Source of the DNA: Owenia fusiformis
Lineage: Eukaryota > Annelida > Polychaeta > Sabellida > Oweniidae
Length of the DNA: 64,000 bases
Assembly: GCA_903813345.2 (NCBI GenBank)
Contig: CAIIXF020000002.1
Coordinates: 16,064,467 to 16,128,466 of the forward strand
Direction: 5' to 3'
The notes beneath the pieces are model-generated. The model was not told where the DNA came from. It ran no database searches and saw only the letters and a list, made by a program, of their open reading frames with translations. Of this stretch, positions 1 to 64,000 are shown piece by piece. Position 1 is the first letter of the stretch. Every line of letters starts with the position of its first letter. The position numbers and the translations under genes are program-made.

Positions 1-184
1 ACAACTGCTCAAATAGGGTGGGATAATAAGATCATATAATGGTTGATTCTGTATATCGTTATTCTCTCGTGAGTATATGTATATGATATAGTCACTTGTT
101 CCGTTCGGTCACTTGTGAATATATCATATGATCACTTGAGTATAAACATGATATACAAAATCAACCATTTTATAACCTCATATT

Positions 185-1320
185 ATACAATGGTATACCA
201 TATGAATAGTCAATTTGCAGTGTAATATAACACAGGAATAGGCTTTGTATAATTGTTATACAGTAGAATAACAAAGGAATTTGGGATTGTGCACTGTTAC
301 ACAGTAGTAATCAATGGGCTATACTTGTATTGCACTGTTATGCAGTAATATAGCCAACCAATGGGGAATGTTATACTGTTATGCAGTAAGACAACAAATC
401 AATGGGCTATAATGCACTATTATGCAGTAATGCAGCTTATTAATGGGGAATGTTATACTGTTATGCAGTAAAACAACAAATCAATGGGCTATAATGCACT
501 ATTATGCAGTAATGTAGCTTATTAATGGGGAATGTTGTACTGCGTACAACAAATCAATGGGCTATAATGCACTATTATGCAGTAATGTAGCTTATTAATG
601 GGGAATGTTGTACTGCAGTAAAACAACAAATCAATGGGCTATAATGCACTATTATGCAGTAATGTAGCTTATTAATGGGGAATGTTGTACTGCGTACAAC
701 AAATCAATGGGCTATAATGCACTATTATGCAGTAATGTAGCTTATTAATGGGGAATGTTGTACTGTGTACAACAAATCAATGGGCTATAATGCACTGTTA
801 TGCAGTTATGTAGCTTATTAACCTCTTGACTACCTGGAGTGACAAGATTTCTCGTCACCTCAGAAATGACCTTTAAACCCAGAGTGACGAGAAAATCCAT
901 CATAAAAATTTTCACTCAAATTATTCTTATTTGAACATTTTCATCCAATTTACACGAAAATTGTTTTAAAATGTGTAGAAATGATCTCTGAAATGATCTC
1001 TGCCGTCTAATTTTACTTAATTGAGCATCTCAGGTTGTAAAGGTTAGTAGTAAAATGCCAAAAGATGGCAAAAATGAAAAATTCTCTGGTTTCAACCGAT
1101 TTTAGAGCCTTGGATTAAGGAGGTTAATGGAGAATCTTGTACTGTTACACAGTAGTACTGCAGTAGTACAACAAATCAATGGGCTATATTGCACTGTTAT
1201 GCAGTAATGTAGCTTATTGATGGAGAATGTTGTACTGTTACACAGTAGCACTGCAGTAGTACAACAAATCAATGGGCTATATTGCACTGTTATGTAGTAA
1301 TATAGCTTATCAATGGGAAA
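185..1320. repeat. 73-82 bp minisatellite, copy A (interrupted)
   Basis: Tandem units built on CAATGGGCTATAATGCACT, TATGCAGTAATGTAGC and AATGGGGAATGTTGTACTG. Successive 'CAATGGG' starts at 400, 482, 555, 632, 705 and 778 give periods of 82, 73, 77, 73 and 73. A 302-bp element splits the array at 822-1123. Confidence 0.85.
822..1123. mobile_element. piggyBac-like MITE with TTAA target duplication
   Basis: 302-bp block inserted in the minisatellite. TTAA is present on both sides (818-821 and 1124-1127). The ends are CCTCTTGACTACC and, as reverse complement of the right end, CCTCCTTAATCC. TTAA duplication and CC-starting ends are hallmarks of the piggyBac group. It has no coding capacity. Family assignment is inference. 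Confidence 0.5.
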
Positions 1321-1861
1321 TGTTGGTAAGATTTAGCTTGACTCACTTGTCTTGAAATCAATAGATATTTTCCAAGCCCTCTTATAGTTTAAACTTACAA
1401 AAATTATCAATATTAAATAGGTTTTCATTGAGCATCCTATTTGAATTATTAAAGGCCAAATAAAATAGATCTTCTATTGGCAAAGTTAGATTATATCCCC
1501 TATAGCCATGGATGTAATTAAATACAGAAGTGCTTAATGGCTGAGAAAAATATTTGTTTTTGTTTTGTCAACTGGAGCTGACCACATTGTGCCCAGTGTG
1601 TAACCAAGCATAGCTTAATATACATATATCAATACCATTAAACTGTGCATTATGGCTTGGTATACCAATGAGTCATCACACTGTATGCAATAATAACAAT
1701 ATTAACCTAATATAAACAAACTAAGGACTTAATATACAACTCAAAAATATACTGTGTCATATTAGAAAAAAATGTCTGATGAATTAAATATTGAAGATAA
1801 GGTAAACATAGAGAAGAGTATGAATATGCTTGCTATTAAAATCAAAAAAAAGAAATTTATA

Positions 1862-2445
1862 AAGCGGACGTCAAGTAAATTGGAAGAATCTTATAAGTGG
1901 GAATGAGGGGAAACTTAGATTATTTAAACAACTTAAAACACACTTTGGATTTGAACAATACCTTTCAGAAACAACATTTTCAAATGCTAAACATCTCACT
2001 AGATTACGTATAAGCGCCCACAATCTAGAAATAGAGAGAGGCCAATATACAAGACCCATTACTGATTTAAATATTCGATTTTGTAAAATATTTAAGGACT
2101 TGGTTAAAGAAGATGAACCACACTTTTTATTCAAATGTAAACAATTGGAGTATATTAGAAAATCTCATATTGAAAAACTTGAAAACCTGTATAGTAACTC
2201 TAAAAACATGAATGACCATCAAAAGACAATTTTTCTACGAGTGAGGGGAACATATTAAAAGAATCTGCTGACATGATAAATTATCTAATGATTGGTAGAG
2301 CCAGGATTTTCATATCAAAGTAATATTTGTTATGTCATTTGAAGCATGTAATCATATTTTCTTTACTTTATTGCTATTTTTACTATTAATGAAAATTGTA
2401 TGTTGGATGTACGTTTGGCCCTAAAAGGGGCATCAGTACAAATAA
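1862..2445 (+). mobile_element. 5'-truncated non-LTR retrotransposon (LINE) 3' end
   Basis: An open frame from about 1862 to the TAA at 2256-2258 reads NLISGNEGKLRLFKQLKTHF, LTRLRISAHNLEIERGQYTR, then CKIFKDLVKEDEPHFLFKC. The last part is the Cys/His 'xEDExHFLxxC' tail found at the end of many LINE reverse-transcriptase ORFs in invertebrates. A short 3' UTR ends near CAAATAAATCC. The block is absent from the second copy of the segmental duplication, so it inserted after that event or was lost from copy B. Confidence 0.65.
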
Positions 2446-2698
2446 ATCCTATTATATACAAATACCAATGACATTACACTGTATCCATTTTTGCCTTAAT
2501 ATGGTCTTTCTTTTAATCTACCCTGGATAGCAATAATATCTAAAGTATGTGAAATGTATTATATGAAAAAGATGTTACAGTCAGTTTTACCAGACTGGAT
2601 TCCCTGTCATGGATGAAACCTGACCCGTATCATGGATTTGATCACAACTGACAACCCCATGACATACGTATTTCATAAGACCTTTATTTTTCTCTCAG

Positions 2699-2811
2699 AA
2701 TTAGCCAGTCTGGCTACATGCCTGTGGATGTGGTTGGAACTGATGTATATAACTGGATTAGCCCCATAGACAAGGAATGGGTTCTCAGAGCTCACATTAA
2801 AAGTAAATTTG
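2699..2811 (+). CDS. PAS-B exon, alternative copy A
   Basis: 113-bp exon between a TTTTTCTCTCAG acceptor and a TTTG/GT donor. It reads without stops as 37 residues (ISQSGYMPVDVVGTDVYNW...IKSKF) plus split codons at both ends. Copy B lies 2,575 bp downstream and has the same length and phase; 29 of 37 residues agree by my count. Both feed exon 7276-7423 in frame (G/TA gives Val). Because 113 is not a multiple of 3, using both copies in one mRNA would shift the frame. Copy A could be a dying duplicate, but it has no stop and keeps both splice sites. Confidence 0.65.
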
Positions 2812-5800
2812 GTTGTATATGTGTTCTAATTGGACTCTCGTTTGAAGTTATATTGTAATCAAGATGTATCTCTAACATAGTGGGTTGTTGTCAGTGAAAA
2901 CTATACAGACCCTTGTTGTATTGAGAAGTAATTTCACAGGCCTCCTCTGTACATGAACTTGTATCATTTGAGAACTATTTCCCCATGCTCTATCTACATA
3001 TCTACATGTGAACCCCAGCTCCCCCTTGGAAAAAGCTGGCCAGGGCCTGTGTTGTGTTTCAGAACTGTATTCCTCATGCTCCTGCTTTACTTGTTGTATT
3101 TGAAAATTAGGTTCACATGTCCCATCTGTACTTTAAGAAGTAATTTCACTGGCCTCTTATGTGTTGGTTGTATTTTAGAAGTACTTTTCCAGGATCATGG
3201 GTTGATGACCACTCAACAATCCCATGAAAAAGTTCATTATGTGAATGACTGAAAAAACAACAAAAATACGACATCAACAACTGAACATAAATGATTATCA
3301 TTAACGAGATAAGGACACACCAATTTTTACATGATGTGACATACCATTATTAATCAACCCATCTCTTTAAAATTAAAATACTCTGATTGAGAAATTAATT
3401 GAGATGTCACTGAAGATCTCTTTAAAAAGAACTTGAGTATATCAATTTTTCTCATCTTGAGACGGACAAAAGTTAAACAGGGTTGACATTAGTTTGAAAT
3501 AGAGATGGCCATTTACCAGAGTTTGTTCAGAACTATTCAGGAGTGAAGCTCTTGTTAATTTTACAAATAATGTGTTAGACAAATATATTGAGTGTCAAGT
3601 TGGGTCATAAAATAACACTGCGTGGTCATATTGCACTATTATACAATAGTATACCTTATGAATAGTCAATTTGCAGTGTAATATAACACAGAAATAGGCT
3701 ATTTGTATAATTGTTATACAGTAGAATAACATAGGAATGGGGGATTGTGCACTGTCACACAGTGGTATAACAAATCAATGGGCTATACTTGTATTGCACT
3801 GTTATGCAGTAATATACCCTTTCAATGGGGAATGTTATACTGTAACACAGTAGTAAAACAAATACATGGGCTATAATGCACTGTTATACAGTAATATACC
3901 CTATCAATGGACAATGTAGTACTGTTACACAGTAGTATAACAAATCAATGGGCTATAATGCACTGTTATGCAGCAATATACTCTATCAATGGGGAATGTA
4001 GTACTGTTACACAGAAGTAAAACAAATCAATGGGCTATAATGTACTGTTATGCAGTAATATAGCCAACCAATGGGGAATGTTGTACTGTTATGCAGTAGT
4101 ACAACAAATCAATGGGCTATAATGCACTGTTATGCAGTAATATACCCTATCAATGGGGAATGTAGTACTGTAACACAGAAGTTAAACAAATCAATGGGCT
4201 ATAATATACTGTTATGCAGTAATATAGCCTATTAATGAGGAATGTTGTACTGTTATGCAGTAATATACCCTATCAATGGACAATGTAGTACTGTTACACA
4301 GTAGTACAACAAATCAATGGGCTATAATGTACTGTTATACAGTAATATACTCTATCAATGGGTAATGTAGTACTGTTACACAGTAGTAAAACAAATCCAT
4401 GGTCTATAATATACAGTTATGCTGTAAAATAGCCTGTTAATGGGGAATGTTATACTGTTATGCAGTTGTACAACAAATCAATGGGCTATAATGCACTGGT
4501 ATGCAGTAATGCAGCTTATTAATGGGGAATGTTGTACTGTTATGCAGTTGTACAACAAATCAATGGGCTATAATGCACTGTTATGCAGTAATATAGCTTA
4601 TCAATGGGGAATGTTGGTTAGATTTAGTTTGACTTCATTGTACTTTGGTCTTGAAATCAATATATATTTTCCAAGCTCTCTTATAGTTTATACTTAAAAA
4701 GATAATCAATATTTAATAGGCATTATGTGTGAATTATTAAAGGCCAAATGAAATAGATCTTCACTTGACACTATAAGTTATATTAGATCCCACATAGTCT
4801 TTGATGTAGTTTAAATACAGAACTGCTTAACCACTGATTGTTCCTGGAATGACAGAAAAAGATCATTTCATTGTTAAGGAACATTGTTTTTTAACTGTAG
4901 CAGATCGCGTGGGACCCAGTGTGCATGCAAACATAGATTAATATACATATATCAATGACATCACATAGTGTGCAATTATGGCCTAATATAAAATACTGTA
5001 CCACAATGAGATGAAGCCAAACAGCTTTCATTTCTAATAAGATAATATAATCAAATACATATTACTATGTTATTTATTTCATATGACATTTGAACAAACT
5101 AGATCTGTTGTGAGATATGGTATTCTGTAACTTCTTAATGGATAGCAATGTTACAGCAACTGGATTCCCAGTAATGGAAGAAACCTGATCAGGATCATGG
5201 CTTGATCATAACTGAAACCCCATTAAACCTTTCATAGAACTATAAGTATAAATCATATCAGTTTTTCTCTCAGAATTAGCCAGTCTGGCTACATGCCTGC
5301 GGATGTGGTTGGAACTGAAGTATATAACTGGATTGAACCCATGGACAAGGGATGGGCTCTCAGAGCTCGCTTCAAAAGTAAATTTGGTTGTATCTGTCTT
5401 ACAACTGGACTCTTCAAGTTATATTGTAATCAAGGTGTATCTCTACTACAGTGGGTAGTTGTTGTCCATCTGAAGCTTAAAAACCTTTGTAGTATTTGAA
5501 AAGTAATTTAACAGGTCCCTCTATACATGTTGCATTTGAGAACCAATTTAATAGCCCTCTTCTGTACTGTTGTATTTGAGAAGTAATTTCACAGGTCCCA
5601 TCTGTACTTGTTGTATTTGAGAAGTAATTTCACAGTTCCCATCTATACTTGTTGTATTTGAGAAGTAATCTCACAGGTCCCATCTGTACTTGTTGTATTT
5701 GAGAAGTAATTTCAGAGTTCCCATCTGTACTTGTTGTATTTGAGAAGTAATTTCACAGGTCCCATCTGTACTTGTTGTATTTGAGAAGTAATTTCACAGG

Positions 5801-8800
5801 TCCCATCTGTACTTGTTGTATTTGAAAAGTAATTTCACAGGTCCCATCTGTACTTGTTGTATTTGAGAAGTAATTTCACAGGTCCCACCTGTACTTGTTG
5901 TATTTGAGAAGTAATCTCACGGGTCCCATCTGTACTTGTTGAATTTGAGAAGTAATCTCACAGGTTCCATCTGTACTTGTTGTATTTGAGAAGTAATTTC
6001 ACAGGTCCCATCTTTACTTGTTGCATTTTAGGATTGATAACCAATTGACAATCCCCTGAAAAAGTTCATCAACATCAACAACTGAACATAAATGATTATC
6101 ATTATTAATGAGATAATGACACGCCAATTTTTTACATGATGTGACATACCATTGTTAATCACTGAAGATCTCATTAAAAAGAGCTTGAGCATATCAATTT
6201 TTCTCATATTGAGACTGACAAAAGTTAAAATTAAAACTACATGTGGCTAATGCTATCAAAAAGAGTTGATAATATTTTGAAATAGAGATGGCTATTTACC
6301 AGATATTGTTCAGAACCATTTAGAAAATTACTTTTTTGAAACAATACAGAAATGTTTTGTATGTGCTTCATCAAACTGGATGTTGTTCTATTCCAATGTC
6401 AAATGTTCCACAATGAACCATTCCAAAAATGGACCTTTTCTGTAAGTAACACCATTTACAAGGAATGGTTTCAGCCACTGTAGAGAGCATCCATCTTGTT
6501 TCATCAAGCTTCGGACCTATCCTCATAACGTAGTGATTGAGCGTGGGAACCGATGATGGAGAGCATCCCCGTACACAGGTTTTACTTTATTGCTAAGACT
6601 AATGGGAAACTCTTGATATAGGTGAAGGGTTGCAATAGGGTAATATTACCTTACTAATGAGCGTTCTTCATGAAGAATCAGGTTGATTTATTACATGTAT
6701 CTCTTCTTCACCTTGTCAGTGAACAATTGTGCATAAAGCCTTTATAAGGTTTCACTGGATTAATACAGAAACAGTTTATGTTAATATAGTTTCTTTGTTT
6801 ATGTGTGATATAATTTTTGCTGTTGCTATGTTTTCATGCTTTTTTTCTATTGAAATATTATTTTACAAAGATATCTTTGAAAATTGAGAATATATCTGCC
6901 AGGAATTTAGAATGATGCTGTGCCAAGAAATGATTTTTTTGCTTGTCTGGGTTCATTTTGTTTAGTTTTTGACAGCAGTGTAGTTCTTAGTATAGCTTGT
7001 TTTTTGTGTTTTTGATATGTAGTATTTTTGTAATGACTAGTATAATATAGTAATCCTTTGTTTATATCTAATCCTTAAAGATCAAATCCTTAAAGATCAA
7101 ATCTAAATATATGATTTTATAAGATAAATGGAGTATGTCTTGTTCCAGTAATAGTTTCACTTAACAACAATTCATTCAGTTTATATCCTTTAACTTTGAA
7201 ATATCAAATATTTTGTCTATTTGGAATTGCTCTAAAAGAAACAATAATAAATTCACTCATTAAATCTATTTTCAGTAATTACGACTGGTGAGACACCATT
7301 TTGTTATTTTCGTATGTACCGTAAAGATCGAAGCTTCATCTGGATGCAAAGTAATTCGCATATCGTGACTGATGTTTGGACAGGGAAACCAAAGTTTATT
7401 CTAAGCATAAATGTAGTTCTCAGGTAACTATAGATTAATTTTCATAATCGTGACTAGATTAATTGTCATAATCGTGACTATAGATTAATAATTACCACAA
7501 TCATGACTAGATATATTGTCACAATCATTTTTGACTATGATCTTTTTCTTCTGAATATTAAAGTAAGATTGTACGCTCCTTTCAACATTTTACATGTATT
7601 ATCCTATCCTATGTATTTACTGCCATTGTTAAATTGATAAATCTTACTCTTGAGCAAGTTATTATTATTTACCATATGTTGTCTGCCTCCAGTGATGAGG
7701 ATGGAGTGAGAAACTATGAAGAACAGAAGCGGGAAATACTCGCCCTGGAGGAGGCCGCTGCTAACCTTGCTTTGGAGAACAAACAAGAGGCTGGCCCAAT
7801 AGCAGATGATGGTCTTAACATAAAGGATCAACTGGACATGAACCCTGGGAGTGTTGCCAGTAGCGTTGAAAGTTCATTGAAGTATGAGCGAGATCCTTTC
7901 GCTATGGATGAAGATAATGAGCCAGCATTCACTGCTGACACCCGGTATATGTCCCCAGATGACTTCCTTAAAAGTTTGTCAAATATGGGTCCATCTTTTT
8001 CATCACTCTCTAGTATGATATCAGGTGGAAATAGTAATGCAGCATCTTTGTCTCAATCTGGATCTCCAATGTCACCTTCTCCCTCATCATTTGCTGCTAG
8101 TGTCAGATCTGCGCCCAGTATGAGCGTAGATAGTCGGGCTAGTGATAGCGTGTTCCACACACCTGAGGGAAGTCCTAGTTGTTCCATGTCAAGCCCCAAA
8201 CATTCCACACTCTCCCCTAGTACAAACACCCCCTCCCTTTCTGACATACATCCCCATCAAACTATTCTACCCAAGACAGATGGTGTCTCAACCAAGAAGA
8301 ATGGTGCAATACCTAAGACCGACTCCACCCTGCTGGTTAAGCTTCTATCGAGGCCCTCAGTGGACAGTGTCAGCTCAAACATCTCAGATGAATCTATACT
8401 AAAAGGACTTGAAAAAACAGAAATAACAGGTACATGGAATACATTTTTTAAAGGTTTAGAATTTGTTCAAATATATTGCACTATTCTGCTTCGGAAATGA
8501 CTCATAAGCTTAATTTGAAAACAATCTTGATAATTATATGATATTATCTAAAAATTAGAATCACTTATTATCTATGAATCACAAAAATACCTGATTACAA
8601 TACCAAGGTGTGATCCCATATACTTGATCATTGATGACAAATTAGCAGTCATATGCTGTTTCGTGTACTAGTATTGAACCCTCACTCACAAACTAATATA
8701 TGCAGCTTTTTGTATCAAACATGTAGAGAGAAATTATATTAAATATGTTCATCTGTATAGTTGTATATGATATCTAAATAATTTATGCTTGACTTATCCA

Positions 8801-11800
8801 AATTATAACTAATACCAAGTAGCCTATAAGTGCTTGAAGAAGATGGACATTGTTTATCGAAACATAGCGAGTAAGTTTAATAAATCGGATAAGTCTAGCT
8901 AGATTGTTTAGATATTTTGTAGAGAGAAAATTGCAAAAACTTAAAATTTGGGATTTATACAGAATACCATTTTTATTGATTTCAATTTTACCAACCTTGA
9001 TGTAATATTCATCAACATCATACTTATTATGTAATAAACATGTAAATGATATCTACTATTTTAGATAAAAGTATGACAGTAGTTGGTGATGAAGGCATGC
9101 CTCCCCAGCCCAAAAGAGGCAAACGACCCAACTACCCCACCCCTGAGACTGTCACCCCTGGCAATAGTATCCCAGGCAACAGTCTCCTTGTCCAGTCACT
9201 TCTTGCCAACAACAAACAAACACAGGACTCAGGTAAGACTGGATTATACACAATCTTTTATTGTATACAGAATGTAGTTATGTGTAATACAAATCACATC
9301 TAGCCATTTGTTACGAAAAATCACATGGTGAGTGCCCATATATTTGTATTTTTCGACAAAATTTGTCAAAACGTCGCCTTAACAATGGTATGTGAAGTTG
9401 GACTGAAGATGTTTTCACTTTTTCATAGTTTTGTGATTGGACAGGTTACAATATTCATAACATCAGTATTTTCCCATTTTTTGGCCAGTTTATTCTCAAA
9501 CTTGTGTTTAACATGTTTAGCTTAGCTTAGAAAACATTGTTCTATACTCATGGAGACAGTTATATTAGGTCATGTATGAGTAATTTTTTCCATGATTCAA
9601 TCTATCATCATATACTCATGTATTTTACACCTTACAGCTGTTGGAAGTTCTACCAGTACAACAGTGACAACTCACAAACCTCCGCAACACCCCACAGAGC
9701 CAATCATACAGACTAGCCACGACAGTCCTCGTGGAAATAACACACCAAAAATAGATTTAGAGAAACGTAGCGCATATATCAAATTCAAGATGGCACAACA
9801 ACTGAGTTCTCAACACCGCACGCTGAAACAGAGTCTTGAGCAGCAAACTGAGGAGCTGCAGATGTTGGAACAGCAGATGAATAGTGGAGTTAAAGAACCT
9901 GAAGTTATGTTACAGTTCGAGAAACTACAACAACTAGAGGTACATGGAAATTCATTTGCAACCTGTGTATGTTAACGCCAACCAAAAGCCAAGTATTTTT
10001 ACATGGAAATTTATTTGCAACCTATGCATGTTAAAAGCCAAATTTAAAGTGTTTTTACATGGAAATTCATTTGCAACCTGTGTATGTAAAACGCCAACCA
10101 AAAGCCAAGTGTTTTTACATGGAAATTCATTTGCAACCTCTACATGTTAAAAGTCAAATTTAAAGTGTTTTTACTAGTGGTGTCAATTAACCGCTTGAGC
10201 ATTAACCGGTTAACCGGGGGTTTCTACCGGTTAAAGTCGGTTAACCGGCGGGAAATTTGAACTTATAATTTCAAATGAAATCTTCATCTTCGATCTTGAA
10301 AGTTGAAAAAAATTGGAAAAATGATATATCGGCGTTTATTTTTTACGTTCGTCAAGCTTTACGCTATTCTATGTAGGTAAGCGCGGGAAAGCAATGTGGC
10401 AGGGATTAAAGTTGCTGATTTGATGTTTGTAAGGAATTATCGGACCTATCACATGTATGAGTAGCTCACATGAAACTGACGCTTGAAAAACAAACAGATT
10501 AAAATGCAAAGTAAGCGCGGGAAAGCAATGTGGCAGGGATTAAAGTTGCTGATTGGATGTTTGTAAGGAGTTATGTGACTTATGACATGTATGAGTAGCT
10601 TACGTGAAACTGACACCATAAAACCAAACGGATTAGCATGCAAAATAAGGGCGGGAAATAACAGAATTATACACGGTCAACTAACCGCCCATAAAAACTC
10701 AGACCGGTCAAGGCATTATCGGTGGTTAACCGGTTAATACTTGACACCTCTAGTTTTTACATGGAAATTCATTTGCAGCCTGTGCATGTTAAAAGCCAAA
10801 TTTAAAGTGTTTTTACATGGAAATTCATTTGCAGCCTGTGCATGTTAAAAGCCAAATTTAAAGTGTTTTTACATGGAAATTTATTTGCAGCCTGTGCATG
10901 TTAAAAGCCAACTGTTAAGTATTTTTACCTGGAAATTCCTCTGTTCCATGTTATCTTAGTTCCTCACTGCTGTGACATTTCTAAAACTAACAATACTTCA
11001 AGCTTTAACATAGTGAAGAACTGCAATCATGTATCCTCGTGGTATCTGTTTGCAGAAAATGCTTCAAACAAATATGGCCAATGTTGCATGCAGTGGTCAA
11101 TGTGAGACTTGTAACATTTTCATGAATTTGTTTTTATAATTACAGCATTATCATGCAATTAGTTTTAAACTTCTGTGCAACATCATTATGTGACATTGTT
11201 CTTTGCTTGCATTCAGCCTTTATCATTTTTCTTTCCAGGCTCAACGCAATGAAAATGAACAGGCATTACAACAGCTCAAAGTGGAGTATGTTCACCAAAT
11301 GAAACAGCTGAAAGTAAAGCAAGGATTGCTCCCTCAGAACACAGATAGTGGAGTAAATCAACTGAGTTCCCTCCCTACGCAGCATAATGAACCTCACACA
11401 AGTTCTACTAATTGTACAAACATAAAGCCTCGCCGTGTGCTGACCCCTCAAAGACATTTTATTCCTCAACATAATACCCAAACTGTAGAAAATAATTCTT
11501 ATTCCCCTAGATCAGCCTCCATGAAGACTATAGTTACAAACACTGACAGTATGACCTTGACAACCAAGGTTGCTCTCACACCAGCAGACACTGAAATGGG
11601 GGAAAGTACACACAATGATAACTCCATTGTCAACAATACACCCAAAGTCATCAAACTTTATAATGGAGATCTATCATCTCAAAATAGCAACATTTCTGCC
11701 AGAATTCATAGTGATCATGTACAATCTGGAAATCACATTGGAAATGCTCCACCAGGAAATCATATCGTTAATAATTCTCCAAATCATGGTGGTGATATTT

Positions 11801-12189
11801 CATCAATGGATCACCATGGAAACATTCCATTTACTGCAAAACACAACACACCAGTTAACACTAACACTAGACTTGAAGGCCTTACAAATGGCCAGCATAC
11901 CTTTCCCAATATTACCAAGGAAACATTTTTACGGAAACTGTTAGAACAGAATAATAAAAATGACACTGTAAATACAAATGTGTCACAGGTGGCGCCACAG
12001 GTGACCCAGGTTATCAACAATAGTCCTGTAATGTCACAAAACTCAGAAACGTCACCAGTTTTGACGCAAGAGTTTGGAGATGCTAGTCTAGAAGACCTCC
12101 AGGACATCATAGACAGTGAATTGTTGGATGCACAAATCGATCTGAATGCTGATCCAAATATTAATTACGACTTCCTAAACTTTGTATGA
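2699..12189 (+). CDS. bHLH-PAS-type transcription factor, C-terminal part (PAS-B to stop)
   Basis: Multi-exon gene whose 5' exons (bHLH, PAS-A) lie before the window. Exons joined by phase: 2699-2811 or 5274-5386, then 7276-7423, 7693-8429, 9065-9232, 9638-9939 and 11239-12189, about 805 residues. The first two encode a PAS-B domain: SGYMPxDVVGTxVYNW, then FRMYRKDRSFIWMQS and KPKFILSINVVLSDEDG, which follows the pattern of class I bHLH-PAS proteins (HIF-alpha, AHR, CLOCK, SIM). The rest is Ser/Asn/Thr-rich with two LxxLL motifs (LVKLL, LRKLL), an LVQSLL variant, a Gln-rich coiled coil split over two exons, and an acidic end (EDLQDIIDSELL). Known of the family: heterodimeric nuclear regulators that respond to environment, oxygen or time. 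The exact subfamily is unresolved. The p160 coactivators also carry LxxLL motifs, but their PAS-B lacks the WxQ pattern seen here. All six intron junctions keep frame. Confidence 0.72.
3640..4615. repeat. 73-82 bp minisatellite, copy B
   Basis: Second array of the CAATGGGCTATAATGCACTG / GTAATATACCCTATCAATGG unit, more degenerate than copy A and uninterrupted. About a dozen units. Confidence 0.85.
5274..5386 (+). CDS. PAS-B exon, alternative copy B
   Basis: 113-bp exon, acceptor TTTTTCTCTCAG, donor TTTG/GTTG. Encodes ISQSGYMPADVVGTEVYNW followed by IEPMDKGWALRARFKSKF. It differs from copy A at about eight residues, including Glu for Ser, Gly for Glu, Arg for His and Phe for Ile. These map to the helical part of PAS-B, before the strand-forming FRMYRKDRSFIWMQ segment in the next exon. 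Confidence 0.72.
5500..6030. repeat. 41-bp minisatellite
   Basis: About 12 units of TTGAGAAGTAATTTCACAGG TCCCATCTGTACTTGTTGTAT (41 bp). Only two or three degenerate units remain at the equivalent place in copy A (2905-3180), so the array expanded after the segmental duplication. Confidence 0.85.
7276..7423 (+). CDS. PAS-B exon, C-terminal strands
   Basis: 148-bp exon after TTTTCAG, donor CTCAG/GTAACT. It is missing from any simple ORF scan because it has no start codon. Reads ITTGETPFCYFRMYRKDRSF, then IWMQSNSHIVTDVWTGKPKF and ILSINVVL. The TTG...YR...KD...F/W...Q...P.FI...N.V order matches the last three beta strands of PAS-B in HIF-alpha and CLOCK. The intron just downstream holds four degenerate ~27-bp copies of an 'ATAATCGTGACTAGATTAAT' type repeat. 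Confidence 0.75.
7693..8429 (+). CDS. Regulatory-region exon with LxxLL motif
   Basis: 737-bp exon, acceptor CTGCCTCCAG, donor ACAG/GTACAT. It starts SDEDGVRNYEEQKREI, the linker that leaves PAS-B and resembles the DEEG...R linker after PAS-B in AHR. Then come an acidic patch (YERDPFAMDEDNEPAF), RYMSPDDFLKSL, a long Ser/Pro-rich stretch and LLVKLLSR, which contains LxxLL. The acidic patch vaguely recalls a HIF degradation domain, but no LxxLAP motif is present, so oxygen regulation is not supported. Confidence 0.75.
9065..9232 (+). CDS. Short exon with basic patch and LVQSLL
   Basis: 168-bp exon (ACTATTTTAG acceptor, ACTCAG/GTAAGA donor), phase 1 at both sides, so it could be skipped without shifting the frame. 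Encodes a basic patch PKRGKRPNYP, a possible nuclear localisation signal, and NSLLVQSLLANNK, an LxxxLL variant of a coactivator motif. Confidence 0.7.
9638..9939 (+). CDS. Coiled-coil exon
   Basis: 302-bp exon (CCTTACAG acceptor, CTAGAG/GTACAT donor). The second half (residues like KFKMAQQLSSQHRTLKQSLE and EELQMLEQQM) is a glutamine-rich heptad pattern that continues in the last exon as AQRNENEQALQQLKVEYVHQ. CLOCK-type proteins carry a comparable Gln-rich coil after PAS-B. The donor sits at the very edge of a minisatellite. Confidence 0.72.
9941..10930. repeat. 56-60 bp minisatellite beside a splice donor
   Basis: Units start ACATGGAAATTCATTTGCAA at about 9942, 10001, 10057 and 10117, then after an inserted element at 10758, 10814 and 10870. 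The first unit begins two bases after the exon end at 9939, so the donor GTACATGG overlaps the repeat. Confidence 0.85.
10175..10752. mobile_element. hAT-like MITE with 8-bp target duplication
   Basis: 578-bp element flanked by GTTTTTAC on both sides (10167-10174 and 10753-10760). Terminal repeats: TAGTGGTGTCAATTAACCG at the left, TAGAGGTGTCAAGTATTAAC as reverse complement of the right. Internal TTAACCGGTTAACCGG palindromes, plus a ~131-bp direct duplication (10379-10509 and 10510-10645, starting GTAAGCGCGGGAAAGCAATG). An 8-bp target duplication is diagnostic of the hAT group. No coding capacity. Confidence 0.75.
11239..12189 (+). CDS. Terminal coding exon with LxxLL and acidic C-terminus
   Basis: 951 bp from a TTCTTTCCAG acceptor to TGA. 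Encodes the end of the coiled coil, then about 230 residues rich in Asn, Thr, Ser and His, the motif ETFLRKLLEQNN (LxxLL) and a final acidic stretch ASLEDLQDIIDSELLDAQ with hydrophobics at regular spacing, typical of a transactivation domain. The frame is open throughout, unlike the surrounding AT-rich DNA. Confidence 0.78.
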   Translation, partial: AQRNENEQALQQLKVEYVHQMKQLKVKQGLLPQNTDSGVNQLSSLPTQHNEPHTSSTNCTNIKPRRVLTPQRHFIPQHNTQTVENNSYSPRSASMKTIVTNTDSMTLTTKVALTPADTEMGESTHNDNSIVNNTPKVIKLYNGDLSSQNSNISARIHSDHVQSGNHIGNAPPGNHIVNNSPNHGGDISSMDHHGNIPFTAKHNTPVNTNTRLEGLTNGQHTFPNITKETFLRKLLEQNNKNDTVNTNVSQVAPQVTQVINNSPVMSQNSETSPVLTQEFGDASLEDLQDIIDSELLDAQIDLNADPNINYDFLNFV

Positions 12190-12460
12190 TATCATGCCAA
12201 TAAAATGGTTCATTTGCACTCATTGTAGAGCATTCGAAATGTACAGACAGAAATATATATTGGTATTTATTTTGTCACTTTTAAAGTAGATGTACCACAG
12301 TTGATGAATATGAATATCACTATAATGGGAAATATTTGGCTCACCTGACAGGTCATGTTTGGAGTGAATTTAGTACATAACTTTATACCTATACCTTTGT
12401 CATGCATTTTTTTATTACTAGGCTATCTGTACAATTCCAATCAAATGAATAAAATTATGG
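12190..12460 (+). other. 3' UTR with poly(A) signals
   Basis: AT-rich sequence after the stop. AATAAA hexamers occur at 12199-12204 and 12448-12453; the second is the better candidate for the mature 3' end. Confidence 0.45.
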
Positions 12461-14110
12461 TAAAAATTGAATTTTCCACAAATGATTTTAGATAATTAAA
12501 ATAATGTTGATGCACTTTGAAATGTTTATCAATATATTTATTTATTGTGGAGTGGAGTTTAGTTCTTAGCAGAGAATATTTGCCAGTAAAACATGCCAAT
12601 GTCATAAGATTGATTTATGCAATATGTGGATTCCTTGATTTGCTCATGTTATATCTACGTAAAAATTGATATTTTACAATTTCAATGGCGTTGAGGATTC
12701 ATATTGATCAAGCTTGCCAACTTTCTGCTTTTTATGAGAATCTATCTAAAGGTTTTTGTAAAAAATTCCAAACTACCAAACCATTTTTCTGTAAAATATG
12801 AACTGAAATTATATTAAATATGTTCTTTTAGCGGTAGCTTTTACAGTACATAGGATTTAGTGGTTCAATTTTCATAGTGGTTCAGTTTTTATGTCCATTA
12901 AAAAAACATTAAAAAAACAAGAACAAGATATTGCACTTTTTTTTATAAAATAGGGTGGGGTCTATGAAGAATCTAACCGATCTAGAAGTCACATTTTCAA
13001 AGAAAATTCAATTTTCAAAGTTGAAACACTTCAAGGTTGAAACACTTTAAAACCTTGACTGAATATTTAATGATGTAAATGAAGATTATTTCTACTTGCA
13101 TCTAGTCTATTGGTTGTTGATTTTATTTTAGATCAACAAAATGTTGTTTGGCTTTAAAGGGTAGTAAAGTATAGAAGAGGGTGATATGTTGGATATGTGT
13201 CTCTTTAAAATTCTCTTTCATATCTGAAAAGTATAAGAGACTTATGAAATATGGAAATTTAGTATTTAGATTTAGTTTTTAAGTATTCTTAAGTATTGAG
13301 AGTGCTAATAAGATGGTTTTGTATGTCATACTCTCTGTCCTTTGTCAGTTTAATATCTCAAAAATTCTCAATTGGATTTGTTTTACTGAACATATATTTC
13401 CAATTGGTTGCATGTATATTTTAAAAAATGATGAATTGACCAAAAATAAAAGTTAGATCTCATTTCCTAAATGTAGGTTTGTGTTGATTCATGAATATAG
13501 AAAATAATATGATTATTGCCAATTATGAATGTGTTTGGACTTGAATAAGCATCACAAAGAGTACATTGTAAAAATATCCCTCATGTAAAATTTAGTCAAT
13601 ATGGAGGTTTAATTGCATAATCTTAAGTGAACTTGTATGCGAATGTGTAGAGTTCTGATCCTTTAGAGATAAGTTCCTCATGTACTCGTAAAAGTGAGTA
13701 AATATGAAGGTTAATACATGGTATATAAATACAACTTATTTATTTGCCTGATTTACTGTGAAGGTATATTGTATAAGGGAAAGTTGTCATTAGGTCCCTT
13801 GAATAAGCAATTATGAATGTGATATGTAATCCCTGCAGGAGTCATTAATATTACACATTCAATATTACAAGTTCTCTCAAAAATGTGCAGCTTAACCTCG
13901 CTATTGTTAGCAATATGATTGTAATGTGATTGTAATTTTGCTATTCTCAAATATTTAAAAGAGGAAAAGTGTAATGCGGCTGGACTGCCAAAATTAATGT
14001 TACTGGAAATTATATTGTCACACTGTATTTTCAGTATTTAAGTATGTTCTACAATACAGTATTAAGTTATAAATTGTACATAATGAACCAGTGATGAATG
14101 CTGAAATTAC
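12461..14110. other. Intergenic AT-rich sequence, no gene seen
   Basis: No convincing ORF, RNA gene or repeat array. Short direct repeats near 13000-13050 (TTCAAAGTTGAAACACTT twice) only. Confidence 0.6.
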
Positions 14111-14129
14111 ACTATAGTATGGGAGCAAA

Positions 14130-17100
14130 GGTCATTCCGTTTCCTTTTTAGAGGCGAGCTAAGCGACATATATTTTCATGAACTATACGTGATACTTATC
14201 AAGAAAAATGATGTTGGCAATTCTGAATCCGCGACGGCGTTGCTATGGTAACCAAGTAAATATGCCACGCCCACTTTTAGGGGCTCTTTTCAGTGTATGG
14301 CCCCTATCTCTGTCATTTTTGTTCAGATTTAGATGAAATTTACACCAAATGGAAGCTAATGGATAATGCAATCAGGAAATATTAAGTTGGCAATTCTGGA
14401 TCCGATATGGCGTTGCTATGGTAACAAAGTAAATATGCCACACCCACTTTTCGGAGCTATTTTCAGTGTTTGGCCCATAACTTAGTCATTATTGCTCAGA
14501 TTAAGATGAACTTTGCACCAAATGAAAGGTAATAGATAGAGCAATCGGACAATATGGTGATTTGCATATCAATTATGACGTCATAACTGTTTGTTCTTGC
14601 ATAATTAATTTTAATCATAATGTATAGATCTGGTAAATTATTGTCTTTAAAATGGTCCGGTCCGTATAATGTTTTTAACTATTCTTGTTTGTTTCTTTTA
14701 GTTGAGTTTATTAGTTTATTCCATTCACACATGTATGATCATAATAGTTGAATAAATATTATGGAAGTGTCCAATTCATACTGTTGCTTTTGTGACAGCA
14801 TGCAACAAAACCACCTGCTGTAAACAAGAATTCTTTAGGAAATGTTACATTTTGACCAGTTGACTGACATGTATTCTTTTTAAAATTTGATGACAGAAAA
14901 TAATCTAATAACCATAGTTATTAAATTTGGATTGTGTTATATTATGATGTCATAATGACAATTTTTAATTAGGGGCGCAGCCAGCTTTCAGTCAGAAGGG
15001 GGCCTGCGATCGTGGCACAGGCAACCAAAAAGTATTTATAAGATAGGTTTTGAATTTTACAAAAATTGATCCAACTTCCTTCAAAATTTAGCAAAAAGCT
15101 TCAAGTCGAAAGCCTTCTTTTATGTAATGGTTCTATTTTTATCGGATATGAGGGGGTAGGTGAACCCAGCGCACAACCCCCCCCCCCCCTAAGCACTGCC
15201 TATGTTAATCCAACTTGATGTTGCTATGGTAACCATTAGGTGAATATGCTAGGTGAATTAGACAATACATGAATAATGTAGATTGGCTGACTGACAAACT
15301 AAGTACCTGTCATGGTATCATAGCTGATTTTTGTGATTATTTTCTTGAAATAAGGTAAAATTGCTCAAAATGATTCCTCTGTAACAGACATTGGTACTAA
15401 CTATCCCATTAATCGCCTAAAACACTTGACAAACATTTTACAAAACACAAATTGTAATACTAAATTTCAGAAATCCCCGCAACAATTTCGCAAAGATTAG
15501 TTTTTGCTTTTTTATCAAGCACGAAACTAAATCGCAGGTGAAAAATACCAGGAGTACAGTACCTGTTATGGTATCATAGCTGCTTTTTGTGATTATCTCT
15601 TGAAATAAGGTAAAATTGCTCAAAATGATTCCAAATTGGAACCTTGTCCTTTGACATTCACCATAAAATGAGGTCAAAGCTGAAAACTATGATTGATTCC
15701 ATTTCTTTATGGAGTATGGAGTATGGAAGCCCCTGATTTAAGATATGCTTTTGGTTTTGAAATCCGACATCCAACCATTCGGTTCAAAATTGGTACAGTT
15801 ATGTCTACATGACCTAAAAAGATGAAATAGGCTAAAGTATTGACCTATACCATAAAATGATATTATTTTTTATGTAAATTGACGTTGAACATATTTTTCG
15901 GATTTCAAAACCATTAGCAGCTATTAATGCCACGATGGGTATGCCAGTCAGTCAATATACATAATCCATGCATTGTCTACTTCTTTAGCTTCAATTTGGT
16001 GAATATTTCATACACACTCAAGCTGTAATCATGACAAAGATAGAAGCGAAACTTTGAAAAAGCCCTGAACAGTGGGGATGGCATATTCACCTTGTTACCA
16101 TAGCAACATCATATTGGATTAACATAGGCATTGCCAGAGGGTGCGATGGGTGCGCCCCCATAAACAAAAAAAAATAGAACCATTAAATAAAAGAAGAGCT
16201 TTAAAATCATTTTGACCTGAAGCTTCTAGCTCAGTTTTGAAGGAAGGTGCATCAATTTTGTAAAATTCAAAACAAATCTTCCCCCTCTCCTGACTGAACG
16301 CTGGCTGCACCCCTGATTAATAATTGCCATTATGACATCAAAACATAACACACTCCAAATTAAATAATTTTCTATAGTTAAGATTATTTTCTGTCATCAT
16401 ATTTTAAAAAGAATACATGTGTCAGTCAGCTAGTCAAAATGTAAAATTTCCCAAAGAATTCTTTTTACATCAGATAGTTTTGCTACGTGCTGTAACCATA
16501 GCAACAGCATAAATTGGACACTTTCATTATATTTTTGATTCCATCAGTTTTTATGACCATGCAAGTATGAATGAAATAAAATTATAAACTCAACTTAAAG
16601 AAATAAACTAATTAATTAGGTAAAAACATTACTGACTATTTTAAAGACAATAATATCACAGATTAATACATCATGATTAAGATAAAATATGCAAGAACAA
16701 ACATTTATGACGTCATAATCAATATGCAAATCATCCTATTTGCATAGTTTACTAACTGTCTGATTGCTCTATCTATTACCTTTGATTTGGTGCAAATTTC
16801 ATCTAAATCTGATCAATAATGAAGAAAATAAGGGCCAAACACTGAAAAGAGCCCCTATAAGTGGGTAGGGCATATTTACTTTGTTACCATAGCAACGCCA
16901 TCGTTTATTCAGAATTGTCAACTTAATATATCCTGATTGCATTATCTATTACTTTCAATTTGGTCTGAATTTCATCAAAATCTGAGCAATAATGGTGGAG
17001 ATGGGGGCCAAACACTGAAAAGAGCCCCTAAAAATGGGCGTGGCATATTTACTTTGTTACCATAGCAATGGCATCGCAGATTCAGAATTGCCCATAATAT

Positions 17101-18556
17101 TTCTTGATCATACTTTATACGTGTAAAGAAATAGAATGTAAATCAATCATTGTTTTCAGCTTTGACCTACTTTTATGGTGAATGTCAAAGGACAAGATAC
17201 CAATTTGGAATCATCTTGAGCAATTTTACCTTATTTCAAGAAAATAATTTCGAAAACAGCTATGGTAGTCATACCATAACAGGTATATCAGTCTGTCAAT
17301 CTACATTCCCCATGCATCGTCTGATTCTTTAGTTTCCATTCATTGAAAATTGCATATACACCAGAGCTATCATCATGACAACTGATAGAATCAAGACTTT
17401 GGAAAAGACCTGAAAAGTGGGGATGGCATATTCACCTGAATACAACAGCTAACATAGGGATAGCCAGGTGGTGTGATTGGGGCACCCCCACCCCCCCCCC
17501 CCATTTAGCAATAAAAAATAGAACCATTACAGCAGGAGATCCAAGACGTCATTTCCATTGTTCTTTCGGCAGAAGAGCTTTAAAAATGCTTTTGACTTGA
17601 AGCTTCTAGCTCAATTTTGAAGGAATTTTTGTAAAGTTCAAGTCAAATTAAACTTTTTTGAGTTGCTTATGCGATATCGCACCCCCTCCCCCCTGATTGA
17701 AAGCTGGTTGCGCCCCTGATTAATAATTGCCATTATGACATCATAATATAACACAATCCAAATTAGATAATTTTCTATCGTTATTAGGTTATTTTCTGCC
17801 AGCCATCAAATTTTAAAAGGAATACATGTCAGTCAACTAGTCAAAATGTTTTCACAGCAGATAGTTTTGCAACATACTGTTACCATAGCAACAGCTTGAA
17901 TTGGATATTTTCATTACATTTTTTCAATTTTTATGACCATACATGTATGAATGAAATAAACTAATAAACTCATCGAAAAGAAATGAACTAATTAACTACT
18001 AAGGAGCATTACTGACCATTTTAAAGACAATAATTTCCCAGATTTATACATCATGATTAAAATAAAATATGCAAGAACAAACGGTTATGACGTCATAATT
18101 AATATGCATATCACCTTATTTGCATATTTTATAAACCATTTGATTGCTCTTTCCATGACCTTTCATTTGGTACAAATGTCACCTAAATCTGAGCAATATT
18201 GACGAAGATAGGGACCAAACACTGAAAAGAGCCTCTAAAAGTGGGTGTGGGATATTTACTTTGCTACCATAGCAACGCCATATCGGATTCAGAATTGCCA
18301 ACTTAATACTTCCTGATTGCATTAACCATTATCTTCCATTTGGTGTGAATTTCATCTCAATCTGAACAATAATGACAGAGATAGGGGCCATACACTGAAA
18401 AGAGCCCCTAAAAGTGGGCGTGGCATATTTACTTGGTTACCATAGCAACGCCGTCGCGGAATCAGAATTGCCAACATCATTTTTCTTGATCAGTATCATT
18501 TCTAGTTCATGAAAACATATGTCGCTTAGCTCGCCTGTAAAAAGGACACGGAACCT
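14130..18556. repeat. Long inverted repeat arms of the fold-back element
   Basis: The left arm (14130 to about 15700) is mirrored twice on the right: 15960-17110 and again 17150-18556. One 83-bp block (14213-14295) matches the reverse complement of 18398-18480 with one difference that I can find. Smaller ~180-bp direct units (GGCAATTCTG...GGCGTTGCTATGGTAAC) recur within each arm. Poly-C tracts occur at about 15178 and 17490. The transcript of either strand would fold into a kilobase-scale hairpin. Confidence 0.75.
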
Positions 18557-18559
18557 CTT

Positions 18560-21500
18560 TTTTACTACGCAAACCTTTACTACTTACACTAATATTGCCA
18601 CTATGTGCTAACATCCACCATTGAATCTATCTATGGCCAACTTCCCGGGAATTTCTTGAGCATATTACACTGTGCACCCCCGCACAAATGCCCGGATATT
18701 CCTCAATTATTCCGCCATTTTCCTTCTGTAAAGACGGAAATTTTAGAATCGCAATAAATTTACAAATAACTTGTGACTATGGACACGGAACTAGGAAGTT
18801 AGTTGTTCTACAGGTTCATCAGTTACAAATGAAAGTAAGAGGACGAGGAAAATAGATCATATGGAACTATAAGACAAGTTTTCAAGTTTTTTCTTTGGGT
18901 TGTTAGTCCACAAAGAAAACATCTGATCTATAAAATGTCGAAGATCTTACCTCGTTCGTTTTATCTTTGCTTGCTCCATATACAGGGTCTTCAGTCCCGA
19001 CATGAGATTATAGTAAGCATATGGAAAAGGTCTCTAGTGTCAATTGACCTTTTTCCAGACAATTTGTCATATATAAATGACAATTTCACAGGGGTCATTT
19101 GACCATCAGAAGACATCATGTACAGAGAACGTAATATTACATATTGTTCTTCTCTGTGTATGTTACATGAGAGTTTTTCGATCCAGATAAGAAAGTAAGG
19201 AAGCCCGAAGAAGGAAGACACTGTGTTTATGCCTTCAGTACCTTGCCTATCATTGAGGTCTTTCTTTTGGTTGTCAGTCCATAAAGAAAACATTAACTGT
19301 TCAAGTTTACATAGCTCTCAATTGTTCGTCTCTGTATTTATCACATAACGTGTTCAGTTCCAGATGAATATGAGAAATTTGAAAAATATCTACATCTGAA
19401 GATGGCTTCTTTACTGCTGAGGTGTTTTTGGTTGTTAGTCCACAATAAAAACACATATGTGTTCAGGAGAACGCTGACGAAATGGCTTCTTTACTGCTCA
19501 TGTGTTTTTTGGTTGTAAGTCCACAATGAAAACACATACGTGTTCATAAAAACTCAGTTATCATCTCTTTTCTTAATGATAGTTTATAAAAGGACTCCAG
19601 TCCAGATATGAATTATGTAAACATGAAGAAATAACTACACCAGTAAATTTGTCTTTCAGGATTTGACATGTGTCGAGCATAGACTGTATGATTCTAGGAT
19701 GAAGAAGATATTTCTTCATCTTACAGAAGATATTTCTTCATCTTACAGTAGCGTGATCACGATGATGTTCAGATGAAGACACTTGGTTCACATACATTTA
19801 AATGTATTTAGAAAGTAACACTGTATGTTGTAAAATCTGGTGTAGTATTCATATAATGTTGCATACATAGAACACGTATGCTGACCACAGTATATTGGTT
19901 ATTTAGTCCATTTAGTTTTTATACTAGTTATGCGCAGCAGGATAAGTTTGTCACTTATGCATTTGGTACAGTTATTTCTGGACTGAGTTGTTTGTCTACT
20001 GTTCAGAAAAAGGATAGGCTAAAGATTAACAAAAGTAACTGTAAGATTAACAGTAGGCCTACTGTGAAGTCGTCATCTTCTTCACAGAAAAGACCAATAT
20101 AGGCCTAGCATTTTTAGCCTACTCATCTTCCAAGTAGATGTAAAATCTTTTCGAATCCGAGACCTATAAGTTATTGTCTCTGATTGAGCGTTCTGTCTTC
20201 TCCAAGTAATTGCAGATGTGCTATTAATATATGCTGAAGAAAACGATTCATGGATGATCACAATCATCCTGTTATTGGTTGATTCAGTCTCTTCAACAGA
20301 GAAGTAGAAGGCGACTTAGATTGTTTTAGTTTTGAGTCACTAGACTATCCTTCTAGCTATATTAGCCAACAACTGAACAACACAAGTACTTATTCATATA
20401 AGAAGTGTTGTATGCGTTGACAAATGACAATGTCATGAACTTGTCATTTCTGACTGAAATCTTTATATTCTCAAGAATCAGTTCTGAATACTCCTATTTA
20501 GACTCTATTCCTGGAATATTAACGTTCAGAGTTGAGTTGGCGGAAGTATCTTTGACATAGGTTACTTTCTCCAGATGATTCTCATAAAGCATTCAACTCA
20601 GTTTTAATTGTTTGAGGAATTAAGATTACAGTCGAGGTTTTTTGAAAACTTAAACATTTGGCGGCTTTCAGTTTGCCAGTTTAAGTAAGGTTATGTCTAA
20701 AACATCACCTCAGTAAAGATTTTGTTTCCTTTATTTTTCTTAGCCTTGACCGTTGACAGCTTTTGAAGTCAAAAATTGATTTTTGAAGTCTAAGATGACT
20801 TTTCAGATCTCTTGGTAAGTCAGTTCAAGAGACTGTAAATCAAATTCTGTGTTTTTCACTACAACCTTGGGTGTTATTCCAAAGGTTTTTATTTTGGGAC
20901 GAGGGGAAGTAGTTATTCTTATTTATAACAAGTCCCTATATCTGTATATCCAGACCATTGGCCTGTTTGCTACCACATCAAACACAGAATGAATATTTGT
21001 TTATTTTGACCTTGTTCAGGTTGCTCAGTTTTTAAACACGGTTTAAGTTTAATCACTGTTTTGAAGAGTGTTTTACTGAGCCAGCCTCAGTCATGACAGT
21101 ATCACTCTTCAACAGGTTCACAGTCGTGCCGTGCTTCTGTGTAAACATTTGTGTCTTAAATAGCCACACATTTACTTTAAATCAGTGTCATGTATCATCA
21201 GTGTTCAGTTCAATCACTAATTGAGAGATCTTACATGTTGATTAGAGGTTTATGTTTTTTCACCATGGAATCACTTGTTACCATGTTTCCTTGGTGGTAG
21301 AACCTCAATACATCATTCAGTGGTACTGAAGTACTATATACTCAAGAGCTAGCGTACTCTTTGTTATAGACATGGTTTCGTTTGTCTTGACATGAGCTCT
21401 TCCAAACAAGAGATTCAGACTTACCTTTTTACGCATTGGTCAATTAATATTAACAGTGGCAATTTTTCACACATATGCCAAAAATTGTCGTGATCAAATT

Positions 21501-24392
21501 GTGACCAAGTTATTTTTGTAACAGACTCATGATTTTAAGAATCACAAACATTTTCTGCTGACTGTTATACATATGTTCTTTAACGGAAATCACAGTCGTT
21601 TCCGTGCGGTTTTGGAGATATTTCTATACGAATTATCTTCAACCCCATCTATACTTTATCAAATAGTTTCATTTTTGAGACAGTATATTTTTTCAGATGT
21701 TGTTCTGAGTAGAACACTGAATTAAGGAATCGTCCTGTCCTGAGACTAGTAATGTCACTACCCCTTAATAGGACAAATATACATCTAAGGTTTATGATGT
21801 CAAGATTCCAAGTAATTAACAAGGCATTTTGGTGCCCTGTCACAGGAATGTAAATTCTCAGGAACCACATAGTCATCGGTTCGATTCCTATTAGCTACTG
21901 TAGTTTAGTGCTGTATGCCTATTCTATTTGGCAATTGAATAAGGCTTTTAACGTTGCTTTATTTTCCTCTGTACCATTCATAATTGAGGCAGATGGTGGT
22001 CAACCTCTTGAGGTGTTTAACAGAGGATTTCAATGCGAGAATAATTCTCGTTTTATTTATACATGTTATATGGGAATGGTTCTTGAACACTTACAAGGTA
22101 GATGAAAGTTGCCCAAGAACATTTTTGTGTTCAAAGATGCAAACCATAACGTAGTTGTTAATATCCACGTTGCTTGACAGCTAGACTATCCTTCAAGATC
22201 AGGGTTCATTTTCAACAAGAGAAAGTGAAACACCTGTAGATTTTAAGGATGAGAAACGTGATGGGGTTTTTAACACATATATTGCAAGAAAGCAATACTG
22301 TGATATCTAACACTACAGTTCAATTGATGTGTAATACTAGTAACTATTAGACATCAAGACGCCTCACTTGAATTGTTTGTTGTTTAAGATTCAAAGAATA
22401 TTGATGTTTAGAACATCATAGTCTTATTAATGTGAGCTTGCATTTCTATTGCATTCTAATGAGTTTATTTACTCATATTTTAGTCATAGTATACATGTTT
22501 GTTTATGACTAAACAGCAATATTAGAAGATACATGAAACGTATATCTTCCCTAGCAACTTTGTGGATAAATACATTGCAGGTGTTTCTTACCAAGAGACG
22601 CAAATTTTTTTATCACATTATATATGCTATAAGACTAGAATGCCACTGAATTACTTGGTAGTCGTCTTATTTACCTGTAATTGTTGTAATTGGAACTCTC
22701 TAATGATATATTCTATCATGATATCGTACAATTATGAAATACTATTGTTCTAGTAAATTGTCAGCATATATCAGAGGAGGGATTTCAGAACCAGTTCCTA
22801 AATGATCTTGTCCTGATAACTTCTTCTGGAGTCGAATGATTCTTTAAGGTTTTGAGTTAGTGTTGTGGTTCAGTTGAACTTATCCACTCTTAACCATTAT
22901 AATCTCTTTCTTGGGTTTTTACCAAGATCTAGGATTGTATTCAGCAGGTATCATTTAGACATGTTTGGATACATGACTATCTTTAATTTACCGATTTTTT
23001 CAGAAAGTGTTCGGTAATATGCACAGTTTTATTGTTGAATTGTAAACAACCAAGCATACTCGACTAATAAGGAGGGTGTACATGGGTTCTTCAATGATCG
23101 AACATGTGATCCTAATGGCAATGAGTAAATGATGAATCTCTACGTAGTGTATCATTCAGACACAGCCTTTAAGGATTACAATGCTTTGCAGAAGCACTTA
23201 TACCAGATGTTTAATATTTAAAGATGTAATTGGGATTTCGAAGTTATCACAATCCCAAGAATATTTAAACAACTGGTGTTCATAGTTCGAAGATCATAAA
23301 GAATCCAACATATGGTAACCGATGTAGTACTTCGTCTCACCTTTACTCAAAAGAGAGAACGAAAGGTTAGCATTGATTTGAAGAACCAGATACATTTAAG
23401 GAACTTCAATATAATTCCTTTAGATCTTTTAATCAAGCAATTATTAGCTGTTATCTATTCATGTACAAGGTATACAGAAGTATACACATGTAGCTGTTAA
23501 AGAAGGGTCGAAAACGTTATGTCAAGACCAGTAGCTACTTCTTCAATCTTTGTTTCTAGAAGTCGAGTGGAAGATATGTTTAAAGCAGGCACAATGGGCA
23601 GCTTAAATTACTTCCAAGTCATGTATGTAAGTCTAAGACTATGCTAGAAAATATTCTGACATTTTTCTTACTTTATGGCCAATCAGAATGTCAGAATTTG
23701 TACTGTGGTATAAGTTCGTTGTTGACCTTTGGTGGTTGAATTACCCCGCCATAGATAGACGTCCTTTTTTTATCGTAGTGGCCAATTGAGTCATATATGA
23801 AATAATACTCAGTAGTTTTTTTAGCATAGTAAATCTGAATAATTAGTTTTTGTTAAGTGTTTAACACAGTTTAAACATTTCACCCCAGAACTTGTACTAG
23901 GTTATTAAGTTCCTTAGTCCCGAAGGCTTTAGGATGTAAAGTTGGGTTACCTAAAGTTGTAGGGTTGATCAATTTGTAGTTTGTTGCAAATTTATTCTAT
24001 TCCCGTGGTCTTTCTGCTGTTTAACCCACCGCCTACTTGGCTGGGATTCAGCACATAGTGGCAATATTAGTGTAAGTAGTAAAGGTTTGCGTAGTAAAAT
24101 CTTAAAATTTAAAGTAATTTTAGTTTTTATTAGTAAACCATACTTACCTAATATTGCCACTACAAATATGTCCCTCCCTCCTCCTCCGCTTACAGCAGAA
24201 TGTTCATAAATGTTATAGCGGAATAATTGAGGAATATCCGGGCATTTGTGCGGGGGTGCACAGTGTAATATGCTCAAGAAATTCCCGGGAAGTTGGCCAT
24301 AGATAGATTCAATGGTGGATGTTAGCACATAGTGGCAATATTAGGTAAGTATGGTTTACTAATAAAAACTAAAATTACTTTAAATTTTAAGA
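18560..24392. mobile_element. 5.8-kb non-coding insertion with identical inverted ends
   Basis: Two inverted pairs mark it: 18560-18609 with 24050-24099 (50 bp) and 18589-18715 with 24218-24344 (127 bp). In my base-by-base comparison I found no difference in either. The interior (18716-24049) has no frame I recognise; the longest ORFs are under 125 codons. An ~80-bp unit with 'GGTTGTTAGTCCACAA' recurs at about 18900, 19268, 19430 and 19510. A non-autonomous DNA element or a nest of two is the best reading; superfamily unknown. Confidence 0.55.
24100..24392. mobile_element. 293-bp MITE with perfect 63-bp terminal repeats
   Basis: The left end 24100-24162 (TCTTAAAATTTAAAGTAATT...) is the exact reverse complement of the right end 24330-24392. 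The internal part shares 127 bp with the left end of the larger insertion, so the two are related. No target duplication is clear. Confidence 0.7.
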
Positions 24393-24415
24393 ATTTGGAC
24401 TTTTGCTCCCACACT

Positions 24416-25625
24416 ACTAGGCCTAATTGGTGTGTTATAGGACCTAACTGGTGTGTTATAGGGCCTCTAACTGTCACATACCTCCGTATTCTTTAAAGGT
24501 GCTACAAAGTGCAAATATAAATGATAACATAATTGGATTGCAACTCAGAAAATGCTTCAGAGCAATCTAAGATTTAAAGCAGGGTGTCACAAAAAATTGG
24601 AAATAAATTTACTTATTCATATGAAAAGTTAACCATTTTCAATGAAAGAAAATATTTATTCTCGTTTCATTTGGGTGCAAATAGTAGGACACCTTCTAGG
24701 TGTTTTTTGGTTCTTTTATTTCCCTCGGTGATCAAAAGGCGAGATTTGTAATGTTTCCATTTTTGCAATTTAATAAATACACTGGAAATGTATTCTGTGA
24801 ATGTATATGTAGGTTTTGTAATTACAAAAATTGTTGTAAACTTGTTCTTAATGACAATAAAAATCATTGTATATATTAAACATGACTTTAAAAATGACTT
24901 TTTATTCATTGGTCTGGTGACCCATTAGGCCAAGTTTTTTTCAGTAACTACTTCTGTACTAAAGAGCAGTTTTGTTATGTCACCACCACCACCACAAGTG
25001 GTGACATATTGTTATGGTCTTCAACTTTTTTGTGGACGGTGTTTTGTCAGTTGGCATTCGGCGTCTGTAACAAATGGCAGGTGATTACATTTTGCACGTT
25101 AATGTCTCCTGGTACTTAACAGGAACAGGAAATGACAAAACAGAAAGTGACAAAACCATGCTGGATTTTAAACATTTTTTGAACCAAGATAACAGAGATT
25201 TACATGGCCAGGATCACAATGTACGTGGTCAGAATGACCCCAAACATGATGAAATAACTTTTTCTGCCCTCTGAAAATAGCTAAAAGTAGGAGCTTAGGA
25301 AAGGTCACTTAACAGAATCTTTTGAATTTTCAGAAAATGTGCCCATTATATTGCTCTAATTGCTACAATCTTTGGAAATTTGATATTATTCCTAGAAAAA
25401 GAAAAAAACTAGTAAAAATTAATTGAAAAGCGATCTATTTTCCTTTTTATGACCGCCATTTTTGTTTCAGACAGTTTTCTAAACGTTCTCTGATTTTGTT
25501 AAAATTTGCAAAAACATACGATCCCTACTGATATTTGCTTGTTTTGTGTGCGTACCAATGATTACTTCTTTTCTTTTGTGAATCTTAAAAAACAGCACCG
25601 ACAAACATTTAATAACGTCACCTAT
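24416..25625. other. Intergenic; dispersed 'GTGGTGACATATTG' repeat
   Basis: No gene seen. At 24983-25075 a CACCACC run leads into GTGGTGACATATTGTTATGG and TTTGTGGACGGTGTTTTGTC; a diverged copy lies at about 50890-50965 in a paramyosin intron, so this is a dispersed repeat. Confidence 0.5.
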
Positions 25626-25629
25626 AGTA

Positions 25630-26410
25630 TTTATCCCACCGAACGAAATTCGAGGTGGATATAGGAAAGCCGTCCGTTCGTCTGTCCGCCCGTCTGTTCG
25701 TCCGTCTGTCCTGGAAATATATCAAATACCGATTGACGGATTTGATTCAAATTTTATAGGCTTATGCCTTATGGGTGTAGGATCTCTGCTCGAGAAGAAA
25801 TTTTCAATATGGCCGCTTAATTTAAAATTGCCGCCATTTTTCGTAAAAAAAATCTATGATAACTCAATAACTAGTGGACAGTTTGATTCCAATTTTATAT
25901 GCTGATGCCTAGGAACAAAGGGGCTTTTATTTAAGAAGAGATTTTCAAGATGGCTGCTGATTTTTAAAATGGCCGCCATTTTTCATAAGAAAATGTAATC
26001 TTTGATAACTCAAGTACTAGTAAACGGATTTCATCCAATTTTTTATGCTGATGCTTAGGGACACAGTTGCTCTATTCGAGAATTTTTTTCAAGATGGCGG
26101 CTGAATTTTAGAATGGTCACCATTTTAAGTTTTCATTAAAACGAAATATTTGATAACTCAAAACCCGAATGGATTTAGTTAAAATTTTATATGTTGAAGC
26201 CAAGTGACACTGTTGCTCTGTTCAAGAATCAATTTTCAAGATGGCATCTGAATTTCAAAATGGCCATCACTTTTCCCAAAATAACGTAATCTTTCATAAC
26301 TCAAATACCAGTAAACGGATTTGGTTCAAATTTTATATGTTGATGCCTAGGGACATAGAAGCCCTGTTCGAGAAAGAATTTTCAAGATCTCAGGCATATA
26401 TTCAATGATA
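25630..26410. repeat. Dispersed repeat with degenerate ~120-bp units
   Basis: Starts with CCGTCCGTTCGTCTGTCC simple repeat, then about five degenerate units built on GATAACTCAA, TTTGATTCAAATTTTATATG, CTGATGCCTAGGGACA and CAAGATGGCGGCTGAATTT. The AAGATGGCNGC part recurs in each unit. Confidence 0.7.
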
Positions 26411-26434
26411 GGGACATAACTGCTAAATATATCC

Positions 26435-28533
26435 TTTTGTTCCTTATGGAAAGTTACATAAGATTGCAAAGTTTCAGAATCCAGGTAGGGACTTCCCCCT
26501 AACTGAAAATGTTGCCAAACCAACTATACTCCATTTATTAAGAATTTTCTTCCTCGCTCTTAGAGTATCAAAAATGATACAATATATAATGTATCAAAGT
26601 TTGCGGGTATGGGGTCATTTAGAGGGCCTTTTGTAGTACTAGTCCTCTTTGGATTCAGTCCGGTGATCTGTTCACTGCCTCATACACATTTTAGTGATAG
26701 AGGTCACACCAGGGTCCCTGGCCTCCCTATAAACCACTGCATGAATCCTATATATACACTCTCCTCCATAAGTTTGGCAACCTTAGCTCCCTCATTGAAC
26801 TACGTGTTAAAGCCTCTTTATGTTCGAATTTTTATTTACATAACCTGTGATGAAAATACTTACTTAATATTGATTGGAATGTAACAATTTTTATTTGTCC
26901 CAATTGTTTCCTCAATTACAATAGGTCGAAAATTGATGATAAATCTTTATTTTTTGAAAATCGGCATTCCAATGTAAACGAATAGAAAATGGTAGGTTTG
27001 CCGCAAGTCATATGACAGAATATTCATCCATCCAAGTTCTTGCAAAAATACAAGTTAGGTAGTCAATTGAATTTGCTAACTTTATCTAATAAAAAATTTA
27101 TATGTTTTTTCAGTTTTAAAAAGTTATAGGTCTTCAGAGTCAAAATTATTCTTTAAAAAAAACTCCTCCCATTTCAATAACAGAGAAGGCGAAAAATGAT
27201 TTTCAAAAATGACTCTTAAATATAGTATTCGTAAAGTAAACTGAAAAAAGCGTACAAAAAGTTGGACAATTCAATTTTCTATATAGAAATATTTTTGGTG
27301 AATCTTGATAGATATCCTGAAATTAGATTTGCCCCGAACCCACCATTTCCCATTGGTTTACATGGGAATGAGGATTTTCAAAAATTAATCAAAGGTCCAT
27401 GTGCAGTATGGCAAGTGATTTAGACGGTCATATCTTTCACCATGAGTACTTTCTGGGCATAAATACAGTGATTTTTATTAAAACAATATGTTTTCTTTCG
27501 AGTGAAGTTCCCATGATGATAAAAATATCAATAGAACAATTCGAAAAATTATAAATAGGGACCCCACGTCAACATTTTTTTCAAAATGTTGAACTTACTC
27601 AAAAGAGGATCTTCTTTTCTGATTTTTATTGCATGAAAAGATTATTCAACAACGCTCCAAACATCTTCAAAAGTAGAATGGTATTGAAAGTCTAGTTTTG
27701 AAGATATCAATTTTCGATGACCCAAATCATGCTGAAAACAATGGATAGCATGAGTTTTCCCCATGGGAAAATAATATGGGAAATGTGGAAATGTGGTTTT
27801 TAACTTTATCACATTTCAATACCTATCCCCTTTTCAGAAGTTATTGATATAGTGTAGAAGAAACTTTTGATATATTTAAATTGAGAGAAACAAGATCCTC
27901 TTTTTTGAGGCAAGTGTACATTTTTAAAAAAGTGACAAGGTGGGGTCATAATCCATAAGTTTTCAGAGAGTTGGATTGATATTTTACTATCATGGGGTCT
28001 TCACTTTAAACATATTGTTTTAATAAAAACCACTGTATTTACACCCAGAAAGTACTCATGGTAAAAGATATGACTGTCTAAAATCACTTGCCATACTGCA
28101 AATGGACCTTTATCATCAATTTCCGACCTATTGTGATTGAGGAAAAAATCCGGAAAATTTGGAGGCATTGGAAATGAAGTCAAGTTACATTCCCAACAAT
28201 AGTATATATTTTCTTCACAGGTTATGTAAATAAAAAATTCAAACATAAAGAGGCTTTAACACGTTGTTCAATGAGGGAGCTAAGGTTGCCAAACTTATGG
28301 AGGGGAGTGTATATCTTTGTGCATAACTATCACACTCGTGTGCACCGAACTCTGCCATGATGACAACTGCGTAGAAGTCTGCAATACAGAAACCAAATTT
28401 TCCTTGAAATGACTAGAAATTCCCCTCGAAATGACCCGTACCCACTTACTTTGATAAGTTTATCTTTTTTTCAGGCACACCTCTGTATTCTGAATCTTTG
28501 CCATCTTATGTGACTTTCCATAAGGGACAAAGT
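26435..28533. mobile_element. Fold-back element with nested inverted repeats
   Basis: The outer arm TTCCTTATGGAAAGTTACAT (about 26440) mirrors ATGTGACTTTCCATAAGGGA (about 28510). A second pair, CACTCTCCTCCATAAGTTTG (26757) and CAAACTTATGGAGGGGAGTG (28291-28310), is flanked by TATA on both sides, suggesting a Tc1/mariner-type MITE (about 26757-28310) nested in the larger hairpin. Inner arms about 27390-27500 and 27990-28105 also mirror each other. No ORF recognised. Confidence 0.6.
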
Positions 28534-28621
28534 GCTATATAACATGATAGGGTGGCAGTACTACATGTATAAGTTTATGGGGGGGGGGTGCATACATATG
28601 AAACACCCTTTATATACGTAG

Positions 28622-28949
28622 ATGATAGAATATTGTCTCAATTGGCAATTCTCATTGAGTTCTACAATGCATTGAAAGTAAAGAGAATCCCTGGATTATC
28701 AATCACACTTTATGTTTTTTTAATTCAAAAGACCTATGAAACGTGAGATCATATTAGGAATCTTAAAATATTTTTACATATTTGTGCCTCATTTGTCATT
28801 TTGATATTTCTGTCCACATGAAAAATATTCAGGAAATTAGAATGTGGAATTGAAATTTCCCATGACATAATGAAGAATTACAAATATCAAAGAATTGTAG
28901 AGCTTAAACAAGAATCGTATATTTAGTAGTTGAGACAATATTCTATCAT
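28622..28949. repeat. 328-bp inverted-repeat block
   Basis: A perfect 20-bp inverted pair, ATGATAGAATATTGTCTCAA at 28622-28641 and its reverse complement at 28930-28949. Small MITE candidate; no target duplication resolved. Confidence 0.45.
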
Positions 28950-29735
28950 TTACCTAGATGTTTTCTCATAAGTATAGTTTAGAATTACTGAGAGAAACAG
29001 CATTTCAAACCCCCCGATGTTCTTTGGCCCAACAAAACAGGGTGACCCCGTGTAAGGAGTTGAAAAAAACTATCCCATCGAACGTTCTTGGAAATATAGA
29101 GAACGGCTACGTCCATACGTACGTCCTGCACCTGTCCGGGCAATAGCTAAGTTGGCCCAATAGTCGTTAATATTTCATACATTTATTCCATGTGAGTGCA
29201 AATACTCCGAAAGCAGAACTTGCCTGTCAAGTCCCTTTGGTAAAATTTTATATGTGACAAGAAGCTTATTACACTTTTTATGACAATTTGGCGAGTGAGC
29301 GGCCATTTTTATACATGTTATTTTATGTTGTTGCTATAACTGGAATATATATAGTGGAGCGATTTTGTTTAAATGTCATATAAGCATATTACACCCTTGC
29401 CTTGGGGTCCGTTTTTGGAACCGTCGTAACTTAAAATTTTGTCGAAAGGCATTGTTAATCATAGGAATCGGAAGTTCAATTTGAAGCAAGTTGAAAATAG
29501 ACCTTTTTGAACCCGAGAAGGTCATTGAAGGTGAAATTTCAAATCTAAAGTCAGATTTCTGAGAATTTGTAGATGCTTTTGAAAAAAGAATTGGTCAATT
29601 TGAAACAAGTTGAAAAATACCTTTTTGACCTTGAGAAGGTCAATGGAGGTCACATATAAAATCTAAAGTCAGATTTATAAAAACTTAATTCAGCTAAACT
29701 AGAAGGCGATCAATTCACTGCTACGAGGGTCGTTC
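28950..29735. other. Intergenic; 116-bp direct repeat
   Basis: No gene seen. Two diverged copies of a unit with CAAGTTGAAAA, CCTTTTTGA and AATCTAAAGTCAGATTT lie at about 29480 and 29595. Confidence 0.5.
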
Positions 29736-29787
29736 CATAAATCACTGTTTCACAACTAGTTACTTTGACGGAACGTGATCAATGTGA

Positions 29788-30157
29788 ACTTTTTGGTTTT
29801 CTCGATTTAAACCTACGTATAAGTCAAGTTGCAGATTTTGATCTGGCACAAAGTTAGACAATATATTCTAGCTTTAAAAAATACAACTACGGTTTGGAAA
29901 GGACTTTTAAATGCAGCCGTAATTCATACATTTAGCCCCTCGCTTTGTTACATTGACGCACGTCCACTTCAAAGTAGAATTGGTAATATAATGGATTTTC
30001 GTCAATGTAACAAACGCGAGAAACTAAACTAGGAATTGCAACTTCACTTTACAAACCAAGTTTTAATTCGAAGGCTTTTTTAAAGCTAGGTTGTATTTTC
30101 GAGCTTATAATCTGCAACTTGACTGATAAATAGATTTTAATCGAGAAAACCAAAAAC
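29788..30157. repeat. 370-bp hairpin element
   Basis: The left arm (TTTTTGGTTTTCTCGATTTA ... AGTCAAGTTGCAGAT) is mirrored by ATCTGCAACTTGACT ... ATCGAGAAAACCAAAAA. A second inner pair, CTCGCTTTGTTACATTGACG and CGTCAATGTAACAAACGCGAG, sits near the loop. Confidence 0.6.
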
Positions 30158-30377
30158 TCGTTTCCAGGAAGTTCATCCATTTTTTTATATTACATTGACG
30201 TTTCAGTATAACTTGTGGAATAGATCGATACAAACTCTCTCATTTCCATCAGCATGTAAAACAAAGAATCTCTGTAATAATCAAGATTCTCAGAGAGTTC
30301 GCAGTCAATGTGTATTTCTAAATACTGAATGAATATTATGGTGTTACTCTTTGTATTTTTTAAAGCTAAAATGAATT

Positions 30378-30908
30378 GAATAGATACCAGGTATATACCA
30401 AAGTAGGAAACTGAGTACTTCTAAACAATATATTGTAATTTGGATCTTACTTTTGGTCAAACGTTTGATGAATTGTGAATTAAATTATTCTGAGGCTATT
30501 AGGGATACAGTAGGAATTTCAAATACGGCCACTTTAATGAGTATTATTAATTAATGAATAGATACCAGGTATATACCAAAGTAGGAAACTGAGTACTTCT
30601 AAACAATATCATGTAATTTGGATCTTACTTTTGGTCAAACGTTTGATGAATTGTGAATTAAATTATTCTGAGGCTATTAGGGATACAGTAGGAATTTCAA
30701 ATACGGCCACTTTAATGAGTATTATTAATTAATGAATAGATACCAGGTATATACCAAAGTAGGAAACTGAGTACTTCTAAACAATATCATGTAATTTGGA
30801 TCTTACTTTTGGTCAAACGTTTGATGAATTGTGAATTAAATTATTCTGAGGCTATTAGGGATACAGTAGGAATTTCAAATACGGCCACTTTAATGAGTAT
30901 TATTAAAT
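30378..30908. repeat. 178-bp tandem repeat, three copies
   Basis: Copies begin GAATAGATACCAGGTATATA at 30378, 30556 and 30734, a period of exactly 178 bp. They look almost identical, and I noticed only isolated differences, so amplification is recent (or an assembly effect). No ORF is conserved between units beyond 60 codons. Confidence 0.9.
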
Positions 30909-32081
30909 TACATTACCACAGAACAAGACGATTCCCACATTTTGAAAATACTGAATATCTAGCTGGTCTGGTGAGTTCGAAAAGTCTATGATATGCAACA
31001 TGACTGACTATACAGATAATTTGAGAAAGCTATAAAAGGCAATTTTTGAACTAGCTTGTTTATTTTACCACCATGGCCATGATACAACGTAGAAACATCA
31101 CATAAACATTGACCGTCCATTTCCAGCGGTCATTGGGAACAAATTTAATGAATATTTTCACCATTTGAACTTTATATGTGTACATATTATTGAAAAGGTA
31201 CCTTCTCATGTTTAAACAAATATAAACTGTAACAACAGTCCAACTATATGAATTTAGTGTGGTATACTATATATAATATAATATAATGTTGAATACTGCT
31301 TCATGACAATAGATAGGAGTATTGTCACATATCACCCACAGGTGGCGCCCTATATGGCTAGTGTATAATTCTACCACCAGGGATTATAAGTATTACAAAG
31401 CTACATATTAATACAGGATATTCTTCTATAGTCCTTTATTTTACATAATCATATGATCTCCTCTTCATTGCACATTTTACAAGATGAGTACTAAATGAAC
31501 ATTATGGTGTTACACGCCCGTGATCTGATTCTCAACAAGGCATAGTGCCTACACCTCTGGTTGACCTTTGGTTGACCTTTGAGAGGGTGTATCATCATAA
31601 TATTATTCATACTCATATACTGATGATGTCACATAAAAGCACGTGGTGTGCCAGAATGATAAGAATGCTTGGTTCCAACAGCAATTTCTAAATGTCTTTT
31701 CTCGAGTCTATAAGCAACTGAGCATGGTGCCGATATAAATTAAGTATCGATCATATATAATATTCAAAAAATAAGTTATAACTACAACAGAGCGTATAAA
31801 TAGCAGTTAAAAACTGGCAGTGTGTTTTTCTGACGTAGATGTAATAATTGTACCTAGTTTAGGCACCGGATGTGACGTGAACTTTAGAGGGATCATGGAT
31901 TGGTGGAACGAATCACGTGCCCATCACAAATTCATTCCATCTACGCCAGATACTAATTAGTAATGAATTAACAATATATGCAACTGATCGCAGAGTCTAT
32001 CACTTGGTGTATTTCTCCAAATGTGTACAGTCTGTTAGGTGTATATGAGATGTCGTTATGTAGTTTATGATGCAAACCAGC
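30909..32081. other. Intergenic, nothing recognised
   Basis: AT-rich, with a short 'TTGACCTTTGGTTGACCTTTG' tandem at 31560. A TTTATT at about 31434 could be a poly(A) signal for a minus-strand transcript. Confidence 0.4.
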
Positions 32082-32152
32082 CTAGACGGCGGCCGATTCC
32101 ACTTCGGATATAGATGGTACGGTTGCCGGTCTTCCTGCTGCGTCTTTGAAAG
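32082..32152 (-). CDS. Possible orphan terminal coding exon
   Basis: A GC-richer island in AT-rich DNA. On the minus strand, ACTTTTCCAACAG is a good acceptor, followed in one frame by FKDAAGRPATVPSISEVES, three more residues and TAG. It needs an upstream exon ending in phase 1, which none of the paramyosin exons provides, so it is either a chance match, part of the paramyosin 3' region, or the end of an unseen transcript. Confidence 0.25.
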
Positions 32153-33337
32153 CTGTTGGAAAAGTATGACGGCTGAAAATCAAAGAAAACCAATGATATT
32201 GTTCTTTTTCTATGGTATCTGGAGCAAACAAATAAAAATTTGAAAATCGGAAAAATAGTTATATTTTTAAGTTATATTTTAAAACGGAGATCGTTGATCA
32301 CAAACTTTCAGCTAAATAGCATATCGCTCAACATGACGTCACTGACTGGAGAACTAAGTTTAGATTCAACCCCTGCTCAAATTATGTTTGGCATGCAAGC
32401 AGACTTTTTTCAGAAATCGAGTGTGTTTAAGGAGATAAACATTAGTTACTATCAACTGCAAGTCGAAAGCAAGGACGATTTACTTGCAGATGTTGCCACC
32501 CTTTGTTATTTCCACAAAACTAATTATCTGTGAATCGTTATACCAAGCAGCTTATACTCAGTTGAACAAAGGAACATTATTTTAGGTTTCATGGTGCAAA
32601 CTATGGTGCATTACTATAAAATTGAGGACAAACCACTTTTTTAAGTTGGGGGAATTGTCAAAGTGAAGCTGTTCATGTGAAGGGCAAATATGTTTGTTTT
32701 AATATGCCTTGCCAGCCCAGGTAGTATTACATTGCAATTAGATTATTATTATGCTTCCGTGAAAGTATATCGAGGCATCAGGTCAAAGTTTGCAAAATAT
32801 GTTAACATAGTAAGGTTCACAAATTGAACAACTGTTGCTGTTACCCATGCAAAGGAAAACGGTTGCATGAAGTGTATAGCATTTGTGTGGTAGTTGATTT
32901 TGCAATTTCCTCTTCTGCTGAAGTATCGGTTACTTAAATGTATGCTTACAGTTTGCTGTGGCAGATATTTACTGCTCGAAGCATCTATCCATATTTCAAC
33001 ATCAAGTGAGGAATTCATTTTATTTAGCGCTTGGCATACCATCTTCCTGTTACACATTCTATCTCTTCATTAGATATATTATAGTCAGTGTCGCGATGCA
33101 AGATGCTTGCAAAAAGCAGAACACCATACTTACAAGCCAAGCGTATTGGCCTTAATATCATGGCGTAAAGAGAAACCCAACCAACTCAAATTTGGGCATA
33201 GCATCTAATTTATAAGTTATCATAAAAGCCAACTTCCGATAACCATAGTGCTCAGCAATGTCGTAAATGATTTTTTATGAAATTTAATGCGTTGAATTGA
33301 AACTCCCTTTACTGCGCATGTTACTGACCTCTGACCT

Positions 33338-33502
33338 CTATACCCTGATTATCCTTGTGACCTCTCTTGACATTGACATTGATCGTCCCCGCTGGCGGAT
33401 TGAGCTTGCGTTCCTCTCAGCCATATCGGCACGTGTTTCGGCTTCTTCCACCATGGCTTGTGCCTTGCGGTATTTGTTCAAAGTGATCGACACAACATCT
33501 TC
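33338..33502 (-). CDS. Prm: Paramyosin exon 12 (end of rod, tail, stop)
   Basis: 165 bp, residues 819-872 and [23 protein letters not shown] then [10 protein letters not shown] closes the rod; the non-helical tail is [26 protein letters not shown] acceptor. Sequence below 33338 to roughly 33020 is the likely start of the 3' UTR. Confidence 0.93.
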   Translation of the reverse strand, partial: EDVVSITLNKYRKAQAMVEEAETRADMAERNASSIRQRGRSMSMSREVTRIIRV

Positions 33503-36500
33503 CTAAATTGTAAGACACATGAAATAGTTTTTCATTTTGAATTTGATATGGTTGGCGGTTTGTATTTTAATCAGCCAAGAGATTTTAATCCCGATGGAGC
33601 TTTCAATATGGAACAGCGTTCTCCAATGCTTCAATTTACACGTTAAAGCTGATGAGGAATTACAAGACAAAGAATACTTACTGCTTCGTCGATCTGTCGT
33701 TTATATGACTTGATTTTAATTTGTAGAGTGCTGACAAGGTCTTGGAGTTCTTGGACTGTTCTACGGTCATCCTCAGCAGTGGTTCGGAATTCAACCAGCT
33801 GGCGTTCCAATTTACGGTTGGCAGCTGAGAATTCACGAGCCTTGCGTCCTTCAACCTCGAGTTCGGATTCGACATCACGGAGCTGCAAGAAGACACCAAG
33901 CAAACATGGTGAGAATAAGTGTGCATGTGCGGGGGGGGGGGTTAAATGCTCAAATGTAATAGTAAATGCTTTGTCTTCTATGACTTCAACATGTAATTTA
34001 ACGATTTCTGTATGAATGGAATGGCCCAAGGCCTTATGATTTTAGACTTAATGGTTCCTCAATGGTTGGGATAGACATTGTTCTTTTGAACGTTAGACCA
34101 TTGTATGGGATGTTGGATTTTGCTTCCTTATGACAGAGTTGTGCAATTGTTTCCTTTTCTGTATAGATCTTTTCCCCAGTTAGCACTTGTGGTTACACGT
34201 ACTTATGCATCAATATACAGTAGGCTTACTCTGAATTCACCTTACAAACAATTTTTCATGCGTCCATTACAATTAATATTACCAGACTTTGAACTTATTT
34301 AATGTAATTTTAAAAGTGTGGCCTTGATTCGTTTATACTATATACGAATATTCAAGTATGACTTACTCTGGCCTGCAATTTAGCGACGAGTCTCTTGCCT
34401 TCCCTTGTTGCGAATGCTTCGGCTTCTTCCAATTTCACAGTGATCTCACGGATTTCAATCTCGAGACTTTTGCGGAGAGATTCGGCGTTCTTGTAGTTGT
34501 TCTCGGCCTGGCTGAGTTCCTCTGACACACGATGGACTTCATTCTGCAGACGGTTAGCTCTGCAAAGAATGAATATATGTTTCATGGTTAATCGGAAACA
34601 CTAAGTGAACTAGATAAAGGCACGTTTGACGATATTAACATGTACAGACACTGTATACTTATCATGAAATAGTTTTTAGTACGCACCTATCCTCGGAGCC
34701 TCTGAAGTTGTTGATGGCGTCATCAAGATCAGCCTGCATTCCTTGGATATCAGCCTCCATTCTCCTCTTGTCGTTGGTCAATGATGTCACCTGGATGGTC
34801 AATTCACTTACGCGTTGGCTTGCGTCGGCAAGTTCATTTTCTGCGTTCTTGCGAGAACGCTCGGATGTCTCCAGGAGTGACCTAGTGTCCTCAATTTCAA
34901 CCTTCAGGGCGACTATCTTCCTCTCGGCCACTGACAGTGCAGCAGATGCTTGTTCGTATTGGGAGGTCCTGTCAGCAAGTTGGATCTCCAGTTCCTAAAA
35001 TGAATAGCGCTAATAGAGGTTGCCGCATGCGTATAGTAATGAATATGTGAAACACATGACAGTTGCCATATTCTTGAATGTAAAAATTGGACGACAAGCA
35101 TACAGACAGACATTACTGCTAAGGATAGAGATGACAGTATGAACAAAAGCAAAGAAATGGCTCTAAATTACTAGAAACTTGGAAAAGGATGCGCATGCTA
35201 GGACAACGTATTGACTATGCCCCCTCCCTATTCTTTGCTTCAATCAACATCCCTCCCCCAACTATCGCATCATGTTCGTCAATAATGTAGTCATCTACAC
35301 GATAGCTTGTTGGTTTTTAATCTCCAACTAACAAGCTACATACCAAGTAGTAATACATTACTATTGATGTAAAAATCCTAATTATTGCAAATGTTGAATG
35401 TGAAGTTGAGAAAGCGATGTTATTTGAAGTAGAGCTTAGTGGTGAATGTCTGAAAGAGCACAGTGCATCCGTTGATAAAACTATAAAGCTATACCCTTGG
35501 GTCCTCATATAGACATTTAAGAACTAAGGAACAAAGAGAAGATAGGATTCGGGGTACACGTAATGTTATTGTTCATAAATCACATGTTAATATTCTCTGA
35601 AGTGAGCAATTCATATCACGTTTCACACAGAAGAATCAAACTCAAAAAGAATACAGTTTTTATTAGATTGACTGTCATGCCAAAGAATAGAAGAATATAA
35701 GGATAGAGATAGAAACTGCACTATGCATGTGACAATCACAAAGGGACACACATATACAGTTGGTGACGTTGACATATGAGGACCCAAGGTAATGTTTGCA
35801 TGATGAGTCATAATGTTTCCATGTAGGGTCAGGTCAAGATAAACGAAACAATTCCGTGATATGTCATTGAGAATATCTGTAATAAACTATAAAGCAACAT
35901 GGTTAGTGCGTATTGTCTTCTAATTTCATAATGGCCGAATGATTGATGTCATTTCTGTTGCTTATTAGTAAATGTACAGTGCTGATGACATAAGCAGAAA
36001 GTAACGTGAAATCTTACACTGATCCTGACGTTAAGAACTTTGATATCTTTGACATATCCGGCGTTCTGTTTGACGACAATGTCCAACTGTGCCTCAAGTT
36101 CACGGATGTCTCCTTCCAGTTTCTTCTTGATTCTGATGATCTCAGATTTGTATTTAGATTCAATTTCAACAATGGTTCTGTTGAGTTCTTCGATGGTTCT
36201 TGCGGTATTTCGTCTGAAATCAAATAACACGCGACAATGAGTGCAAGTAAAACCGACAATGTCATCAATAGATTTCGCAAAAAGTTAATAGACAATTTCA
36301 CGTACATATTATAACACAAATTAAATGTTATTTATAGTATACCGGATGTTTTCAATTTCTTCATCCTTTTGGCGTAGTCTAGCTTCAAAGTCAGACTTGG
36401 CTTTTGCGAGTTCAGCTTGGGCAGCTTGAGCACGGAGGTCAGCATCTCTGGCAGCATCTTCAGCGTCGCGGAGCTGAGAGGTGAGGGATGCAACGTCGTT

Positions 36501-39500
36501 CTCAAGCTGTATTCTAAGAGCTGACAGATCATTGACTTGTCTGTTAAGATCCTTAATGTTGCTATTTGCCTCGCGAAGTTGGTCCGAAAGTCCTTTGTTT
36601 TCTCTGGCCAATGCGTCGTACTTGTCGCCAAGATCAGCTAGAGTTGCCTTAAGTTGAACAACGGTCTGTTGTAGGTTTTTGTTCTCGTTGAGGGCAGCGT
36701 TCAGCTCGCTCTGGAGGTCATCATTGCGTTTCTGGAGCTCAGCGTTGTTACGTTCAGCTGTCTTCAGTCTTCCTGCCAAATCTTGGACAGCGGCGTTGGC
36801 GCCGTCCAGTTCAACTGTTAGTTCTCTTACTTCGATGGACAGTTTGTTTTTGGTTTTCTCCAAGCTGCTGTTCTTGGTTCGAAGTGCGTCATTTTCGCTT
36901 TCTAGTTCGGTAATGCGGCTTGTCAAACGGCGTCTGAAAACATCAAGTTAAGATTTGTTATAATAAATTAAGGGTTAAGCTCTGAAGTCAGTGCATTATG
37001 GACTGATTATCATTCCTCCAAGGTGCTGTTTCATTACTCCTTACTTTCATTAGGTGTTTTTGCACGAGATTCGCAAAATCGAGTGCTAAGTTTAGGAAAC
37101 ATCGTCCGAGTTGACACATTGCGAAATATCCTGCTATACGAAATCACCAAAAAACACATTTCAATGAAACTTTCTGTAATGGTCAAGTTGGCATCAATTG
37201 TAATCTGTATGGTCAAGATATCACCTTGACAACCATTCAATGACCCTGGGTTTGTTGGGTTACTAGTATATATGCACGCAGTCAAATGAAACAGTGTGTT
37301 CGGATTGGATAGAATCGGACACACCTTGCCCAGCTATGTGTGAATGCATGGTAACGAATGGGAACAAGAATTGTCGCCTAGTATGCGAAGGCACAAAATT
37401 CCTACAAATCTTGACTAACCTTAATTCTTCAAACTCTTCGGTCTTGGCAAGTAAGTCTTTATCGTAACGAGATTTAAGACTTCCGAGGTCGCTCTGGAGC
37501 TTGCTGTTTTGTGCACGGAGTTGGGAGTTAGCCTCGCTCTCGTCTTCATATTTGCCAGCAAGGTTGTCGAAGTCGTTTTGAAGGCCGGCAAGCTGTATCT
37601 GGAGGTTGTTCCTTGTCCTCACTTCTTCATCCAGGGATCTCTTTGTGTCTTCCAGTTGGGAAGTCAGTGTGAGTTTCAGTTTGCTGAGTTGGGCAACGCT
37701 ACTGTCCAAGTCCTGAAGCTGCCTCTGGAGTTCGAAGTTCTCTTGGGTGAGGCGGGCTTTGGAGTTGCTCAGGTCGTTGTTTTGGCGGGTGAGGTCGTCA
37801 ACTTGGGCCTTCAGTCTTGCCAGCGCTGCCTCTAGGCCATCCAACTTGCTCTCCGCAGATTGCTATGACAGCAAAACAGATTTAATGAGGCACATAATGT
37901 ACTTAACACTGTCTTGTTTAAATACAGAACCGATCATATACATTAACTGTATTTTGTAAAGGATCAGAACGAATTTTCACAATATTCAAAGAAAATAAAC
38001 GAATAGAGCTGGTACCTTAGCTTTTAATGCGCCATCAAGTTGGGAGGAGAGGCCATCGATCTCCAACAGAAGTGAATGCTTTTCTTTCTCGGTCCTGTAA
38101 AAAGAATTATTTGTCTTACTCATCACCATTATTTAACTGAACTTGTCTAATATAAGTTTCAATCACTGGGTTTGCCAATTGATATCAGTCGAACATGTTA
38201 AAACAATAAACAGATTGTGGTCATGCGTTGCCCCATAAAATTAAAATATTTTGGTAAGTTATTAGAATTCAATCCGATCTACTTTATAGAACCCTGAGTC
38301 AAGAAATAAAAATATATACGGGGCTCTCTTTAGATACTGGAGACGTTCACTCTTCACAAAGGGACTTACTTAGAATGTTCATTAATTGTGAATTGATTTA
38401 AACCTGGTTCTTACCAACACTGGAGTTCAAATTAGATTTTGCATCATTCAAAATATGAATTAGGAATTCAAACATTTATGGATGTACATACTACTACGAC
38501 TACTACTACAACATGCAGGAATCAAAAGTGGCAAGCGTTGCAATCGCATTCATAATATCTTTCTGTTGGGCATTGGTCACTTTGGATGCTAGTAGAATCC
38601 TTCTGGCCAGCATGATAACTGTATGCAATTTTTGATAGGTGTTGGGCACTATAACTATTCTATTTACGATAACTATTGGACGCTATGTGCTATTTTTGAT
38701 AGCTAATGGACATTTATGCTAATTTTGATAGCTATTGGGCGCAATAGGCCTATACTATTTTTGATAGCTATTGGACGCTATATAGTATTTTCGATAGCAA
38801 TTGGTCGCTACTATTTATGTTAACTATTGGTCACTATATGAGATTTTTGATAGCTATTGGACGCTATATACTATCTGTTAGTTTGGGTGCTCTGTGCTAT
38901 TTTGGACGGTGATACTCTATAGGGGGACAGTTCTTAATATTTGTCTGAGACAGTTGTGGGTTAGTGTGGCCTCGTAGATCTCTGGAGAAAGCTAGCTTTT
39001 TGACAATTTAAGATCGTGATCCAAGACCACAACATCAGCACTTGCTACTAATAAGATACAGCACTACTAGATAGATAAATAGAATGATATTTCCTTTCTT
39101 ACTTGTTCTTTGACCTAGATGTATGTTCTAACTGATCATTTAAGTCAGCAACTGTGTCATTATAACGTTTACGGAGACTAGACTCTGTGGCCTCACTGTT
39201 GGCTTGTAATGCATCGTATTGTTTTTTCACTTTCTGAAGTTCTTGTTCTTTTTTTCTGTTATTCTCTGACTGAAAAACCAGGGCTTGTTAGTGAATGGCA
39301 CAACTGACAAACAACACAAGCACACTTTATGGACTGTTAGACGGGGGCACTGTGGGTATTACCCAAGTTGTGTGTCTTTGTTGGACGCCGTTTGAACATC
39401 CTGGTGTGGGCATTAGTACAAAACACACAATTATGAAATCATGGGATAATGTGAGTACGAGTGAAAACACTCAGTATAAGAAATATTTGTCTGTTATTCT

Positions 39501-42500
39501 GAAATACAAAATTATGTTAGTTTTAATAATCCAGTATTTAATAACACGATATAGTAGTTAACGGTGATGTTTGCAGGGTTACGTACGCTGAAAGAGTGTT
39601 TTTATATGAAAGATAAAACAAGACTTGAGAGATAAAATCAGACTTGAGCGATTTGACCTATACAGTATACTCATATTCGCACACTGTCTTGTACAACCTA
39701 TTATTAAACAGAGGTACATCATCATGCATGGGGTTTCTTTCAGGTCCAAGAATTATAACCAATAAAAACTTGACCAAAGTCAGATTTTATCTCTTAACAT
39801 TTTGCTGAACAACAAGCATATGGTGGGTAAAAACGTTCAGTAACACACAGCACACATTTTGTGTATTAACACCAACCGAACCAACATACTTGGATTTGCT
39901 TTTTGATATTAATTCTAGTTGGTCATTTAATTCGATGACAGCGTCATTGTGTCGTTTACGGAGTGAAGCTTCATTTTGTTCTGATTGGACACTGATAAGT
40001 TCATAGTCTTTTCTGATTTTAATAAGTTCGGCATCGCGTTTTCTGTTAACTTCAGCCTGCAATATATATACTAAATTATAAACACATAATCATAAATGAT
40101 TGGAAAGTATGCCCAGCAAAAAATCAAGACATATTTACTATTTAGTACATACTAGTATATTTCTCTCTATTTATGCATCCGCTCTGCTAGAGAAGTCAAT
40201 AAATTGAAACTGAAATGTATAAAAAATATTTGTGCATCAAAAATAAATTTCCTAATATTTATCTTAAATAGATGGCAACACCAGGCATCAGCTTTGTCAG
40301 TACCAGTGAGTGGTGTTCAGTATCATGAACGATGTGAGACTTCATTTCAACATCGGATATAGGATTCTGTTAGGCATCAACAGAGTGCTGTTTCTAGACT
40401 TGGAAAGCAGAAAGTTGATAAGCAAAAACAAGTCCGGTGATAACGCAATCTAAATATAACATAAACCACTTTTCCATCTTTGCAAAACAATTACAACATC
40501 TGACGTCATTACCCACATTCTTTGGTGTTTTTGTTTCCATAGTAACCACAAGAGGATTCTACCAGAAGGATTTGAGGGGTCATTTTGACATTTCAGTGAA
40601 ATTCGTTTACGCCTTTAACCAGTTATCATTTCACCAATATGGGGGTTGTATTAATTGCTGTTGTTGTAGCTGGTGATGATGAAGCCATATGATGCCACAG
40701 TCAAGTAGCTATATACACGGGGAAAGCAGACCCGATGATACCTTGAGCTTGCGCGGCGATCATGGCTGTGTCATGGGGCTTGGTGAGCTCAGTAGTATGT
40801 TCAGCTCGACGTGGATCCTAAAATGCTCACGGTATCATCGTGTCTACTTTACCCTATTACTATATATATCGTTTTCCAAAAATAATCCTCTCGGAAAGGT
40901 AATGACCCAATTGAAACTATCCATAGGGTTTGGTCTCGCATCTATATGAAATATATGCCTAATCATAGAAAATCATAAAATTATGAAATCATAAAATTTC
41001 AAATGTTAGTATCTGACATGTACTCATGTTGAAAATTAAACTTATCGTAAAATTGTGAATTATTGCGTCCCTTGTTTGAATTAAAGGAGTATGTTACAAC
41101 TTCCTGTGAGTAATTTGGTCAAACGACATGAAAATGAAAGGCAGGGAGAACGATTTGTTCTTGAAATGCACACGCTGTGTTTTCATTGAAATGCATATTC
41201 TAATTTTCTTGAAATTAACGCTCGATTTCAAGAAAATGATATTCCAATTTTTTCGGCTAAATAAAGTTCAGGCATTTATACTGTTGTTTAGATGGCCATC
41301 AACTTTGCTTCAATGATTCCAAAGAATTGCTAATAGGAAACATAACTCCGAAGAAATCATTATGGAAAACATCATCGCTGAGTTCGCTTTACAAATTACC
41401 ATAAAAGTGAATGTTATCAGTACAATTTTTGTTTGCAAATAAGTGGGCACTTAAACTATTTAGGTTTGCTCTATTTTTGTTATTTCGAAACCATCAGTAT
41501 CGGAGCAGTGACGGTTCAATGCCAAGACTGTTATCTGGAATATTTAGATTCATTTTATGTTAGTATACGGAAAGGACCTATAGATGCGTCCTCTTCGATT
41601 CTGCTGCGGTTCATTCCCATTCCGTGCTATAATATAATATAACATGATATGATTATAAATATAACATAATATTATATAATATAATGTAATGTAATAATAA
41701 AACACAATAAAATACGATTTTATAATATATTAGAACATTTTATGAATTATGTGATACTTTGATTTATGTTTTATATTATAAAACTAAGTGACTTCAATTT
41801 CTGTGGAAGTTCATTTTTCAAAACTATTTTTTGTGCGTCTAATGGGGACACTAACCTGTGCTGTTTGGAGACCATCGACCTCCTCGAGGCGAGACTCGAG
41901 TGTCTCCAAGTGGAAGGTGACTTCTGTGTAATTTTTCTCTGCCTGTAAAGGAAGAAATCCAGAAATGTTTATTGCGTGTGCTCATCCATATCCACGTTAA
42001 GAGCTATTAAAATAGGTATTGTCATTTTCACATGTGAATCTTAATTAATTAATGTGTCGTGTACTGTCAAGTAAAAACATAATTAATTGTGACCTACCCT
42101 GATACGTGCTTCTCTTTCAGCATCCAACGCATCTTCTAATTCACGGATTCTGGCCTAAAAGAAGAAAATGTGGAATTTAAATTCACAATATAAATATATT
42201 AATAATATATAATGTTTATTGGCCCATTGAAAACATACACACACATACTTTATAGTCAGCATAAGGTAAAGCAATGCTGTTTTAACACTACCACATTCAA
42301 ATACATAAGAGACGTATATGTATAAGGTACGGCACAGACGATATAAGTTACATCCAACGTACTGTATACGTGCATAAAAAAATCACATCAAAGTTTGGGA
42401 CTTTGGAGTTTGGGAAAACATATTATCTCATTTCAATTATGATTTCTAGCCAGAGCCAATTTGATTAGAACGCCTTAATTAACTTAGTATATACAGAATA

Positions 42501-45500
42501 TATTTCCCAGGTGCTGATTCTTACATTAGCAAAAATGTACTACAGAATCGAAAGACCCTTCACCATTTGTACCTTTACTTTAAATTCGTTTTAATCGCCT
42601 GCCCATGAAATCTTGATTTACAGATAAATGCAAAAATACATTTAAGATTGCTTAACTTCTACCTCTTGTTTTGAATGTTACAAAAGAACATATGGTTCGA
42701 AAATGAAAGGAAAGTCAGATGCCAATATCTGCCTCTCTGCTTGGAAGCTAAGGTTATCACTAGATAAGTTCACCTCACTTATCTTGCCATTTAGTCTACT
42801 TGTTAGATCCATGGTGTACTATAAGGCTCCATATTGGGCCTGCTTATATTTTAGGAGACTAATTAAAACCTGCCAGTTCTTATACCCTCTCACCTTGATG
42901 TATTATTGCGTGGATAGGATGTATTGGCTGTTCCCCTAAGAAGTGGTAAGGTATGCCTTAAACTGAGATGTACACCAGAGTAAAAATAGAACGAGTTGAA
43001 GCAATGTTTAACGTCTGGAAAGATAGGAGTGGGATAAGCCTAAAAGTTTACCACAGGTATTTGTATATGGCTGATTCACAGGCAGTGCTAGAGAAGTTCA
43101 TACATCCATGTCTAAATCAACGCTTTTTAACGCACTGTATAGATATATATAGAGGGTAATGCAGACACAACAAGAACGAAATACCATTCCACCTGGTAAA
43201 ACCTTTCGTGTAACATTGTTTGCATTTTTATTTTTGCAACATTCAGACAATGTTCCACTTGCTTCCCAGTGGCCCAAACGCATGCCACAAACCCAAAGCG
43301 AGTTCACATAATCTATATTTAATATTAGCTACAGATGAAAAGATCAAGAAGATGATACACATATAACCAGACCAAACACAAAATTTTATATTTTTTTCGA
43401 AAACATGCTGAAAATAGTACACTTCTAGCTTAGTACCCATCGGATAAATACAGAATAAAATGATTTTTCATTTCAGATATGTAGAAAATAGCTAGAATGA
43501 GGTACAAATATAAGAGATCTAAAACGATAGACCGTGTGACAAAATTTGATCAAGTTAGTGGTTTAATTAATGAATGGCATAATACCAAAAAATATTACCT
43601 TCTAGTAAATTATAAATTGTAATCAAGAAGGGGCTTAGTTCATTGGTATATCTTCATTTACCCTTTATTTATTACCAGTAAAGGTAATATACAAAAAACT
43701 CAGCATTGACCATTTTGATATTGTATAATGGAAATGGAATTGGATTCATAGATTCATTGGTGTTGTGTTTTTGATGTGTGGGTTTCATGCATCGCTCAAC
43801 ATTGCCAAGTAGCATGTTCAGCCTGTCCCGATTTTACAAACCGGCACTCGGTGTTTCTAATTTTGGAAACTACAAGATGCATATCATTATGCGTAATTAT
43901 ACTGATCTCGGCCTTGGTCCAGTCCTATAACATATAGATGTTCACATACCTTCATACCAATAACATAAATCAAGAGTTCAAATTTATCTAGTTCCTGGAA
44001 AGTATAATGTGAAGAATGCATGATGAAGGCCTAATACATGAAATCTTTCAATAAGCGATAGCTCCATATTACCGTGTCCTGGGGTAACCTTGGCCTCACA
44101 GACCCGGGCACCTGTATGTATTTTAGTCCACTTTACTCAGTAGACGATTCGCTTCTCCAAACTATACTAGAATAACGAATTTTGATAGACAGTTAAAGAT
44201 GAGATAAAGATGAGTTTAGGTTGTTTCTTCTAATGATGCATTTCGTCGTATTTCGTTAAATTGTGTCACTAGTAACTGTTGCTAAACATCTCGTTCTGAT
44301 CATTGGATTTAGATCAACAGAAAATGGTCATTATTCATTTTGCCTGTTTATTTGTATATGCACATTTTACTGATAAAGGTGAAATAATAGTAAGAACACT
44401 ATATGTGAAATGAAAATTCCCCCGACCCAGTTGGATGACCTCTCAAACAACAAAAGGACCATTTGATTATTGTTTTGAAATGTATAGCTCCAATTTGAGA
44501 CAAAATTAATGAGCGACAAATTAGACTTCACACCGACACCGACAAATCTGACAAGGTGATTCCTATGAAAACAAGGGCATGCCAACAGCTGATGACCTGG
44601 CATAAAAACAACAGTAATAAGCGTCCCATTAGTCCAAGAAGATTATCCCATTAGTACAAGAGGAACACCAAGTAGTCCAAAGACTGTCAGTTGAGGTCAG
44701 CTTTATAGCAACATTTCACGGCCAATGGGGGAAGGCTCGTCGGAATGAGCTATAGGGCTAGATATGGGTATCCCAGACCCCCACCCGAACATTTTTGGGA
44801 ACACTTTTTAAGAGGGCCACTTATTAAGCTTAAAAGAAAAACCCTCTCCTCTCATATCCGCAAGTAGGAAATATATCGCTGTGAAAGACATTCCAAAAGA
44901 AATACAGTATAACCATTTTCAGTGTTGTTTTCTTGATAAGAATGTTTCTTGAAATATGCACTTGACTCACGCCTTGTCTAAACACTGACACACGTCACTA
45001 TCAAATAAGCTGTTGCTTGCTCTGTGCGAGGCGCTGGTATCATGGTATGTGACATTGCCACCCAGTCGACACCTTCTAGTAACAATCAATGAAGAAATAT
45101 ATATACACAGGGGTCAAAAGAGGAAAGACCCGATGATATTACCACTGCAAGAAACGAAATATATAAGAGCACAATCAGTCATATGGAAAGCATATTCTAA
45201 ACAAATTAAAACAATTGTTTAAGACCCCCTCTCCGAACCTTGGCCGCCCTACCATCCAGGGCGTTTTCAGGAAGTAAATGTTGAAATAATCCAAATGTCG
45301 ATGTTTGGCAATCAACCATGTTATCATGACACGGTTTACATTGCTAATATCATCATCATATTTATTTATGATTTTTGCTTTATTAAGTTTAATCAATCAA
45401 AATAAACGACACAATCAAGTTGGTTGTAAATCACTGGGGAGTATCGTGATGCAACAACACCGTGTTGTTGCATCAAGATGGCCAGACTTCCGGTGATAGA

Positions 45501-48500
45501 TTTTCGTACGATATTTTGTGTCCCCAATTAAACCCATTTCTAGGACGAGTTGCTCAATAACCATACACGTACAGTTAGCGCACGATCTATATTTAAAGAA
45601 ACTGTCATTAGTATACATATACCATCACCAAGAAGCAATAAGTTCACGGTTTTAGTTCCTCACTATTGATGCAACAACACCAAACCGAAGATGCAACAAC
45701 ACTCCTCTAGATTTGAGCAATGATGCAGCAACACCAATTAATAGTATAATTTCAGAAGACCATCTCGAGAGGAACAGATTTTTAAATGCTACTATTGCAA
45801 TACCGTTACCAATTAGCCTACCCATATTTGCGTTCTTTTCAAGGCATTCAAAATACACGTCCTGCGGGCGAAGATCTTTATATGTATTTTCAAAAATTTA
45901 TACTTTTACATATTATAATGTACTGGACGTTATTCTATAACATAGTTCAATCGCCTTTAACATGGCAAGCTTTAGTAACCCAATCTATTTTCATAAACCA
46001 CTGTTCCATAGCTTGATGACCCTGACTCCAGTTAGTATCATTCAAAATGGTGGACAAATATCTTTCGTTCTCGGTAAACATGATGAGCTATTGAATATTA
46101 TCATGATATTATCTGTCATCCTTCTGTGGAACAGTGATAAACTAGTAGATGTACGTTACCACTGTTTATCAAATTATAACTAAAACAGTTTAACTGTGAC
46201 ATTCGTGAGCTTATGTTAATGGGATGATTGCTTCATCTATGATATAATATGACATGATTCTTTATTTCCTACAATTTGGAGAGCCAACGTGTAAAAACGT
46301 CTAATTTACTTTATTAGAGAGGCCGTTTAGTTACACGTTTAATAATATAATGGAAATCTTGCACGACGCACGTGTAGAATTATTGCTCTCTTTGGATTCC
46401 TTCTCTCCGACTGAGTAAAAAGGTAAACAAAAGTGATAAGATTTAGGGCCCAAAAAGGTAAATTGATAGGGGTACAGTTATTCCAGATATCCCGGGCCCT
46501 CGGGGTATCATATTGTCTCTCGAAATAAAACCAATATTGAATCCCTCTCAGTAAATAACTTTTATATAATAGCATTGTATAACTGCAATATATTAAACCA
46601 ACACTCATCCTATACAACTCTTGAGAACGATGTACAACTCCTGGATAGCGTAAACTCCTGAGCAGCGTATACAACTCTTCAACTTGATATATGACATCAT
46701 ACTTTGGGTGGGATAACAAAAGATATACAATATACAATTGTAGACCCCTCTTGAGGTCAACTTGCAAAATTGTATACCGATACTGTAAACCTTGAAAGTA
46801 CTGTTGATCAAGACCAGAGGTCGAGGACACTTTTGCCAGTTGACCGAAAAGAGAGGTTAACAATTGTTCTGTTAGTCCAAATACTATAATAATTGGACGA
46901 ATATATAATCGAATATCACGTGAACATATTTGATAAGTAAAGGTATCATATTTTAGCAAAAAATCCCCAAACCGTCGAATACTTGTAATTTTTTACACAA
47001 CTTATTTTTTCAAAATTAAAAAAATTTCAACATTAAAAAAACAATTTTTCAAAAATAGGGGTCAACAGTACCTAGTAGTGGTCAACAGTTTACAATTGTT
47101 GACCTCCCCAGAGGCCAACCGGCAAAATTGTATACCGAGACTGTAAACCGAAAAAATACTGTTGACAGAGACCGAAGGTCGAGGTCAACAGTAGTTTCAA
47201 GGTTTACAGTCGAGGTATATGATTTTGACGGTTGATCGAATGGAGAGGTCTACAATTGTTTTGTTAGTCCGAGTAAACTAATAATACACATAAAGACGAC
47301 GATCATCAATCGGCATGGCTTCATTTCACAACCTTTTCTCCGAACCACGTTAGCAATATTTTTTTTAGAAAATATGGAGACAGTGCAAGAAGCTTAACTC
47401 TGTATTTGGCACATCGTTAGTGAATTAATGTTAATTTTAAGTTTCTATTTGTATTTTTGCTATACTTGTCGCCTAGTATAAGTCATTTTCCTCAACATTT
47501 ACAAAATGTCCGTCTTCCATGTTTTTTTGTGACGTCATGAAACTTTTTTTCAGAAGTAGCGGTCAACAGTACCTAGTAGCGGTCAACAGTACATAATTTT
47601 GACCGCTAATCACCCAATCAGAATCGAGTATTTCAGTTGAGGTACTAACAATACATTTTGTTGCCCGCTCATCAACCAATCAGCATTGAGTATTTCAATT
47701 GAGGTACTAACAACACAAAATGACTGATATCTGTTGTCTTTCCAAAATTATATTAGTTATTTGTAAGCAATTTCCATACAGTAAATCAAGGGCATTTAAT
47801 TTAGAAAATGTATAATCTTTATTTTTCAGATACAATATCAATGAGATTGCCTCCCGGGGATTCTGTACTTTATTTAGTTTGCCTTGTATATCCTTTTAAC
47901 TTTGATATAGACAATGAAACCAAACAAAATACGTTTCGTTCATGGACCACTGACTCACGCGTTTTATTCATGTCCCGACCTACACCTGTAAACAGAACAT
48001 AAAACAGTTTCTCTTGTTGTTCAATGATACATTACATTGGCGTTTTTGCATCAGCACATTGGTGTTGTTGCATCATCGATAAGAAACAGAGTGGTGTTGT
48101 TGCATCAATAGTGAGGAATTAAAACCACGAATTTATCGCTTCTTGATGATGCTACGTGTATATCAATGACAGTTTTTTAAAATATAGATCATGTGCTAAC
48201 TGCATGTGTATGATTATTGAGCAACTCGTCCTAGAAATGGGTGTAAATTGGGAAAACAAAACATCGTACGAAAATCTATCACCGGAAGTCTGGCCATCTT
48301 GATGCAACAACACGGTGTTGTTGCATCACGATACCCCCCAGTGTAAATGAAATACATGAACTTTTACTATTGGTTCCTTTCCAAGAATGCAGTAACACCA
48401 TCATTAAACAAATTCCTTCCCATTTCCAGGACTATCACGGCACAGCGAATACATATATTCATCTTTACATGAACTTTGATAATCTTGTTTTTGACGAGTT

Positions 48501-51500
48501 AATTAATCATTAACCGACTGAAAGCCAGAGAACAGAGCCAGACACATTTACCTCAACAGACCCTGTAATACCGCATTACGTCAAAGGTGAAGGAAAAAAG
48601 ATGTCTAACAGTTCAAAATCGCATTTATTTACCAGTTCTTTCAGTTTATTTGCTAATGCATATTGCAATACGGAGTGTTCTAAAAGTAGCCTGCTGTAAC
48701 TTGAGACACGGATGCCTCTGAACCGCAGTTGCCTTATGTGGCAGGCCGGTCTTACAGCTGATAACTCCGTAGCTGTTTTCATTATTAGATTATATCCAGA
48801 AAAATAGAAACCTACTTGATGCTAGACGATTATTTAGACAATACAAGATATACTGGGACTCACTGTTCTTACTGGAAAACCCCATTTTCCTATATTTTTT
48901 ATAGAACCCACGACTAGTAAGTGCTTTTTATGGCAAGGGGGTTCTTCCGTCAGTAGATTAGTGGTTTAGCGGTTCCAGCTTTGGAAATCTTGGTTTCCGT
49001 TGCTATGGTTACACAGGTGAAGAGATTCATGATTCGAGTATATGATTCTTGAATGAACGAATGAACCGTCAATTGGTTGTAATCAGAATTATATGTTAGC
49101 TTTATAGAGCCAGTTGTGATAGCTGGTTTTGATGATTATCGGATGCTGGTTCAACCTCATGTTTGATTGTGTTCCCCAAATGTTGGCCTTTGCGTTTTCT
49201 GTGTAGGTTAACGCTTAGACACCTTTAAATGTTAAGTACTAACCTCGGTCTTAAATGTGATTATAAAATGAAGATAAAGCTCATCTGTTCTAGATCATGA
49301 TCTGTTCGTTTCGATATACATAGATTTTGATTGCCATTTGATATCATTTTAAGTTCTAAGATGGACGTTATGCGGGGCTATTGCTTGATATTTTCAGTTG
49401 GGCAAATGGTGACCAAATTAAAAAAACTTATTTTGAATATTCAATGAATTTTTGCCCATGTTACATGAGATTCATGTACTCTTACATAATATTCATGTAC
49501 TCACATGTACTCTTACATAATATTCACAACTTACACAAAGTAATTGTGGAAGAAGCCGGTGAAATGGAAATAAGGTCAAAGGAAAAGATCATGAAAATGA
49601 TATTGAAGACAAAATAATGACAATGAATGAAAATAATGAATCTGAACTTAAAACTGTTGATTAAAATAAAGCAAATGATGCTGAAGAGAAGAATAATGAA
49701 GCTGAAACTGATAAGACAACAACTGATTGGCGAAACGTAAACATCGATGGATTGGTGCTCATCGGAATTGACCCAAACAACAGGTTCATCAAAGCAGTTA
49801 TCCTTATGTTAACAATCTGTTTAGGACAACATTCCAAAAACTTAATCATCTGAGCTTGTACTGATCTGTCAGGAATCTTAACTTCGTATCAGAACATCAA
49901 CATAGTGGAAAGCTGACCTAAAAATATTTTCTATTCTGAGACCAGATCTTCTTCGTATAAACATCATTAGGAATTGCCCTGGTGGGTTGATAACTATACT
50001 TTATGAGTTTTCGAATTCTTAAATGTTGCCCTTTGTACACTATGCGATATCCATTATTGAAAATTAAAAGGAAGATGATGTTCGATGAATTAATTCCAAA
50101 TTGAAAACTTGACAGCATCGATTAGTAAGATCAGGTCAAGCAACCTCATTTGGCATTTAATCCCGTGACCACATAGATCAAAATAGTAAATGAACTTAAT
50201 TGGTATCAGTTACGAAAAATCGCACCAAACATATACACTTCATCTTTTGGTAACCCAACTTACCCTCATGGTTTACAAATGTGTTGATGCAAGTCTGAAT
50301 TTTATCCAAATTGAACCTGAGAAAAATGAACTATTTTCGAGGAAATGGATGATAAATGTCATGCAGTTTTGATGCATCTTGGATTTCAAAAGTATGCAGC
50401 ATATCATGATGAAAGTCAAACTCCAAAAGATTAGTTAGTATGGTTTCTGAAATTGAATTCTGCAACTAATAGATAGGCTTCTTCAAAAACCGAAAATATT
50501 ATGTCTCCAAAGTTTAATATTATAAACTTTTCCCATTGAAATAATATGGGATGAATTTGTGAACATGTACCAAGTCGACCAGTGGACCCACAATTTCCGT
50601 TTGGTCACTTGAGAAGTTTACATCAAGGTTTGTTTGTCTTTCTGAAGTGGAGAATAAATCTGGGTAAACGAGTGTTAAAAATGATATGTTTCGAAGATAC
50701 ATCCATCTAAACATATGTCGGACATTGCTGACTTTGATGTGTTTCTAAAAGTCGCCAAAGCGATTGGAAATGATGGGCAAAGAGAAAGCTATATTATCTA
50801 TCCAACAGAAATGTTTTCAAGTAGAAAATTTAAATTTAAATAATTGGACGTATTGGAAATAAAGTCAATTTCCATTTCAGCAAGTAGATTTTTGTCACCA
50901 TCAGAAGTGTTGACATATTGTTAACAATTCTTTGTGGACGGTGTCGGCGTCTGTAACAATACTAACAAATGTCTGGTGGTGGCATTTTCATGTTACTGCC
51001 CATGCCTTGTCCCTTTATATAGGCATATAGGTTAATCAGCTTTAAATAGTAACATAAACAGTCGTTTTGACACTCATTGCCATAGGGGAGTTTGGCTTGC
51101 CAAAACTTTGATGAGAGAGGAAATATGATTTTCCAATACATTCGATATATGTGAATTTTTACAAATGATTATACAAATACAACGTATTGAGGTCACCAGG
51201 GATTAGCCCTACTCTGTATAAGCCTCTTTAGTGCTCTAAACATTCCACAGTGGCTTTGAAAGACACGGTCAACACCGATTCAAAGTGTAAATACTTTATA
51301 ACAAAAAAGCATGCAACAAAATCTACAAATATCATTGTACCATTCAATGACAAAGTATGATCAAGTTTCAATATTTAACATCACCAACTTACAGTTCAAA
51401 CTCATTTACACAAAGTTTATTCAATGGTTTTGCTAAAGATAAAAGAGGTGTTTTTAGTCAAGTCAAACGAAAGTATTTGGTACTCAAAGGATGAGGGGAC

Positions 51501-53934
51501 ATTTTATTGATATTTTATGGTCACTCTTTTTGAACTTAATGCGAATGTTTCGGATAAAATATTTCACGATATATTCACCCCTATCTATTTTATAGTTTAG
51601 TTGCTAGTGTATGGGCAATGGTCCCCTTTTCAAATATGAATCCTTTGATAAGCAATGTCAGTTTTACTATACAATGGAACGCAACACAATTACAATGAAA
51701 AAGTACCTGCGTCGGCAAATTTCTCCTGAATGAGAAACTGCACGATTGCACTTTTCATAACCAATTCATTCCAATAACCTGAGTCCTCGACACCACCATG
51801 AGATGGATCTAAGATGTACCGGTTTCTTGTATGAAAATCCTATCAGTTGAGTACATATTTTTCAAACAGGAAAAAGTGTAGAACAAAAATAGGCTTGCTC
51901 TAGCCCCTCTCAGCGCCCAGCCCCCACCCTTTGCTGGTATGCACATCTACATAATAGGGAAACATTTAGAGTGGAGGGTGTCAGCGAGAAAAAATCATTT
52001 TCATTGACGTATCATTATTTCAAATTATACAAGTGATATATCAGAAATAGTTTCTTTTACCATCACCAGCATAAGATGGTCTATGTCTAATAAGTATTTA
52101 ATACTAGTATGACCTGATTTTAGTAACCCTGACTGGGAGTGAACAACTGTAACAACCCTAGATATTTGTTTTCTTTTCATGTAGAGTTGCCATACTTGGA
52201 TTATAATAGGTGGAAGGGATTGTTGGCCAACCATACAGCCGTGAAATGGCTGATCAGTATAGTGTCTAATGAGGCTCTACTGATAAAAGTTTCACTTGTG
52301 AATAACAAGACAACAATCTCCAAATTCCATCTCGAAATAATCCTCTTAAATATGATCGCTTGTGGTCTGGGGGATTTGGTCACGTTTCCATTTTTGACTT
52401 TGCGTACTCTGCAGCTTATGAGTTGAAGTATCGGATTTTCGAGATTACCAGCTACAATCGTGGATTAGGATAAAAGCAGATCAATTTCAAATTAGGAGGC
52501 TTTACCTGTAACTCGAAATGTGCATATTTAAGTAGGAGTTTTCACCAGTCGTGTACGACTGTAACACATTCAATACAACCGTCCCAATAACCATTATGTC
52601 AATAACTCATATTTACCACAGGCAAACCTTTCAAAATGGGATTAACAATATTTTTATTTGGGACTATGTGAACCTAGCAAACGTTGGGTTATTCATAAGG
52701 TACACTCTCAACAAGAGAAAATGAATTAAATCTCGAAGAGTTAAAGTGGCTGGCGATAAAAACATAGTTCAGGAATGCCGACCATTGTATATTATAGGAA
52801 TTTATTGTGACTCTTTCCATCAGCTTAACTATTAAGGTCAAATGTCATACATTGTCATTGAACTGAATAATGGCTCTAATAAGAATTGCAATATCAAATT
52901 GCATACCAGTGAACATGACTTATGATTTAAAAATCAAATTGTTCGTGAACCATTTCGCGTTTTTTAATTGTCCGGACAACAAAAGTATTGATTTGTATAA
53001 TGTTAACCTACAACCAATACCCAAAAGTGCACTAAAGTATAAACATGATGATCAAATATATGTAAACAACCCAAATATAGTCCCGAAATTGGCCCGACCA
53101 CGCCCACTAATTCCCAACATTACACACAGACATCAGCAAGATTTAAAGTCCATTATCTGTCTCAGAAAAGGAAGGAATAAATGATTTATTTATTGTTTCA
53201 ATTCCTCAGCATAGCTTAATGATGAGACTGAGATTATTTGGCATTTCCACTACCAGCAGTAGATTCTGTAAATATCTTACTTGTGATCAAGTTACGAAAT
53301 ATATTTTTAGATCCACTCTTAATCGCGTACGATATAACACCGGCACAATCAACTGAACACTTGAAGTATAAATTATTATGTTTATGAAATATAATTTATT
53401 TATCCGTTTATTTCATGTTGCTTGGCATGGTTGTTGTTTAAAATGTTCATGATTTATGCATTTGGTTGATCGAGTTTGATTGTTATACTGGGGTTTGCTT
53501 GTACTAGAGTACATGGGAATTGCATGCTTGGCAAACATTCAACGTTCAACTAAATGTATGTGAACAGCCAAAAATCTACTTTAAAACTTTGGTCCAAAAA
53601 ACTCTTATACATATACGTCCCGAAGCAATGTATTTAATCAACAGCAAAAATCTTTATATTGCATTATATAAAGGATATATCTCAGTAAATAAAATCAGAT
53701 ACTTGACTAAACATAATCAGAAACCCTTAATCTATTCAATTAAAAACTAATATAAAATTTATATATGAACTCATAGCACTTGTTTTCATCATTCCTACTC
53801 ACCTGAAGACGGGTCTCCGAGGTAGGTGACATGCCTCGGTAGACATTGTAGCGGTTGACAGATTTTGTGCTACTGGTTCCATCATCCGAGCTGATGATCG
53901 TAGTCCTCTCGATCCTGGAACTTGAGCTACTCAT
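33338..53934 (-). CDS. Prm: Paramyosin
   Basis: Complete gene, 12 coding positions, 2,619 nt, 872 residues, matching the usual 860-880 of invertebrate paramyosins. Exons (5' to 3'): 53803-53934, 42098-42154, 41856-41942, 39890-40056 or 39103-39269, 38016-38094, 37420-37862, 36343-36933, 36018-36213, 34687-34994, 34367-34559, 33682-33882, 33338-33502. All junctions are GT-AG and in phase. A Ser-rich head with YRGMSPT is followed by an unbroken coiled-coil rod with motifs such as [58 protein letters not shown] and KYRKAQ..VEEAE.RADMAER, then a short Ser/Arg tail (RSMSMSRE). Family role: forms the core of muscle thick filaments under the myosin layer; head and tail are phosphorylation targets. 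One position has two alternative exons. Confidence 0.95.
33682..33882 (-). CDS. Prm: Paramyosin exon 11
   Basis: 201 bp, residues 752-818, [19 protein letters not shown] to [19 protein letters not shown] acceptor, GCA/GTAAGT donor, phase 0 both sides. Confidence 0.94.
34367..34559 (-). CDS. Prm: Paramyosin exon 10
   Basis: 193 bp, residues 687-751, with [20 protein letters not shown], one of the best-conserved stretches of the family. TTTGCAG acceptor, AGA/GTAAGT donor. Confidence 0.94.
34687..34994 (-). CDS. Prm: Paramyosin exon 9
   Basis: 308 bp, residues 585-687, [20 protein letters not shown] to NNFRGSEDR. Contains [26 protein letters not shown] acceptor; AG/GTGCGT donor. Confidence 0.94.
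36018..36213 (-). CDS. Prm: Paramyosin exon 8
   Basis: 196 bp, residues 519-584, [20 protein letters not shown] to [11 protein letters not shown]. The TARTIEEL motif is strongly shared among paramyosins. Donor AGT/GTAAGA. Confidence 0.93.
36343..36933 (-). CDS. Prm: Paramyosin exon 7
   Basis: 591 bp, residues 322-519, the largest exon, from [19 protein letters not shown] to [21 protein letters not shown] acceptor, CCG/GTATAC donor. Confidence 0.95.
37420..37862 (-). CDS. Prm: Paramyosin exon 6
   Basis: 443 bp, residues 175-322, from [18 protein letters not shown] to [18 protein letters not shown] acceptor, TTAAG/GTTAGT donor (phase 2). Unbroken heptads. Confidence 0.94.
38016..38094 (-). 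CDS. Prm: Paramyosin exon 5
   Basis: 79 bp, residues 148-174, [20 protein letters not shown] and GALKAK. TTTTTACAG acceptor, AAG/GTACCA donor. Confidence 0.92.
38630..38900. repeat. Short minisatellite in a paramyosin intron
   Basis: About eight degenerate units of TTTTGATAGCTATTGGACGC TATATACTA, 30-38 bp each, in the intron between exons 5 and 4b. Confidence 0.75.
39103..39269 (-). CDS. Prm: Paramyosin alternative exon 4b
   Basis: 167 bp, begins [20 protein letters not shown], contains [19 protein letters not shown] and ends SRSKNK. Acceptor TTTTTCAG, donor ACAA/GTAAGA. About 30 of 56 residues match exon 4a by my count. 167 is not a multiple of 3, so 4a plus 4b in one mRNA would break the frame; either alone joins exon 5 as AA/G (Lys). 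Confidence 0.86.
39890..40056 (-). CDS. Prm: Paramyosin alternative exon 4a
   Basis: 167 bp, begins [20 protein letters not shown], contains [19 protein letters not shown] and ends SKSKSK across the splice. Acceptor ATTGCAG, donor CCAA/GTATGT. It fills residues 93-148. The partner exon 4b lies 620 bp downstream with the same length, phase and heptad register. Confidence 0.88.
41856..41942 (-). CDS. Prm: Paramyosin exon 3
   Basis: 87 bp, residues 64-92, [20 protein letters not shown] and [16 protein letters not shown] acceptor, CAG/GTTAGT donor, phase 0. Confidence 0.92.
42098..42154 (-). CDS. Prm: Paramyosin exon 2 (start of rod)
   Basis: 57 bp, residues 45-63, [25 protein letters not shown] acceptor, AGG/GTAGGT donor. 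Phase 0 on both sides; too short for ORF scans. Confidence 0.92.
42155..45423. other. Prm: Paramyosin intron 1, distal part
   Basis: No further exon, alternative promoter or coding frame recognised. Scattered AT-rich runs. An internal promoter as used for Drosophila miniparamyosin was looked for and not found. Confidence 0.5.
45424..48355. mobile_element. 2.9-kb DNA element with ~300-bp inverted ends
   Basis: Ends: GTAAATCACTGGGGAGTATCG at the left, and its near reverse complement CGATACCCCCCAGTGTAAAT at the right. The inverted homology runs about 300 bp (45424-45735 and 48035-48355). Each end carries a 27-bp palindrome made of GATGCAACAACAC facing GTGTTGTTGCATC, plus two to three more GATGCAACAACACC copies further in. 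Interior: two diverged ~400-bp blocks of GGTCAACAGT / CAAAATTGTATACCGA type repeat and one 206-codon open frame of unknown meaning. Superfamily not identified. Confidence 0.65.
46339..46959 (-). CDS. Hypothetical 206-codon open frame inside the 2.9-kb element
   Basis: Open for 206 codons in AT-rich DNA but starts with TTG, is rich in Leu, Tyr and Arg, and overlaps the repeat-rich interior. No domain, no transposase motif and no splice context recognised. The lack of stops may simply reflect internal repetition. Listed because it is the longest unexplained frame in the gene deserts. Confidence 0.15.
   Translation of the reverse strand: MLKYDTFTYQICSRDIRLYIRPIIIVFGLTEQLLTSLFGQLAKVSSTSGLDQQYFQGLQYRYTILQVDLKRGLQLYIVYLLLSHPKYDVIYQVEELYTLLRSLRYPGVVHRSQELYRMSVGLIYCSYTMLLYKSYLLRGIQYWFYFERQYDTPRARDIWNNCTPINLPFWALNLITFVYLFTQSERRNPKRAIILHVRRARFPLYY
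48356..53802. other. Prm: Paramyosin intron 1, proximal part
   Basis: No gene seen. Contains a diverged copy of the 'GTTGACATATTG...TTTGTGGACGGTGTC' dispersed repeat at about 50900. The open frames (up to 104 codons at 52870-53184) match no family I know. Confidence 0.5.
53803..53934 (-). CDS. Prm: Paramyosin exon 1 (head)
   Basis: Residues 1-44: [20 protein letters not shown] then a Ser/Thr stretch and [13 protein letters not shown]. The ATG is the first in the inferred transcript and the YRG-SP-T head is shared with other paramyosins. Donor CAG/GTGAGT. Followed by an 11.6-kb intron. Confidence 0.93.
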
Positions 53935-54086
53935 TTTGAGAGATAAATGTCCTAGGAATCACAGTCCTATTAAATAAAATGTAAAATCCGCGATGTCGAA
54001 ACGTGGCCCGAACTTTCCTTCTTTCGGCTGGCAGACTGAACGATGTTGTTAACCCTGGATGAATTCTTCAAATACTCAACCCCTTG

Positions 54087-54094
54087 TTTATATA
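54087..54094 (-). promoter_or_regulatory. TATA box of the paramyosin gene
   Basis: Minus-strand TATATAAA inside GGGTATATAAACAAGGGG, about 155 bp before the ATG. It implies a start site near 54060 and a short, unspliced 5' UTR of about 125 bases, if no upstream non-coding exon exists. Confidence 0.6.
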
Positions 54095-54350
54095 CCCAGA
54101 ACTAACACCGATAGATGGTGTTGCGTGACGTCACTCATAAGTACATTATTTACCTACAGCCTTATCCAAGCTGGATGATCAAATATCTCATAAACAACAC
54201 AATTTTGATACGTGAACTTTGAAGAATAGCAAAGCTTGTATTTTAATGCCTTTATTGTATTTTATGAATTAAAGTTTGCATTATTAAAATTTCTAATTGA
54301 ATGCGGGATGCGGTTTGGGCTGATGTAAACATACCGGTTTCCATATATGG

Positions 54351-54360
54351 AAACTCTGTA
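54351..54360. promoter_or_regulatory. CArG box (SRF-type site)
   Basis: CCATATATGG, a perfect CC(A/T)6GG palindrome, about 260 bp upstream of the paramyosin TATA box. CArG boxes bind serum response factor and drive many muscle structural genes. Binding here is inferred. Confidence 0.55.
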
Positions 54361-55765
54361 CGATATCTCATTACCATAGCGATGAGTAACTCTAACAACG
54401 GTGTTTCCTCAGCTCTGTACCACAATCAGACAACAAAAATGTGAACTATAAACGTTCAGACTCCTGAATCACATCAATTTCAACTATTCTATACCAGGTT
54501 AAAATAGAACGTTCAATTTATCTAAGCCACTGATGATAATGCGTTTACATAACTTGGAGGTTGTTATGTGATAAGACAGGATGGGATGGCTAACTTGTAA
54601 ATAACAATTCCTAATTGGAATTGGTTTGTCGGTTAAGTAAGCTATGCATGTTATGTGCGTGTTGAACAAGTGTGTATGCAATGTAGTCTCTGTAGAATAG
54701 AAGAATAGGCCATATGTATAGGTCAGTTTATACATGGTCTTTTAATTAGTGACATGATGTAGTTTTTGAAACTTTTCACTGAGAACTTGTCTACAATTTT
54801 CCTACTAATCTGGAACGATATAACATTTTTCTTGAATACAAAATTACCAAATGAAATATTGTTCTGGACTAATGTATTCGTTATTCTATAAAAAATGATA
54901 ATTATTCATTTATTCGATATTGAGCCATACTATGGTACTTTGATGATTCAGCACAGCGATTCGAGGATTTTTTTTGCATATTAATTTGTTTGCATATGCA
55001 TTGGGTTACTAGGTTATTTAGTCTATTAGATTAACATAACAGGTTATATTTAACAAACGGAACCAAATTCAATATGAGTGTACTACACCCACAACATGAT
55101 CTTGTAATATTGCATAAAGTTAAACCTGGATTGTGCAGATATTGTGTTACAAGTGGTTGTCCCGGAGGTGTCCTGACGTAACCATGACCCTACATGCATC
55201 ATGAGGCATATTACAGACTGACATACTTCCAGGTAAAAATAAACAAGTTGTGAATGTTATGAGGATAACTCCAAGTAAAAAATCTTTCGCTTGTTATTTT
55301 CATGACAGTCTGGAGTACAACAAGCCTATGAAACATCAACAAACAGAAATTAACACTAACTCAATGGCACACTATGCTTGCCATTATGTATTGCATGCTA
55401 AACGCTAGCTCCCCATGCATATTTAGAAAATGAGCGAATACAAAATTGCTCATATTTACCAAAATGCGAAGGGCGAATGACCGACAGGAGCAGAATATTT
55501 ATTACAGCTATCCTCAAAGATGCAACCTTAAAAGATCAGCTCATTCATACATGTTGGCCTTCACCTAATTCTAGACCAGATCTGTATATCACGGTATTCC
55601 AAAAATGTTATACCTTGATACAATAATTAAACCAGTTGGTACAGAATACAAGCATTGTATATTTCATAAATATAGATATTAGCGTCTACGATCAGGAAGT
55701 GTAATGAAATTATTCGGCACACTTTCACCACTATGTAGAGAATCGGTTCCTCAACTTAGAGATGC
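54361..55765. other. Upstream of paramyosin, nothing further recognised
   Basis: AT-rich, no convincing ORF or repeat array. May hold more distal muscle control elements that cannot be read from sequence alone. Confidence 0.4.
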
Positions 55766-55769
55766 CGAG

Positions 55770-57000
55770 ATTAACAGTCCCTACAGTCCCCTACCCTCAA
55801 CTCAAAAGCCCGAAATACAATCCCAAAATCAGATATCATCAGGATCAACAGCCCAGAATTCAGCCCCCTCGACATGTTAGTATCAACAGCCCAGTATACA
55901 GTCCCCGACCCTCAACTCAGACATGTTAGGATCAAACGCCCAGAATACAGAACCCAACCCTCAACTCAAACATGAGGATCAACAGCTCAGAGTACAACCC
56001 CCAGCCCTCAAATCAAACATGTGAGGATCAACAGCCCAGAATACAGTTCCCAACCCTCACGTCAAACGTCTTTTTTTATCATAACTTTATTTCCATAAAT
56101 CAAGTAATAAAAATACATACATATGAGCGGCTTTGTTAAAAAACATTATAAGCCACTTTGACAAAAGTAAAAATAAGAAAATTACAAGGGCTTAAGTGAT
56201 CTGATAAAAATACTATAGTGGGTCACTAGTCTGCCTGGGTTCCCTCAACGCAGTTCCTGATAAACAAACAAACGTCAAACGTCTCGGGATAAACAGCCCA
56301 GAGTAACCCCAACCCTCAAAACAAACATGAGAGGATCAACAGCCCAGAATACAGTTTCCAACCCTCACGTCAAACGTCTCGGGATAAACACCCCAGAGTA
56401 CTCCCAACGGCCAACTCAAACACGTGAGGATCAACAGCCCAGGATACAGTCCCTAACCCTCAACTCAAACATGTGAGGATCAAAAGCCCAGAGTATACAG
56501 TCCCCAAACCTCAACCTAAACATGTGAGGATCAACAGGCCAGAAGAGTCCCAACCCCTAAACGTAACATCCGAGGATAAACAGCCCAGAGTACTCCCAAC
56601 CCTCAACTCAAACACGTGAGGATAAACAGCCCAGAGTACTCCCAACCCTCAACTCAAACACGTGAGGATAAACAGCCCAGAGTACTCCCAACCCTCAACT
56701 CAAACACTTGAGGATCAGCAGCCCAGGATACAGTCCCTAACCCTCAACTCAGCCCAAAATAGTGTTGCCAACCCTCAACTGAAACGTAACATTTGAGGAT
56801 CAATAGCCCAGAGTACAGTCCCCAACCCTCAACCGAAACATGTGAAGATAACAGCCCAGAGTACAGTCCCCAAACATTAAACTCAAACATGTGAGGATCA
56901 ACAGCCCAGAGTACAGTCCCTTCTTTCAACTCAGACATATGGAGATCAACAGGCTGGAGTACCAGTCTCATACCTGTCAGACATGTGAGTATCAAAAGCT
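55770..57000. repeat. ~49-bp minisatellite
   Basis: Roughly twenty units of CAACCCTCAACTCAAACATG TGAGGATCAACAGCCCAGAG TACAGTCCC, variable in length through small deletions. Interrupted at 56071-56271. Confidence 0.85.
56071..56271 (-). mobile_element. Retro-insertion (LINE 3' end or SINE) with 12-bp target duplication
   Basis: 201 bp flanked by ACGTCAAACGTC at 56059-56070 and 56272-56283. On the minus strand it ends GGAAATAAAGTTATGATAAA followed by an A-run, i.e. poly(A) signal and tail. That fits target-primed reverse transcription. It is too short to assign to a family. Confidence 0.7.
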
Positions 57001-58157
57001 CCGAAATATAGAATTCATGCTGAAATTAATGTCGAATTATCATACATTTTTAGTTGTATCGCACCAGCTTTGAACGCCAAGCTGATGTTGAAAGTGCCAT
57101 CCAACACTTGGTAGATAAAAAGATTTAAACACAAAAATAAATATTACATAGTGGCAAATAAAATGAGATTTTCATTAGAAGTTTCCTCGGCATAGTATAG
57201 CACTCTAAGGAATAAGGGAATGATAATGAGCTTTTGGCATTTTCTTCATTCAAAGGTAAACACCTGCGATTTTTCAAATACACCAATGTTCTCTGTGCAC
57301 TTGCTGTGAATATATCATTAATATCACAACATCTCCACTATGAATTTTTGGTGAAATAAACTAACTTCAAACCACTTTTTAGTAAAGTTTTACATAACCA
57401 TTTGACATCATCTGTAGATATATCATCAGAAATATGAATCCCTGTTTTCTGTTTAATACCAAGCTTTCTTTTTTTGTCGTAATTCAATAATTTAAGATTA
57501 CACCATAAATGAATGGAATGAATAAATTGTGCCGAAATTAAAACCCCAAAACAACGCAATGATTACCAGCAATATTCCGGATAGTTTTTGCAAACCCTGG
57601 ATTTTGTAAGTACCTAGAATCATAACCTGCTGAACCTGCTGTACAATGTTAAGTTTTAAGAAATAGAATACCAAGAAAGCTATCTTTAATCTTGAACCGT
57701 ATAAGATGATAATACACACAGCATAGACCGCAGGTGTGATGAACAAAAATATATGTCACGGTGACCTACTTCAGACGATAACCATTTTCTGCATCCATTA
57801 TTGGGGCATCAAATACTTATTCTAATGATATTCAATTCTATTTGAAACTGGGTCGAAATGTATCCTATTATTTTTAATTTTACACTGAAACCATTTGCTT
57901 TTTTGGGGAAATCTGCCAACGATCTGCTTCTGGTGTTAAAAGGTAGATTTCTTTGATGGTAATTTCATTGAAAACATATTAGTTATTATCAGAAATGTGA
58001 TTGTAAAAAGAATTTGGTCGAACAGTATCACTCACTACTTGCTATTATTACCACCTTGCCGGGCCAGTTCTAGGGGTTTTAGTGCTAGTTTAGAAGGCAT
58101 TCATTTTACTATATCGACCAGAGAAATGTGTGACGTCATATTGGTGGTCCATATGGA
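57001..58157. other. Intergenic, nothing recognised
   Basis: AT-rich sequence with no supported gene; short open frames only. Confidence 0.45.
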
Positions 58158-58371
58158 CCGGTCTAGAATATATTCTGGACCGGCAATTTTCCCCGGGAAA
58201 TTAGATATCGTTCAATGCGTAAGATTTTCTTGCTGTTTCAGTCCTGGTCGTTAACGGTGGTAATAATACTAATAACGTCATTTCTGCGAGCAATATAGTG
58301 ATATATTGGACCTTGGGCCTTCGGCCCTCGGTCCAATATTTCACTATATTGCCCTTAGAAATGACGTTATT
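58158..58371. repeat. Two neighbouring palindromes
   Basis: 58158-58183 is a 26-bp near-perfect palindrome (CCGGTCTAGAATATATTCTG...). 58271-58371 is a 101-bp hairpin: AATAACGTCATTTCTGCGAG ... TTGGACCTTGGGCC, a tiny loop, then the mirror GGCCCTCGGTCCAA ... AAATGACGTTATT, with only a few mismatches. Confidence 0.85.
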
Positions 58372-59039
58372 GTACTATTGATTGCTACAACATTGTACAT
58401 TAATTTGACCCCCTCCCCCTGTTTTATACCAGATATAATAGGCACCAATTAACCAATAAAAGAGACATTGCAATTTAGAATGTAGGCACACCTTATTTTT
58501 AAATACATAGACTAAGTTTTGGTCATATCATCTCCTTTGATTTTAATGCAAGAATGTATTTAAAGCACAAGTTCTAAAAGGACAAAGACCATAGTCAGCT
58601 TTTGTCAAAGTCAGTTTTAAAAAAATCTAAAATCTTCATTATTTATTTAGTTATCTTTGCAAAGTGGTTTCCTATTTGACAAAGGCCTAAAATCACTTGA
58701 AAAGTGCTCAAAATGATGAAAACAATGCAATATGGTTTTGATTTAGCCGGAGAGCCGAACTCCCCCTGGCTACGCCATTGGTCTGAAAAGTATTAGACAT
58801 ACTCGCTTATTACCAGTTTGATTTTAAATCAATGAAAACGTCAAAGCTTGTAATCCAAGATGAGTATTATAGTCAGAAACCCATGCCTCTCTATCGTTTC
58901 AAAAAATTTACCCAACGTATCGGTCTCTGTTAATTTATGGCATCCATACTTTTATGAAAGGTAACACTTTGAGGCTCAATTTTTTGCCGGATGCCCTTGC
59001 AAACTCTCATTGGTTGCTCTGTATTGTTGCATTCCGTTA

Positions 59040-59780
59040 CCATGGTTACGCATCTATTGACATCTTACCTTGGAATCTTAAATCATTTGTAACTTTGTCA
59101 TTATTTGGTCTATAGAGATGATATTGGTATCAAATTAAACCTAATTAAATTTCCCATAAAGTAATGATATTCAATTATGCAAATTAGCTCATTTGCATAA
59201 ATTGTGACGTCATCAATCAATTTTTGATTCAGAATTTTCAAGTATAGCAATGTATCTATTAGAACTGAGGCCGTATGTCAGAATTTCTGCAAAGTTTGGT
59301 CCTTTAGACTATAAGAAGAAGGTATAAGCAACATAAAAGTGAAAACAGATTCAAAATTGGATCAGTATTACCAAAGCTATTAAACTTTCGAGACAGCTAC
59401 TGTGAATGTCATTATTTGACAATTATACTCAGACATCTTACCATGGACGTTTAAAATGTTTGTAGCTTTGTCATTATTTGGTCTATAGAAATGATACTGG
59501 TATCAAATTAAACCTTGTTTCCTGTATGATTACAATATTCAATTATGCAAATTAGCTAATTTGCATAAATTGTGATGTCATCAATCAATTTTTGTTCAGA
59601 ATATCCCAGTTTAGCAACATCTATATTAGAACTTAGGCTGTATGACAGAATGTGTGCATAGTTTTGACCTTTATTTGATGAGTGGAAGATATAGGCAACA
59701 TTCAAGAGACAACAGATTCAGAATTGGATCAGAATTATCAGTTATTCAGCTTTTTGGGCAGCTACTGTGAACGTCATTGT
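59040..59780. repeat. 371-bp tandem duplication
   Basis: Two copies, with anchor TTTGTCATTATTTGGTCTAT at about 59094 and 59465. Each contains TATTCAATTATGCAAATTAG and TTTGCATAAATTGTGA. The style resembles the arms of the 14-18 kb fold-back element. Confidence 0.75.
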
Positions 59781-61855
59781 TTTACAATTATAAAAAATAT
59801 TACAATAACGAAAAAAAGAAACAAACACAGTTGTTTCAATCTTATTGAGTAAAAATGCACATGACTTGTTCATATTTTTCCATTGAACTGAACATGTAAG
59901 TATGTGGATATGTTATATGTATTTTGACTATCATTCACAGGGGTCAAAATCGTGTGATCTCGATCCTGTATTTGAAAATCCAATTTTATAATTCACCATA
60001 TACTGTCAATGATCCATATGAATACATAGTAATGCTTTAATTATGCTTTTTTGACATATGTTGACAAATATACATATCAATATTTACAAAATTTATATGG
60101 AGGAGTACTCCTGGTTTCATTTGATTTCTAACACGTGATAAAGCTGAAAACAAAATTTTGTTGATATTTGGACATAAGCTAAATAAATCTTAATTACCAT
60201 TTTATATTCAAAATACAGATAGAGTGTCAACTTTAGAACTTAGATAGTAACATTTCCATCTCATATCCCAATGTTTCAATTATTGAGGGAGTCACATCAC
60301 ACCCTCCAGGATGCATTCCTTTGATGGAGCTGTCACACTTAGGCCTTGTAGCTCATCATTCGCCACCATGTGAATACTTTCCGACAGATGATGGCAGGGT
60401 ACAGCATGAACACAGGTTGGGCAAAACAAATAGTTTTACAGAAAGATGTCCCTATCACATCAAATAAAAAGTAAATTAATTATAAAAAACAATGCCCAAA
60501 ATAAGTCAATCGGTGGCAAATGGCGAGCCCACACAGCTAATGTGCCAACTACTTAAGGGAATTTTTTAACCTTCAAAATCCTTGTTGATTCAACCTTAGA
60601 ATGGTTTATGTTATAGCTTTTCTGAAAATGGACTATAAGCAGAAAGTAGGTACTTCGGGAAGCAAAATGAAAAGTTTAATTTTACATAGTATAACCTCTT
60701 TGATATGCAATGAAAAATGATGACAAAATCCATACAAAGAGCTCAGTAGTAGTACTAGTAATCCTGAAATTAAAGTGTATTGATAGAAATAGCCACAAAG
60801 AAAAAATGCCCTTTAAAATATTTTTGAAAGAAGTGTGTTTTGTAGGACTTTAACTAACCCTTAGGTTACATATAGGTTTCCTACATCTAACTCTTATGGA
60901 AGTATGTGTGGTATAGGTATAGTAATCTGAACTTATTTTAAAGGGTTTCCAAAATATGAAATATGTAAAAAATCTATGAAAAAATATGAGTCTCAAATGG
61001 ATGGATTTCAGGTATATCCCAGAGTATGAATACCATTCAAAACTGAGAACAGTAACAACAGGAGATTTTAGCGCAAAATAAAGGAGTTAATCACGTAGTA
61101 TGATTGACAGAGGTTGAATAAACTATTTTAATATACACTTTTATAGCTTAGAAGCTTTAATGGAATGAAAATAGCATACAGTATGTAGTTTAGGGAGCAT
61201 AGATTGCAATTCTGAACGAAGACCAGTACAAGATATTATTTCATTGTAAGGATTTAAATTATTTTCAGTAAAGGGTTTCTGAAGATCTGATCAATATAAC
61301 AGATTATATCAAAAAGTCATAGATGTACATGTAGGCCTGACTGTTGGGGCAGTTATCCAAAAGTCATCACAAAAAGATGTGCTGAGAGGAGCTGAATCAA
61401 AGTCACATCTATAGATGATGTTAACAAGGAGATTAATGTCACACACATATTTGGGAGTCAAATCACACTGGTGAGGTAAACATGGACTCATGGAATGATG
61501 GAGATGTGACAAAGATCATGGAAACATTAAGAATAAAAAGCATCCCTGTAATGAAAGTCACCACTGAAATAGATACTCATAAGAACAATTCAACCACTGC
61601 CATATGGGTCCAAGACATGGGTAATGCTAAATGAATATCAATGTTACATATACATGTAGATGGTTATAACATGAATGAATGCCACATAGGTGACTTTAAC
61701 GCGGATATCAATGTCACACTGATGACATTAATTCAGTGTCATATAGATGTAGAAACTCTCGGGTTAAAGCCCTCACTATTCATTTCTACGCTTCATTAAC
61801 ACTTAATATAAAAATGCAATGGTATCTATGAACTATGATAGGTTGGTATGATAAA
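59781..61855. other. Intergenic, weak repeats only
   Basis: No gene seen. Around 61420-61740 short degenerate units with ATCAATGTCACAC and CACATAGGTG recur. Confidence 0.45.
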
Positions 61856-61859
61856 TAAT

Positions 61860-61895
61860 ACAAGGTGTCTCAAAAAATGTACCTAAAAGTAAATA
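61860..61895. repeat. Mariner-like terminal repeat fragment
   Basis: TACAAGGTGTCTCAAAAAAT resembles the ends of mariner elements (GGTGTCxCAAAA). No inverted partner is in the window. It lies 365 bp outside the intact element and may be a solo remnant or the outer end of a larger nested copy. Confidence 0.3.
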
Positions 61896-62259
61896 AACGG
61901 CACAGTTAAACCAATCAATATTTTCAGACATTTTTGCATGGTCATGTTGCTGAAGCATGTACGTTTCCTTCCCGATACAAAGTTTTTAGTTCAGTCTTGC
62001 CTTTTTGATGATTTAACCCTTTACTTTTTACTTTATATTTCAATGACAGCCTGTATCCTTGTGCTACATTGTTCATCACATTTGATAATGTTTCAGGTGG
62101 AATGTTTTGAATTTCTCTTTGGGTGTTGGCCTTATGTTGTTCTAGGTCTTTTGGGTTGGGATTAGCTTAACATGTTCCTTCAAATAGCCCTAGAGAAAGA
62201 AGTTCCAAGGTTGATGATGGCAGAACAATCACAGAGAACCAGGTCAATTATCGTCAAAT

Positions 62260-63997
62260 GATTGGAATTCAATCATTTCATTGGTTGAAATTATGGTTGC
62301 TATAGTAACCCGATATCGCGTAACCCGGGGCAAATTACTTAACGTGTAATGGGTAATCTCAAAATATCAACAAGATCTGAAATTGTTATATCCTCAACAT
62401 TTTATTTCACAACAATATAAATCATACTATTGCACAGTTACTAATAATAGTTCATTCTACATAATTGCCACCATTTGCAACACATTTCTCATGTCTGGAT
62501 ACCCATTCCTTGAACACAGAATTAAATCCATTAGAACTCATTCCTTGTAGGGCTAGTACTACGGCATTTTTCAATTCCTCACAGGATTGAAAATTATTTC
62601 CACTAAGGTTTCTTTTTAGTTCCCCATACAAATAAAAGTCACTGGGGGCAAGATCAGGTGAATAAGGGGCATGTTCAAGTTGTTGAAATCCAAGTGTTTG
62701 GACTGTGTTGCTGGTCAGGATTGCAGTGTGCGTAGGGGCATTGTCCCAATGCAAGATAAACTGCTGCAGATGTCCGGGACGCTTTTTCCTCAGGGAACGT
62801 TGAAGATCACGCTTCAGAACCTGAAAAACAAATGTTTAATGATTGTTAAACCAGTTGTTTCATTGATTGGATTTGGATTTGAATCATGGCCATGGAGTTA
62901 TAATTATATTGACAGTGAACAACATTTAAATACTTTAATTTAAAAATAAAATTCACAGTATGATGTATTATTAGAACAAATGATATCTTACCTTTGCAAT
63001 GTAAACGGCATTAATTCTCTGGCCAATGGGAACAAAATGGGTTAACACCATTCCTCTAATGTCAAAGAATGTCACAACCATTTGTTTCTTTTGTGGAATT
63101 CCTGGTACTATTTTAGGCTTGGTTGGTGTTGGGGAGTTGTCATGTTTCCACGATGAACTTTGTTGCGTGGTCTCTGGGGTGTAGAATGATAGCAATGATT
63201 CGTCACTCGTAATGATCTTGTTAAGAAAGTCATCTCCATCTCTCCGATATTTTGCAAGAAAGTCCCTTGAAGCCTTAACACGCCGGTCTTTCTGCTCCTG
63301 TGTCAAGTCATGCGGCACCCATTTAGCAGACACCTTCTTTAACAGACAGTTCTTTGTCAGTATCCGTTGCACAGTCCCATAGCTCAGATCGTGTTTTTCA
63401 GCCAATTCTCTGATAGAAATTTGCCTATTGTCCATAACATCAGCTTCAATTGCTTTGATGGTTTGATCATCGAATGACGACACTGGCCTGCCTCCTCGCT
63501 GCTTGTCTACCACTTCATCATATCCACTGGAATACTTGTTAAACCACCTGTAAATGTTTCTCTCAGCAATGGCAGCTTTACCATATGCCTTCTTTATCTG
63601 TCTTATAGTCTCTTTTACACCTTTCCCCAACTTTACACAGAACTTAATGTTTGTTCTTTGCTCTATTTTACTCTGACTTGGCGCCATCTTGAATTGGGTG
63701 GGTAAGTGTCCTTGGTCATGTTAGTATTTGTCATGGATGATGGAAGCAATTCAAAGAAATTGAAAGCTTTTTATGAATGCCTATTGTGACATCACAACTA
63801 TTACATATTTGTTACCATGGCAACAAATATAAAAATCATAGAAAACAAACAATGAACATTTTCAAATGTTACTGACTTTTTAAATTAGAGAAATTCACAA
63901 AAACGTTATGGTTTCTCTTCAATTTGCCCCGGGTTACGCGATATCGGGTTACTATAGCAACCATAATTTCAACCAATGAAATGATTGAATTCCAATC
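62260..63997 (-). mobile_element. Intact mariner element with 77-bp terminal inverted repeats
   Basis: 62260-62336 and 63921-63997 are exact reverse complements in my comparison (GATTGGAATTCAATCATTTC ... CCCGGGGCAAATT). That is longer than the ~30 bp usual for mariner. They frame one transposase gene. The right end lies three bases from the window edge, so the target duplication cannot be verified. Confidence 0.8.
62452..63687 (-). CDS. Mariner (DD34D) transposase with one intron
   Basis: Two exons: 62992-63687 (232 codons) and 62452-62820 (122 codons plus stop). The 171-bp intron has donor AAAG/GTAAGA and acceptor TTTGTTTTTCAG and carries stops, so it must be removed. The joined protein is 354 residues, full length for a mariner transposase. 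N-terminal helix-turn-helix pair: ERNIYRWFNKYSSG, then QISIRELAEKHDLSYGTVQR. Catalytic Asp residues: ITSDESL, LHWDNAPTH and PYSPDLAPSDFYLY; 34 residues separate the last two, the DD34D signature. The intron falls between the first and second Asp. It cuts its own element at TA sites and reinserts it. No stop or frameshift is visible. Confidence 0.88.
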
Positions 63998-64000
63998 TTT

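Follow-up and report, generated by a model that had tools for sequence, protein, structure and literature searches.

The window, that is the whole stretch of 64,000 nucleotides of Owenia fusiformis DNA analysed here, has a GC content of 35% and is rich in repeats. It holds a gene on the plus strand at 7.5-12.2 kb, for which Pfam returned nothing over the cut-off with the ORFs tried there. The minus strand carries a gene of 12 coding exons (53934-33338) with a predicted product of 872 residues. A summary is given in Table 1. The start codon in exon 1 is located 8 codons past an in-frame stop.

Table 1. Coding exons of the paramyosin gene and the intron between the two copies of exon 4. Positions refer to the window.
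Feature	Position	Strand	Remarks
Exon 1, coding part	53803..53934	-	holds the start codon; encodes a Ser-rich head of 44 residues; donor CAG/GTGAGT
Exon 2	42098..42154	-	residues 45-63
Exon 3	41856..41942	-	residues 64-92; phase 0 at end
Exon 4a, alternative exon	39890..40056	-	167 bp, residues 93-148
Intron between 4a and 4b	39270..39889	-	620 bp
Exon 4b, alternative exon	39103..39269	-	167 bp, residues 93-148, same slot as 4a
Exon 5	38016..38094	-	79 bp, residues 149-174; completes the codon split with exon 4
Exon 6	37420..37862	-	
Exon 7	36343..36933	-	
Exon 8	36018..36213	-	
Exon 9	34687..34994	-	
Exon 10	34367..34559	-	
Exon 11	33682..33882	-	
Exon 12	33338..33502	-	rod end, short Ser/Arg-rich tail, stop codon

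An identification of the gene as paramyosin is supported by a rod resembling the myosin tail, the lack of a motor domain and a short head and tail. The assignment is based on comparison with myosin tails and Pfam, not on a paramyosin sequence. Myosin tails from the PDB align with residues 45 to ~864, nearly gap-free in the printed part of the alignment. The best match is 3jbh (striated muscle, E 1.6e-142), and the 22 matching PDB sequences include no paramyosin chain. The rod also matches Pfam Myosin_tail_1. Its identity to the Drosophila myosin rod is 40% over 397 columns, whereas fly and spider myosins share 44/47 residues in the slots of exons 2-3 and 44/56 in the slot of exon 4. The protein is thus set apart from muscle myosin heavy chain. 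No motor exons were seen upstream of exon 1 in the ORF list of the window, as judged by eye. The earlier note had named the gene paramyosin, which is supported by the myosin-tail homology, the Ser-rich head, the Ser/Arg-rich tail and the only 40% identity to Drosophila myosin.

Two copies of exon 4 in one slot

Exon 4 is present twice (4a and 4b). An AG stands directly before each copy and a GT directly after it. Exon 3 enters the slot in phase 0, and two bases of exon 4 open a codon that is closed by exon 5. With either 4a or 4b alone the frame stays open to the end of the protein. Joining 3-4a-4b-5 leads to a stop at codon 162, and skipping exon 4 (3-5) leads to a stop at codon 112. The two copies are identical at 29/55 residues (53%), or 30/56 if the shared split codon is counted, and at 94/167 bases (56%).

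A tblastn search of the window with 4a finds 4b at E = 2e-16, ungapped over the full 55 residues with 53% identity, so that chance likeness is excluded. When the window was searched with every exon at E up to 0.5, the other between-exon matches of at least 38 residues were 19-32% identical; matches with an identity of up to 53% cover just 15-23 residues. Neither a third copy of exon 4 nor second copies of other exons were found in this search. The earlier note had described two open 167-bp exons that have good splice sites and share the slot of residues 93-148 and its phase, and a frame that breaks if both are joined; both points hold. IMG/VR and the GTDB contigs, the one a viral and the other a prokaryotic collection, yielded no relative.

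It is very probable that 4a and 4b represent a tandem-duplicated, mutually exclusive pair, one copy entering each mRNA, giving two full-length forms. The resulting paramyosins would both have 872 residues and would differ only at residues 93-147. Products with both copies or none would be cleared by nonsense-mediated decay.

Age of the duplication and selection on the pair

The comparison of 4a and 4b after Nei and Gojobori (NG86) yields a dS of 2.4, which is saturated, and a dN of 0.52. The flanks of the two copies are only 26-40% alike (ungapped, 30 to 100 bases). Given 29/55 identical residues, 94/167 identical bases, saturated silent sites and unlike flanks, the duplication is old. These values also bear on an artefact in which two haplotypes or two gene copies were joined during assembly. 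The window is repeat-rich and one assembly was examined; however, two alleles diverge far less than copies with a DNA identity of 56% and unlike flanks, and the search showed no doubling of any other exon. We consider such an artefact highly improbable.

The pN/pS ratio of the pair is 0.52 in frame (bootstrap 0.33-0.79, 2000 resamplings), while the two remaining frames give 1.17 and 0.93; constraint is here measured on the pair and averaged over its whole history and not per copy. Moreover, neutral evolution of one copy was simulated with substitutions only, at the base composition of the introns and with 5000 runs per distance. At 0.6 substitutions per site the frame remained open and both splice dinucleotides were kept in 0.3% of the 5000 runs, and at least 29 identities were retained in 3/5000, whichever copy was taken as the start. 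With 1.0, 1.2 or 2.4 substitutions per site, 0/5000 runs kept 29 identities. Hence an unconstrained copy would lose its open frame and its identity before the observed distance is reached. By these sequence measures the pair has long been under purifying selection.

Slot in myosin, skip residue and charge pattern

Searched alone, 4a matches best in Drosophila myosin at 1161-1220 (43 bits) and 4b in human myosin-7 at 1162-1221 (31 bits), the next-best place of 4b in myosin-7 reaching 1.9 bits. Both copies independently pick one common 60-residue slot of myosin heavy chain. Of the 42 columns at which three myosins agree, 10 hold a state common to 4a and 4b but unlike myosin, as expected if the duplication occurred inside the paramyosin lineage.

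The neighbouring slot is of interest for a comparison with myosin. Drosophila and Lethocerus myosins share 46/47 residues in the slots of exons 2-3 and 50/56 in that of exon 4, but just 8/26 in the slot of exon 5. Their most divergent 26-residue window comprises residues 147-172, where 19/26 differ. As the two myosins diverge most there, paramyosin exon 5 seemingly corresponds to the hinge exon of myosin cluster 11, the S2 hinge, which we take to be Drosophila Mhc exon 15 with a length of 26 residues. The two myosin sequences then presumably carry different hinge exons. Cluster 11 is described as the single rod cluster among eleven clusters of mutually exclusive exons in myosin heavy chain (PMC5660136, PMC3912159). 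A swap in the hinge slot itself was not found in paramyosin, as tblastn against the window gives no second copy of exon 5; instead the exon directly upstream is doubled. The two cases resemble each other in that tandem homologous exons are swapped in a homologous coiled-coil rod with the register kept. They differ in that the paramyosin swap is located one exon further upstream and comprises a larger unit (56 residues compared to 26).

The heptad register was followed by hydrophobicity in 42-residue windows. Both isoforms exhibit a shift by one residue between windows 106-147 and 120-161. The register changes again, via unclear registers, by a net one residue near windows that start at 281-309, by a net two near 484-533 and by a net one near 729; these places are presumably close to those expected for the other myosin skip residues. 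A single register break was tried at positions 100-139 and ranked by score. Drosophila myosin and both copies have their best break at 125-127; in 4a, 128-131 scores just 0.1 lower. Residue 120, which is Asn in 4a and Thr in 4b, aligns with T1188 of myosin-7, which we take to be skip residue 1. An assignment of skip 1 to one residue was dropped because the score points to 125-127 and the alignment to 120. The predicted shift of both isoforms nevertheless falls inside exon 4, where myosin has its first skip residue. In thick filaments of Lethocerus, myosin runs as parallel helices for ~30 residues in its skip 1 region (PMC9820631), and bends delimit this region in both Lethocerus and Drosophila (PMC10573858). 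By analogy, the skip 1 region of paramyosin may behave like that of myosin.

The charge class of 4a and 4b is alike at 55/56 positions although 26 residues differ; the sole exception is D109, which is Q in 4b. Permutation of charge classes among the 26 differing positions gives a mean of 15.4 alike, and 25 were never reached in 20000 trials. This comparison used 120 as the break, but the charge result is independent of the break. Charge class agrees with Drosophila myosin at 54/56 positions in 4a and 53/56 in 4b. Such high agreement is not unique to the exon 4 slot: in 241 paramyosin-myosin windows wholly downstream of it, with a lower mean identity of 21/56, charge agreement averages 47.8/56 and reaches a maximum of 53. 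Among every-14th windows printed, those wholly downstream with 29-31 identities show an agreement of 49-53.

These comparisons bear on two readings in which one copy lacks a protein function of its own. In the first, one copy was recently retired, i.e. it was once alternative and is now skipped, with too little time for decay. The averaging of selection over the whole history of the pair would leave room for this, and 4b resembles Drosophila myosin less closely than 4a does (19/56 compared to 27/56 identical residues in the slot). On the other hand both copies are free of stops, true to frame and equipped with usable splice sites, and 4b retains the charge class of Drosophila myosin at 53/56 positions. 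We regard a recent retirement as unlikely. In the second, the additional copy would mainly serve as a poison exon, inclusion of both lowering the paramyosin level by early stops. The forms with both copies and with none do reach stops, but a poison exon need not preserve 29/55 residues, 54/55 charge classes and the myosin slot, which makes this reading very unlikely. The anatomy of the two exons, the selection on them and their slot homology together speak strongly for mutually exclusive use, as proposed in the earlier note; such use is inferred from the sequence.

With the break at 124-127, 6/15 core positions and 20/41 other positions differ between the copies; a clearly stronger conservation of the core than of the surface is hence not seen. 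Within the core, the exchanges are R/K, I/V, I/L, N/T, H/Y and I/T. Counted by eye, 4a has non-core aliphatics at 95, 104, 112, 115, 133 and 141, where 4b has N, Q, A, A, A and H, respectively. In that register 4b has no non-core aliphatic larger than alanine at all. The packing of rods is usually linked to their charge pattern. Since charge class is alike at 55/56 positions while uncharged residues differ, charge packing is probably preserved and the uncharged side chains vary. The suggestion that the pair tunes thick-filament packing, made in the earlier note, has to be qualified: the charge pattern is kept, and the changes mostly concern uncharged side chains, on the outside and, conservatively, in the core near the first skip residue.

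For the mutually exclusive pair we propose that the swapped unit acts as a cassette of the rod: it surrounds the first skip residue and keeps length, heptad register and charge pattern constant. The uncharged side chains would differ, most visibly the six outer aliphatics of 4a. The two versions would contact their neighbours in the filament core differently, yet stack in equal stagger. That the pair represents such a swappable skip 1 cassette, in which two rods differ in a 56-residue unit that varies neighbour contacts without disturbing the stagger, and which arose separately from the hinge swap of myosin, is quite conceivable but somewhat short of probable.

Relation to known isoforms and proposed choice of one copy

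Paramyosin, an invertebrate protein, packs the thick filaments of muscle; it is held to set their length and diameter and to take part in catch. Two natural rods with differences confined to the surroundings of skip 1 would offer a ready test of the role of skip residues and outer side chains in filament assembly. If the proposal is true, the homologous rods of myosin and paramyosin each gained an exon swap, at neighbouring places.

As in Drosophila, where paramyosin and miniparamyosin are two forms transcribed independently from one gene (PMC11509062, PMC7349286), one paramyosin gene would give two protein forms. In Drosophila their sizes are unequal, whereas here equal length is predicted and an internal segment differs. 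The fly case raises the question whether an internal promoter drives a short paramyosin in which 4b is one of the first exons. The independent transcription starts of the fly forms (PMC11509062, PMC7349286, PMC4778870) would be a precedent. However, 4b opens with an acceptor whose phase fits exon 3, it aligns end to end with 4a, and a short form needs no copy of exon 4. We give this explanation hardly any weight.

Other reports concern further paramyosin forms. Tarantula ESTs indicate at least two isoforms, whose N- and C-terminal regions are 71 and 76% identical (PMC2674065); we take them to stem from two genes and not from an exon swap, a point on which the source passage is silent. For Schistosoma japonicum, paramyosin appears in a PCR table of splicing variants, the type not being given in the part seen (PMC4583307). 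In scallop, alternative splicing was suggested for a unique paramyosin sequence, with no exon named in the passage available (PMC8945602). The paramyosin forms for which we found a description trace back to independent starts of transcription or to phosphorylation. No earlier report of a swapped paramyosin exon pair was recognised in open-access full text, among the matches listed, though genome annotations may list such isoforms. The novelty claimed in the earlier note is in line with this. The surprising part of the pair is its placement on skip 1 with charge kept constant.

In tropomyosin, troponin and Dscam tandem-duplicated exons are used in a mutually exclusive manner with one per mRNA. 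The present case is alike in its tandem duplication and predicted single choice; for tropomyosin, a tarantula region corresponding to fly exon 7a/7b is on record. The paramyosin pair differs by the gene concerned, by having two copies only and by the lack of a detected competing RNA structure. Long-range pairing was evaluated in two ways. Among 60 shuffles, 15, 25 and 10 attained the best ungapped helices; for the duplex energies this was so in 12, 7 and 4 of 12 shuffles, whereby the predicted duplexes spanned most of the introns, making the latter approach insensitive. Competing RNA structures were hence rejected as exclusion device, as no pairing exceeds the shuffles; conserved weak pairings may escape this analysis. 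Steric exclusion is unlikely as well, since the intron between the copies seems too long. Breakage of the frame and decay of wrong products would then be the only exclusion device visible.

The acceptor tract of 4a contains 9/17 pyrimidines, the lowest number in the gene, followed by 4b and exon 5 with 10 each and the others with 11-15. The donors of 4a and 4b match the consensus at 7/9 positions each, the gene's other donors at 5 to 9. Cells might choose by muscle type or stage via regulated use of the two weak acceptors. Splicing-factor motifs were assessed in 12 motif-by-intron tests, in which none stood out apart from ACTAAY, a motif of QKI/STAR type. It occurs three times in the 620-bp intron compared to 0.47 expected, a number reached by 1/200 shuffles, which is weak after 12 tests. 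The sites are located at 39521, 39417 and 39292, and the last of them is a possible branch point of 4b.

Repeat arrays and a transposase remnant

The 173-bp units at three places were judged by eye to be one repeat, which occurs in both orientations. The 178-bp triplication is probably recent because its copies match so closely. In the mariner-type remnant, the first ORF matches the Pfam families HTH_48 and Transposase_1, while the second matches DDE_3 with a score below the cut-off.

Repeats and transposase remnant in the window
Feature	Position	Strand	Remarks
Related ~41-bp repeat and multiples, array 1	330-821		
Related ~41-bp repeat and multiples, array 2	1126-1325		
Related ~41-bp repeat and multiples, array 3	3712-4609		
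41-bp array	5487-6028		90% match; separate from the related ~41-bp repeat
173-bp unit	14198-14556		~2 copies
173-bp unit	16760-17090		~2 copies
173-bp unit	18153-18475		~2 copies
178-bp unit	30377-30906		three copies, head-to-tail, 99% matching
Mariner-type transposase remnant	62455-63720	-	split over two ORFs; Pfam matches

Open reading frames on the plus strand

Several long ORFs are located at 7562-12189 (+). They are rich in Ser, Asn and Gln, and one piece is coiled-coil-like. A Pfam search with three of them yielded no family above the cut-off. Possibly these ORFs represent exons of a regulatory protein.

Introns of the paramyosin gene

With a length of 11.6 kb, intron 1 (42155-53802) greatly exceeds all other introns of the paramyosin gene. 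Within the intron that separates exon 4b from exon 5 lies a degenerate, AT-rich minisatellite (38622-38874) in which palindromic ATAGCTAT cores are present.
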